Positions 1 through 64,000 of a stretch of DNA of 64,000 nt are shown piece by piece. The stretch's first letter is position 1. Every line of letters starts with the position of its first letter. Source of the stretch: Closterium sp. NIES-65 (Eukaryota; Streptophyta; Zygnematophyceae; Desmidiales; Closteriaceae). The translations under genes were made by a program, and so were the position numbers. The stretch lies in the NCBI GenBank assembly GCA_948144175.1, contig CANXME010002307.1, positions 1,137,001-1,201,000 of the forward strand. Direction: 5' to 3'. Below the pieces are notes generated by a model. The model ran no database searches, was not told the DNA's origin, and saw nothing but the letters and a program-made list of their open reading frames with translations.

Positions 1-601
1 AGCCGCTCTGCTGCAGCGTTGGCACACCGTCGACCTGCTCCTTTGGCAGGTCACCTTTCTGCAGTGCTGGCGCGGCTCCTCTACGCAACTCTGGCAGGCG
101 ATCATCTGAGCTGTGCTGGCGATCGACCAGGCTAGCAGCAGGGTTGCTAGGTGTCTGATGTAGTCATTCTTGTCATTGCTTGTTGAATCATTCTAGAATT
201 CCAACTTTGCTAGTGGAAACTCTTGCCAATTTCACCCGTAAATGCAGGCACTAAGGAACCAAGCAAAGCTACGATCACCTCTAGTAGTTCGTGCCAACCC
301 CCGTAGTCTAGCTCACTACCGTTGTAGAGTGACTCTCCGCAATTCCCAACTCGTAACCCTTCCTAACTCTTCCTATTGTGTGTACTAAGACTATAGTGGC
401 TCCCATAGTGCCGTTCGTTCAAACCGACGCTGTGTCGTCAATTCTTGATGAAATTGTGCGATCTAAATTGCCTGTTGTAGGCAACGTTAAGGCGCTCCAC
501 ATCCAAGTTGACTAAAGTCATTTGGAGTTGTGAGCAGATCGCTATGAACGTTTAAAGCCGCTGTGCAGAAATCCGACTGTGCACTCTATCTTTCGTTTTA
601 G
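1..601. other. Unassigned leading stretch
   Basis: No gene, LTR or coding segment that I recognise. A short open stretch near 390-510 reads without stops but is too short and has no recognisable motif. From about 602 the sequence becomes antisense copia integrase. Confidence 0.4.
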
Positions 602-1084
602 GCACATTGGAGCCTACTGTGACTATAACAGATCCAAGGGATCAAAACACCGTTGACCTCTGCCTTGCGTCGCAAGGGGAAGATAATGGTGTAGCATGTG
701 TAGTCGTCAACCACTAGCAGGAAGTAGTGCTCCTGGTCCGTTCCACTGACGGGGGCTGGGACCTACACGTCCATGTGGAGAGTCTGCAGAGGTGTAGTGG
801 TCGGAGGAAACTCGGAGGAGTGGAGCGGCGCGCTGCCGCCCCTCAATGCAGGGAAGGCATGGCAGGGCAGGCGAGCGCGGGAGGGAGGACAGGGACCTAG
901 AAAGGGCCATAAAAAATGGGTCGCACGGGCATGGATCATGGACGTGCGAGCGATGTCCATGACCAAGCAAATGCGGCGCTCAGCTACCCCATTCTTCTGT
1001 CGAGACTCCGGAAGCGTGTTAGATGCCTTGTTTGCCACAGAATCCGCGAAGAACGCCGGAGTGAAACCCGCCCCCACGGTCGGA
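602..1084 (-). pseudogene. Copia integrase fragment, internally rearranged
   Basis: Read on the minus strand, the segment holds copia integrase-core pieces like those of the longer elements here: an end-of-core block with QKNGVAERR and HFLWPF (about 1085-901), a block ending LQTLHMDV that carries the first catalytic Asp (about 900-763), and a block with LLVVDDY (about 760-602). In intact copies LQTLHMDV and VVDDY precede NGIAERR, so the order is permuted. Frame breaks and stops make it non-functional. It is probably a rearranged remnant rather than a simple truncation. Confidence 0.7.
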
Positions 1085-1877
1085 GTGGAGACAGGAGGCA
1101 GGACTGCCACGAGTGCCCTCAGTGGCCAGAAGCCACCGAATTCGGCGGTATGACTCTTCGCGATTGAATTTTGCGTCAGCCATTTTCCCTCCAAAATCGC
1201 ATCTGCTTCAACTGTCAGTTCAAACTCGAATCTGATCAATGGTCCATATTCCAACCTTCACTTCATTTTGACCAAGGCCTTTCACAGCCGTCAGATCGAC
1301 AAATGACTTCATCATCAATCTACATTCCAATTTTCTATATGTATTGTTTATAGCATTTCAGCTCTCGGATTCAGCTGATGAGGAGAGGGGATCTACGACA
1401 TCATCGTTAGTGCGGGCTCGTTCTGTTGGGCTGAGAAAAGCCCTCAGGATCGTTCAAGGCTAGAGCTCTCAATGGGAATGTTTTATTGCGGAAGCGTTTT
1501 AATGATCAAGTGTTGAACCACCTTGCGCTAGTATGTCAGGGCAAGATAGATTGATTTAAGTAAGAAGATACAAGGTTTTATAAGAGTACAAGGAATATGA
1601 AAGGATATGGCTAATAAACGTTTTACTGTTGCTGTTGCGGTTCGATACAGTGACAACTTGGACAACTGCTCAATAGCGAGTCAGTTGTTTGTCCTTGCTG
1701 TCACGTTGTATTTGTCAAGTCAAAGGTCGCTGACCTTTGACCTTTGCGTAACCTCCAGCAGTTTTCTTCTATTGTCATCCTCCGATGGTTGACTCGCCGT
1801 TGTTCCTCTGTAGTTTGCCTCGTTTGTAGTTCGGTGTTGCGACACATATGAAGCGTTCATTTAAAAAATTTCCAACA
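1085..1877 (-). repeat. Repeat A: copia-type 3' LTR plus an unoccupied target site
   Basis: On the minus strand an LTR begins at 1877 with TGTTGGAA, directly after a purine tract (1878-1892) that follows copia RNase H coding. The segment 1248-1877 is repeated in inverted orientation at 35569-36203, and 1085-1247 is repeated at 19528-19687. Across 1238-1253 the sequence is continuous, whereas in the other two copies a copia element is inserted at exactly this point with TSD TGGTC. The far end of the LTR could not be fixed. Confidence 0.65.
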
Positions 1878-2499
1878 CTCCCCTTTGCTTCTGGAGTGTC
1901 GTTGCTGGTGACGTCGCCTTGTCCAGTCAGCAGCATGTAGTGCTCAAACTTCTGCTTTCTGAGCTTCTTGGTCAAGTAATCAGCTGCCATCTCGGACATG
2001 GGGCAATAGGATAGCTCGAGTCTCCCCTTCTCGATCTCGTTTTTCACAAAGAAGTATCGCAAGGCGATATGCTTCGTCCGGTTCGCGAACCCGTTCTTGT
2101 TCGCTATGCGAATTGTAGATTGGTTGTCGCATAACTGGGAGAAGTTGGGTAACTGGGCCAACTTTGCTTCTTCCAGCAGTTTGCGAAGATACTATCCTTC
2201 CTTGGTGGCTGAGCAGAGTGCAATACATTCTGCTTCAGCTGAGGAGAGAGCGATTAGTTCCTGCTTGCTCGATTGTCACGAGATAGGCCCGATAGGTTCA
2301 CGTTGGTAGATGTAGCTGGCGTGCGAGCGCCTGTTGTCTGCGTCGCCGGCGTGGTCGGCGTCTACGTAGCCGATTAGCTTAGGTGTCAAAGTTCCGCTTT
2401 TGTGGTAGATGAGACCGATTGTCGGAGTGCTGACGAGATAGTGGAGTGCGCGGTCGAGTTTCGCCATGTGCTCTGCTTTAGGTTTCTTAAGGTAGGTGG
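1878..2499 (-). pseudogene. Copia RNase H remnant
   Basis: Minus-strand reading gives the copia RNase H region in order: a KRVLRYL-like block at the upstream end, YVDADHAGD (about 2360), and the C-terminal block with KHIALRYFFVKNEI and ADYLTKKL (about 1950-2070). It ends at the purine tract before the LTR at 1877. Frames change between blocks, so it is dead. It belongs to a different copia lineage from C1-C6, whose equivalent motif reads NTADVFTKAL. The gypsy LTR at 2500 interrupts its upstream side. Confidence 0.75.
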
Positions 2500-2698
2500 T
2501 GTGAGAGTACGACGGCTTGTGCGGGCTATGCTTGCTTGCCTTTACTTTATTATGCTATTTCTAGCATAGGATAATTATATGCATGCATGAATTGCTTGAT
2601 TTCCTAGGCTAGGTGCTTTCGTATATTTTATTATAGTTATAGCACCGAGCTAGGTTGCGTGCACCGAATTCTGGCTTTTCGGTTGCCACCGAATTGCC

Positions 2699-3045
2699 TG
2701 TCAGAGGTCCACTGGTGATCCCCGATTGATCCTAGGAAAGGGTTACAGGCACGTTGGCTTGGGGGGTTATGGGCGCATTGACCCGCTACTTAAACAAGCC
2801 CTTTTATCCCAATGGTCTAGTGGTTGGGATTCTGACATGGTATCAGAGCGAAGGTCTCGGGTTCGTATCCCGGTGTATGCACTTCGGGCATCCCAGTGCG
2901 GGGGGGTGTCAGAGGTCCACTGGTGATCCCCGATTGATCCTAGGAAAGGGTTACAGGCACGTTGGCCTGGGGGGTTATGGGCGCATTGACCCGCTACTTA
3001 AACAAGCCCTTTTATCCCAATGGTCTAGTGGTTGGGATTCTGACA
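2699..3045 (+). mobile_element. T1: 347-bp miniature LTR retrotransposon (TRIM) with a tRNA-like core
   Basis: Two near-identical 139-bp LTRs (2699-2837 and 2907-3045, TGTCAG...CTGACA) flank only 69 bp. The internal part starts with the initiator-tRNA-Met primer-binding site TGGTATCAGAGC (2838) and ends in a G7 purine tract. The unit is bounded by perfect TSDs TTGCC (2694-2698 and 3046-3050) inside the G1 5' LTR, and the empty site is seen in the G1 3' LTR. It has no coding capacity, so its reverse transcription and integration proteins must come from elsewhere. Two more copies are T2 (41298) and T3 (59948). Confidence 0.9.
2813..2870 (+). promoter_or_regulatory. tRNA(Glu)-like RNA polymerase III promoter (A and B boxes) in T1
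   Basis: TGGTCTAGTGG at 2813-2823 fits the A-box consensus and matches the D-arm of tRNA(Glu) genes. GGTTCGTATCC at 2860-2870 is a B box with one deviation and forms a five-pair T-arm with a seven-base loop. The 36-base spacing is normal for tRNA genes. The LTR/primer-site junction (2837/2838) lies between the boxes. There is no matching 3' acceptor strand, so it is tRNA-like, not a tRNA gene. Activity is an inference. Confidence 0.55.
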
Positions 3046-3224
3046 TTGCCTTCTACCGAATTCGGGAAGGATCTGTTCGGGACGCTTCGCGACCCGCGGA
3101 ACCTTCACGTAACACCTGCTTACGGGGCCTTATGTCGAGCCTATATATAGCCTCGTGTTGTACCCAGGTGATCGCTCAATTCAATTACAATTCTCTTTTC
3201 TGAGCTCGATCCTAGATCCTCACA

Positions 3225-3240
3225 CTTGGTAATCAGAGCC
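3225..3240 (+). other. G1 primer-binding site
   Basis: Just after the LTR end, CTTGGTAATCAGAGCC resembles the initiator tRNA-Met complementary site (TGGTATCAGAGC) with one inserted base. Confidence 0.7.
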
Positions 3241-3573
3241 TGTTTGCACGCGGAGTTTTTCGACCGCTAAAACCTAGTTTTTTAAACTTCGGGGGCGACG
3301 ACGGAAGGCGCCGATTTCGGGTTCGTAAACCAGTTCTGCGCTATTTTCTAACGTCCCCCTCGAACCGGTTTTCGAACTTTCCTCAGGTCCAGTGGCGAAA
3401 AAGTTGGAACTTCGACCGTCGGATCGATTCGAATCTCAACGGCCCTGAGAATTTCGCCCAAAAAAGTTGGAATTTGGAGCGTCGGATCGAATTTCTTCTC
3501 AACGGCCGAGATCAGACGCGAATTTCGATTAAGGGGGAATAACGCGACCTACAGAATCAGCCCTCGTCATTTC
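3241..3573 (+). other. G1 untranslated leader
   Basis: 333 bases between the primer-binding site and copia C1, without a convincing reading frame. G1 Gag begins after C1, at 9822. Confidence 0.6.
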
Positions 3574-3705
3574 AGTCAGAACATTATAGCTTACTCATTT
3601 GTGTAGGCTATAGTGGGGTATCCCATAAGGGGTACAACCCAGTTAGGGTTTCCTATTTGTACTCACTGCGTTCATAGTCATTTCATTCTCGTTCTAACTT
3701 TCTCA
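3574..3705 (+). repeat. C1 5' LTR
   Basis: About 132 bp, similar to both LTRs of N1 (10339-10470, 11991-12122), with shared blocks AGTGGGGTA and GGGGTACAACCC. It ends TTTCTCA, followed at once by the primer site TGGTATCGAGCAGG. The first bases read AGTCAGA instead of TGTCAGA. Confidence 0.85.
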
Positions 3706-4579
3706 TGGTATCGAGCAGGTTTCCCCGTGGGAACTGTGCTTAGGGCCCACCACATCGAACTTTTTTTTCTGCCCGGAGCGCGCTCCGGGCCCTTTCTCTT
3801 ACTTTTTTTATCTGCCCTAACGACCCCTAGACGCCCGCGTGCCGCCCTTAGACGCCCACGCGCCGCCCGTCCTGGCCCCTAGATGCCCGCGCGCCGCCCT
3901 GAGACGCTCGCGCGCCGCCCGTCCCGGCCCCTAGACACCCGCGCGCCGCCCGTCCAGGCCCCACGCCGCCCGTGCGCTGCCCTTCGAGCCCGCACGCCGC
4001 CCGTCCAGGCCCCACGCCGCCCGCGCGCTGCCCTTCGAGCCCGCGCGCCGCCCGTCTAGGCCCCACGCTGCCCGCGCGCTGTCCTTAGTGCCCGCGAGCC
4101 GCCCGTCTCAGCTCCCCCCTAGACGCCCGTGCGCTGCCCACCACGCCCCTCGACGCCGTGCGCCGCCCGATCCGGCCCCACACCACCCGTGCGCCACCCG
4201 TCCCGGCCGCGCACACCCGTCCCGGCCCCTCGTCGCCCGTGCGTAGCCCGTCCCGGCCCCGCTCCCAGCCGCCCGTGTGCCACCCGTCTCGGCCCCGCTC
4301 CCAGCCGCCCGTGCGCTACCCGTCCCGGCCCGGCTCCCGGCCACCCGTGCACCACCCGTCCCTGCCGTGAGCCACCGGCCCGAGCCGCCTGCGCAGCTGT
4401 GGAGCCGAGCCGCCAGAGCCGCCTGTGCCGATGACCGCCCGAGCCGCCCGAGCCGCCCGAGGAGCCGAGCCGCTGGTGCCGAGGTGCTGCTGTTGCTGCT
4501 GGGCAGGCCGAGCTGCCGTGTTTGCTGTGCTGCTGTGCTGCCCGACCCGTCCTGTCTGGTGAGACCGCCGGCTGCAGTC
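3706..4579 (+). other. C1 leader: primer site, GGGCCCACC/poly-T motif, 20-bp palindrome, GC-rich repeats
   Basis: After the primer site comes GGGCCCACC, a T8 run and a perfect 20-bp palindrome at 3771-3790 centred on GAGCGCGCTC. About 600 bases of degenerate tandem GC-rich repeats (3820-4430, units around CGCCCGTCCCGGCCC) follow up to the gag start. The same order recurs in the leaders of N1, C2, C3 and C4. The open frames through the repeats on either strand are low-complexity shadows. Confidence 0.7.
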
Positions 4580-7500
4580 ATGGCTACCCCTAGTGTCCTA
4601 GCTTTTGACGCTGAGGGTCGTGCCATTGACTTTGAGGTCTGGGTCGACGACCTGCAGCTGTTCTTGCAGTGCGATAGGGTAGACGACCTTTCTCTCTTTG
4701 ACCTTACCTCTGGCGCCGTCCCTGCCCCTGCTGCTGATGCTGACCCCACTGTTCGCTCCAAGTGGGCCACACGCGATGCTGCTGCACGTCTTGCTGTCCG
4801 TCGCCACCTGCCTACCGCTGAGCGTGCACACTTTAGTCAGTACAAGAGTGCCCAGACCTTGTACGACGCTGTAGTTGCGCGCTACTCCTCCCCTGCCACT
4901 GCTCCACTGAGCCGCCTCATGCTCCCCTTCCTCTTCCGTAACCTCGCCGCCTTTCCCACTGTCGCTGATCTCATTACGCACCTCCGCACTAGTGACACCC
5001 GCTACCGCGCTGCGCCTCCTGCTGACTTCTGCGCCAAGTACCCCCCCACCCCATGTACATCACTCTCTACTTTCTCGTCACTCCCCTCCCTGACTCCCTT
5101 CGTGTAGTCCGGGACCACTTCCTCGCGGTCTGTCCCACCACTCTCACAGTCGACAGCCTCGAGAAGGCCCTCTTAGCGGCGGAGAAGAGCATCGTCGCTG
5201 TAGGAGCCTCTCGAGGTGACCCCCGCGCCCCCATCTTTGAGGGGTGTTCTCCTTCCCCTCTCTTGCCCTCTGTCGCCTCTGCCGCTGCGGCCGACCTCGT
5301 TGGTCTTGAGTCGGTCGGTGCGGCGTCTGCCCCTAGCGGGAGACGCCGCTCTGGCAAGGGCAAGGGGGGCAAGGGAGCGGGTGGGGCCAGCGGGGGCGGT
5401 GGAGGTGGAGGTGGAGGCGGCGGAGGGAGTGGGGGTGGCGGTGGAGGTGGTGGGGGGGGTGGGGGTGCTAGTGGCGGCAGTGGAGGCGGGAGTGGCAGCG
5501 GCGGTGGCGGTGGGAGCGGAGGTGGCGGAGGCGGCGGCGGTGGAGGCGGCGGCGGTGGAGGCGGAGGCGGGGGTGGCGGTGGTGGAGGTGATCGGAGTGG
5601 CGCTTCGCAGCGGAGCAGCACTGGGGGTGGTCAGCGCCAGCAGCAGCAGCAGCAGCAGCGTTCTCGCGACATCCCCACCCCTCAGCAGCTCCGTGAGTGG
5701 TACACGCAGCGTCAGCGCGGTGGGGGTTTTGGTCCCTGCACCTACGTTCTCCGCACTAGCGACCGCGCTGGAGAGCAGTGTGGGGGTACCCACACCGCCC
5801 AGCGCTGCTTTGGCCGCCTGACGGACGCTTGGCACCAGCAGTTCCTGAAGGCCGCGGAGATCCCCCGCTGGGGAGAGCTGTCTAGGGCTGGTGTCGCTAT
5901 CTTTGATATTGATTTTGATGCTATCCTTGCTGCCATGTATGCTGTGACCATTAGTGATGAGGGTGACTGTTACCGGTGTTTCCCGCCCAACCCGGGCATT
6001 GGTACTACTGCTCTAGGTGCTTGTCAGACTACTGCTCTAGGTGCCAGTGCGTCTGTGCTCTCAGGTGCTGGTGAGGCTGCTCTCTCAGGTACTAGTGAGT
6101 CTGCGCTCTCAGGTACTGTGTCGGCTTCGGCCTCCCACACCTTCACACTTGACTCTGGAGCGTCTCGCTCCTTCTTTCGGGACCGCACCACACTCACGCC
6201 GCTTAGTCGGCCGGTTGCGGTGTCCCTGGCTGACCCCTCTGGGGGTCCTGTCCTGTCTCGCTTCTCCACAGTCCTCCCGTGTCCGGCGGCTCCCTCTGGC
6301 ACCCTGTCTGGTCTCTACCTCCCCTCGTTCTCTACAAACTTGGTGAGTGGTGCTAACCTACAGGATGCGGGAGTCCACCAGTTCACCCCTACTCGTCAGC
6401 GTGTGACGCACTACACAGAGGCTAGCACAGGTCGTCACCTGGCTACGTTTACACGTCAGCCAGGGTCGAGCCTGTACACACTGACCACTGCTTCTCCTCC
6501 AGTTCCTGAGTCTGGTAGGGTCCCTTCGTCAGGTCAGGTGTTTGCTGCAGCGTCCAGGTCTGGTCCTGAGTCTACCCCCTGTTCATGTCGTCGCCTGTCT
6601 CACGAGACTCTCCTCTGGCACCACCACCTGGGTCACCCCTCTCTGCTTCAGCTCAGAGGCATGGCCTCCCGTCTTCTTGTGTCTGGTCTTCCTCGGTCCC
6701 TCCCTCCCCTTCCTCAGGGCCCTGGCCCTGCCTGTGTCCCCTGTGTCGAGGGGCGCCAACGTGCTGCCCCTCACTCCTCCCAGTTTCCTCCGACAGAGGC
6801 TCCGTTGCAGACGCTTCACATGGACGTGTGGGGCCCTGCCCGCGTCCGTGGACTCGGTCACGAGCGCTACTTCCTGTTGGTGGTTGACGACTACTCTCGT
6901 TACACCACAGTCTTCCCCTTGCACAGCAAGGATGATGTTACTGAGGTGCTGATCGACTGGATCCGCGCAGCTCGTCTCCAGCTCAGGCAGAGCTTTGGCT
7001 CGGACTTTCCTGTGTTGCGTCTGCACTCGGACAGAGGCGGGGAGTTCTCCACTGGCCTTCTGCGTGCTTACTGTCGTGCCCGAGGCATCCGTCAGACCTT
7101 CACGCTTCCGGACTCACCGCAGCAAAATGGGATTGCAGAGCGCCGCATTGGCATGGTCATGGACGTCGCTCGTACGTCTATGATGCATGCGGCTGCCCCC
7201 CATTTTCTGTGGCCGTTTGCGGTCAGGTACGCGGCGCATCAGATCAACCTCCACCCCAGGGTCTCAAGGCCGGAGACCTCCCCAGCTTTGCTGTGGACGG
7301 GGAAGGTTGGCGATGCGTCGGCGTTCCGGGTCTGGGGATCTCGGGCGTTTGTCCGCGACTTGTCTGCGGACAAGCTGTCCCCTTGCGCTGCTCCCTGCGT
7401 CTTCCTGGGGTTCCCCCCCGACGCCCCTGGGTGGCAATTCTACCACCCCACCTCTCGCCGTGTTCTGTCCTCCCAGGACGTCACGTTCGATGAGTCGGTA

Positions 7501-9793
7501 CCCTACTACCGCCTCTTCCCCTACCGCACTCCGTCCCTCCCCCCACCCCCGCTCTTCTTGGTACCAGGTCCCCCCCCGGTAGACCCCCTTCCCCCTCAGG
7601 GTCCTGCCCCTTCAGGTGTGTCCCAGGTAGACGCGGTCGAGCCTGTCGAGGTCACTGGTGACTCTGGTGCTGCTGTGGGTGCTGAGCCTAGGGGTGCTGT
7701 GATTGGGGGTGCTGTGCCTAGGGGTGCTGAGCTTGGGGGTGCGGAGCTTGGGGGTGCGGAGTCTGGGGGTGCTAAGTCTGGGGGTGCTGAGCCTGGGGGT
7801 GCTGAGCCTGGGGGTGCTGAGCCTGGGGGTGCTGAGCCTGGGGGTGCTGAGCCTGGGGGTGCTGAGACTGGAGGTGCTACGCCTGGAGGTGCTTTGCCCG
7901 GGGGTCCTGAGCCTGGAGGCTCTTCGCTTGGAGGCTCTCCGGGTGCTTCGACTCGCCGAGAGCCACTCTCCCCACAGGAGCTGCGTGAGTGGTTTGCCCG
8001 GCGCTGGAGGCGTGCTGCTGGTGCTGGAGGTTCTTCGGCTGCTGAGGGTGCTGCTGCCGCGCGTCCCGGAGGTGCTCGTACTAGGAGTACTGGAGCTGCT
8101 GGGCCTGCGGGTTCTACTCGAGCTGGTGCTGCTGAGCGTGTTGGCGCTGAGACTACCGCTGGCGGTCCGACTGGCAGTGCTCCTGGTGCTGCTGGAGGTT
8201 CTGGGGCTGCTGGAGGTGCTACTGGGGGTTCTGGAGCTACTAGAGGTGCTGCTGGAGCGGGTACTCCTGCTGGGGGTACTCGTGCTGTCCCTGCTATTTC
8301 TGGCGTCGCCACCTGGCCCCGACCGTACTTCGTTCCAGTCCTGCAGCAGGTTCTTGGTCTTACACCTTCTCCTGGTCCTCCCCCTCCTCCCTTAGAGGGT
8401 CCACAGCCTGTCCAGTCACAGTTACAGCTACAGCCTGCCTCCCCTTTGCCTGCTCCTTCTCCCTACGCTGGTCCGACTGGAGGTCTTACTGAGCGTCGTG
8501 AGCCTGCGTCTCGTCCTGCGTCGCGTGTTTGTGCTGCGCGCACTAGTGGTCGTGGTTCGCGTCAGCGTCCTCCTATGTCCCTGGCACGCACCGGATGTCT
8601 CTGCGTCCGTCTACTGCTCCTCTGCGTGCCCCTTTGCCTTCTCCTCCTGCTTCCTCTCTTTCTGCTCTTGCCGACCCGGAGTCGGACTCTCTTCGTGCTG
8701 CCAGTCCTACTGTCACACGTCTCCTTGCTACTGTTGTCACTGACCCTTCTTTCGAGTCTTCTGCTGCGTCTGCTCTTGTTACTGAGCTCGTCGACTTTGC
8801 TGCGCGCTGTTGTCTAGACTACGCTGCTAGTCTTGTCGCTGAGTCTGAGTCTACCTCTCCTCCGTCCGTCGGGGGTGAGTGTGCCCTTGGCACGGACGTC
8901 CTTGAGGACAGGCAGGAGGAGTTCCAGTGTCTGGCCGCCGCTTCACCTCATCTCACGTCTGTACTGCTCACCCGTGAGGGAGACCCGGATGCACTAGACA
9001 TCCCGACTCCGCGCTCTTACGCGGAGGCGATAGAGGGTCCCTACTCCTCTCAGTGGCAGGCAGCTATGGATGCAGAGATGGCTTCCTAGAAGTCCACAGA
9101 CACCTACGTTGGCGCTGTTCCCCCTCCTGGGGCGAACATCGTCAGTGGCATGTGGATCTTCAGGGTGAAGCGGCCGCCGGGTTCTCCGCCTGTTTTCAAG
9201 GCGCGTTACGTGGCTCGTGGCTTCAGCCAGCGGCAGGGAGTTGACTACTTTCAGACCTTCTCCCCCACCCCGAAGATGACCACTCTTCGGGTACTGCTGC
9301 ACGTTGCTGCTCACCGTGACTACGAGCTGCACTCTCTCGACTTCAGCACTGCTTTCTTGCAGGGCAGCCTGCACGAGGAGATCTGGCTGCGTCGCCCACC
9401 TGGCTTCACTGGGTCTTTCCCTCCTAGAACCCAGTGGAGTCTCCGGCGTCCAGTCTACGGTCTCCGCCAGGCGCTGCATGAGTGGCACGACATACTGAGG
9501 ACTACGCTGGTGGCACTTGGGTTTGCTCCTTCCACTGCAGACCCGTCGCTGTTTCTGCGCACCGACACCTCTCTGCCGCCGTTCTACATCCTCGTGTACG
9601 TCGACGACTTGGTCTTTGCCACAGCTGACACTGCTGGACTCGCCTACGTGAAGTCCGAGCTGCAGAAGAGACACACGTGCACTGACCTGGGTGAACTGCG
9701 CGGCTACCTTGGCTTGCAAATCACCCGGGATAGAGCACGCCGCACCATTACCCTGACTCAGTCACACATGGTGCAGCAGGTCCTTCAGCGCTT
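4580..9793 (+). pseudogene. C1 gag-pol polyprotein, broken
   Basis: The ATG at 4580 opens MATPSVLAFDAEGRA. In order: Gag N-domain; a glycine-rich linker (5375-5590) with runs of more than 20 Gly; a CX13CX3HX4C motif (about 5735-5810); protease with TLDSGAS (about 6150); the HHCC pre-integrase region; integrase core with HMDVWGP, HSDRGGE and NGIAE, which supply the DDE triad; an integrase C-terminal block; an Ala/Gly linker with GGAEP repeats (7690-7920); and RT with intact YVDD (about 9600). Breaks seen: a frameshift in the C-run near 5041-5056, a one-base loss near 8575, and TAG at 9087-9089. It would normally make virus-like particles and copy the element; this copy is truncated before RNase H. 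Confidence 0.88.
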
Positions 9794-9821
9794 CATCACA
9801 AATCTTCTTTTAAATCGCCAA

Positions 9822-10338
9822 ATGGAGGAAAACGGTGATAGTTCTGTACGGAAAATTACGGAGTTAGACACCGGCTTGGACCAGACGCGAGTGGCACTCC
9901 AATGAATAGAGGAGCTTCTCGCGAACCAGTCGGCAACCGCCATAGCAGCAGCGAATGCAGCGGCGAATGCAGCAGCGACGTCAGCAGCAGCAGCGGCGAC
10001 ACCGACACTTAACCCAGCAGCGGCGGCAGCGGCTACAGTGAATCTTGAGGCGGCACGTCCGAGGCTACCGGAGACGTTCAATCCGAATGCGAGAGACACC
10101 GACGTTCGTCGATTCATTGCGACTCTCGAAATTTACTTCGAGGTCGTTGGCTGTATGACCGCGACACACGATGTAATGCGGATTCGGCTCGCAGCGACAC
10201 TGTTACGAGGCCCGGCGCTCGAGTGGATTTACAATAGCAATGAGGTCCGAGGCTAGGGGTCATGGACGTAGTTAAGGGAAGCATTTATTCAACGCTTCGA
10301 ACCAATCAACTCCAGCTACATGGCGCGGCAGCAGATTC
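9822..10338 (+). pseudogene. G1 gag, first part
   Basis: MEENGDSSVRK opens at 9822. A TGA after 27 codons interrupts the frame, which continues into an Ala-rich stretch and then a gypsy Gag core with RPRLPETFNPNARDTDV and LLRGPALEWI. A further stop follows near 10255. The frame runs to the N1 insertion at 10338, and the rest resumes at 12123. Gag forms the particle shell of gypsy elements. The match is to the retrotransposon Gag family. Confidence 0.75.
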
Positions 10339-12122
10339 TGTCAGAACATCATAGCTTATAAATTTGTGTAGGTTTTAGTGGGGTAGCCCATAAGGGGTAC
10401 AACCCAATTAGGGTTAGTACTTGTACCCAACTCTTTCATAGTCCAATCATTGCTCGTTTCAGTTTTCTCATGGTATCGAGCAGGTTCTCTCGTGGGAACT
10501 GTTCCTAGGGCCCACCGTTCTTTTTTTTTTCCTGCCCGGAGCGCACTCAGCCCCTGCCCGAGTCGCGCTCCCCTCTCACGGCCCCTATCGGCCCCGTAGT
10601 GCCACCCTTGCGGCCCCGTCGTGCCGCCCTTGCGGCCACGTCGTGCCGCCCTTCCGGCCTCGTCGCGTCGCGCCGCCCTCGCGACCCCGTCGCGCCGCCC
10701 TTGCGGCCCCGTCGCGCCGCCCTTGCGGCCTCGTCACGTTGCGCCGCCCTTGCGGCCCCGTCGCGCCGCCCTCGCGGCCCCGCCGCGCCACCCTCGCGGC
10801 CCCTTTGAGCCGCCCTTGCGGCCCCTTCGCACCGCCCAAGCGGCCTCTTTGCGCCGCCCTTACGGTCCGTCGCCCGCCCTTGCGGCCCGTTCGAGCCGCC
10901 CTTGCGGCCCCCTTTGCGCCGCCTTTGCGACCTCCTCACGCCGCCCTTGCGGCCCCGTCGCCCCACCCTCGCGGCCCTGGCCCCACCCTCGCGGCCCTGG
11001 CGCCGCCCCTCGCGTCTTCGTCGCACCTGCCCGCAACCCCACCGCCGCCCTTTGCGGCGCCGTCACCACACCCGGGCAACCCCGGCCCCGCCCTTAGCGG
11101 CCCCTGCCGCCGCCCTCAGCGGCCTCGTCACCGCCCCACCCTGCCCTACCGCCTCCACTGCCGAGCCGCTGGGCCGCCGTTGCCGCCGAGCCGCCGTTGC
11201 CGCCGAGCTGCCCGGCCGCCGAGCTGTCGAGCCGCCGTTGCCGCCGAGCCGCCGTTGCCGCCGAGCTGTCAAGCCGTCGTTGCCGCCGAGCTGCCGCACC
11301 GCCGAGCCGCCCTTGCTGCCGAGTCGCTGACGCCGCCGTCGTGCGCCAACCCTGCCGCCGTCCGCCTAGCATCGGCCCTGCTCGCCCGGTGAGAGCCTGC
11401 TCTTCCTGCCACTGGTGAGCCCCTGCCTTGCTAGCGCGCTGCCGCGCCGCCTGCTTCCCTGCCTACCTACCTGCCTGGCTGCCTGCCTTACTGCTGGTAC
11501 TCCCGCTTCTGCTGCTACTGGCGCTGCCAGATGCAGCCCCAGCGACGTCCGCGTGAGTCCCTCACGCCCCAGCGTCTACGTGAGTGGTATGCTAGTTGGG
11601 GTTGTAGGGGTGGGGGCGCTGCTACGGCTACCACTACTGCTACTGCTGCTACTGGCGGCGGCCAGATGCAGCTCCAGCGACGTCCACGCGAGTCTCGCAC
11701 GCCCCAGCAGCTTCGTGAGTGGTACGCTCAGAGTAGAGGGTCTCTCAGTTCCGTTCGCTGCTCTTACGTGATTCGCACTGGTGCTCGGATTGGTCAGCCT
11801 TGTGGGACGCCTAGTCACACCCAGTCCCGCTGCTTCGCCCGTCTGAGCGACGCCTGGCGTATCGAGTGTGGCATTGAACTTGTGCTCGGAATGTGTGGTG
11901 ACTTTGTGATCCACCCTGAGCTTGTTTTGCTTTGCTTTGCTTGACTGGTCTTGTGACCCCTTGTTCTCCCCCACTTTGCCTATGGGAGTGTGTCAGAACA
12001 TCATAGCTTATACATTTGTGTAGGCTGTAGTGGGGTAGCCCATAAGGGGTACAACCCAATAAGGGTTAGTACTTGTACCCAACTCTTTCATAGTTCAATC
12101 ATTCCTCGTTTCAGTTTTCTCA
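10339..12122 (+). mobile_element. N1: non-autonomous copia (1.8 kb), complete ends
   Basis: 5' LTR 10339-10470 and 3' LTR 11991-12122 are both 132 bp and nearly identical. The primer site TGGTATCGAGCAGG follows the 5' LTR, and a purine-rich tract ending TATGGGAGTG precedes the 3' LTR. TSDs are GATTC (10334) and TATTC (12123), one mismatch. It sits inside G1 gag, which resumes in the same frame block afterwards. There is no protease, integrase or RT; only a Gag C-terminal piece remains. The leader (10485-11400) is GC-rich degenerate repeat as in C1. Confidence 0.88.
11531..11944 (+). CDS. N1 residual Gag zinc-motif reading frame (137 aa)
   Basis: The frame starts MQPQRRPRESLTPQRLREWY. It carries two copies of the PRES.TPQ.LREWYA block, then the Gag-type motif C(X13)C(X4)H(X4)C followed by the RLSDAW block also found in C1-C3. 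After that it runs into 3' UTR sequence and stops at 11942-11944. It is the only recognisable coding segment of N1. Whether it is translated is unknown: the first ATG is not preceded by the usual gag start, so it may be just the surviving end of a deleted gag. Kept because the motif and frame are intact. Confidence 0.4.
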   Translation: MQPQRRPRESLTPQRLREWYASWGCRGGGAATATTTATAATGGGQMQLQRRPRESRTPQQLREWYAQSRGSLSSVRCSYVIRTGARIGQPCGTPSHTQSRCFARLSDAWRIECGIELVLGMCGDFVIHPELVLLCFA

Positions 12123-13336
12123 TATTCATCGGCATAAACAGTTCGGCAGTGTAACACAATATACGCAGCAGATGGAGAGCCTCTTCAACCGAATTACCGA
12201 CTTGACCGAAGGGGAAAAAATCCAAGCGTATACTGAGGGGCTAAAAATGGAAGTCCGGCAACAGGTGATTGCCGCGAACTACAACAACTACCGCAACATG
12301 GTGTGTGCAGCAGAGAGATTCGATGCGCTAATGCAATGTGAGTCCGAGACACGACGCCACGTGCCGGACAGATCATTCGACACGAAGCGATCGGCACCAC
12401 CCACGACCGCCGACCTGATGGATATGGACAAGATCAACGCGAAGCAATGGCCAACAAAATATGAGAAGTGCGAATTTTGCGGCGCAGCAGGACATCGACT
12501 CTTGGCGTGTTGGAAGTTGAAGAAGGTACTAGCGGAGCTGCAGGGCAACAACAGTGCGACATCCACGATGGCGAAAAAAGGAGGACATGATGGCGCGAAT
12601 TTAAAACGCCACGACTAGCCGACAACAGGGGAAATCGCCGAGACAAATGGAGGCTCCGCGAAACAAGACTCTGCACCGACCGGGAAACTCCAGCCGAACA
12701 CCCCCGAGAGTAAGAATATTCCCTCTCGAGGTTTTCAAGCGTTTAAAAATTGCAGGGGAGATTTCAAGGCCAAGAAAAAGCCTTCAGACATTATTCTGGT
12801 ACCTGAGAAGTTGGGCAAACCACTCCGGAGCGTTGAAAAGGGTCGTGCGTTCCAAGGAGTTAATATTCTCTCCCCGCATCATAGTGTTAAGGCTCCCAAA
12901 TGCCCACAGGTGAAACCTACACAGATGCAAAGGCTTAAGGGAAGGTTCCAGGCCAAGACGAAGCTGAATCGGCCTCAGATAAATCCTTCCAACCCTACTC
13001 AGTTGGAAACTGATATGGAGACAGCAGCTTCGAGCGCAGGACCGAGGGATGATCTATTCGACGTACCCTATGATCCTATAAGCAAGAACATCTACGGTTA
13101 CTCGGAGCAGCAACAACCACTACTACTCGAGGTGATCAGCAACGGGTGACGCCTCCAGCCACTGGTGGACAGTGGTGCGTCCCACTCGGTGTGCGACCTC
13201 GGGACGTTGGAGAATATTGGAGAATTTTCGGAGGAGAACAAGTTCTCAGCAACAATGGTGGACGGTACGAAACTTCCCATCCACGGTGAAGCATCACTGC
13301 AGCTGCACATAGGGGCGTTGAGGTGGAAGCCGACGT
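12123..13336 (+). pseudogene. G1 gag, second part, and protease
   Basis: Continues the Gag interrupted by N1: QYTQQMESLFNRITDLTEGE, then a canonical CX2CX4HX4C knuckle CEFCGAAGHRLLAC (about 12470-12515). Gag-type sequence ends near 12618. After frame changes comes the retropepsin block LVDSGASHSVCDL (about 13160-13200), interrupted at 13336 by X1. A TGA at 13147-13149 lies just upstream of the protease. The protease would cleave the gypsy polyprotein; this copy cannot be translated whole. Confidence 0.75.
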
Positions 13337-16064
13337 TGTGAAAGTAGTAGGTAGTCTTAGGGGCCATAGCTAGGAAAGCCCTAGCTAGGCAAGAAATAGT
13401 TTAGGCAAAAGAGGGTTTTCACTAGCACGAATGAGGATACAAATAGCAAACCCTAGAAGGGTTGTACTCGCTATAGAGCACCCCACTACAGGCTAGAGCA
13501 TAACATTCTGACACACCCCCATAGCCAAAGTGGGGTGTAATCAGCACAGTGAGAAAGCAGGTATAGAGCAAGAGTTTACATAGATAAGCAAAGCTAGAGC
13601 TAATCACAACGGACAAGTAAGGAGGAGGAGGAGCTGTGGGGGAGAGAAGATGGGAGGCGACTGCTGACGCTGAAGACACACAAACGAGCTGCTGGCTCAG
13701 TGGCTACCGGAACAGCGCTCCGGACTACTGGAGTAACTGGCCCCGCGGCTAAAAGTAGTGGCAGACGAGCAACGGACCCACGGGCGACTGGCGACTACCG
13801 GAGATTGTAGCCTCCGGACTGCTGCTGCTGCTGACGACAAGACTGCTGCCTCCACTCAACCTCCCCCAACTGCCCCACACTCTCGACACACGCCCACTGC
13901 TCAAACCCTAGCTCCACTCCCACGCACCCCCCTTAAACCCTAAACCCCAGTCTCCCACTCATCCACCCCCCTCAGCGACAGCTGCAGCAGTGGGAGACGA
14001 AGGAGGAGGAGAAGAAGGGTACAACGCACAATGGACACCCCCACAACCACCACCCCCACACTCCTCACCCCAAACCCTAAAACGGGTGGGACGGGGAGGG
14101 AACGCGGGGGACGACGGGGAGAACGGCGCGCGGTCCCCAGGGCGCCACCACGGGGCAGCGGGGGGGCCGCGCGCGGCTCCTCAGGGCGCCACGAAGGGGC
14201 AGCGGGAGGGCGGCGACGGGGCCGCAGAGGGCGGCGACGGGGCCGCAGAGGGCGGCGACGGGGCCGCTGCCCGCGGCGACGGGGCCGCTGCGGGCGGTGA
14301 CGGGGCCGCTGCGGTGGCGACGGGGCTGCTGCAGGCGGCGAGGGGGGGGCCGCTACGGACGGCGGCGGGGCCGCACGTGACACCCCAGGGCGTTGCAACG
14401 GACGAGCGGGGGCCGCGCGCGGCTCCCTTGGGCGGCGCAACGGGGCAGCGGGGGCGGCGCGCTAGAAAAGAAAGAGGCCACGCGCACGCGCCAGAGTGCA
14501 AATCGTCACGCGCATGCGTCGCACGCCACGGGGCGTGCGACATATCGAGTAGCAGCGGAAGCAGTAGTACCCACAGGCCAAGAGCGTAACCGCTCTGAAA
14601 CCATGTTAAAAGCCTAAGTTGACTTAGGACTTGGGTTGAGGGTAGAACGAGAGTTACGAGAGGAAGGGGTCGAGAGATTAGCCAAAAAGAGGGTGTTCAC
14701 TATAGAGCGAGCAGTACAAATAGGTAAGAATCAGGAAAGGTGCACCACCAATCAGAAAGTTATATGACTATAGTATTCTACACTACAGGCAGTTATAGAA
14801 CAATATATAGAATTATATATTATTCTGACACGCCCCCATAAGTGCCTGTAGGGAAGAATGTGCAATCAACGCCCCCATAATGGGGTACACCAGACAAGGT
14901 GCAGCGGAAGAAACAGTGGCAGGCAAAAGCAGTGGTAACCGGTGCAGAAGTGGCTGAAACAGCTGTAGCCAACCCTCAGCCAAGGAAGAAGCAGTAACAA
15001 GTGTGGGAGGCGGCAGGTCGCCTGAGGAGCAGGCTCTGTGGCTGCAACAGGCAGCAGGACAGCAGTGGCTCGACGGTAGCACCTGCAGGCCCCAGCATCA
15101 GAAAACAGAAAACAGGGCAGGTGGCGACAGGGGCGACAGCTGGAGGTGCCACAGTAGCAGCGGGCGGCAGCAGCAGATACCCGGCTGTCTTCCGCCACCC
15201 TCTCTCACCCTCCCCCCCACAGCGGCACGCGCGACAGTGAGAGAGAGAGAGGAGGAAGGGCGGCTGCTGGCTTGGTAGAATGTCTCTCACCACCCCCTCT
15301 ACTCCCCCCCTTCCCCCATAACGACGGGTGCTGCAGGGAGAGAGAGGAGAGAGGAGGGCGGCGGCTGGTTCCTACGGGTAAACTCCCGCCACCCCTGCAC
15401 CCTCCCCCCCACAGCGACAGTCGCGCATGGGGCGATAAAGGGCGACGGCAGGCGCTGCTGGCGTCTCACAGCAGTCACCCCGTAACGCCACCTCCCCCAC
15501 TGTCCGCCACCGCCGCCACTTTTCCTCCACTGCCCGCCACCCTCGCGACATTCCTTCACAGCAAGAGCGCTCGCGACAGCTGTAGCGGGGCCGGTGGGAG
15601 GGAGGGCGGGGACAGTTGCACGGGCGCGATGGGTGGGACAGGGGGCCGGAACGAAGGTGCGACAAAACGGCGACGGGGCAGCGTGGCAGCAAACGACGGG
15701 CGGAGCCAGCGCGACGGCCGCCCAGCTCGTCGCCACGACAGCCGCGCCCTTCGTCGCGAATGTCGCGACTTTTACAGCAACAAGCGCGCAACGGGTAGGG
15801 CGAACGAGCGGGACGACGCAGGCCGCAACGAAGGGTGCCATTAGGAAAAAAAAACCACAGGCTAGGATCGAAGCATGCTCTGTACCATGTAAAAGTAGTA
15901 GGTACTCTTAGGGACCATAGCTAGGAAAGCCCGAGCTAGGCAAGAAACAGTTTAGGCAAAAGAGGTTTTTCACTAGCAGGAATGAGGATACAAATAGCAA
16001 ACCCTGGAAGGGTTGTACTCGCTATAGAGCACCCCACTACAGGCTAGAGCATAACATTCTGACA
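13337..16064 (-). mobile_element. X1: composite non-autonomous copia with three LTRs
   Basis: Outer LTRs of 177 bp lie at 15888-16064 (5') and 13337-13513 (3'), read on the minus strand from TGTCAGAATG. They are flanked by perfect TSDs GACGT (13332-13336 and 16065-16069). The primer site TGGTACAGAGC adjoins the 5' LTR, and a tract ending ATGGGGGTG adjoins the 3' LTR. A third LTR of another family lies inside (14604-14830). No pol-type coding was found; the two internal parts are GC-rich and low in complexity. It interrupts G1 between protease and RT. Confidence 0.85.
14604..14830 (-). repeat. Internal LTR of X1 (different family)
   Basis: 227 bp reading TGTCAGAATAATAT...TTTTAACA on the minus strand, related to the solo LTR at 58836-59097. 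A purine tract ending ATGGGGGCG lies directly upstream and the primer site TGGTTTCAGAGCGG directly downstream. It is therefore flanked like an LTR shared by two internal regions, not like a solo insertion. Confidence 0.75.
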
Positions 16065-19000
16065 GACGTTGCCGATCACAAACATCAAGGTTAAGATTTC
16101 ATCTTGGGGCAAGATTTCCTGAAGCGGTTCAACCCCGAGATCGACTGGGTCAACAGGAAGGCGTACATCTACAACAATGGGAAACGAGTGGAGCTGAGAA
16201 GGTGGACGGATACAGGGAGCGTTCCTGAAACGACACTGGCACGGTTCGAACGGACTGTAAACAAGAGTAACACGGGATACTTAGCACTGGTTATGGCAGC
16301 AGCAAAGGAGGAGAAGCCGACTTCGGAGCTACCTGCAGCAGTAAAGGAGGTGTTGGCGCACTACAAGGATATAATGCCTGACGACCTACCCGCAGGCGTA
16401 CCTCCAGCACGCACCCACGAGCACGAGATCGTGGAGAAACCAGGTGCGAAACCCGTCTTACGTGCACCATACCGACTGAGTCCAACCGAGCTCACAGACA
16501 TGAAGAAACAGACAGAGTATCTTCTGGACAGACAACTGATCCGCCCATCCACCTCTCCCTACGGTGCACCAGTCCTCTTCACTCCAAAACCAGACGGCAG
16601 TTTACGGATGTGCATCGACTACCGCGCACTGAGCAAACAGACAGAATAAATACCTCATACCGCGCATAGACGACCTATTGGACCAACTGCGTGGTGCAAC
16701 AATCTTTTCGAAGTTGGACCTACGGTCGGGTTACTGGCAGATCAAGATGGCGGACAACTCGATCCACAAGACGGCGTTCCGTACCAGATACGAGTCCTAC
16801 GAATACTTGGTGATGTCGTTCGGACTCTGCTACGCACCAGCGACGTTCTAGGCGGAAATGAACCACATCCTGCGGCCCCTGCTGGACGAGTGCGTAGTAG
16901 TGTACCTGGACGATATCCTCATCTACTCCAAGAACATGAAGGAGCACGTGGAGCATCTGCGGAAAGTCTTCGAGATCATGCGGAAGAACAAGTTCTACAT
17001 GAAGCTGTCGAAGAGCGACTTCGCCCTGAAGAAGGTGCAGTTTCTCGGGCACATGGTGAGTGCCGAGGGCGTATACGTGGATCCGTGGAAGATCAAAGAC
17101 GTCAAGAAGTGGAAAGTACCGGAGAACGTTAAGGAGTTCCAGCAGTTTGTAGGCTTCGCCAACTACTACAACAGGTTCGTGCCACAGTACGCTAAGATTG
17201 CAGCACCACTGACCGACCTACTGAAAAAGGATACGCCCTTCAAATGGGATACCCCTCATCAGCAAGCCATGGAACAGCTACAGACAGCACTGACCACATC
17301 CCCACTACTCATCCTACCGGACCCAGACAAGGACTACGTGGTGGAAGCAGACGCTAGTGACCAGGCAGTCGGAGCAGTACTGATGCAAGATCACGGGAAC
17401 GCGGAACGGTTTACAGCCTATCGCCTACCTCAGTAAGAAGCTACACGGAGCAGAACTGAATTACCCCATCCACGACAAGGAAGCCTAAGCGATAGTCATA
17501 GCATTCAAGGCGTGAAGGTGTTACCTAGAGGGAGCCAAGACTACAGTCTATACTGACCACTGCACTCTCAAATACCTGAAGTCGCAGCCGACGCTCTCAC
17601 GACGACAGGTGCGGTGGGTGGACTTCCTGGAAACTCACTTCCACTACGACATCGTCTGCAAGCCCGGGCTACACAACAAGGCAGACGCGTTGAGCCGCCC
17701 CGGACATGTAGGAGGCATCCAGCTCGACGGGATGAACCCTCTACTCAAGGGTCTATTCCAACATGGGTACACTGTGGACACAGAGATCACTACAGCACAG
17801 ACTAAGAAGCTGTTACAGTGGGAGAAAGAATTAGCGGTAAGGAAGGGTTCAGGTAAGATTTGGGTACCGAATTACGCCCCGCTACGGCAGATCCTATTGG
17901 AGGAGTTTCACGACGTACCTTACGCGGGACATTTCGGGAGCAACAAGACATTAGCAGGGATAGCGAAGTATGAATACTGGCCCAGGATGGCAGCAGACGT
18001 GGAGCAGTTCATCACCTCTTGCAACACGTGCCAGCAGATGAAGAGCAGCAAGCAGAAAAAGACAGGGTTACTTCAGCCTCTACCCGTACCGGAGCAGCCA
18101 TGGCAAGTCGTTAGCCTCGACTTCATCACGGGACTTCCTTCGACCTCACGAGGGCATGACGCTATACTCGTAGTGATTGACAAGTTCTCCAAAATGGGTC
18201 ACTTTATCCCAACCAACGCCACGGCTACAGCTGAAGCAACTGTTCGCCTCTTCTTCGACCGCATCATCACCATCCACGGCATCCCCGCTACACTCATCTC
18301 AGACAGAGACCCAAAATTCACCAGTAAGTTCTGGAAGGAGCTCATGGGACTGTTGGGGACAAAGCTTGCAATGTCTTCAGCATACCACCCCCAGACTGAC
18401 GGACAGAAAGAGCGACTCAATCAGGTGGTTTAACAGTTATTGCGCACAGCTTGCAAGGACGACGTCAGCCACTGGGACACACAGTTACCGACCCTAGAGT
18501 TCGCTTACAACAACGCATCATATGCGGCCACAGGGAAAACTCCTTTCTCCCTGTGTTACGGACGGGAACCACTCACACCACACCAGCCAACCACACCGGC
18601 ACACGTCCAAGCCGCACATGACTTCGTCACCACCATGCAGCAGCTATGGGAGAAGACTCAGCGACGTCTCACCACGATGCAGAACTCCGAGAAGTAGTAC
18701 GCCGATCGTCAGCTACGTGATCACTTAGTAGCAGTCGGAGATCAGGTGCTTCTTGACACGCGCAACTTGAACCTATCTCAACTCCCATCCAAACTCCAGC
18801 CTCGCTTCTCGTTGAGGCACAGGTGACACCAGTTACATTCCGCTTGTGCTTACCAGACACATGGAAGCTTCACAACGCTTTCCATGTCCAGCTACTGAAA
18901 CCCTACAAGGACCCCAACCAACAATTCCAGAGACTGCAGCTACCGCCACTACCACCTGTTCTCATACAGGATGAACCAGAGTACGAAGTGGAGCGCGTTC

Positions 19001-19162
19001 TCACTCATCGGCGCCGCGGCGGCAAGACCCTCGAGTTCCGGATACGCTGGAAGGATACGACCCCACTAAGGACAGTTGGGTTGCAGAAGCTGATATGGGC
19101 AACGCACGCCGTGCTCTCAAGGACTATCTTGTCAAGCATGGTGTTCTCACGCCACCCAACTT
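16065..19162 (+). pseudogene. G1 pol: RT, RNase H, integrase, chromodomain
   Basis: Starts with LGQDFLKRFNPEIDW. RT holds [23 protein letters not shown] and an intact YLDD (about 16910). RNase H has ADASDQAVGAVL. Integrase has the HHCC zinc region ending SCNTCQQMK and the core blocks SLDFITG, ISDRDPK and DGQKERLNQ for the DDE triad. A chromodomain near 18990-19130 carries WKGYDPT...DSWVAEAD, readable only after a frame change near 19055. Stops include TAA at 16647-16649, TAG at 16850, TAA at 18431-18433 and TAG at 18696. Chromodomains steer gypsy integrases to marked chromatin. G1 is dead but all domains are recognisable. Confidence 0.88.
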
Positions 19163-19527
19163 TGAGGGGGGGACGGGTGAGAGTACGACGACTTGTGCTA
19201 GCTATGCTTGCTTGCCTTTATTTTATTATGCTATTTCTAGCATATGATAATTTTATGCATGCATGAATTGCTTGATTTCCTAGGCTAGGTGCTTTCCTAT
19301 ATTTTATTATAGTTTTAGCACCGAGCTAGGTTGCGTGCACCAAATTCTGGCTTTTGGGTTGCCACCAAATTGCCTTCTACCGAATACGGGAAGGATCTGT
19401 TCGGGACGTTTTGCGGCCCGCGGAACCTTCGCGTAACACCTGGTTACTGGGCCTTGTGTCGAGCCTATATATAGCCTCGTGTTGTACCCAGGTCATCATT
19501 CAATTCAATTACAATTCTCTTTTCTGA
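19163..19527 (+). repeat. G1 polypurine tract and 3' LTR (end missing)
   Basis: The purine tract TTTGAGGGGGGGACG lies just before the LTR start at about 19176. The LTR carries the empty site of the T1 insertion (single TTGCC near 19373). It breaks off at TTTTCTGA, where the 5' LTR still has CTCGATCCTAGATCCTCACA. Confidence 0.8.
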
Positions 19528-19687
19528 GTGGAGAAAGGAGGCACGACTGCCACGAGTGCCCTCAGTGGCCAGAAGCCACTGAATTCGGCGGTATGACTCT
19601 TCGCGATTGAATTTTGCGTCAGCCGTTTTCCCTCCAAAATCGCATCTGCTTCAACTGTCAGCTCAAACTCGAATCTTATCAATGGTC
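19528..19687 (+). repeat. Repeat B: left flank of copia C2
   Basis: Near-identical to 1085-1247. It ends ATCAATGGTC, and the C2 LTR follows immediately. Repeat A continues across this point without an element. Confidence 0.75.
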
Positions 19688-19816
19688 TGTCAAACTTATA
19701 TGCTATAGTCTTTTTAGGCTGTAGTGGGGTAGCTCATATGGGGTACAACACTTTAGGGTTTCCTACTTGTACTCCTCATGCTGCTCAATGCAATCATTCC
19801 TTCCTCAATTCTCACA
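19688..19816 (+). repeat. C2 5' LTR
   Basis: Runs TGTCAAACTTATATGC...AATTCTCACA, followed by the primer site TGGTATCAGAGAAGG at 19817. Confidence 0.88.
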
Positions 19817-20847
19817 TGGTATCAGAGAAGGTTCCCTAGTGGGAACGCTTCCTAAGGGCCCACCACTAAATGTTTTTCTGCCTGCAGCGCGCTTCTCTCC
19901 TGCCCGAGTCGCGCCCCGTGTGCCCTCCCTCCCGTCGCGTCCCTAGCCCTTAGCGGCCCGTCGCGCCTTCCTCAGGCCCCTAGCGGCCCCTTTCGCGGCC
20001 CCTCACGGCCCCATCGTCGCGCTTCTAGGCCCGTCGCTGCCCCTTAGCGGCCCCGTCGCCGCCCCTGGAGGCCCCGTCGCCGCCCTTCGCGGCCACCTCG
20101 CCGCCCTTAGCGGCCCCGTCGCCGCCCTGCCGGCCCCGTCGCCGCCCAACCGGCCCCGTCGCCGCCCTACCGGCCCCGTCGCCGCCCTACTGGCCCCGTC
20201 GCCGCCCTACCGGCCCCGTCGCCAACCCTAGTGGCCCCGTCGCCGCCCTACCGGCCCCGTTGTCGACCTAAGCGGCCCCGTTGCCGACCCTAGCTGCCCC
20301 GTCGCCCCCCTACCGGCCCCGTCGCCGCCCTAAGCGGCCCCGTCGCCGACCCTACCGGCCCCGTCGCCGACCCTACCGGCCCCGTCGCCGCCCTGCCGGC
20401 CCCGTCGCCGACCCTAGCGGCCTCGTCGCCGCCCTAAGCGGCCCCGTCGCCGACCCTAGCGGCCCCGACGCCGCCCTTCGCGGCCCCGTAGCCGCCCCTA
20501 GCGGCCCCGTAGCCGCCCCTAGCGGCCCCGTCGCCGCTCTTCATGGCCCCGTCGCCGTCTCTACCGGCCCCTTCAACGCCGCCTGCAGCCCAGCAGCCGC
20601 GGCGCCCGACAACCGAGCCGCCGAGCCGCCCAGCACCCGAGCCGCCGAGCCGCCCAGCAGCCGAGTCGCCGAGCCGCCGAGCCGCCCTGCAGCCGAGCCG
20701 CCGTGTCGCCCAGCACCCAAGCCGCCGGGCCGCCCCGCAGCCGAGCCGCCAATCCGCCCTGCCGCCGAGCCACCACTGTTCCTTCCGGCGCGCCCCGGCC
20801 CTACTTCCTTGGACTGGTGAGCTCACTCCTTGCTAGACCACTGCAGT
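19817..20847 (+). other. C2 leader with GC-rich tandem repeats
   Basis: Primer site, a GGGCCCACC block, then degenerate repeats of CCGTCGCCGCCCTACCGGCC type (about 20030-20580) and a CCGAGCCGCC series. No gene. Confidence 0.65.
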
Positions 20848-22807
20848 CATACTGAGGGTCGTGCTGTTGACTTTGAGGTCTGGGTCGATGACCTCTAGCT
20901 GTTCTTACAGTGCGATAGGGCAGACGGACTCTCACTGTTCGATCTCACCTCTGGTGTCTCTCCTGCCCCGCCTGCTACTGCTGACAGCACTGTTCGCTCA
21001 CACTGGGCCACGCGCGATGCTGCTGCACGTCTTGCTGTGCGTCGCCACTTACCGACCACTGAGCGTGCGCACTTTAGCCAGTACAAGAGTGCTAAGACCT
21101 TGTACGACGCTGTAGTTGCACGCTACTCTTCCCCTGCCACTAGTGCGCTTAGCCGCCTCATGCTACCGTACGTGTTCCCTGACCTTGCTACCTTTCCGAC
21201 AGTCGCTGACCTCATTACGCACCTTCACACTAGTGATACTTGCTACCGCGCTGCACTTCCTGCTGAGTTCTCCGCCAAGAACTCCCTCCCCCATGTACAT
21301 TACCCTCTACTACGTAGTCACCCGGCTCCCTGACTCCCTTTGCTTAGTCAGGGACCACTTCCTCTCAGTTTGCCCCACCACACTCACTGTTGACCTCCTC
21401 GAGGAGCGCCTCCTAGTAGCAGAGAAGAGCATAGTCGCTGTAGGAGCCTCTCGTGGTGACCCTTGCACCCCCGTCTTTGAGGGGTGTTCTCCCTCCCCCC
21501 TCTTGCCCTCTGTTGCTTCTGCTGCTGCGGCCGACCTCGTTGGTTTCGAGTCGGTCGGCACTGCGTCTGCCCCTAGCGGGAAGCGCCGCACCGGCAAGGG
21601 CAAGGAGGGCAAGGGCGCTGGGGGGGGCAGTGGGGGCGGTGGAGGTGGTGGTGGAGGCAGTGGAGGTGGTGGGGGTGGTGGTGGGAGTGGTGGCGGGGGT
21701 GGAGGTGTCGATGGCAGCAGTGGAGGCGGAGGGGGCGGCGGTGGTGGCGGAGGGAGCAAAGGCGGCGGCGGCGGCGGTGGCGGAGGCGGCGGAGGTGGCG
21801 GAGGCGGCGGAGGTGGCGATGGAGTTGGTCGCGGCTCTACGTAGAGGAGTGGCTCCAGTGGTGGTAAGAGCCTGCAGCAGTAGCGCGGTCGTGAGACCCT
21901 GTCCCCTCAGTAGCTTCGTGAGTGGTACGTTGGGCGTCAGCGGGGTGGGGGTACTGGTCCCTGCACCTACGTCCTCCGTACAGGCGACCGCGCTGGTGAG
22001 CAGTGCGGGGGCACGCACTCCACCCATCGCTGCATTCGGCCATCTGGCGGACGCTTGGCGTCATCAGTTCACTAATGCCACTGAGATCCCTCGCTGGGGA
22101 GAGCTGTCTAGGGCGGGAGTAACTATCTTTGATCTTGACTATAATGCTATTCTTGATGCCATGTATGCTGTGTCTACTAGTGATGAGGGTGACTGTTACC
22201 TGTGTGTTTTGCCTGACCCAGGCATTGAGGCTGGTGCTCTATGTGCTGGTGAGACTTCTGCTTCAGGTGCTAGTGTGTCTGCTGCCCCAGGTGCTGGTGA
22301 GTCTGCTCTCTAAGGTACCACGTTGGCTCAGGCCTTGCACACCTTCACCCTTGACTCAGGTGCTTCCCGCTCCTTCTTTCGAGACCGCACCACGCTTACG
22401 CCGCTTAGTCGGCCGGTTGCGGTCTCCCTGGCGGACCCCTCTGGGGGTCCTGTCCTTGCTAGCTTCTCCACTGTCTTACTGTGTCCTTTGCCCGTCTGGA
22501 AGCCTTCTGTTGTGCACAGGGCATCCGCCAGACCTTCACGCTTACGGCCTCTCCACAGCAAAATGGGATTGCTGAGCGCCGCATTGGCACGGTCATGGAC
22601 ATCGCTTGTACGTCCATGATCCATGCAGCTGCTCCCCATTTTCTGTGGCCGTTTGTGGTTCAGTACGCGGCGCATCAGCTCAAACTTCAGCCCCGGGTCT
22701 CCTTGCCAGAGACCTCCCCCACCTTGCAGTGGACGAGGAAGGTTGGTGATGCATCTGCGTTTCGGGTCTGGGGATCTCGAGCGTTTGTCCGCGTCTTGTT
22801 AGCGCTG
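20848..22807 (+). pseudogene. C2a: copia gag, protease stub and integrase, internally deleted
   Basis: Gag lacks its first ~10 codons: a deletion joins the base before the ATG to the equivalent of codon 11 near 20848. Recognisable Gag runs through AHFSQYKSAKTLYDAVVARY, a glycine-rich linker (21620-21830) and a zinc region with frame breaks. Protease TLDSGASRSFF (about 22350) is followed at about 22490 by a jump straight to late integrase (GIRQTFTLTASPQQNGIAE), dropping the HHCC domain and two catalytic positions. At 22807 the sequence jumps back to a Gag glycine linker. Not functional. Confidence 0.8.
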
Positions 22808-25800
22808 CGGTGGCGGCGGAGGCGGGGGTGGCGGCGGTGGAGGTGGTCGGAGTGGCTCGTCCCAGCGGAGCAGCACTGGGGGTGGTCAGCGCCAGCAGCA
22901 GCAGCAGCGCTCTCGCGACGTCCCCGCCCCTCAGCAGCTCCTTGAGTGGTACTCGCAGCGTCAACGTGGTGGGGCGTTCGGTCCCTGCACCTACGTCCTT
23001 CGCACCGGCGACCGCGCGGGTGAGCAGTGTGGGGGCACCCACACCGCCCGCCGCTGCTTTGCCCGCCTCACCGACGCTTGGCGCCAGCAGTTTCCGGAGG
23101 CCTCTGAGATCCCCCGCTGAGGAGAGCTGTCTAGGGCTGGTGTAGCTATCTTTGATCTTGACTTTGATGCTATCCTTGCTGCCATGTATGCTGTGACGGT
23201 TAGTGATGAAGGTGACTGTTACCGGTGTTTCCCGCCCGACCCGGGCATTGGTACTGCTGTGTTAGGTGCCAATGAGGCTGCTGCTCTAGGTGCCAGTGCG
23301 TCTGTGCTCTCAGGTACTAGTGAGTCTGCACTCTCAGGTACTACGTCGGCTTCGGCCTCTCACACCTTCACCCTTGACTCTGGGGCGTCTCGCTCCTTCT
23401 TTCGGGACCGCACCACTCTCACGCCGCTTAGTCGGCCGGTTGCGGTGTCCCTGGCTGACCCCTCTGGGGGTCCTGTCCTGTCTCGTTTCTCCACAGTCCT
23501 CCCGTGTCCGGCGGCTCCCTCTGGCACCCTCTCTGGTCTCTACCTCCCCTCGTTCTCTACGAACCTGGTGAGTGGTGCTGACCTACAGGATGTGGGTGTC
23601 CACCAGTTCACTCCTGCTCGTCAGCGGGTGACACACTGCACAGAGGCCAGCACAGGTCGCCACCTGGCTACGTTTACACGTCAGCCAGGGTCGAGCCTGT
23701 ACACACTGACCACTGCTTCTCCTCCAGGTACTGAGTCGGGTAGAGTCCCTTCGTCTGGTCAGGTGTTTGCTGCAGCGTCCAGATCTGGTCCTGAGTCTGC
23801 CCCCTGTTCGTGTCGCCGTCTGTCTCACGAGACCCTCCTCTGGCACCACCGCCTTGGCCACCCCTCTCTGCTTCGGCTCAGAGGCATGGCCTCCCGTCTT
23901 CTTGTGTCTGGTCTCCCCCGGTCCCTCCCTCCCCTTCCTCAGGGCCCTGGCCCTGCCTGTGTCCCCTGTGTCGAGGGGCGCCAGCGTGCTGCCCCTCACT
24001 CCTCCCAGTTTCCTCCGACAGAGGCTCCGTTGCAGACACTTCACATGGACGTGTGGGGCCCTGCCCGCGTCCGTGGACTAGGTCACGAGCGCTACTTCCT
24101 TTTGGTGGTTGACGACTACTCGCGTTACACCACGGTCTTCCCCTTGCGCAGCAAGGGTGATGTCACTAAGGTGCTGATCGACTGGATCCGCGCAGCTCGT
24201 CTTCAGCTCAGGCAGAGCTTTAGCTCGGACTTTCCTGTGTTGCGTCTGCACTCGGACAGAGGCGCAGAGTTCTCCTCTGGCCTTCTGCGTGCCTACTGTC
24301 GTGCGCGAGGCATCCGTCAGACCTTCACGCTTCCGGACTCACCGCAGCAAAATGGGATTGCAGAGCGCCGCATTGGCATGGTCATGGACGTCGCTCGTAC
24401 GTCTATGATGCATGCGGCTGCCCCCCATTTTCTGTGGCCGTTTGCGGTCAGGTACGCGGCGCATCAGATCAACCTCCACCCCAGGGTCTCCAAGCCGGAG
24501 ACCTCCCCAGCCCTGCTGTGGACGGGGAAGGTTGGCGATGCGTCGGCGTTCCGGGTCTGGGGATCTCGGGCGTTTGTCCGCGACTTGTCTGCGAACAAGT
24601 TGTCCCCTCGCGCTGCTCCCTGCCTCTTCCTGGGGTTCCCCCATGACGCCCCTGGGTGGCAGTTCTACCACCCCACCTCTCACCGTGTTCTGTCCTCCCA
24701 GGACGTCACGTTCGACGAGTCGGTACCCTACTACCGCCTCTTCCCCTACCGCACTCCGTCCCTCCCCCCGCCCCCGCTCTTCTTAGTACCAGGTCCCCCC
24801 CCGGTCGACCCCCTCCCCCCTCAGGGTCCTGCCCCTTCAGGTGTGTCCCAGGTAGACGCGGTCGAGCCTGTCGAGGTCACTGGTGACTCTGGTGCTGCTG
24901 CGGGTGCTGGGCCTGGGGGTGTTGAGACTGGAGGTGCTACGCCTGGAGGTGCTTTGCCTGGGGGTGCTGAGACTGGGGGTGCTGAGCCTGGGGGTGCTGA
25001 GCCTGGGGGTGCTGAGCCTAGGGATGCTGAGCATGGGGGTGCTGAGCCTGGGGGTACTGTGCCTGGGGGTGCTGAGCCTGGGGGTGCTGAGCCTGGAGGT
25101 ACTACGCCTGGAGGTGCTTTGCCTGGGGGTGCTGAGACTGGAGTTTCTTCGCCTGGAGGTTCTTCGGGTGCTTCATTTCGCCGGGAGCCACTCTCCCCAC
25201 AAGAGCTGCGTGAGTGGTTTGCCCGGCGCTGGAGGCGTGCTGCAGGTGCTGGAGGTTCTTCGACTACTGAGGGTGCTGCTGCCGCGGGTCCCGGAGGTGC
25301 TCGTCCTGGGAGTCCTGGAGCTGCAGGGCCTGCGGGTTCGACTCGAGCTGGTGCTGCTGAGGGTGGTGACGCTGAGACTGTCACTGGCGGTCCAACTGGC
25401 GGTGCTCCTGGTCCTGCTGGAGGTTCTGGATCTGCTGGAGGTGCTACAGGGGGTTCCGATGCTGCTGGAGGTGCTGCTGGAGCGGGTGCTCCTGCTGGGG
25501 GTACTGGTGCTGTCCCTGCTGTTTCTGGCGTCGCCACGCGGCCCCGACCGTACTTCGTTCCGCTCATGCAGCAAGTTCTTGGTCTTACACTTTCTTCTGG
25601 TCCTCCTCCTTCTCCCTTAGCGGGTCCACAGCCTGTCCTGTCGCAGTCACAGCTACAGCCTGCCTCCCCTTTGCCTGCTCCTTCTCCCTACACTGGTCCG
25701 ACTAGAGGTCTTACTGAGCGTCGTGAGCCTGCGTCTCGTCCTTTGTCGCCTGTTCGTACTACGCGCACTAGTGGTCGTGGTTCGCGTCAGCGTCCACCTC

Positions 25801-27802
25801 TTGTCCCTGGCACGCACCGGATGTCTCTGCGTCCGTCCACTGCTCCTCTACGTGCCCCTTTGCCTTCTCCTCCTGCTTCCTCTCTTCCTGCTCTTTCCGA
25901 CCCGGAGTCGGACTCTCTTCGTGCTGCCAGTCCTACTGTCATGCGTCTACTTGCTACTGCTGTCACTGACCCCTCTTTCGAGTCTTGTGCTGCGTCTGCC
26001 CTTGTCACTGAGCTCGTCGACTTTGCTGCGCGCTGTCGTCTAGACTTCGCTGCTAGTCTTGTCGCTGAGTCTGAGTCTGCCTGTCCTCCCTTCGTCGAGG
26101 GTGAGTGTGCCCTTGGCACGGACGTCCTTGAGGACAGGCAGGAGGAGTTCCATTGTCTGGCCGCCGCTTCACCTCATCTCGCGTCTGTACTGCTCGCCCC
26201 TGAGGGAGACCCGGATGCACTAGACATCCCGATTCCGCGCTCTTACGCGGAGGCGATAGAGGGTCCCTACTCCTCTCAGTGGCAGGCAGCTATGGATGCA
26301 GAGATGGCTTCCTGGAAGTCCACAGGCACCTACGTTGACGCTGTTCCCCCTCCTGGGGCGAACATAGTCAGTGGCATGTGGATCTTCAGGGTGAAGCGGC
26401 CGCCGGGTTCTCCGCCTGTCTTCAAGGCGCGTTACGTGGCTCGTGGCTTCAGTCAGCGGCAGGGAGTTGACTACTTTCAGACCTTCTCCCCCACCTCGAA
26501 GATGACCACTCTTCGGGTACTGCTGCACGTTGCTGCTCACCGTGACTACGAGCTGCACTCTCTCGACTGAAGCACTGCTTTCTTGCAATGCAGCCTTCAC
26601 GAGGAGATCTGGTTGCATCGCCCACCTGGCTTCACTGGGTCTTTTCCTCCTGGCACCCAGTGGAGCCTCCGGCGGCCAGTCTACGGTCTCCGCCAGGCAC
26701 CGCGTGAGTGGCACGACACGCTGAGGACTACACTTGCGGCTCTTGGGTTTGCTCCCTCTACTGCCGACCCGTCGCTGTTTCTGCGCACCGACACTTCTCT
26801 GCCGCCGTTCTTCATCCTCGTATACGTCGACCACTTGGTCTTTGCCACAGCTAACACTGCTGGACTCGCCCACGTGAAGTCCGAGCTGCAGAAGAGACAC
26901 ACGTGCACAGACCTGGGTGAACTGCGCAGCTACCTTGGCTTGCAGATCACCCGGGACAGAGCACGGCGCACCATTACCCTGACTCAGTCACACATGGTGC
27001 AGCAGGTCCTTCAGCGCTTCGGCTTCACGTACTCCTCGCCTCAGGCCACTCCTCTGCCTACTCGCCACTCGCTCTCAGCTCTGCCTTCGGATGAGTCCGT
27101 AGAGTCGAGTGGCCCGTATGCAGAGCTTGTTGGCTGCCTCATGTACCTGATGACCTGCACACGACCTGACCTTGCATACCCTCTTAGCATTCTCGCACGC
27201 TATGTTGCTCCTGGGAGACACCGACCAGAGCACATGGCTGTAGCGAAGAGGGTGTTGCGCTACTTGTGGAGTACGTCGGGCATGGGGCTAGTGCTTGGAG
27301 GGCGCAGTCCAGTGGTCCTCACTGGGCACGCGGACGCTTCTTGGGCTGACGACCAGGCTACGCAGCGGTCGTCACAGGGTTACACCTTCAGCCTTGGTTC
27401 CGGCTCTATTTCGTGGCGGGCTACCCGCTCGTCTTCTGTTCTCGGCTCCAGTTGTGAGGCTGAGATCTACGCCAGGGCTATGGCTGCCCAGAGCTTCGCT
27501 GGCTCACCTACCTGCTGACCGACCTTGGAGAGCCGCCTCGTTCTCCTCCAGTCGTGTACGTAGACAAAAAGGCCATGCTGGCCTTGTGTCGAGAGCAGCG
27601 ACTGGAGCACAGGACAAAGCACATTTCTCTCCGCTACTTTCTTGCTCGTGAGCTACAGCAGCGTGGACAGTTGCGACTTGCGTACGTGGCCTCTGAGGCC
27701 AACACTGCTGATGTCTTCACCAAGGCACTTGCGCCTTGTGATCATCAGCGTTGTTGCACGCAGCTGGGTCTTGTGCCTGTCTTGCCTCACTTGCTCACTT
27801 CT
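22808..27802 (+). pseudogene. C2b: copia gag C-terminus to RNase H
   Basis: Starts inside the glycine linker. The zinc motif GPCTYVLRTGDRAGEQCGG...RCF is intact. A TGA at 23118-23120 precedes a long frame (23184-26570) holding protease TLDSGAS, the HHCC region, integrase with HMDVWGP, HSDRGAE and NGIAE, an Ala/Gly-rich linker, and the N-terminal half of RT. A TGA at 26568-26570 interrupts RT; the frame continues 26583-27518. The RT box reads YVDH, so a catalytic Asp is lost. RNase H ends with NTADVFTKAL (about 27710). The inversion breakpoint follows at about 27802. Confidence 0.85.
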
Positions 27803-30800
27803 GGTCGTCAGCCCAAGAAGCGTTTGCGTGCCCAGTGAGGACCACTGGACTCTGCCCTCCAAGCACTAGCCCCATGCCCGACGTACTGCACAAGTAGCGC
27901 AACACCCTCTCGCTGCAGCCATGTGCTCTGGTCGGTGTCTCCCAGGAGCAACATAGCGTGCAAGAATGCTAAGAGGGTATGCAAGGTCAGGTCGTGTGCA
28001 GGTCATCAGCTACATGAGGCAGCTAACAAGCTATGGGTACGGGCCACTCGACTCTACTGACTCATCCGAAGGCAGAGCTGAGAGCGAGTGGAGAGTAGGC
28101 AGAGGAGTGGCCTGAGGCAAGGAGTACGTGAAGCCGAAGCGCTGAAGGACCTGCTGCACCATGTGTCACTGAGTCAGGGTAATGGTGCGGCGTGCTCTAT
28201 CCGGGGTGATCTGCAAGCCAAGGTAGCTGCGCAGTTCACCCAGGTCTGTGCACGTGTGTCTCTTCTGCAGCTCCGACTTCACGTGGGCGAGTCCAGCAGT
28301 GTCAGCAATGGCAAAGACCAAGTCGTCGATGTACACGAGGATCTAGAACGGTGGCAGAGAGGTGTCGGTGTGCAGAAACAGCGACGGGTCGGCAGTAGAG
28401 GGAGCAAACCCAAGAGCCGCAAGCGTAGTCCTCAGTGTGTCGTGCCACTCGCGCGGTGCCTGGCGGAGACCGTAGACTAGCCGTCGGAGGCTCCACTGGG
28501 TGCCAGGAGGGGAAGTCCTAGTGAAGCCAGGTGGACGGCGCAGCCAGATCTCCTCGTGCAGGCTCCCCTGCAAGAAAGCAGTGCTGAAGTCAAGGGAGTG
28601 AAGCTCGTAGTCACGCTGAGCGGCTATGTGTAGCAGCACCCGAAGAGTGGTCATCTTCGGGGTGGGAGAGAAGGTCTGAAAGTAGTCAACTCCCTGCCGC
28701 TGACTGAAGCCACGAGCCACGTACCGCACCTTGAAGACAGGTGGAGAACCTGGCGGCCGCTTCACCCTGAAGATCCACATGCCACTGACGATGTTTGCCC
28801 CAGGAGGGGGAACTGTGTCAACATAGGTGCTTGTGGACTTCCAGGAAGCCATCTCTGCATCCATAGCTGCCTGCAACTGAGAGGAGTAGGGACCCTCTAC
28901 GGCCTCCGCGTAAGAGCGCGGATTCGGGATGTCAAGTGCATCCGGGTCTCCCTCAGGGGTAAGCAGTACGGACAAGAGATGAGGTGAAGCAGCAGCCAGA
29001 CACTGGAACTCCTCCTGTCTGTCCTCAAGGACGTCCGTGCCAAGAGCACACTCACCCCCGACGGACGGAGGACAGACAGACGCAGACTCAACAACAAGAC
29101 AAGCAGCGTAGTCTAGACGACAGCGAGCAGCAAAGTCGACGAGCTCAGCAACAAGAGCAGACGCTGCAGTGGACTCAAAGGAGGGGTCAGTGACGACAGT
29201 AGCAAGGAGACGCGTGACAGTAGGGCTGGCAGCAGGAAGAGAGTCCGACTCCGGGTCGGCAAGTGCAAGAAGAGAGGACGCAGGAGGAGAAGGCAAAGGG
29301 GCACGCAGAGGAGCAGTGGATGGACGCAGTGACATCCGGTGCGTGCCAGGGACAGGAGGAGGACGCTGACGCGAACCGCGACCACTAGTGCGCGCAGCAC
29401 GAACAGGCGACGCAGGACGAGACGCAGGCTCACGACGCTCTGCAAGACCTCCAGTAGGACCAGTGTAGGGAGAAGGAGCAGGCAGTGGGGAGGCCGGCAG
29501 AAGCTGTTACTGGGACTGGACAGGCAGTGGACACTCTAAGGGAGGAGGAAGACCAAGAACCTGCTGAAGGAGCGGAACGATGCACGGCCGAGGCCGCGCG
29601 GCGACTCTAGACACAGCTGGGACAGCACCAGCGCCAACACCACCGCCAGCTGCAGGACCTCCAGCAGCACCAGCAGCACCCCCAGCAGAACCGTCTCCAG
29701 GACTGACAGCAGTAGCCTCAGCGCCAACACCCTCAGCAGCTCCAGCTCCAGGCAAACCCGCAGGCCCAGCAGCTCCAGTACTCGCGGCACGAGCACCTCC
29801 GGAACCGTCGGCACCAGCACCCTCAGCAGCTGAAGAAGCTCCAGCAGTACGCCTCCAGCGCCGCGCAAACCACTCACGCAGCTCCTGTGGAGAGAGTGGC
29901 TCCCGCCGAGGCGAAGCACCCGGAGAACCTCCAGGCCCTGCACGAGCAGGCCCAGCGGCCGCCGGCTCTGCACCCTTAGGCTCAGCAGCTCCACACGTGG
30001 CAACCCCAGGCTCAGCACCTCCAGACGTAGGACCTCCAGGCTTAGCACCCCCAGGCGTAGCACCCCTAGGCTCAGCACCCCCAGGCGTAGCACCCCCAAG
30101 CTCAGCACCCCCAGGCGCAGCACCCCCAAGCTCAGCACCCCCAAGCTCAGCACTCACAGCAGCACCAGAGTCACCAGTAACCTCGACCGGCTCGACCGCG
30201 TCTACCTGGGACACACCTAAAGGGGCAGGACCCTGAGGGGGGAGGGGGTCTACCGAGGGGGGACCTGGCACAAAGAAGAGCGGTGGCGGGGGGAGGGAAG
30301 GAGTGCGTTCAGGGAAGAGGCGGTAGTCGGGGACCGACTCGTCAAGCGTGACGTCCTAAGAGGACCGAACACGACGAGAGGTGGGGTGGTAGAACTGCCA
30401 CCCTGGCGCGTGAGGGGGGAAGCCAAGGAAGACACAAGGAGCAGCACGAGGGGACAGCTTGTCCGCAGACAAGTCGCGGACAAACGACCGAGATCCCCAG
30501 ACACGGAACGCAGACACATCGCCTACCTTCCCCGTCCACAGCAAAGCTGGGGAGGTCTCCGGCCTGGAGACCCTGGGGTGAAGGTTAATCTTATGCGCCG
30601 CGTACCGAACCGCAAATGGCCACAGAAAATGGGGGGCAGCCGCATGCATCATGGACGTACGAGCGACGTCCATGACCATGCCAATGCGGCACTCAGCAAT
30701 CCCATTTTGGTGTGGAGAGTCCGGAAGCGTAAAGGTCTGGTGGATGCCTCGCGCACGGCAGTAGGCTCGCAGAAGGCCAGAGGAGAACTCTTCGCCTCTG

Positions 30801-33219
30801 TCAGAGTGCAGACGCAGAACAGGAAAGTCCGAGCCGAAGGTCCTCCTGAGCTGGAGACGAGGTGCGCGGATCCAGTCGAACAACACCGCAGTGACATCGC
30901 CCTTGCTGCGCAAGGGGAAGACTGTGGTGTAACGCGAGTAGTCGTCAACCACCAGCAGAAAGTAGCGCTCGTGACCCTGTCCACGGACGCGGGCCGGGCC
31001 CCACACGTCCATGTGAAGCGTCTGCAGCGGGGCCTCTGTCGGGGGAAACGGAGAGGAGTGAGGAGCAGCCCGTAGCCGCCCCTCGACACAGGGGACATAG
31101 GATGGACCAGGCCCCGAAGGAAGGGGAGGGAGGGACCGGGGAAGACCAGAGACAACGACACGGAAAGCCATGCCTCGGAGACGAGGCAGGGAGGGGTGAC
31201 CAAGACGGTGGTGCCACAAGAGAGTCTCGTGAGACAGGAGGCGACACGAGCAGAGGGCAGACTCAGGACCACACCTGGATGCTGCAGCAAACACCGGACC
31301 CGACGCAGCTACCTGACCAGACGCAGGGACAGGAGGAGACTCAATGGTCAGGGTGTAGAGGCTCGACCCCGGCCGACGCGTAAACGTGGCCAGGTGCCGG
31401 CCTGTGTGAGCTTCCGAGCAGTGGGTCACCCGCTGACTCGCAGGAGTAAACTAGTGAACCCCCGCATCCTGCAGGTCAGCACCATTCACCAAGTTCGTAG
31501 AGAACGAGGGGAGGTAAAGACCAGACAAGGTGCCAGAGGGGGCAGCCGGACACGGGAGGACAGTGGAGAAGTGAGAGAGGACAGGATCCCCAGAGGGGTT
31601 TGCCAGGGAGACTGCAACCGGTCGACCAAGCGGCGTGAGTGTAGTGCGGTCTCGAAAGAAGGAGCGAGAAGCCCCTAAGTCAAGTGTGAAGGTGAGGGAG
31701 GCCGAAGCCGACGCGGTACCTGAGAGCGCAGACTCACCAGTACCTGAGGACACAGACGCACTGGCACCTAGAGCAACAGCCGCACTAGCACCTAGAGCAG
31801 CAGCCTCACCAGCACCTAGAGCAGCAGTCTCAATGCCTGGATCGGGCGGGAAGCACCGGTAACAGTCACCCTCGTCACTATAAGTCACAGCATACATGGC
31901 AGCAAGAATAGCATCAAAGTCAAAATCAAAGATAGCTACACCTGCCCTAGAGAGCTCTCCCCAGCGGGGGATCTCAGCGGCCTCCGAGAACTGGTGACGC
32001 CAAGCATCCGTCAGGTAGCCAAAGCAGCGCTGGGTGGAGTGGGCACCCCCACACTGCTCACCCACGCGGTCGCCGGTGCGAAGGACGTAGGTGCACGGAC
32101 CAAAACCCCCACCACACTGACGCGCAGCGTACCACTCACGGAGCTGCTGAGGTGGGGGGATGTCCCGAGAACGCTGGTACTGCTGCTGCTGGCGCTGACC
32201 ACCACCGGAGCCGCTCCGCTGCGAAGCGCCACCCCGACCAGCTCCACCTCCTCCACCACCGCCTCCTCCACCTCCGCCACCACCGCCGCCTCCGCTCCCA
32301 CCACTACCGCCTGGCCTCCACTGCTGCCACCGACACCTCCACCCCTGCCACCACTCCCACCGCCACCCCCACTCCCTCCGCTGCCTCCACCGCCACCTCC
32401 GCCACCCCCGCTAGCTCCACCCGCGCCCTTGCCCCCTTTGCCCTTGCCAGAGCGGCGTCTCCCGCTAGGGGCAGACGCCGCACCGACTGACTCAAGACCA
32501 ACAAGGTTGGCCGCAGCAGCAGAGGCGACAGAGGGCAAAAGGGGGGAAGGGGAACACCCCTCAAAGATGGGGGTGCGAGGGTCACCATGAGAGGCTCCTA
32601 CAGCGACTATGCTCTTCTCCGCTGCTAGGAGGGCCTTCTCTAGGAGGTCAACAGTGAGAGTGGTGGGACAGACCGAGAGGAAGTGGTCCCTGACAACACG
32701 AAGGGAGTCAAGGAGGCGCGTGACTATATAATAGAGAGTGATGTACATGGGGGGGGGGTTCTTGGCGCAGAACTCAGCAGGAAGCGCAGCGCGGTAGCGA
32801 GTGTCACTAGTGCGGAGGTGTGTAATGAGGTCAGCGACTTTGGGAAAGGCAGCAAGGTCAGGAAAGAGGTACGGTAGCATGAGGCGGCTCAGTGCAGCAG
32901 TGGCAGGGGAAGAGTAGCGCGCAACTACGGCGTCGTACAAGGCCTGAGCACTCTTGTACTGACTAAAGTGTGCGCGCTCAATGGTAGGCAGGTGGCGACG
33001 CACAGCAAGACGTGCAGCAGCATCGCGAGTGGCCCACTGGGGGCGAAGAGTGGCGTCGGCATCGGCAGCAGGGGCAGGGGAGGCACCAGAGGTGAGGTCA
33101 AAGAGGGAGAGACCGTCTGCCCTATCGCACTGTAGGAAAAGCTGCTGGTCATCTACCCAGACCTAAAAGTCAATGGCCCGACCCTCAGCGTCAAAAGCGA
33201 GAACACTGGGGGTGGCCAT
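27803..33219 (-). pseudogene. C3 gag-pol polyprotein, broken
   Basis: ATG at 33219 gives MATPSVLAFDAEGRAIDF, then a TAG. Gag from about 33003 reads through NPPPMYITLYYIV without the frameshift seen in C1, then shifts frame in the glycine linker (32440-32290). The zinc end reads GEQCGGAHSTQRCF. The protease box is TLDLGAS instead of DSGAS, so it is probably inactive. Integrase (31429-30356) holds HHLGHPS-type, HMDVWGP, HSDRGEE and NGIAE motifs. The linker is rich in GGAEP-like units. RT (29335-28150) has a stop just before a YIDD box. Truncated in RNase H. Confidence 0.85.
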
Positions 33220-34130
33220 GACAGCAGTAGGCTAGCAGTGCTAACTGTAGGACAGGGGCAGTGCAGTGACAGAAGCGCTGCTCTCAGCAGACAGGGCGGT
33301 TCGGGCAGCTCGGCAGCACAGCAGCACGTCAACACGACGGCTCGGGCGACTCGGGCAGCTCAGCAGCAACTGCGGCTCGACAGCACCAGCGGCTCGGCTC
33401 CTCTGCGGCTCAGGCGGCTTGAGCGGCTCGGGCGGCTCAGGCGGCTTGGGCGGCTCGGGCGGCTCGGGCGGCTCGGGCGGTTCGGGCGGCTCGGACGGCT
33501 TGGGCGGCTCGGGCGGCTCGGGCGGCTCGGGCGGTTTGGGCGGCTCGGGCGGAACGGACGGCTCGGGCGGCTTGGTAGGGCGGCGGGGCCGCAGCGAAGG
33601 GCGGCGGGGCCGCAGCGAAGGGCGGCGGGGCCGCAGCGAATGGCGGCGGGGCCGCAAGGTAGGCGGCGGGGCCGCAGCGAGAGGGGCGGCGGGGCTGTAG
33701 CGAAGGGCGGCGGGGCCGCAGCAAAGGGCGGCGGGGCCGCAGCGAAGGGTGGCAGGGCCGCAGGGAAGGGCGGCAGGGCCTTAGGGAAGGGCGGCGGGGC
33801 CGCAGCGAAGGGCGGCGGGGCCGCAGCGAAGGGCGGCGGGGCCGCAGTGAAGGGCGGCAGGGCCGCAGCGAAGGGCGTCGGGGCCGCAGCAAAGGGCGGC
33901 GGGGCCGAGACAGGGCGGCGCCGGGGCCGTAGGGCTAGGCGACGGGGCCGCTAGGACGATGGGGCCGCCAGGGCGTCGGGGCCGCTAGGGCGACGGGGCC
34001 ACTAGGGCGGCGCGACGCAGTGAGAGAGAGGAGCGCGACTCGGGCTGAGCGCGCTCCGGGCAGGAAAAAAAAAAAAATCGATGTGGTGGGCCCTAGGCAC
34101 AGTTCCCGCTAGGGAACCTGCTCGATACCA
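33220..34130 (-). other. C3 leader: primer site, palindrome, GC-rich repeats
   Basis: Same architecture as C1: primer site (34117-34130), GGGCCCACC, an A/T run (T-rich on the minus strand), a near-perfect copy of the GAGCGCGCTC palindrome (about 34045-34062), then repeats of GGCGGGGCCGCAGCGAAG type (33560-34010). Confidence 0.65.
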
Positions 34131-34253
34131 TGAGAAAACTGAAACGAGAATGATTGACTAGGGAACGAAAGTGATACAAATATGCAACCCTAGAAATGTG
34201 TACCCCATATAGTCTACCCCACTATAGCCTACACAACATTATAATTTGAGACA
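34131..34253 (-). repeat. C3 5' LTR
   Basis: 123 bp, related to the C1 and C2 LTRs through AGTGGGGTA and GGGGTAC blocks. It ends TTTTCTCA before the primer site. Confidence 0.85.
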
Positions 34254-34781
34254 CCAGTCCATCGCGGGTCCTCACAGCAACGACACGGCGTAGCACATCT
34301 TCACCGTATCCTCCGATACGTAATTCACGTCGAAGAAAACGTTCAACGTGAAGAGCCACACCTGAGCGGTAGGACTACCCCGTTGACTCGGGTCAGAACA
34401 CGGCAGACGCTGTGGCTTCAGCGGCATCGGCGACGGTAGAGTCGATTCGCCGGCCGGCACGGAAATCGTGGCTCGAGGCTGATTCCTGGCTGCATTTGTC
34501 GCGTCGGGGTGTGTTGTGCCGTGGTCGTCGTCTCCGTCGTGGCGGACGGCGTCATTACTGGCCGCGCTCACGGATTGCCCCACACTTCCGTGTTGCGATG
34601 TCTGTGGTGCGGGCTGTATCGGAGTGCCAGGTGCTTGGGATTGTGTTCGTGCGAGGTCATTTTGCAGGGAGGTGCGTTCCTCCGTCAGTGCCGCGATTTC
34701 TTCGGAGCTTTCGTGCATTTGTCCCATCAGCTCGTCCAGGCGGTCCTGCGTGAGGGTGGTGACAACGATTCGTTCGGCCAT
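34254..34781 (-). pseudogene. G2 gag, N-terminal part
   Basis: Starts MAERIVVTTLTQDRLDELMG with a coiled-coil-like leucine-containing segment (SSEEIAALTEERTSLQNDLA). It continues to a gypsy Gag core VNYVSEDTVKMCYAVSLL, then a stop and GPAMDW, equivalent to GPALEWI in G1. C3 is inserted just after this. The remaining gag and protease are lost; pol reappears in plus orientation at 40748. Confidence 0.7.
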
Positions 34782-34946
34782 TCCGAAGGGCGTCGGCTCG
34801 TCTTAGTCTAGACGCAGTCGTGGCTGCACGCGTTTACGAGAGAACGCGAGGACAACGGCTCCTAGGGGCTGAGTGAAAAATCAAAAGTTGATTTCCTGGG
34901 GTGCGGAGATGCGCGGTCTGAAAAGAAAAAGGCTCTGATAACTAAG

Positions 34947-35256
34947 TGTTACGGGTGCAATGAATCGAAGTAGCAAGATGTGAGTACAAAATGTGAGCGA
35001 AGGCATGAGAGAACATTTATACGTGAAACATGCAAACGGAAACGCGGTGCGTGCGAGCTAGCTAGTGCTACGCTGGAAGCGAGGCTCGGGCTAGTCCCGA
35101 AGCATAGGCCGACACGGCCGGTCCAGCAGTGCAAGGTTTGGTAAAATAGTGCGCGCGAAGTCGGCGAAGCCCCGTTACCAGTAATGGGCAAACAACGGTT
35201 GCTGCTGTACGCGGTGTTGCAGGGTGCGCTAACGAATATCGTGAAAATTCCTTACA
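34947..35256 (-). repeat. G2 5' LTR (inside inversion)
   Basis: 310 bp starting TGTAAGGAATTTTCACG and ending CACCCGTAACA, matching the 3' LTR at 45469-45796. Its outer flank 35257-35261 is the complement of ACAGT, found after the 3' LTR. A primer-like TTATCAGAGCC lies a few bases inside. The 34782-34946 stretch is untranslated leader. Confidence 0.85.
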
Positions 35257-35258
35257 AC

Positions 35259-35526
35259 TGTTATGATTGAACTTGGAGAGTGAGCATATGAACAAATAAC
35301 GAGAATGCTGAATATTGAATGACGATACGATGAAAGTGACGAGACCTAAATAGGGGAAATCCTAGCTATGCGATAAGGTCGGGTGAAGATGGCTCGGTGA
35401 TGATGCGATTGGAGCGGGGTCGCCTCGGGAGTGGTTTGGCCGACAAAATACGCCTAACACGTTCGTCGTGTGACCCACGGGATGGACTCGCTAACAAGTG
35501 TTGCAGAGGATTTGTAAACTCTTACA
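35259..35526 (-). repeat. LTR of another copia-like element
   Basis: 268 bp starting TGTAAGAGTTTACAAATC on the minus strand, preceded by a purine tract TTAGGAGGTGGGAGAG. It ends CATAACA, where G2 had inserted two bases further on. It looks like a 3' LTR whose body is deleted. Confidence 0.55.
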
Positions 35527-35568
35527 CTCTCCCACCTCCTAAATAAGCCAGCCTTATACGTAAAACAA

Positions 35569-36203
35569 GTTGGAAACAATTGATTGAACGCTTCATATGT
35601 GTCGCAACACCGAACTACAAACGAGACGAACTACAGAGGAACAACGGCGAGTCAACCATCGGAGGATGACAAGAGAAGTAAGTGCTGGAGGTTACGCGAA
35701 GGTCAAAGGTCAGCGACCTTTAACTTGACAAATACTACGTGACAGCAAGGACAAACAACTGACTCGCTATTGAGCAGTTGTCCCAGTCGTCACTGTATCG
35801 AACCGCAACAGCAACAGTAAAACGGTTATTAGCCATATCCTTTCATATTCATTGTACTCTTATAAAACCTTGTATCTTCTTACTTAAATCAATCTATCTT
35901 GCCCTGACATACTAACGCAAGGTGGTTCAACACTTTATCATAAAAACGCTTCCGCAATACAATATTCCCATTGAGAGCTCTAGCCTTGAACGATCCTGAG
36001 GGCTTTTCTCTGCCCAACAGAACGAGCCCGCACTAACGATGATGTCGTAGATCCCCTCTCATCATCAGCTGAATCCGAGAGCTGAAATGCTATACACAAT
36101 ACATATAGAAACTTGGAATGTAGATTGATGATGAAGTCATTTGTCGATCTGACGGCTGTGAAAGGCCTTGGTCAAAATGAAGTGAAGGTTGGAATATGGA
36201 CCA
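35569..36203 (+). repeat. Repeat C: right flank of C2, inverted relative to repeats A and B
   Basis: Inverse of 1248-1877 and about the same length. The stretch 35527-35568 between it and the preceding LTR has no recognisable feature. Its 36199-36203 end carries the C2 TSD complement. Confidence 0.75.
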
Positions 36204-36332
36204 TGTGAGAATTGAGGAAGGAATGATTGCATTGAGTAGCATGAGGAGTACAAGTAGGAAACCCTAAAGTGTTGTACCCCATATGAGCTACCCCACTACA
36301 GCCTAAACAGACTATAGCATATAAGTTTGACA
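36204..36332 (-). repeat. C2 3' LTR
   Basis: 129 bp, the same length as the 5' LTR at 19688 and nearly identical. A tract ending CTATGGGGGTG precedes it. Confidence 0.88.
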
Positions 36333-36841
36333 CACCCCCATAGGCAAAGTGGGGGAGAACAAGAGGTTATAAGACCAGTCAAGAGAAGCATGGCAAGCTC
36401 AGGGTGGATCACAACGTCACCATACAAACTGAGCACAAGCACAAGGCCACAAGGCCAGTTCACATGAAGAGTTATATATCAAGATGAACAAACAAGGTAG
36501 TGATCTCAACCTAGCAAGGGTAAGCAAGCAAGTGCAGGTATATATAGTTCACAGTACATGCTAAGTCAAGAAGTGAGCAAGTGAGGCCAAGTAGGCACAA
36601 GACCTAGCAAAGTACAGAAGCGCTGATGATCACAAGGCAGAAGTGCCTTGGTGAAGATATCAGCAGTGTTGGCCTCAGAGGCCACGTAAGCAAGGCGCAG
36701 CTGACCACGCTGCTGCAGCTCACGAGCAAGGAAGTAGCGAAGAGCAATGTGCTTCGTTCTGTGCTCCAGTCTGTGCTCCCGACACAAGGCCAGGATGGCC
36801 TTGTTGTCTACGTACAGAACTGGAGGAGAACGAGGCGGCTC
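36333..36841 (-). pseudogene. Copia RNase H C-terminus and 3' UTR belonging to the C2 right end
   Basis: The coding end (36841-36566) holds YVDNKAILALCREHRLEHRT and NTADIFTKALLPCDHQRFC, ending at a stop at 36566. About 230 bases of 3' UTR run to the purine tract. At 36842 there is a deletion junction to RT: the first two-thirds of RNase H are absent. Whether this end was originally C2's own or came with C4 cannot be settled, but the LTR family matches C2. Confidence 0.75.
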
Positions 36842-39606
36842 TCCTAGGTCTGAGGCAAGGAGTACGTAAAGTCGAAGCGCTGAAGGACCTGCTGCACCAT
36901 GTGTGACCGAGTCAGGGTAATGGTGCGCTGTGCTCTATCACAGGTGATCTGCAAGCCAAGGCAGCTGCGCAGTTCACCCAGGTCTGTGCACGTGTCTCTC
37001 TTCTGCAGCTCGGACTTCACGTGGGCGAGTCCAGTAGTGTCAGCAGTGGCATAGACCAAGTCGGCGACGTACACGAGGAAAGAGGTGTCAGTGCGTAGAA
37101 ACAGCGACGGGTCGGCAGTAGAAGGAACAAACCCAAGAGCCGCAAGTGTAGTCCTCAGTGTGTCGTGCCACTCACGGGGCGCCTGGCGGAGACCGTAGAC
37201 TGGCCGCCGGAGGCTCCACTGGGTACCAGGAGGAAACGACCCAGTGAAGCCAGGTGGGCGGCGCAGCCAGATCTCCTTGTGCAGATTGCCCTGCAGGAAA
37301 GCTGTGCTGAAGTCAAGAGAGTGAAGCCCGTAGTCGCGCTGAGCGGCTATGTGCAGCAGCAACCGAAGAGTGGTCATCTTCGGGGTGGGAGAGAAGGTAT
37401 GAAAGTAGTCAACTCCCTGCCGCTGACTGAAGCCTCGAGCCTCGTAACGCGCCTTGAAGACAGATGGAGAATCCGGCAGCCGCTTCACCCAAAAAATCCA
37501 CATGCCACTGACGATGTTCGCCCCAGGTGGGGGAACCTTGTCAACGTAGGTGCGTGTGGACTTCCAAGAAGCCATCTCTGCGTCCATGGCTGACTGCCAC
37601 TGTGAGGAGTAGGGACCCTCGATCGCCTCAGCATACGATCGAGGAGTCGGGATGTCTGGTGCATCCGGGTCTCCCTCAGGGGCAATCAGCGTGGACACGA
37701 GATGAGGCAAAGCAGAAGCAAAACACTGGAACTCCTACTGCCTGTCCTCAATGACGTCCGTGCTAAGAGCACACTCACCCCCGATGGATGGATGACAGAC
37801 GGACTTAGACTCAGCAACGAGACTAGCGGCGTAGTATAGACGATAGCGAGCAACAAAGTCGACAAACTCAGCAACTAAGGCAGACGCAGCACTGGACTCA
37901 AAAGAAGGGTCAGTGACTAGCCAGGAGACGCGTGATAGTAGGACTGGCAGCACGACGAGAGTCAGACTCAGGGTCAGCAAGAGTAGGAAGAGAGGACTCT
38001 GGAGGAGACGGCAACGGGACACGCAGAGGAGCAGTGGAAGGACGCAGTGCCATCTGGCGTGTGCCGGGGACCGCAGGAGGACGCGGACGCGGAGCACGAC
38101 CACTAGTGTGAGCAGCACAAACAGGCAACGCAGGACGAGACGCAAGCTCACGACGCTCAGCAAGACCTCTAGTAGGACCAGTGTAGGGAGAAGAAGCAGG
38201 CAGGGGGTAGGCGGGCTGTAACTTTGACCGCGACTGGACAGGCTGTGGACACGCTAAGGGAGGAGCAGGACCAGTACAGGGCGGGAGACCAAGAACCTGG
38301 TCAAGGAGCGGAACGAAGTACGGCCTCGGCCGCGCAGCGCCTCCAGAACCAGCAGGGACAGCACCAGTACCCCCAGGGCAGCACCAGCGCCAGCAGCACC
38401 TCCAGCTCCAACAGCGCCAACTCGAGCACCCTTAGAAGCACCAGCGCCAGCAGAACCACCAGCGCCAACACCCCAAGCAGCTCCAGCTCCAGTAGCACCA
38501 GTAGCACCTCCAGTAGGACTCCCAGTCCCAGCAGCTCCAGAGGCGCCAAGACGAGTACCTCCAGGACCAACAGCAACAGTAGTGCCTCCAGCTCCAGCAG
38601 CACAGCTCCAGCGCGGAGCAAACCACTCGCGCAGCTCCTGCAGAGAGAGTAGCTCCCGCCTCGACGAAGCAACGCCAGAGGCCACACGAGTAGACCCAGC
38701 ACCCCCAGGCTCCGCACCCCCTGGCTCAGCACCCCCAGGCTCAGCACCCCCAGGCTCCGCACCCCCAGGCTCAGCACCCCCAGACGCAGCACCTCAAGGC
38801 TCAGCACCCCCAGACTCAGCACCCCCAGGCGCAGCACCCCGAGACTCAGCACCACCAGGCTCCGCACCCCCAGACCCGGCACCCGCAAGCGCAGCGCCCC
38901 TAGCAGCACCAGAGTCAACAGCTACCTGGACAGGCTCAACTGCGTCTACCTGGGACACACCTGACGGGGCAGGACCTTGAGGGGGGAGTGGGTCTACTGG
39001 GGGAGGGGCGCAGTGCGGTAGCGGAAGAGACGGTAGTAAGGCACCGACTCGTCAAAGGTGACGTCCTGGGAGGACAGAACACGGCGCGAGGTGGGGTGGT
39101 AGAACTGCCAACCAGGCGCGTCAGGGGGGAAGCCAAGGAAGACGAAGGGAACAGCACAGGGGGACAGGAAGCGCAGCTCGGTAGCGAGTGTCACTAGCGC
39201 GAAGGTGGGTAAAGAGGTCAGCGACTGTAGGAAAGGCAGCAAGGTTAGGGAAGAGGTAAGGTAGCATGAGGCGGCTCAGTGTAGCAGTGGAAGGGGAGGA
39301 GTAGCGCGCAACTACAGCGTCGTACAAGGCCTGAGCACTCTTGCACTGACTAAAGTGTGCACGCTCAGAGGAAGGGAGGTGGCGACGCACAGCAAGACGT
39401 GCAGCAGCATCGCGTGTGGCCCACTTGGAGCGAACAGTGGGGTCAGCATCAGCAGGAGGGGCAAGGACAGCGCCAGAGGCAAAGTCAAAGAGAGAGATGT
39501 CATCTACTGAATCGCACTGCAAGTACAGTTGCAGGTCCTCGACCCAGACCGCAAAGTCAATGGCGCGACCCTCAGCGTCAAAGGCCAGGACACTAGGGGT
39601 GGCCAT
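36842..39606 (-). pseudogene. C4 copia gag-pol, internally deleted
   Basis: ATG at 39606 (MATPSVLAFDAEGRA) opens Gag, which runs to about 39172. A junction then jumps to the integrase C-terminal block VFLGFPPDAPGWQFYHP, so the glycine linker, zinc motif, protease and integrase core are gone. An Ala/Gly/Pro linker follows (38990-38230). RT (37710-36844) has YVAD instead of YVDD and a short deletion just before it. It ends at the 36842 junction. Frame changes occur near 37735 and 37920. Confidence 0.82.
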
Positions 39607-40747
39607 GATAGCAGCCGATAGTCTCACCAGAGAGGAAGGGTCGAGCAGCTCAGTAGGACAGCAACACGGCAGCTCAGCAACTCCGCCGGCCCAGGAGTAG
39701 TAGCAGCCCCACAGGACCCGGCGCTCGGCACTGTAGGCGGCTCGGGCGGCTCGGGCGGCTCAGGCGGCTCTGGCGGCTCGGGCATTCAGCGGCACGGGCG
39801 ACTCGGGCGGCTCTGCTGCTCGGGCGACGCGCGCGGCTCGGGTGACGCGGGTGACACGGGCGGCGCGGGCGTCGTGACGGGCTGCTCACGGGCGGCTCAC
39901 GGGCGGCTCACGGGCGGCTGCATGGGTGGCTGCACGGGCGGCACTGGCGGCTCACGGGCGGCACGACGGGTGGCTGCACGGGCGGCTGAACGGGCGGCTG
40001 CACGGGCGGCTGCACGGGCGGCTGTACGGGCGGTTGCACGGGCGGCTGCACAGGCGACTCACGGGCGTCCGAGGGCGGCTGCACGGGCAGCACGTCGGGC
40101 GGCTGAGGGCGGCTGACGGGCGACGCACTGGCAGCTCACGGGCGGCTGTACGGGCGGCGCGTCGAACAGCCGCGGGTGGCTGACGAGCGGCAGACGGGTG
40201 GTGCACGTGCAGTGCACGTGCAGCTCACGGGCAGCCGAGGGCGGCGCACGGGCGGCGCGTCGGGCGGCGCACGGACGGCTGACGGGCGGCCCACAGGCGG
40301 CTCACGGGCGGCTCGTCGGGCGGCTAAGGGCGACGCGCGGACGGCGCGTGGGCTGCCTGGGGCCTAGCAAATGGCGCGCGGGCTGATTAGGGCGGCGCGC
40401 GGGCCGCTTAGGGTGGCGCGCGGGCTGCTAAGGGCGGCGCGCGGGCTGCTAAGGGCGGCGCGCGAGCTGCAAAGGGCGGCGCGCGGGCTGCACAGGGCCT
40501 GGACGGGCGGCGCGCTGGCGGCGTGAGGCCTGACCGGGCAGCGCGAGGGCGGCAAAAGGCCGGTCGACAGAGTAAGAGAGAGCCCGGAGTGCGCTCCGGG
40601 CAGAAAAAAAAAAAGTTCGAAGTAGTGGTGGGCCCTAAGCACAGTTCCCACAGGGGAACCTGCTCGATACCATGAGAAGAAGAGAACGAGAATGAATGAA
40701 CTATGAATGAAATGAGTACATATAGGAAACCCTGATTGGGTTGTACC
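39607..40747 (-). other. C4 leader and truncated 5' LTR
   Basis: GC-rich repeats of GCACGGGCGGCT type (39740-40560), a nearly perfect 20-bp palindrome (40582-40601), A-run, GGGCCCACC, the primer site (40659-40672), and the last 75 bases of a C1-family LTR (40673-40747), cut off at the inversion break. Confidence 0.7.
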
Positions 40748-41297
40748 GGGTGATCTGGCAGGGGGATTTATAGAAACTGCTAGCCGACGTACCGGGTGAT
40801 CTGGCAGCACTGTTGAAGCAGTACAGTGGTATTTTCCCGGACGACCTACCGACGGGACTGCCACCTCAGCGACCGCACGACCACAGGATAGAACTAGAAT
40901 CGGGGGCAGAGCCGACAGTACAGCGATAGTTCCGACTGACCCAACCCGAACTGGACGAACTGAGGAAGCAGCTGGATTACTTGCTCGCGAAGGAGTTCAT
41001 TCGCCCTAGTTTGTCGCCCTTCGCAGCACCGATACTGTTCACGCCGAAGAAGGACGAGGGTTTTCGCATGTGCATAGACTACAGGGCAGTGAACAGGGTT
41101 ACCATAAAATCCCGTTACCCCATCCCGCGAGCCGACGAACTGATCGACCAACTGCGCACAGCCTGGGTTTTCTCGAAATTCTATCTTTGGGGAGGCTACC
41201 ACCAGATTCGCGTCAACCCACCCGACTGCCCCAAGACAGCCTTCCGAACACGCTACGGATCCTTGGAATACACCAACATGCCCTTCGGACTGACCAA

Positions 41298-43085
41298 TGT
41301 CAGAGGTCCACTGGTGATCCCCGATTGATCCTAGGGAAGGGTTACAGGCATGTTGGCCTTGGGGGTTATGGGCGCACTGACCCGCTACTTAACAAGCCCT
41401 TCTATCCCAATGGTCTAGTGGTTGGGATTCTGACATGGTATCAGAGCGAAGGTCTCGGGTTCGAATTCCAGTGTGTGCACTGCGGGCATCCCATTGCGAG
41501 GGGGTGTCAGAGGTTCACTGGTGATCCCCGATTGATCCTAGGGACGGGTTACAGGCATGTTGGCCTGGGGGGTTATGGGCGCACTGACCCGTTGTGAAGA
41601 TAGTGAGTAGTATAGTTAAGATCAGAAGCCATAGCTAGGAGAATCCAAGCTAGGCAAGAGATAGTTTAAGCAAAGAAGGAGAGGTTCACTAGAAAGCAGC
41701 ACGATACATATAGAAAACCCTAAGGGGTTGTACTCGCTATAGAGTACCCCACTGCAGGCTAGAGAACAATAACATTCTGACACACCCCCATAGTCAAAGT
41801 GGGGTATAATCAGCAGAGCAAGTAGTCCTAGAGCAGGTTCACATGCACAAGTAAAGCTAGAGGCAGTCGCAAAGGGCATGTGAGGAGGAGGAGGAACTGT
41901 GGAAGGAGAGAAGATGTGAGGCAACGACTAAAGCTGCAGAGGCACGGGCACAGGAGCGGCTGACTCAGTGGCTACCGAAGCAAGGGCGACGGACTACTGG
42001 AGTAACTGGCTTCGCGACTATAGACGAGCGGCAGGAGCAACGGACCCACTGGCGACGGGTGCAACAGGCTCACTGGCTACCGAAGAAAGGGCGACGGACT
42101 ACAGGCGCTGCAGGCAACACGACCGCTACCTCCACACAACCTCCTCCAGCTGCCCCACGCCCCTCTCACACACCCCCTGCTCAAGCCCTAGCTCCACTCC
42201 CACGGTACCCCCCTAGTACCACTCCTTCGGATCCCACACACCCACCCCCCTGAGTGGTAGCTGCAGTAGCGGGAGACGGAGGAGGAGGAGGAGCAGGGGA
42301 CGGCGCTCATAGAAACTGCACCCCCATATCCCTCACCCCCAAACCCTAATTCAGGAGAACGGGCAGCAGCAGGGGTGGGGCGCCGTCAGAAGCACGGGGG
42401 ACAGTGGGCAGCGCAAGGGAAGAGGAAACAGGGCGCCCCCGGGCCTGGCGCAGCCTGTACGAACCACGCGCGGGCGGCCAGAGGCACGCCCTGGCCTGGC
42501 GCTGCCCGTACGGGCCGCGCGCGGGCCTGGCGCAGCCCGTACAGGCCGCGCGCAGGCTGTACGGGCCGCGCGCGGGCCCTACGCAGGTCGCGCGGGCCAC
42601 GACGGGCGACGGGGGGCGAAGCGCGGGTCCCCGTCGCCCGTCGCAGCGCCTCCCGCGGGCGACGCGCGGATTGACGGAGCAGAAAGCCGCCGCGCGCCTC
42701 GGGGCGCACGGCGGGCAGAAAACCGCCGCACGCCTCGGGGGGCACGGCGGGCTGAAAACCCTAATTTCGACGCCGCGCACCACGGGGCGCGCGGCGGACA
42801 GAGCGGAAGCGGAAGCAGGTGGTGAGCCCATACACAGGGCGGCGGCAGACATGCCGCCCTCTGATACCATGTGAAGATAGTGAGTAGTATAGTTAAGATC
42901 AAGAGCCATAGCTAGGAGAGTCCTAGCTAGGCAAGAGACAGTTTAAGCAAAGAAGGAGAGGTTAACTAGAAAGCAGCAGGATACATATAGAGTACCCCAC
43001 TGCAGGCTAGAGAACAATAACATTCTAACACCCGCTACTTAACGAGCCCTTCTATCCCAATGGTCTAGTGGTTGGGATTCTGACA
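41298..43085 (+). mobile_element. T2: miniature LTR element with tRNA-like core, split by N2
   Basis: 5' LTR 41298-41435 (138 bp), internal 41436-41504 (69 bp), 3' LTR 41505-41592 plus 43036-43085 after removing N2 and one TSD copy (138 bp). Perfect TSD ACCAA (41293-41297 and 43086-43090) lies within the RT reading PFGLTN/APATFQ. A box TGGTCTAGTGG at 41411-41421 and B box GGTTCGAATTC at 41458-41468. Without N2 it is 345 bp. Confidence 0.9.
41593..43030 (-). mobile_element. N2: non-autonomous copia (1.4 kb) inside T2
   Basis: LTRs at 42870-43030 (5', with an internal ~26-bp loss) and 41593-41782 (3', 190 bp), related to the X1 outer LTRs. Primer site TGGTATCAGAGGGCGG adjoins the 5' LTR; a purine tract ending ATGGGGGTG adjoins the 3' LTR. 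TSDs CCCGT (41588-41592) and CCCGC (43031-43035). The ~1.1-kb internal part is GC-rich with no recognisable pol domain; its long open frames are low-complexity. Confidence 0.85.
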
Positions 43086-45413
43086 ACCAACGCCCCCGCC
43101 ACCTTTCAAATGACCATGAACAAAGCCTTCCGCCCGCTTTTAGATAAGTGCGTCGTCGTGTACCTTGACAACATACTGATTTACAGCCCCGACAGATCAC
43201 AGCACTTACAGGACATCGAAACAGTTTTTAAAAAACTGTGTGAGAACCGCCTACTGACAAAAGCGTCCAAGTGTGAGTTTTTACAGGACCGACTGGAGTT
43301 TTTGGGACACAATATTTCAGCTGCAGGAGTGGAAATAGACCCGAAAAAAGACCGCGACGATTCAAGCATGGCACACGCCGATCAACTTGACTGAGTTGCA
43401 GAGTTTTCTGGGGTCGGCAACTACGCCGGTTCTTCCCCGACATGGCGAAGCTGACTGCCCCGTTGACCGACTTGCTGAGGAAGGGGGTTTAGTACACATA
43501 GGGGGAGAAAGAGCAAGCTGCCTTCTCCGCTCTCACAAATATTTTGTGCTCACCACCCGTACTTCACATCGCAGATCCGCACCGTCCGTTCGAGCTCGTT
43601 ACCGATGCTAGCAACATCGTTGTGGGAATAGTACTATTGCAGGACTTTGGGAACGGCCTCCAGCCAATCGCATACGAGTCTCACAAACTTCACCCGCCCG
43701 AACGCAACTACCCGATACACGACCACGAGATGTTGGCGATCGTGCACGCATTCAAAGTGTGGCGATGTTACCTCACGGGAGCATACGTGACAGTACGGAT
43801 AGACCACCGATCCCTACAGTACCTTCGTGCCCAACCGAATCTCAACCTACGACAGATCCGCTGGTTGGACTATCTGGAGTCCAACTTCCACTACACGGTC
43901 ACGTACAAAAAAGGCGCATCCAACATCGACGACACACTCACACGCCCCACCGCCCAACTCCACGCCCTCCTACTCTCCCAAACCAATCCACTGTTAACAG
44001 GCCTATTCACCCACGGATACCGTACCAACCTGTTTTTCACGACCGGAAATTCACAGCAACTGGCAGAGGCCAAAGGCGTCTATTACGTAAAAACAGGCAC
44101 CAACCGCATCTGGGTACCCGCGTACTCACTACTGAGGGAACTGTTACTACAGGGGGCACACGACGGGATTACCTCGGGACATTTCGGGGTAGAAAAAAAC
44201 GTGACAGCAACTGCAGCGATATTACTACTGGCCGGAGCTATTGACCGACGTACAGCACCACGTGGGCTCGTGTCCTACGTGTCACGTGATGAAGAGCTCG
44301 CGAAAAAGAAAGGCGGGCCAGTTGCAGCCGATTCCACCACCTGAGCGCTCCTGGCAGCACGTTACCATGGATTACCTTCGAACCCTGGGGGTAACGACGC
44401 GGTTATGGTCGTCGTTGACAGTTTGACGAAGATGGCACACTTCGCTGCGTGCAAGAAATCGATCTCAGCCGAGGAAACTGCTCGCCTGTTCATCGCAGCC
44501 GTCGTTCGACTACATGGGATACCAGCCGCGATAATCAGCGACCGCGACACGAAATTCACCAGCAACTTCTGGAAAACCCTCTGGGAGCAGTTCGGGACAA
44601 GGCTACAGTTCAGCTCGTCGTACCACCCCAAGACCGACGGTCAAACGGAGCGGATGAATCAGACGATGGAGTAGTTGATTCGTGCCACGTGCGACGACCC
44701 GACCACTTGGGAGCAACAGCTGCCGCTGATCGAGTTCGCGTACAACAACACCATGTCAGCGACGACACAGCAGTCCCCCTTGTACCTGAACTACGGGCAA
44801 AACCCTACAGTGCCCATGACGCCGAATCCGGACGACCCAACGCCACGTGTACAACAATTCGCCGAAATTCTGCAAGCTGCCCGCACCAGAGCCCCTGAAG
44901 CAATTAAAAAAGCCAATGTCATCGCTAAGCGCAACGCTGACCGCCATCGCCGCCTAGTTACGTACTTGTCAGGGGACTACGTACTGCTCGGCACACAGAA
45001 CTTAAGATTGCACGTCGTACCGAAATTACAACCCCGCTACTGTGGACCATTCCACATCAGCCACATGATTACCCCAATGACAGCCCACCTACTGTTGCCG
45101 ACGGACTGGTACATCAGGCTTCATTCCACGTCAGCCTGCTTCGCCCATACATCCCAACCACAATCCAACAGCCTCGTCACCGCCCGCCATCCATGACTCG
45201 CCCTGCATCGGAGCCAATCATCGAGCTCGAAAAAATCCCGAGCCATCGGATTCGACACCCCATGGGAATCAGGAGGATTGAATTCCTCGTTCGCTGGAAG
45301 GACCGCACGCCAACTGAGGATAGCTGGGTGCCCCTGGCCAACATCGAAAACCACCCTGCCCTGCAACTGTACATGAGGAGCTGGGGTTTCCGCGATATAC
45401 ACGCACTCGCGTA

Positions 45414-45432
45414 GCGGAAGGGGCTTCTTGAA

Positions 45433-45466
<34 letters not shown>

Positions 45467-45468
45467 AG
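45414..45468 (+). other. G2 polypurine tract with a 31-base G run
   Basis: GAAGAGG passes into an uninterrupted G run (45435-45465), then TAG, and the LTR begins at 45469. Its position directly before the 3' LTR is that of the plus-strand primer. Confidence 0.75.
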
Positions 45469-45796
45469 TGTAAGGAATTTTCACGATAATCCTTAGCGCA
45501 CCGAGCAACACCGCGTACAGCAGCAGCCGTTGTTCGTCCGTTACTGCTTACGGGGCTTCGCCGACTTCGCGCGCATTGTTTTACCAAACCTCGCACTGCT
45601 GGACCGGCCGTGTCGGCCTACGCTTCGGGACTAGCCCGAGCCTCGCTTCCAGCGTAGCACTAGCTAGCTCGCACGCACCGCGTTACCGTTTGCATGTTTC
45701 GCGTATAAATGTTCGCTCATGCCTTTGCTCAGATTTTGTACTCGTTTTGACACCCTAGTGCAATTCTCGCTACTTCGATTCATTGCACCCGTAACA
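45469..45796 (+). repeat. G2 3' LTR
   Basis: 328 bp, TGTAAGGAATTTTC...CCCGTAACA, matching 34947-35256 inverted. A CGTATAAATG TATA-like box lies near 45700. Confidence 0.88.
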
Positions 45797-45801
45797 ACAG
45801 T

Positions 45802-46216
45802 AAACCTATTATGTAACACGTCTCCTCAGCAAGGCGGTAATTGTATGTCTCGCATTCGCCGCCACCAGTGTATAGACGTTCGGACTGGCATTGGTTGGAA
45901 TGGCGTTGCCATTCATCACCACCGTTCATCTGTCATGTGCCACACACCTCAAGTCCGCCGCCTTGCGCTTCGGAAATTGCGCCCAGCGACACAAATCCTA
46001 GTCGCTGACCAATCACCATGGGCTGTATGCCCCTCCGCGCTTCGTCGTCTCGCCTCCCTCATTTCTTTGGTTGCTGGCTCTTCTCCGCTTTGGCTTGGCC
46101 CCTCGGCTTGATGCAAAAAGCATGAAGGGGCTCCTTCTTGGTAGATCCCCCAACTATCTTCACATCCACCACAACCTCCTTGTCTGTCAACTGCGCTCTC
46201 AATTTCCGCACTTGTA
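45802..46216 (+). other. Upstream region of the candidate host gene
   Basis: No transposon similarity seen. It may hold the promoter and 5' UTR of the gene at 46217. No clear TATA box was identified. Confidence 0.3.
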
Positions 46217-47107
46217 ATGGCTTCGGTTGTCGCTGCTGCTCGCCTGGCGCTGGTCTTGGCAGTAATGCCTCTGGCCGCCATGGCGTCCCCCCCGTCGATC
46301 ATGTCCACCGTCATCTCCTTCTGCCCCGACGAGCACTTTTCGTGTGCCTCCCCGTCCATTGTTCGCGCACCGTCTTCGCCTGCCGACTGCGTGCCCTTCT
46401 TTCCCGATCACGCTGACGTGGCAGCCAGCTACGTCATCGTATGGGATGCTCAACGTGGCATCAGCACACCGCATTCCGTTTGTCGCGCGCTCACCTTTTG
46501 GGACTCGCCCGACTGCGCGCGCTCCTCCGCGTCCTTTTCCGTGAACATGCCCGGAGAGCTCCTCTCCCCGCCAGGAACTACCCCTCCCGACACTATAGCG
46601 GCCGCGCGTCGGGCGGAGGCTCACTCGCACAGTGCAACGAGCGGCTACTTCGGTCCCACTCCTACGTACGCCTCGATTGGCTCCGTGAGTTGCGCTCAAG
46701 TGGACGAGATTGAGCCGCTCATCCACGGAGAGTCCGCGCAACAGCCGCTGCCCGTCACCACTGTCTACGAGCCGGCTGCTGACGGTGGCGCTTGTCCCTG
46801 CAGCGCTATGCCCACCGTCTCCATTGTTGCTCTGTCCGTCGCCGCGTTCTGCGTAATCGTCGCCGTCGCCGCCATCGTGTTCGCACTCACTGTCGTGCGA
46901 CACGCGAACCGTGTGGCTAACGACGCTGCGGCAGCAACGGTGGCAGCAGCAGCGGCGAGAGGAGGCGCTAAGGGCTCGACGGCAGACGAGGCAGAGCTGC
47001 TGTCACAGCACGGCGCGCTGGCGGGCGCAACGAGAGGCGGACGTCTGCTGGGAACCGCGCGCGTGCACGACGTGATCTGCGAAGATGGTCCAGCTGGAGC
47101 TGTATGA
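46217..47107 (+). CDS. Putative single-pass membrane protein, 296 aa, unknown function
   Basis: The only long frame in the window that does not look like transposon or simple repeat. It starts with a signal-peptide-like segment (residues 1-24, MASVVAAARLALVLAVMPLA). An extracytoplasmic region of about 170 residues with eight Cys (36, 43, 58, 89, 100, 159, 193, 195) follows. A strong membrane helix spans about 201-227, and a 69-residue Ala-rich tail about 228-296. This fits a type I membrane protein at the plasma membrane or secretory route. I do not recognise the family. It lacks introns as drawn; an exon could be missed. An overlapping antisense frame is weaker. Codon use is GC-rich like the neighbourhood. 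Confidence 0.5.
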   Translation: MASVVAAARLALVLAVMPLAAMASPPSIMSTVISFCPDEHFSCASPSIVRAPSSPADCVPFFPDHADVAASYVIVWDAQRGISTPHSVCRALTFWDSPDCARSSASFSVNMPGELLSPPGTTPPDTIAAARRAEAHSHSATSGYFGPTPTYASIGSVSCAQVDEIEPLIHGESAQQPLPVTTVYEPAADGGACPCSAMPTVSIVALSVAAFCVIVAVAAIVFALTVVRHANRVANDAAAATVAAAAARGGAKGSTADEAELLSQHGALAGATRGGRLLGTARVHDVICEDGPAGAV

Positions 47108-49339
47108 AGGTACGTGCCGGTGCAACGAACGCTATTGTCGGTTTGCTTAGCTCGGAATGAATATGGTTTGAAGTCAACCGTGCAGTTGAAAATGGTTTGA
47201 AGACAACACAATTGACAAGTGCGTTCAGAGATTACCAGCATGGCAACGGCCCTCAAAGCCTGCTCTTATTCGCAAGGTGAAATTCACTGCAAGAGAGTCC
47301 TTTATTGCACACTCCCGCCAGTGTCCACCTCAACCTACAGCACTTCTGTTTACCTTCTTCCTCACTGTACATCTCCTGCCCCTCTTCTGCAATCTCTGGC
47401 TTTCCCTTTTACTCATCTCCCCAAGCGTGCTCGATCTCAAGGCGGCTTCTCCCATCATCCGTTCTCTTCCACCTTTTCCTCCCTTCACGTCTTCCAGAAG
47501 CGAAGCTTTTTGTGTCTCCTTACGAAGCGCTGCTTTTGAGCGTGTGTGTGCGACTGTGCTGGCTTGATGGGGCCTCATGGAAGTAATCTCGTTGCATTGC
47601 TGATGTAGCATAGTTGGTGAATCATTGTCCAGTCTCGTTGGTTGATGCTCATAAATTGTCTGGAACTGGGTCCAAAATGGTTAGTAGCTTCTTAGATCCC
47701 ACAGCGGCAAGTGCCTAAGTAACAGCTTTCAAAAGGACAGGATTCGTGTATATATTGGTGTTATACGAACCACTGCTCTACGTACCTGTTCAGCTAATCA
47801 TGTTAGAAACTAAGGGCGCATCACCTCGGGGCTGGAAGGCCCAAATCCGAACATACGTAACGAATTCACTGTACGAACAGTTTCCCGACGAGATCCGAAC
47901 ACAAATTTGAACACCTTGGTGAATGTGACAGCTCGTGACTAGAGGTGACAGCCTGTTCGAATATGCGACGTCGCCAAGTGCTGGACGACTTCGCGAGACG
48001 TCGCAAAAAAATAATTCTGTCGTCTGCCATTCAAGTTTGACTCATTTTTCGCCCATCCAGTCAAACAGTCTCTTCGTGCTCTTCTACTACTGCTCACCTT
48101 GCGGCCAACTTCATACATACTCAGATTAGTCCCGAGCAGGCTCTAAGGTGTAATCAGCCTGGAATTTCTCGACGTTGATTGGTTGTCGCTGTTTAGTCAC
48201 ATTGTTTACGCTGGTCGAAAGTTTGGGAGGTGACAAAAAGAGAACTATCTAGTTTACCCTCCCGACTTGGATTTGTTAAATTAAAGTACGTAAATTTACG
48301 ACAGGGCAGAAAAAAATAAACCTCTATAGAATCTGGACGCATTTGCGGGAGGGATCAACCCTAAACACTGTAAAGGGCATTGTATTAGGGTTGATGCCTC
48401 CCGAGTCGCATCCCTTCTCGATTGGGTTTTACTTTTTGGGTCAAGAGGGTGCAATATATTTTTCCTGAAGTGGGCGGCTTCCCGTAGTTGAGGTTGATCT
48501 GTCTCGAAATTCATCTAGGTTCGCTACAAGTTTTTTTTTTCAGGTGTTGCATCTTCTGTCGTGACTGTATCTAGAAAACAACAAGAAACACCTACGACTA
48601 TACCGCGAAACTGTTTTTCTGTTGGTGATTACACCTGAGATTCCGCTCGGGAATACTTTGAGTATCTATGATATTGGCCGGCTCACCTTGTTGTTTCCCA
48701 ACAACAATGTCCTTTTTGATGAACTTTCTCCTGCATGGCGACATTTGCAATGGTCGCAAACATTCGAGTGCGACCCGAAGCCTGCTAACCAATAAAATCA
48801 GTCGTCCATGCGGAATTCCTGTCACCAAACCCAACTTTGTTCGAACAACTCTGTTCGAACGTGCGGAATGGAGAGCTTCGTGCCCCGTGTGACAACTCTG
48901 TTCAAATTCGCGAAATTTCCGACTAGCGACGTTACGAACACCCATACGAGAGGAGTGGCGAAAAATGTAACATTTCGCCTATTCGAACAACCGTCCTGTT
49001 CGAACTGAGAGGTGAAGCGCCCTAATGATGATTGACTAGTAGGAGATTAAAGCCCGAGGTCAGCATGGTTTTTGGGAAAAATTTCGAATGGCTTTAACGG
49101 GTTTGGCGAAAGACAAAAAACCAAGCGAGGACGAAATCAGCTAACGAGCGGATGGGATATTCGTCACTCATCTGTGCGACACCTGTCTCCTTGGGGTGAG
49201 AAGCCCATAGCTGGTCACATCAAATGCGTATGTCTGACAGAGCAATAATCCATGATAGGTAAGCGCGATAGGGAATCATCCCGAGAGCGCATCGTTGTAG
49301 GAAATCGAAAGGTTTTAGGGAACTTCACAAGCGCATGTA
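47108..49339. other. Gene-poor stretch
   Basis: Lower-GC sequence with no supported gene, LTR or repeat. It may contain the 3' UTR of the preceding gene near its start. Several short direct and inverted GTTCGAAC-type words occur around 48830-49010, of unknown meaning. Confidence 0.4.
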
Positions 49340-50470
49340 CAAACTAGTCATTGTGGGAGCGCACCTCTCAGTGCGTCAGAAGTCGCGCCACCCCTCTCTT
49401 TATCGAGCTTCTCCTCCCCTCGTCGTGCCTCCCCTCGTCGCGCCTCCCCTCCCACCGTCGCGCCATACAATGTCACGCCACCCGTCGTTTCGTGGGGCAT
49501 CCCCTTGTGCCTCGCTTCCCGTCGTACTCCGGCGCCTCCCCTCCCCTCGTCGCGTAGTAGCGCTCCCATCCGATAATCGCTCTCCCATCCGCCCGTAGCT
49601 CTCCCTTCCGCCCGTCAGCGCGCCCGAGTCGCGAGCTTTTCCTTCCGCCCGTCAGCGCGCCCGAGTCACGAGCTTTTCCGTCCGTCCGTCGCTCGCCAAT
49701 CCGCACGTAGCGCTCCCCTCCGCCCATCGCTCTCCCTTCCGTCTTTCGCTGTACCTTCCGCCCGTCGCCCTCCCTTCCGCCCGTCGTTCTCCCTTCCACC
49801 GTCGCCCTTCTTTCCCGTCGTCGTCCACCCTTCCGCCCGTAACCCTCCCTTCTTCCCATCGCCATCCCTTCTTCCCATCGCCATCCCTTCTTCCCATCGC
49901 CATCCCTTCTTCCCATCGCCATCCCTTCTTCCCATCGCCATCCCTTCTTCCCATCGCCATCCTTCCTTCCCATCGCCATCCCTTCTTCTCATCGCCCTCC
50001 CTGCCGCTCGTTGCAATCCCTGCCGCTTGTCCCCTCGCTTTCCCCGTCAACCTGTCTCCTTGTCCGCCGTCGCAAAGGCGAGGGTTCCCTCTCTCCCTGT
50101 CTCCTTGCTTTCCCCGTCTCCTCGCTTTCCTCGTCTCCTCGCTTTCCCCGTCTCCTCGCTTTCCCCGTTCCATCAAATGCTCGTCGCCCTCGCCTTCCTT
50201 CCCGTCTCCCTTCCCATCTCGCACATTTGTCACCCTCCCATCTCTCCCCCCACTCACTCCCTTCCTTCCACCCAACAATCCCCATCAATCCCCCACTTAT
50301 ACCCCCCCCCTGCCCTGCTTACCTCTCTCCCTATTCCCACCATTCTCTGCCCTGCTCCCCACCATCCTCTGCCCTGCTCTCTCCCCGGCATCTGCCCCCG
50401 TACCCCCCATCCCATTCCCTACGTAAACGCGCCCCCCCTGCCCTGCTTCCCCCCATCCTCTGACAAGCTC
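49340..50470 (+). repeat. C-rich minisatellite block (left arm)
   Basis: Successive degenerate arrays: about 20-bp units of CCCTCCCTTCCGCCCGTCGC type (49590-49850), 19-bp units of CTTCTTCCCATCGCCATCC (about 49846-50000, roughly eight copies), and 17-bp units of GTCTCCTCGCTTTCCCC (50090-50170). Long frames on both strands here are repeat artefacts. Confidence 0.8.
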
Positions 50471-50629
50471 CTCCCCTGCTCTTCCGCGCACAGGGATAGT
50501 GGTCGGTGGAGTAAGACGTGGAGAAGCACAGGGTGAAGGCAAAATGGGGCCGCGGCAAAAAATGAAGATGGGCAGAACTCTCACAAAACTCTCTCACACA
50601 TCCCCTCTTCCTGCCCTCTCTTGGCCATC

Positions 50630-50830
50630 CCTCCAAAGGCGATCTCCTCATACCCCCTCCGCTTCTCCTCCGTCCCCCCTCCGCTTCTCCTCCTTCCCCC
50701 CTCCGCTTCTCCTCCTTCCTCCCTCCACTTCTCCTCCGTCCCCCCTCCGCTTCTCCTCATTCCCCCCTCCTCCTTCCCCCCTTTGCTTCTCCTCCTTCCC
50801 CCCTCCACTTCTCCTCATTCCCTCCTTGTT
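50630..50830 (+). repeat. Short C-rich minisatellite
   Basis: About 22-bp degenerate units of CTTCTCCTCCTTCCCCCCTCCG type, roughly eight copies. Confidence 0.75.
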
Positions 50831-50928
50831 TTCCCCTCTGCTTCCCCCTGTGCAGGGACTTCACATTCTCTCTGTGCTTCTCTGTCCCCTGGTCCCCCCT
50901 GGTCCCCCATGCGCACCCCTGTGCCCAT

Positions 50929-51171
50929 CAGGTGGTGGACGAAGCAGGCCGCTTGCTGCCTGTGATACCATAATTGACTGCCGTTCATCCTCACCCTGTG
51001 CCCGCTGTGCCCCCTATGTCCCCTCGGCCTCCCCATTCCTCCCCATGCCTCCCCATGCCTCCCTCCGTGCACCCCCTGCACCCCCTCTCGCCCGCATCAG
51101 GTGGTGGTGGAGGCGGACCGGCTGCTGCGCCAGTTCTACCACGACTGGCTGCATGCTGACGTGGCAGTGAG
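50929..51171 (+). other. Two related exon-like segments
   Basis: At about 50933 and again at about 51101 a pyrimidine-rich tract ending ATCAG is followed by GTGGTGG and similar coding (VVDEAGRLL, then VVVEADRLLRQFYHDWLHAD). The second is followed by GTGAGC (51165), a good splice donor. They may be duplicated exons of a host gene, one truncated. I do not recognise a family. Confidence 0.25.
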
Positions 51172-52499
51172 CGTGCCAGTTCTGTGCGGCGTCATGCATG
51201 CACATGGCGGTGGCAGCGTGAGTGGTGTTCTCCCCACTCCATTCATCCACGGCCTGCAATCTCTGTGAGCCCTCAACAGTCACCTCAGCTCCTGTGCGTT
51301 GCTGCTATGTGCCGCTGCCATGCTGGTGTTACCTCATCTGAACGGGAGGCGTCCTCTCGCCCTCCCCATTCCCTTCATCCATGGTTTGTGATCCTCTTGA
51401 GCCCTCAGCCGTCACCGGATGCTAAGCGGTGCTGCTACATGCCGCTGCTACGTGAAGATTTGTTTTAAACTGGCTCTCTCAACAACGCTTTCAAGCTAAG
51501 CACACCAGGCTCCTTCCGCCATTTTCATGGAGTTTGTTTCGTTATCCTAAACAACACGAGTTGATGGAAGTAAGGCCTCCGCAGCCCACCTGTCCTCTCT
51601 TGACAGCACATGCCGCTGCTACGTGCCCGTGCCTTGTGGTTGCTGTGTGCATTTGACCTGCAGCCACTTGACTGACGCTGCTATGAGCCATTGCCTTGCG
51701 CTCGTGTCACCTCACCGTGCTTTCACCGTGTTTGTGTCGTTGCTGCATGCGGCGCACAGCCTCTTCCTGCTGCTCTCCGCCTTTCCCCCCGCCTCGCTGC
51801 CCTTCGCCTCTGCTGAGTTCTCCTCCCACCAGCCGCAGCTCTAGCGCAGGTTGACTACGATGTTGTGCGTTCAAGACCGGCATGTGTGCTTCACCGAAGT
51901 GCTACTTACCAGCTTGAACATAGTGACTTATGAGCTGTATACTCACCACGTATGACTCGCCTTATGCCAATCCACTTGTTGGGTTCTATGGTTGGCCTTG
52001 GCGAATTATGTTGCATGTGTTTGGTAGGGACCATAACTTACACACCTAGGTTCATATTGCGCTCACTGCATCTCTTACTATTACCGTACGATATTTGTGA
52101 AAATCCTCGTCTGTTACGGTACCCAAATTCCCTTGAAAGGAATAGAGAGGCGTCTGGCTTCGGTTTCTCAGAAGTGCTGCACTCACAACACTGCCAATTG
52201 CATAATCGGAAACGTCAGCAGCCACCGCAATAGGGCCCGTATTGACATGTTGCATCACGAAGAAGAGCTCGGGTCAACACCGAGATATGGGCATACACAA
52301 TACACCCCTTCTACCACTATCATCACAGATAACCCCAGCTTCTTCAGGTACATAGGGAAGCATTTCTCACAGCCGCTAGAGTGCTCTAAGAGTGCCTCTG
52401 GCGTGCTGGCAGGCAACAGACTGCCATGGTCACGACTCGCAAGCACTGCAATGTGCAGCACCAGTTGAGGCATGCACAGTGAGCTTGCCTTATGTTATG
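51172..52499. other. Unassigned stretch with degenerate duplication
   Basis: 51220-51350 and 51350-51460 are loosely similar (TTCATCCA...GTGAGCCCTCA...GTCACC...GCCGCTGC). A minus-strand frame at 52258-52052 has a weakly RNase H-like VSDYAIGSVVS, too little to call. Confidence 0.3.
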
Positions 52500-52559
52500 G
52501 CACTACAGCATGTCGGATGGGAGAGAGTGCGAGAGAGCGACGCTCATCACTTGTGCTGG

Positions 52560-52763
52560 GGGATTCCAGTCGTCGAAGAGCTTGAGCATGCGCGTGTTGC
52601 TGCACGCGGGGCAAAGATCACATTTGGCGACGATGGGGCGTGAGTTGGCACTCCCCTAGGCTTGGCAGCGGGTTGACTTGCCAGAGAATGGCGTTATCAG
52701 TGATTATCACGTCAAGCCGCTCCTCCAACATGCTCCACGCCACGTACACCTTCCGCCACACCT
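52560..52763 (-). pseudogene. Exon-like fragment resembling a glycosyltransferase (weak)
   Basis: On the minus strand, a pyrimidine-rich tract ending CGCGCAG precedes a reading of VWRKVYVAWSMLEERLDVII and TDNAILWQVNPLP. After a one-base frame change comes CSNTRMLKLFDDW. The pattern of a hydrophobic strand, TDxx...NPLP and a later SNxR...LFxxW block reminds me of plant nucleotide-diphospho-sugar transferases (GT77 type). The usual DxD is not intact, and the frame change suggests decay. It could also be coincidence. Confidence 0.22.
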
Positions 52764-52849
52764 GCGCGCGGATGAGAAGGGAAGGATTTGAGGCGGTAAA
52801 GTGGGCAGGCGGTAAAGTGGACAGGCGATAAAGTGGGCAAGGATGAAGG

Positions 52850-54160
52850 AAGCAGAACAGAGGATGAGGGGAAGAGAGGGAAGAGGATGAGGGGAAGGGA
52901 GGGCACAGGATGAAGGAAAGGGAGGGCAGAGGATGAGGGGAAGCAGGGCAGGGGTAGAGAGGAAGCAGAGCAGAGGGTGGGGGAAAGTAGGTTCAGTGAA
53001 ATGGCTAACACGGAGACAGGGAACAGGGAGAAAGGGAGAACCAGTGAAGGGGATGGGGGAAAGCAGGGAAGGGGATGGGGGGAAGCAGGGAACAGGATGG
53101 GGGGAAGCAGAAAAGGGGTTGGGGGAAAGCAGGGCAAGGGTTGGGGGAAAGCAGGGAAGGGGATTGGGGAAAGCAGGGAATGGGATGGGGGGAAGCAGGG
53201 AAGGGGATGGGGGGAAGGAGGGAATGGGATGGGGGGAAGCAGGGAACAGGATGGGGGGAAGCAGTGAAGGGGATGGGGGGAAGCAGGGAACGGGATTGGG
53301 GGAAGCAGAAAAGGGGTTGGGGGAAAGCAGGGCAAGGGTTGGGGGAAAGCAGGGAAGGGGATTGGGGAAAGCAGGGAACGGGATGGGGGGAAGCAGGGAA
53401 GGGGATGGGGGGAAGCAGGGAAGGGGATGGGGGGAGGAGGGAAGGGGATGGGGGGAAATAGGGAAGGGGATGGGGGGAAGCAGGGAAGGGGATGGGGGGA
53501 AGCAGGGAAGGGGATGGGGGGAAGCAGGGAAGGGGATGGGGGAAAGCAGGGAAGGGGATGGGGGGAAGCAGGGAAGGGGATGGGTGGAAGCAGGGAAGGG
53601 GATGGGGGGAAGCAGGGAAGGGGATGGGGGAAAGCAGGGAAGGGTGACAAGTGTGCACCATGGGAAGGGAGACGGGAGGGATGGCGAGGGCGATGGGGAG
53701 AGAGGAGGACGGGGACTGCGAGGGGACGAGCGGGAGGAAGGGCGACGAGACGAAGGGAAGGCGACGGGCGGAAGGGAGAGCGACGGACGGAATGGTGGGC
53801 GACCGGCGGAAGGGAGAGCGACGGACGGAAGGGTGGGCGACCGGCGGAAGGGAGAGCGGCGGGCGGAAGGGTGGGCGATGGGCGGAAGGGTGGGCGACGT
53901 GCGAAAGGGAGGGCGACGGGCGGAAGGGAGGGCGACGGGCGGAAGGGACGGTGACGAGAGCGACGTTCGGATGGGAGGGCGACGCGTGGAAGGTGGAGCA
54001 ACGAGCGGATGAGAGGGGACGGGCGAAAGGCAGAGAGACGAGCAGGGCGACGCGCGGAAGGGAGGGCGACGAGCGGAACAGAGGGAGGCGAATGGAAGGG
54101 AGCGACGGTTGGAAGTGTGGGCGACAAATAGAAGGGAGCGCGATCGTGGACAACGCACGA
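52850..54160 (+). repeat. G-rich minisatellite block (right arm)
   Basis: 22-bp units of AAGCAGGGAAGGGGATGGGGGG (about 53040-53645, roughly 27 copies) pass into 20-bp units of GCGACGGGCGGAAGGGAGGG (about 53690-54060). The latter are the reverse complement of the units at 49590-49850. Frames of several hundred codons on both strands here are artefacts of unit lengths that repeat in frame after three units. Confidence 0.85.
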
Positions 54161-54729
54161 GTAACGTGAGCCAAAGAACTGAAAGCGTCGTGGGCAAGTG
54201 AGGGCGAATGGGGGAACCTAAGCGACCAACAACCTAGCTCTAGACCAGGGAGAATATAGCAGCAGCATCTTGCGGGTGTTCGAACATGAGTTGTGTGCAA
54301 AAACGAAGTGACTTATTGGGCGTGAATGACGGGTGAACTATGTCTAGTATGCTTGACAATTAGTACAAGATGGTTTTCAAGTTCAGTTCAAGTGAACAGT
54401 GCTGCCTTGCCTGCTGACCGTAATCTCGATATGACTTTGAGTGTCGCTGGCCAATCACAGATCACTGTCGTGAGAGAATGCTCCACTTCGGGTGGTAACA
54501 TGGTTTTTGGCGAATTCATATTCAAGAATCTTGAAAATGAAAACAGCCATGTAGTACTCGGGCTTTAAAGGCCAAAACCCAAATTTCTCAACGGTGGTCA
54601 ACTCGGTAAAACCTAGGTCCGGCAGGGAGCGGGTGAAAGGTTCGGAACAATTGCGAACGGAAGGGTTCACGGAACTGAGCTGCGAAAGCAAACGGGATCG
54701 CAACACAAGTGGCCTCGAGCACCCGCTGT
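54161..54729. other. Unassigned stretch
   Basis: No gene or repeat recognised. GTTCAGTTCAAGTGAAC near 54380 is a partial palindrome. Confidence 0.35.
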
Positions 54730-54734
54730 CAAAT

Positions 54735-55012
54735 TGTTATGAGTCGTATGAAAAAGAGTGCGCAGAATGCAATATCGCGGGAGTGATTACAACTACTGAG
54801 CAAACAACGGGGCCTAGGCATAATATAGCAAAGCTAGGTAAGCCGAGGTCGCGGAGTCGTGCTAAGGTTGGGTGTAGGTTTGGGTTTGGAAAACCCGAAG
54901 GCGACGCGGAAGACGTTCGGGAGGCGAGGTCGTCGGACCGAGCCTGAACTCCGAAAATTGGAAATGTACGCGTAAGCGGTGCCTTAGTAAGGAATTAGCG
55001 AAATTCCTTACA
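54735..55012 (-). repeat. Solo LTR, gypsy-like, with perfect TSD
   Basis: 278 bp, starting TGTAAGGAATTTCGC and ending CATAACA on the minus strand, flanked by CAAAT on both sides (54730-54734 and 55013-55017). The start resembles the G2 LTR. No internal region is present. Confidence 0.75.
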
Positions 55013-55309
55013 CAAATCATATGCATGTTATATGAACATTTTTAAAAGTGTAACACTTTTCAAAAATTTGTATTTTGAAAGCGAAGCAGTCTGTAATGTA
55101 GGAATGGGCAGCGGCGAACCGCGCTAAACGCCCGTTTTGGAGTACAAAACGTGGGCTGGAGGTCATTTCCCTCCACCCACGTCTCTCATTTTCAAACGGT
55201 TTAGCCGATTTTCGTCTCCCACACTCAAGCTGGCGAGGACCAAGTCTCTTCCTCGCTTTCAATCCCCGTCGACTTTACTCTCTGACATTTTCGCGCACAA
55301 CGCAACAAC

Positions 55310-56009
55310 TATGGCACTTAACGGCGGGGAGTCTAATACCGCTACCGCCCCCGCTCGACCCGAGTCCGCAAGAAACGCACGCGAAATCGGGGGCGATCGC
55401 CCAAACAAGCGCCGTGCAGAAGACGGGGAAATTTCCTCGACTGGCGTCGACGTCCTGCTGGGCGCGACCGAGGCACACGCTGCTGGTGTCGAGGCACACG
55501 CCCCTGGTGTGCCTCGAGCCCCTGTGGCCCCTGACGCGCCGGCCACGACAGAAGGCGCCAAATCGGCACCAACCAGAGCTGGAGGTGTCGGCTCTGGGGG
55601 TACTGCTGGAGGTACTAGGGCTGGAGGCCCTGAAGCTGGTGCTGTCGACCCTAGAGTTGGGGACCCTAGGGCTGGAGGTGCCGGTTCTGGGGGTGCTGCT
55701 ACTGGTGACGCTGGAGCTAGAAGTGCTGCTATGGGAGGCGCTGGAGCTGGAGGTTCTGGGGCTGTTGGAGGCGCTGGAGCTGGAGGTGCTGCTGCTGGAG
55801 GCACTAGAGCTGGAGGTGCTGCTGCTGGAGGCGCTGAAGCTAGAGGTGCTACTGCCGGAGGCACTAGAGCTGGAGGTGCTGCTGTTGGAGGCGCTGGAGC
55901 TGGAGGTGCTGCTGCTAGAGGCACTGGAGCCGGAGGTGCTACTGCTGGAGGTTATGGAGCTGCAGGAGGCGCTGGAGCTACTAGTACTGGTGGCACTGCA
56001 CCGCCGTGA
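55310..56009 (+). CDS. Chimeric frame: unknown N-terminus joined to copia Ala/Gly linker
   Basis: The ATG at 55310 gives MALNGGESNTATAPARPESA. A basic/acidic patch NKRRAEDGEISS, which could act as a nuclear signal, follows. From about residue 85 the frame passes without a break into GAGAGG-type repeats like the copia linker, and it stops at 56009. The N-terminal ~80 residues do not match any other element in this window. It could be a captured host exon or the start of a different gag. The upstream frame is open further but lacks a better start. Confidence 0.4.
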
Positions 56010-58233
56010 TTGTTTTTCGCTCCGCCGTCACCGTCGTCTCTACCACTGCCTGACTCCGTGCTTCACCAGGTTCTTAGCCTCCCGTCTTCTACTGGCCTCC
56101 CGTTACAGGCCGGTGCACCACTGCCTGCTCCTTCTCCTTACACTGCGCAGCCAGACTCGCTTACAAAGCGTCGTGAGCCTATGTCTCGTCCTGCCTCGCC
56201 TGTTCGCGCTAATCGCCCTAGTCGTCGTGTTCCTCATGAGCGTCCTCCTCCTGTCCCCGTCACGCACACTATGGCACTTCCTCCTTCCTCTATTCCACAT
56301 CGTGTCCCTCTGACGTCTCCTCCTGTGTCTTCTCTGCCTCACGTTCAGGATGCTGAGTCTGACTTAGTTCGTGTTGCTCACCCTACTGTCACGCGTCCGT
56401 TAGCCACTGTTGTCACTGACCCGTCGTTTGAGTCTGCTGCTACGTCTGCCTCAGTTTCTGAGCTTGTTGACTTTGCTGCTGCCTGTCGTCTAGACTTTGC
56501 TGCTAGTCTTGTTGCTGAGTCTAAGTCTGTCTCTCCTCCATCCGTTGGGGGTGAGTGTGCTCTTGGCACGGACGTCCTTGAGGAAAGGCAGGAGGACTTT
56601 GAGTGTCTTGCAGCCGCTGCGCCTCATCTCGTCGCCATGCTGCTTGCCCCTGAGGGAGACCCGGATGCACCTAATATCCCGACCCTGCGCTCTTATGCTT
56701 AGGCAATCGCGAGTGAGTACTCCTCTCAGTGGCAGACAGCCATGGATGCAGGGATGGCATCCTAGAAGTCCACATGCACTTACGTCGACTCATGTGGATT
56801 TTCAGGGTGAAGCGGCCGCCGGGTTCTCCACCTGTCTTCAAGGCTCATTACGTTGCACGAGGCTTCAGTCAACGACAGGGAGTTGACTTCTTCCAGACCT
56901 TCTCCCCCACCCCAGAGATGACCACTCTTTGGGTATTGCTGCACGTTGTCGCTCAGCGTGACTACGAGCTTCAGTCTCTAAACTTCAGCACAACCTTCTT
57001 ACAGGGCAGCCTGCACGAGGAGATCTGGCTGCGCCGCCCACCTAGCTTCACTGGGTCGTTCCCTCCTGGTACCCAGTGGAGCCTCCGACGGCCGGTATAC
57101 GGTCTCCGTCAGGCGCCTCGTTAGTGGCACGACACACTGAGGACGACACTTGCGGCTCTTGGGTTCGCACCTTCCACTACTGACCCGTCGCTGTTTCTGC
57201 GCACCGACACTTCGTTGCCGCCGTTCTAAATCCTCGTGTCCGTTGACGACTTGGTCTTTACCACTGCTGGCACTGAGGCTCTCGCCATGGTGAAGTCGGA
57301 GCTGCAGAAGAGACACACGTGCACAGACCTGGGTGAGCTGCGCAACTACCTTAGCCTACAGATCACTCGGGACAGAGAATCCCGCACCATCACACTGACT
57401 GAATCACACATGGTGTAGCAGGTCCTTCAGCGCTTCGGCTTCACTTGGTCCTCGCCACAGTCCACTCCTCTAGCTACCGGTCACTCGCTCTCAGCTCCAC
57501 CTTCGGACAAGTCCGTAGAGCCGAGTGGCCCGTACCCAGAGCTATGGGCTGCCTCATGTACCTGATGACCTGCACTCGTCCTGACCTCTCGTACCCTCTT
57601 GGCCTTCTGGCACGCTACGTGTCTCCTGGTTGGCACCAAAAGGTGCACATTGATGCTGCGAAGAGGGTACTGCGCTACTTGTGCTATATATCGGGCATGG
57701 GGCTCGTGCTTGGAGGGCGGAGCTCAGTTGTCCTCACTGGGCACTGAGACACTTCTTCGGTTGACGACCAGGCTACGCAGCGGTCGTCACAGGGTTACAC
57801 GTTCAGCCTTGGCTCGGGCTCTATTTCTTGGCGGACAACATATTTGTCTTCTGTTCTTAGCTCCAGTTGTGAGGCTGAGATCTATGCCAGAGCCATGGCT
57901 GCATAGGAGCTATGCTGGCTGACCTACTTGCTGACTAACTTGGGAGAGAGGCCTTTTCCTCCTCCTGTTCTGTACGTCAACAACAAGGCTGCCATCGCCT
58001 TGTGTCAGGACCACAGATTGGAGCAGAGAACAAAGCACATCGCTCTGGGTTACTTCCTTGCTCGGGAGTTGCAGCAGCTTGGTCAGCTTCGTGTCGCTCA
58101 TGTGCCCACCCGGGCCAACACGGCTGATGTGTTCACGAAGGCCCTTCTGGCTGGTGATCATCAACGCTTCTGCACTGCTCTAGGCCTGGTGCCTACGTTT
58201 CCTGACATGCTGTATACTCTGGTTGTACAGTGA
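56010..58233 (+). pseudogene. C5 copia RT and RNase H, broken
   Basis: After a frame change, 56010-56700 holds the region before RT (GECALGTDVLEERQEDFECL, EGDPDAP). The frame stops at TAG 56700-56702 and again near 56763. RT resumes with MWIFRVKRPPGSPPVFKAHY; the GANIVSG segment before it is deleted. Further stops lie at 57121, 57227 and 57415. The catalytic box reads SVDD. RNase H is in pieces, ending NTADVFTKALLAGDHQRFC and a stop near 58231. It would copy and degrade the RNA template, but this copy cannot be translated. Confidence 0.82.
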
Positions 58234-58598
58234 TTTATATAAATGCATATATATATATTTACATATACCTGCATGTTTACTCTCGCTAGGTAGTGATCAC
58301 TGTATTGTTGTTGTTGCATATATACCTCTGCATGTGAACTAGCCTTGTGGCCCCTTTGCTTGTGCTCGGACTATGTGGTGACGTCGTGATCCACCCTGAG
58401 CTTGTATTGCTTTTCCTGACTAGTCTTGTGATCCCTTGTTCTCCCCCACTTTGCCTATGGGGGTGTGTCAAACTGTATATGTTATGCTTGATTATTTAGG
58501 CTGTAGTGGGGTAGCCAATGTAGGGTACAACCCCTTAGGCTTTTCACTCGTACCAAACTCTCTCGATAGTTCATCATTCCTAGCTACCTACTGTAACA
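58234..58598 (+). repeat. C5 3' UTR, purine tract and 3' LTR
   Basis: A TATATA-rich UTR, the purine tract ending at 58465, then a 133-bp LTR (TGTCAAACTGTATATG...CTGTAACA) related to the C2 LTR. Confidence 0.8.
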
Positions 58599-58835
58599 GT
58601 CACAAGACCAGTCAAGAAAAGCAAAGCAAGCCTAGGGTGGATCACTAACTCACCACATACTCTGAGCACAAGCAAATGGCCATAAGGCCAGCTCACACGC
58701 AGCGTTATATAATGGAGAACAAGCAGTACAGTGATCAAAACCTAGCAAGTTTAAGCATGTAGGTAGAAGTATATAGATCAAGGTACAAGTAAAGTCAAGA
58801 AGTAAGCAAGTGAGGCCAAGTAGGCACAAGGCCTA

Positions 58836-59097
58836 TATCAAGAGGCGAACTAAACTTAGTTGGAACTTAGTTCTTAGGTTTAGGAAGCATGGCTAGGAAG
58901 GACGATAGTCGAGAGTAGCGAGAGGGAGGGAAATGAGAGTTGGCCAAAGAGGTGGGGAGTTGTTCATTATAGAACGAGCAGTACAAATAGGCAAGAATCA
59001 AGAAAGGTGCACCACCAAACAAAAAGTTATATGATTACAGCATTCTACAATACAGGCAGTTATAGAACAATATATAGAATTACATACTATTCTAACA
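58836..59097 (-). repeat. Solo LTR in the C6 3' UTR
   Basis: 262 bp, related to the internal LTR of X1, with perfect TSD GCCTA (58831-58835 and 59098-59102). The uninterrupted site is seen at about 36590-36605. Confidence 0.8.
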
Positions 59098-59102
59098 GCC
59101 TA

Positions 59103-62100
59103 AATCAGTACAAAAACGTTGATGATCACTATGCTGAAGTGTCTTGGTGAAGATATCAGCAGTGTTGGCCCGAGAGGCCACGAAAGTAAGACGAAGCTGA
59201 CCACACTGCTGCAACTCTCGAGCAAGGAAGTAACACAGAGCGATGTGCTTTGTGCTTTGCTCTAGTCTATGCTCATGACACAAGGCAATCATGACCTTGT
59301 TGTCGACGTACAAGGCGGCTCTCCCAAGTCGGTCTGCAGGTAGGTGAGCCAGCGTAACTCCTGTGTAGCCATGGCCCCTACGTAGATCTCAGCCTCACAA
59401 CTGGAACTGAGAACAGAAGACGAGCGGGTAGACTGCCAAGAAACAGAGCCGGAGCCAAGGCTGAAAGTGTAACACTGTGACGACCGCTGCGTAGCCAAGT
59501 CGTCAACCCAAGAAGCCCCTACGTGTCCAGTGAGGACAACTGGACCCTATCCTCCATGCACGAGCCCCACTCCTGATGTACTGCACAAGTAGCGCAACAC
59601 CCTCTTAGCGGCCTTCCAGTGCTCCGGTCGGTGTCTCCCAGGCGCAATGTAGCGTGCCAGGATGCTAAGAGGGTAGGCAAGGTCAGGTCGAGGGCAGGTC
59701 ATCAGGTACATGAGAGCCCACAAGCTTTGGATACGGGCCACTCGGCTCTACGGACTCGTCTGAAGGTAGAGCTGAGAGCGAGTGACCAGTAGGCAGAGGA
59801 GTGGACTGTGGTGAGGAGTATTGGAAGTCGAAGCGCCGAAGGGCCTGCTGTACCATGTGTGACTGAGTCAAGGTAATGGTGCGCTGTGCTCTGTCACGGG
59901 TAATCTACAAGCCAAGATAGCTGCGCAGCTCACCCAGGTCTGTGCACGGTCAGAATCCTACCCACTAACCACTAGGATAAATAGGCTTGTTCGTGTAGTG
60001 GGTGAGTGCGCCCACACCCCCCCTGGCCAACGAGCCTGTAACCCTTCCCTAGGATCAATCGGGGATCACCAGTGGACCTCTGACACCCCCCCGCACTGGG
60101 ATGCCTGAGGTGCACACACTAGGATTTGAAACCGAGACCTTCACTCTGATACCATGTCAGAATCACAGCCACTAACCACTGGGATAAGAGGGCTTGTTTG
60201 TGTAGCGGGTGAGTGCGCCCATAACCCCCCAGGCCAACGTGCCTGTAACCCTTTTCTAGGATCAATCGGGGATCACCAGTGGACCTCTGACATGCACGTG
60301 TGTCTCTTATGCAGCTCTGACTTCACTAGGGCCAGTCCCTCTATGTCAGCAGTAGCAAATACCAAGTCGTCGACGTACACGGGGATGTAGAATGGCAGCA
60401 GCAAAGTATCGTTGCATAGAAATAGCGACACGTCAGCAGTCGAAGGACCAAACCCAAGAGCCGCAAGCATCGTCCTCGGTGTGTCGTGCCACTCGCGAGG
60501 CGCCTGGCGGAGACCGTAGCCTGGCCGCCGGAGGCTCCACTGGGTACCTGCAGGAAACAACCCAGTGAAGCCAGGTGGGCAGCGCAGCCATATCTCCTCG
60601 TGCAGGCTGCCCTGTAAGAAAGCAGTGCTAAAATCAAGAGAGTGAAGCTCGTAGTCACGCTGAGCAATGACGTGCAGTAGTACCCGAAGAGTAGTCATCT
60701 TCGGGGTAGGGGAGAAGGTGTGGAAGGAGTCATCTCCCTGTCCGTGACTGAAGCCTCGTGCAACGTAATAAGCGTTGAAGGCAGGCGGAGAACCTGGCGG
60801 CTGCTTCACCCTGAAAATCAGCATGCCATTGACTATGTTCGCACTAAGAGGGGGAACTACGTCGACGTAAGTGCCTGTGGACTTCTAGGATGCCATCTCT
60901 GCGTCCATGGGTGTCTGCCACTGTGAGGAGTAGGGACCCGCAATCGCGTCTGCATAAGAGCGTGGGGTCGGGATGTCAGGAGCGTACGGGTCTCCCTCAG
61001 GTGCAATCAGCATGGACACGAGATGAGGTACAGCAGCTGCAAAACACTTAAAGTCCTCTTGCCTGTCCTCAAGGACGTCTGTGCCGAGAGCACTCTCACC
61101 CCCGACGGACGGAGAAAAGACAGACTCAGACTCAGCAACAAGACTAGCGGCGTAGTCGAGGCGAGGGGGCAGGCAGAGGAGACGGCAGGGGGACATGCTG
61201 TGGAACAGAGGAAGGACGAAGTGCCATATGGTGCGTGCCAGGGAGAGGAGGAGGACGCGGACGCGGAAAATGACTACCAGTGCGACCAGTGCGAACAAGC
61301 GAGGCAGGGCGAGGCAGGGCGAGGCGAAGGCTTACGACGCTCTATAAAAGAGTCTGACTGCTCAGTGTAAGGAGAAGGGGTAGGCAGTGGGGATTCTGGC
61401 TGTAGCTGTGGCTGCGACTGGTCAGGCGGTGGACACAGCAAGGTATGAGTAAGGCCAGTAGAAGGCGGGAGACTAAGAACCTGACGAAGTACCGAGCCAG
61501 GTGGTAGCAGAGACGACGGCGACGGCGAAACGAAAAACAGTCGCGGCTGCAGAATGCCTCTAGCACCAGTACCGACAGCTCCAGCACCCCCAGCACTAGC
61601 GTCTCCATCTCCAGCACCTGCAGCACCACCAGCTCCAGCGGCTCCAGCAGCTCCAGCAACCCCTGTACCGCCATCACTTCCAGGACCTCCAGTAGCAGCA
61701 GTACCACCAGCTCCGGCAGCTCTAGTACCTCCAGCACGAGCACCTCCAGGACCAGCACCTCCAGCACCTCTAGAATCTTTAGCAACAGCAGCACCACCTG
61801 CTCCGGCATCTCAAGTACCTCAAGTACGAGCACCTTCGGGACCAGTGGCTCCAGTACCTCCAGTAGCTCCAGCTCCAGCGCCTCTAGCTCCAACTCCTGC
61901 AGCACCTCCAGCTCCAACAGCTCCAGTACCTCCAGTACGAGCACCTCCTGGACCAGCGGCTCTAGCACCTCCAGCGCCTCTAGGACTAGCAGCTCCAGTG
62001 CCTCCAGCGCCAGGGCCTCAGCGGCAGGCCCCTCGGCTCCAGCAGCGCCAGTCGAAAGGCTCCAGCGCCGAGAAAACCACTCGCGCAACTGCGGTGGAGA

Positions 62101-63084
62101 GAGAGGCTCCCGCAGTGACGAGGCACCCGTAGGATGACCAGCACACAAGGTACCTACAGGCACAGCACCCCCAGGCTCCGCACCCTCAGAGTCAGCAACC
62201 CCAGGCTTAGCACCCCAAGGCTCAGACGCTCACCCTCAGCATCCCCAAGCTCCGCACCCCCAGGCTCTGCACCCCCAGGCTCCACACGCTCAGGCTCAGC
62301 ACCCCTTGACGCAGCACCCCTAGCAGCACCAGAGTTGATAGCTACCTCTACAAGCTTGGCATGGTCTACTTGGGACACACCTGAGGGAGCAAGACCCTGA
62401 GGGGGGAGGGGGTTTACCGAGGGAGGACATGGTGCGAGGAAGAACGGCGGGGGGGGGGGGGGGGGGGGGGGGGGGGCGGGGAGAGGTACATTGCGGTAGG
62501 GGAAAAGATGGTAAAATGGAACCGACTCGTCAAACGTGACGTCCTGAGAGGGCAAGACACGGCGCGAGGCGGGGTGGTGAAACTGCCAGCCAGGCGCGTC
62601 AGTGGGAAAACCAAGGAAGACATAGGGAATGGCGCGGGCGGAGAGCATGTCCGCGGTGGTATCACGGACAAAGGCACGAGAGTCCTAGACCCGGAACACC
62701 GACGCATCGCCAACCTCTCCCGTCCAATGCAGTGTCGGCAAGGTCTCCGGTAAGGAGACACAGGGCCAGAGGTTGAGCTGATGCGCAGCGTACCGGACCG
62801 CAAACTACCACAAAAAATAGGGGGCAGCCGCATGGATCATGGAGGTACGAGCGACCTCCATGACTAAGCCAATGCGGTGCTCAGCAACCCCATTTTGCTG
62901 CGGAGATGCCGGAAGCGTGAACGACTGGGTGATGCCCTCCTCCCAACAAAAGTCCCGCAGGAGGTCGGAGGCAAACTCTGTCAGAGTGCAGACGCCAGAC
63001 CGGAATGTCCGTGTCGAACCGCTCGCGGAGGTGGAGACGGACAGCGCGGATCCAAGGGATCAGAACATCAGGGACCTCCCCCTT
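59103..63084 (-). pseudogene. C6 gag-pol remnant: integrase to RNase H
   Basis: From right to left: late integrase core (SFTLPASPQQNGVAEHRIG, E retained, stop before FAVRYAAH); C-terminal block VFLGFPTDAPGWQFHHP; a proline run encoded by a G28 tract on the plus strand (62449-62476); an Ala/Gly linker with frame changes (62300-61550); the region before RT (GESALGTDVLEDRQEDF, 61298-60885); RT (60824-60293) with intact YVDD; RT continuing after T3 (from 59947); and RNase H down to NTADIFTKTLQHSDHQRFC (59105-59313). Stops and frameshifts throughout. A further stop lies just before IFRVKQPPGS. Confidence 0.82.
59948..60292 (-). mobile_element. T3: miniature LTR element with tRNA-like core
   Basis: 345 bp. 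LTRs 60155-60292 (5') and 59948-60085 (3'), both 138 bp, with 69 bp between (60086-60154): primer site TGGTATCAGAGTGAAGG and a G7 purine tract. Perfect TSD TGCAC (59943-59947 and 60293-60297) in C6 RT. The first base of the left end is mutated (GGTCAG). B box GGTTTCAAATCC is weaker, and the A-box region is altered relative to T1 and T2. Confidence 0.9.
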
Positions 63085-63458
63085 TGTGAGGATCTAGGAT
63101 CGAGCTCAGAAAAGAGAATGTGAATTGAATTGAATGATCCACCTGGGTACAACACGAGGCTATATATAGTTTCGACACAAGGCCAGTTACCCAGGTGTTT
63201 CGCGAATGTTCTGAGGGTCGCGAAGCGTCCCGAACAGAACCTTTCCGAACTCACTAGAAAGCAATGCGGTGGCAACCGAATAGCTTGAGTTCGGTACACG
63301 TAACCTGGTTCGGTGCCTATAACTATAATAACTCTAGTAAAGCAACGAACCTAGGAATTCAAGCAATTCTTGCATGCAGAAAATAAGCCTAAGCTAGGAA
63401 TAGTGTAATGAAATAAAAGCAAGCATGCATGGCTCGCATAAGCCGTCGTACTCTCACA
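63085..63458 (-). repeat. G3 3' LTR
   Basis: 374 bp, starting TGTGAGAGTACGACGG and ending GATCCTCACA on the minus strand. It is complete and of the G1 family, with a TATATATAG box near 63165. The purine tract TTTGAGGGGGGGACG (63459-63473) precedes it. Confidence 0.88.
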
Positions 63459-63468
63459 CGTCCCCCCC

Positions 63469-64000
63469 TCAAAGCTGGGTGGCGTGAGAGTCACCCTGCT
63501 TGACAAGATAGTCGTTGAGAGCACGGCGTGCGTTGCCCATATCAGCTTCTGCAACCCAACTATCCTCAGTGGGGTCATATCCCTTCCAACGTACCAGGAA
63601 TTCGAGGGTCTTGCCGCCGCGGCGTCGATGAGAGAGAATGCGCTCCTATTCGTACTCGGGTTCATCCTGTATGAGAACACGCAGTGGTGGCGATAGCTGC
63701 TGTCCCTGGAACTGTTGGTTGGGGTCCTTGTAGGGCTTCAGTAGCTGAACATGGAAAGCATGGTGAAGCTTCCAAGTAGTAGGTAAGCGCAAGCGGAATG
63801 TAACTGGTGTAACATGTGCCTCAACGAGAAAAGGACCACAGAAGCGAGGCCGGAGTTTGGATGGGAGGTGAGACAGGTTCAAGTTGCGCGTGTCAAGAAG
63901 CACCTGATCCCCGACTGCTACTGAGTGATCTCGTCGCTGAAGATCGACATACTGCTTCTGGGAGTTCTGCATCGTGGTGAGACGACGATGAGGCGACATA
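63469..64000 (-). pseudogene. G3 gypsy integrase C-terminus and chromodomain (partial)
   Basis: Enters from beyond the window edge. It reads RRDHSVAVGDQVLLDTRNLN, the GPF block PRFCGPFLVEAHVTPVTFRL and FHVQLLKPYKDP, then a chromodomain with EFLVRWKGYDPTEDSW and EADMGNARRALNDYL. It ends at a TGA (63471-63469) overlapping the purine tract. The only defect seen is one TAG at about 63646, just after DEPEYE. Integrase with chromodomain inserts the DNA copy into chromatin. This is the best-preserved gypsy end in the window, consistent with recent insertion into C6. Confidence 0.85.

Follow-up and report, generated by a model that had tools for sequence, protein, structure and literature searches.

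Three miniature LTR elements (TRIMs), designated T1, T2 and T3, lie in the window, that is, the whole 64,000-nucleotide stretch of Closterium DNA that was analysed. T1 occupies positions 2699–3045 of the forward strand (347 bp, TSD TTGCC) and consists of a 5′ LTR (2699–2837, 139 bp), an interior (2838–2906, 69 bp) and a 3′ LTR (2907–3045, 139 bp). The primer site (PBS), TGGTATCAGAGC, which we take to be of the initiator tRNA-Met type, directly follows the 5′ LTR at 2838–2849, and the G-rich tract GCGGGGGGG at 2898–2906, a candidate plus-strand primer site, precedes the 3′ LTR. The identity of the two T1 LTRs is 99.3% over 140 aligned bp. T2 (41298–43085, forward strand, TSD ACCAA) has a 5′ LTR of 138 bp and an interior of 69 bp (41436–41504); its 3′ LTR is split by a nested element, N2. 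T3 (59948–60292, reverse strand, TSD GTGCA) is an older copy with LTRs of 138 bp, which are 89.1% identical over 137 bp, and with an interior of 69 bp (60154–60086) that retains the PBS letters TGGTATCAGAG.

The three copies share LTRs of 138–139 bp, an interior of 69 bp, the PBS, the G-rich tract and perfect 5-bp TSDs, so that the coordinates and dimensions given for them in an earlier note on this DNA are all confirmed. They are genuine TRIMs: T1 has two LTRs, is shorter than 1 kb and lacks coding capacity, the 69-bp interior being too short for Gag or Pol. Paralogous counterparts of the T1 and T3 sites are present in the window at 19177–19528 and at about 8814–9794, respectively; since these counterparts are unoccupied, T1 and T3 are insertions.

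The element N2, nested in T2 at about 41592–43030, has LTR-like repeats at 41593–41783 and 42870–43031 in opposite orientation and contains a PBS-like sequence, CTCTGATACCA. A repeat pair resembling that of N2 can be noted at 13337–13516 and 15888–16067. Several Copia copies of the window (5026–8817, 23121–26570 and 28343–32410) are marked by extended stretches of glycine in Gag and by a repetitive linker that separates integrase from reverse transcriptase. One Copia protein of the window gave 7,771 matches among 8,000 scored; the 120 listed come, as far as they were read, from Closterium strains.

Copy number and families

The genome-wide search that the earlier note had called for was performed on 874 Mb and revealed at least 2,926 TRIM copies (1,436 plus 1,490). 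The pattern was anchored at CAAGCC, the start of the PBS and TGTRTGCAC and left the letters of the boxes described below free; all 26 anchor letters had to fit, which makes the count a lower bound. The reversed pattern gave no match. An earlier pattern, which demanded the tRNA-like TTAGGAT, matched 14 places, each of which has the LTR end and the PBS of the TRIM, and its control also gave none. No TRIM copy was found in ten 4-kb stretches (40 kb) taken at round coordinates of large contigs, and the pattern search of viral contigs yielded no matches.

Two families were distinguished in a sample of 100 of the 2,926 matches, taken in contig order: 44 copies belong to family A, which has the spacing of T1, 54 belong to family B, in which the gap between the PBS and the B box is 3 nt shorter, and two fit neither. 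Family A has LTRs of 139 bp and an interior of 69 bp, family B LTRs of about 141–142 bp and an interior of 93 bp. Among eight whole copies, the interior is 69 bp in three family A copies (three of the four were measured) and 93 bp in all four family B copies; where 3′ LTRs were measured, they are 139 bp (family A) and 142 bp (family B) in length.

In a separate set of 60, retrieved as similar to T1 or T3 and biased accordingly, a perfect 5-bp TSD was found by automatic cutting in at least 46; this is a lower bound, because in at least one copy (L013) the automatic cut fell 2 bp short. L004, L005 and L016, which resemble T1 and lie on two contigs, have the TSD TAATT and one B-box change in common and for that reason probably arose by duplication of a locus and not by separate insertions. 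In one TRIM lineage, which includes L013 and L092, the 5′ LTR ends with GA instead of CA; G is found at this place in 15 of 90 aligned copies. L013 has GA at both LTR ends and the TSD TAAAC, and hence it integrated with non-canonical ends. Another copy, L088 (C10:849106–849476), is a mosaic of a family-B-like U3, starting with TGTCAGTA, and a family A interior, as if the two families had been mixed by strand transfer or recombination.

tRNA-like letters at the junction of LTR and interior

The end of the T1 LTR and the adjacent interior contain the letters of a tRNA-type promoter. The A box, TGGTCTAGTGGT, is located at 2813–2824 and comprises letters 14 to 25 counted back from the LTR end. The B box, GGTTCGTATCC, at 2860–2870 begins 22 nt inside the interior and is contained in a T-arm-like hairpin (2857–2873). 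A TTTT run is located just upstream of the A box at 2802–2805, and its partner in the 3′ LTR (3010–3013) is a candidate Pol III stop. The 3′ LTR has its own A box (3021–3032) with no B box downstream. The positions proposed in the earlier note for both boxes and for TTTT are as stated there; the B box, which was described as full, contains one mismatch. The B box of T2 is degraded (GGTTCGAATTCC), as are both boxes of T3 (TGGTTAGTGG and GGTTTCAAATCC), whose A box has a 1-nt deletion, and none of the three window copies has two perfect boxes. A strict search of the window for A and B boxes found none, and a relaxed one found T1 only; the relaxed pattern was absent from 60 Markov-generated sequences, each 64 kb long.

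A chance resemblance to the two boxes is highly improbable and is disfavoured. Strings similar to the A box are indeed common, occurring in 4,314 of 20,000 random 347-mers; however, the B box occurred in 23 of them and both boxes at tRNA spacing in none, and the controls of the genome patterns gave no matches.

A functional tRNA gene was considered and rejected. ARAGORN found no tRNA in the window, and with permissive settings on the TRIM loci it found matches nearly everywhere, which were taken as noise. T1 scores 12.0 bits with the Rfam tRNA model, whose cut-off is 29, and is absent among the matches to this model in the entire window at E up to 10. Of eight copies chosen without regard to their boxes, four reach 16.4–18.9 bits with E-values of 1.7–8.3 across all 4227 families, which alone are not significant, and the other four are not listed at E up to 10. 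Two copies selected for their boxes and thus not a fair sample, L064 and L070, score 19.4 and 20.0 bits. In addition, the tRNA-like acceptor strand has no 3′ partner. As all listed scores are below 29 and the acceptor strand is unpaired, the sequence is a promoter-like remnant and not a tRNA gene.

The earlier note assigned the boxes to the tRNA(Glu) type. They are indeed of tRNA type; however, when these two isotypes are compared, host tRNA-Gly(GCC) appears to be the better fit. Seven matches to tRNA-Gly(GCC) were found in the genome (control, none), all sharing TGGTCTAGTGGT and CGGGTTCGATTCC (reading CCCGGGTTCGATTCC), although the search pattern itself required TGGTNTAGTGGT and GGTTCRANTCC. 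The T1 A box consists of the same 12 letters as in these matches. Host tRNA-Glu was found in 47 places (control, none) with GGTTCAAGTCC or GGTTCAAATCC, and the D arms of ten fetched tRNA-Glu genes read TAGTCTAGTCGG in six cases, TAGTCTAGTTGG in one and TCGTCCAGCCTGG in three. When the TRIM was aligned with three host tRNA-Glu genes, the sense score was reached by 1–2 of 2000 shuffles and the antisense score by 145–285 of 2000. Thus, tRNA-Glu as the source gives a better alignment in sense than in antisense, yet Gly(GCC) matches the boxes better. It is less likely that the B box is a mere extended complement of initiator tRNA-Met, given that the sense A box and the spacing fit a tRNA. As for the tRNA-Glu genes, TTTT or a longer run was seen by eye downstream of all ten; for L102, it comes only after a TTT, further on.

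Six of the seven tRNA-Gly(GCC) matches (contigs C752, C1006, C1413, C1894, C2077 and C2106) have 6–8 extra nucleotides after the anticodon in comparison with the match on C1849; apparently, these are tiny introns. The A-to-B distance in the host Gly match without the insert is 42.

Two further hairpins can be drawn in T1. The first (ATCCCAA/TTGGGAT, 2806–2830) is located in U5 and overlaps the D-arm/A box. The second is formed by the LTR end and the PBS (TCTGA-CATGGTA-TCAGA, 2831–2847) and has a 5-bp stem and a 7-nt loop in the position of an anticodon arm. Retroviral U5-IR and primer-activation structures offer an analogy for reading them as parts of an RNA structure for reverse transcription. 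The U5, PBS and T-arm-like hairpins would then place the primer tRNA, and the likeness to the boxes would be a by-product. Of three stretches folded for minimum energy, all form the PBS hairpin and two the U5 hairpin; however, their stability is no better than that of shuffled sequences (z 0.08, 0.15 and 1.31). Moreover, such a structure leaves unexplained the sense-strand identity to host tRNA-Gly boxes at a near-tRNA spacing, and on balance, we consider this explanation rather improbable.

Variation among copies

By strict patterns, the A box was found in 82 and the B box in 84 of the 100 sampled copies, and both in 70: 29 of the 44 family A copies and 40 of the 54 family B copies. The B box reads GGTTCGAATCC in 60 copies and GGTTCGATTCC in 19. 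The distance between the starts of the two boxes in the 70 two-box copies is 44 nt in 41 of them, 47 nt in 28 and 46 nt in one, with 44 nt being characteristic of family B and 47 nt of family A; both values come near the 42 nt of the host Gly match that has no insert. The TTTT just ahead of the A-box block, which the earlier note had described in T1, is found in 89 of the 100 copies.

Changes of letters upstream of the PBS were counted in the 90 aligned copies without indels before the PBS (10 copies with indels were excluded). They amount to 9 of 360 letters in TTTT, 8 of 630 and 10 of 630 in the two arms of the U5 hairpin, 21 of 990 in the A box and 40 of 630 at the LTR end. In the spacer after the PBS, 19 of 524 letters are changed. 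In the 98 copies used for the B box and T-stem (the two copies outside both families were excluded), 16 of 882 letters are changed at the nine fixed positions of the B box, 24 of 98 at its free N position and 7 of 98 at the R position; the three T-stem letters directly after the box are changed in 25 of 294 cases. The variation of the B box is thus mainly at two positions that are free in the tRNA consensus. This is the best sign of a constraint specific to the boxes, although the larger of the two contributions is probably due to a single lineage: the change at the N position is largely confined to one family B lineage (23 of 54).

The pairwise difference among three family A copies is 0.072 in U3, 0.036 in U5 and 0.052 in the interior after the PBS; among four family B copies, the values are 0.049, 0.014 and 0.029. 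The family A values exclude the mosaic L088, which had inflated an earlier U3 figure to 0.135; with L088 added, they become 0.133, 0.027 and 0.052. In finer segments (four copies per family, with L088 included), the A box differs by 0 in family A and 0.045 in family B, and the B box by 0.136 in family A, as much as U3, and 0 in family B. For the segment from the B box to the G-tract, the values are 0.034 in family A and 0.036 in family B, a conservation similar to that of the boxes themselves. Relative to U3, variability is clearly reduced in U5 and somewhat reduced in the interior, the contrast being modest and based on few copies. The earlier note held that the Pol III reading would fail if the boxes were no better conserved than the rest of the element. 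The outcome is mixed. U5 with the A box, and to a lesser extent the interior with the B box, do vary less than U3; however, the boxes are not clearly set apart from the surrounding U5 and interior letters.

The same figures bear on the explanation by RNA structure. Of all letters counted, those in the arms of the U5 hairpin change least, less also than those of the A box. A paired change at positions 114 and 126 was also seen in the 60 copies of the biased set (AT in 42, GC in 16); however, in the broader sample, the pairing is weak (AT 81, GC 3, AC 3 and GT 3 of 90).

Some copies with a damaged A box have moved. The A box lacks one nucleotide in 7 of the 100 sampled copies and in 14 copies of the biased set of 60. 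In 13 of these 14, the deletion is found in both LTRs, and four of the 13 have a perfect TSD by automatic cutting, with three different TSDs. The presence of the deletion in both LTRs together with TSDs indicates that A-box-deleted copies were mobilized; T3 itself has a TSD. Such copies, as well as the boxes being not clearly more conserved than the neighbouring U5 and interior, would be expected if the tRNA-like letters were a relic, that is, a piece of a tRNA or SINE captured at the origin of the TRIM, which is now transcribed by Pol II. TTAAA upstream of CAAG in T1 may be a weak TATA-like sequence, and the Helenus paper places ordinary TRIMs under 'TRIMp2', a class transcribed by Pol II (PMC10886601). 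However, the B box varies mainly at its free consensus positions, TTTT is kept in 89 of the 100 copies, both families have kept both boxes, and on direct reading, the T1 U3 is GC-rich with no obvious TATA box. We regard a relic as rather unlikely.

A proposed Pol III cycle and its known relatives

The tRNA-type boxes flanking the primer site suggest, without proving, that the element is transcribed by the tRNA-producing machinery of the cell. As judged from the sequences, the use of Pol III by the TRIM is evenly balanced between true and false, and it is still the best single explanation. Speaking for it are the retention of both boxes by both families, the near-tRNA distance between them and the TTTT after host tRNA-Glu genes; speaking against it are the copies that moved with damaged A boxes, the conservation of the hairpin arms above that of the A box, the lack of a clear contrast between the boxes and their neighbouring letters, the unpaired acceptor strand, the tRNA score below the cut-off and the TTTT in the 5′ LTR.

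In this scheme of Pol III transcription, the abundant non-coding TRIM group of Closterium to which T1–T3 belong would be moved in trans, most likely by elements of the Copia type. Its putative Pol III promoter would derive from a tRNA of Gly-GCC-like type and would be divided by the boundary of the LTR and the interior, with the A box in U5, the B box in the interior and, between them, the LTR end and PBS as an anticodon-arm-like hairpin. TFIIIC would bind A plus B, which are adjacent only where the 5′ LTR meets the interior. A candidate start region in T1 is CAAG (2795–2798), in which CAA lies 9–11 nt before the tRNA-like nucleotide 1. For Arabidopsis, a CAA triplet among the 10 nt upstream of a tRNA gene is described as serving, in most cases, as the start of transcription (PMC11700998). 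Pol III would start near this CAA, 16–18 nt upstream of the A box, transcribe the interior together with the U3 of the 3′ LTR and stop at the TTTT in the matching position of the 3′ LTR. The predicted RNA would be about 220 nt long, and a terminal repeat of about 10 nt would be available for strand transfer. The TTTT of the 5′ LTR, which would lie no more than about 10 nt from the start, would have to be read through, and that of the 3′ LTR would have to be obeyed.

The more specific proposition is that a bipartite Pol III promoter exists only at the LTR–interior junction, that the 5′ LTR acts as promoter and the 3′ and solo LTRs as terminators, and that the start and the stop of the RNA differ by about 10 nt in their LTR position. 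We put this forward tentatively, as slightly less probable than its opposite. If it is true, the problem of two identical LTRs is solved by position. If the promoter works, the primer site and the Pol III promoter are merged, and identical LTRs receive different roles.

As for possible partners, the Copia-adjacent LTRs of the window begin with TGTCA, and TGGTATCAGAG follows one LTR end; an autonomous element carrying a homologous LTR was not found. By eye, A and B boxes of this kind are absent from the LTR ends that adjoin Copia ORFs of the window.

The earlier note knew of no tRNA-type equivalent of Cassandra. In fact, Helenus, a group of TRIMs with tRNA-derived sequences in their LTRs, had already been described from fungi, animals and one plant, and the term TRIMp3 was coined for such elements (Kojima 2024; PMC10886601). 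According to the available portion of that paper, Helenus resembles the Closterium TRIM in its LTRs, PBS, PPT and tRNA-type A and B boxes, its tRNA-like parts being for the most part no functional tRNAs, and in the 5-bp TSD found in fungi and plants (PMC10886601). Helenus-1_SMo from Selaginella has an LTR of 120 bp and an interior of 85 bp, and there are up to 5,575 Helenus LTRs per family (PMC10886601). The same portion does not demonstrate the use of Pol III by Helenus either (PMC10886601). The boxes of Helenus are described there as lying inside the LTRs (PMC10886601), whereas in the Closterium TRIM, the LTR contains the A box alone and the interior contains the B box; consequently, the solo and 3′ LTRs of the latter have no complete promoter. 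Both boxes recur across the Closterium copies (70 of 100 by strict patterns), and the tRNA-derived sequence within the LTR is restricted to the 5′ half with the A box. The Closterium TRIM may work like Helenus, although it does not fully correspond to the Helenus definition. A tRNA-type TRIM is thus already known, and, as far as the letters indicate, the difference here is that the LTR/PBS junction lies between the boxes. In the papers listed by literature searches, titles and the opening parts of abstracts mention no element with A and B boxes astride this junction, and one may exist unremarked in Helenus.

Among other short retroelements, tRNA-derived SINEs (SINE2) are also non-coding and have an A/B box promoter; in contrast to the TRIM, they have no LTRs and use target-primed reverse transcription, as stated in the accessible part of the Helenus paper (PMC10886601). 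SMART and other plant TRIMs are similarly tiny, with a non-coding interior and with tandem arrays that are common in plants; however, the available part of the source reports no Pol III promoter for them, the 5S promoter of Cassandra excepted (PMC4717578).

Cassandra is the only validated TRIMp3 lineage according to the portion consulted (PMC10886601). The PBS TGGTATCAGAGC has the same letters as the Cassandra search pattern in the section of the source at hand (PMC7215508). The proposed start and stop of Cassandra also fall in one LTR region, with a redundancy of 18 bp, as given in the part of the paper available (PMC10886601). Unlike the split promoter proposed here, the 5S rRNA promoter of Cassandra is situated wholly in the LTR, in the same section of its source (PMC7215508). 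No 5S sequence of this kind was detected in the window, where no Rfam match exceeded the cut-off. Tandem arrays are a further likeness to Cassandra in the section cited (PMC7215508). Two tandem TRIM arrays with shared LTRs were found, as known for Cassandra and plant TRIMs: one (L075, C106:2458300–2460400) has five PBS copies, four of them spaced 207–213 bp apart, and the other (L076, C2292:889000–890700) has two PBS copies 207 bp apart.
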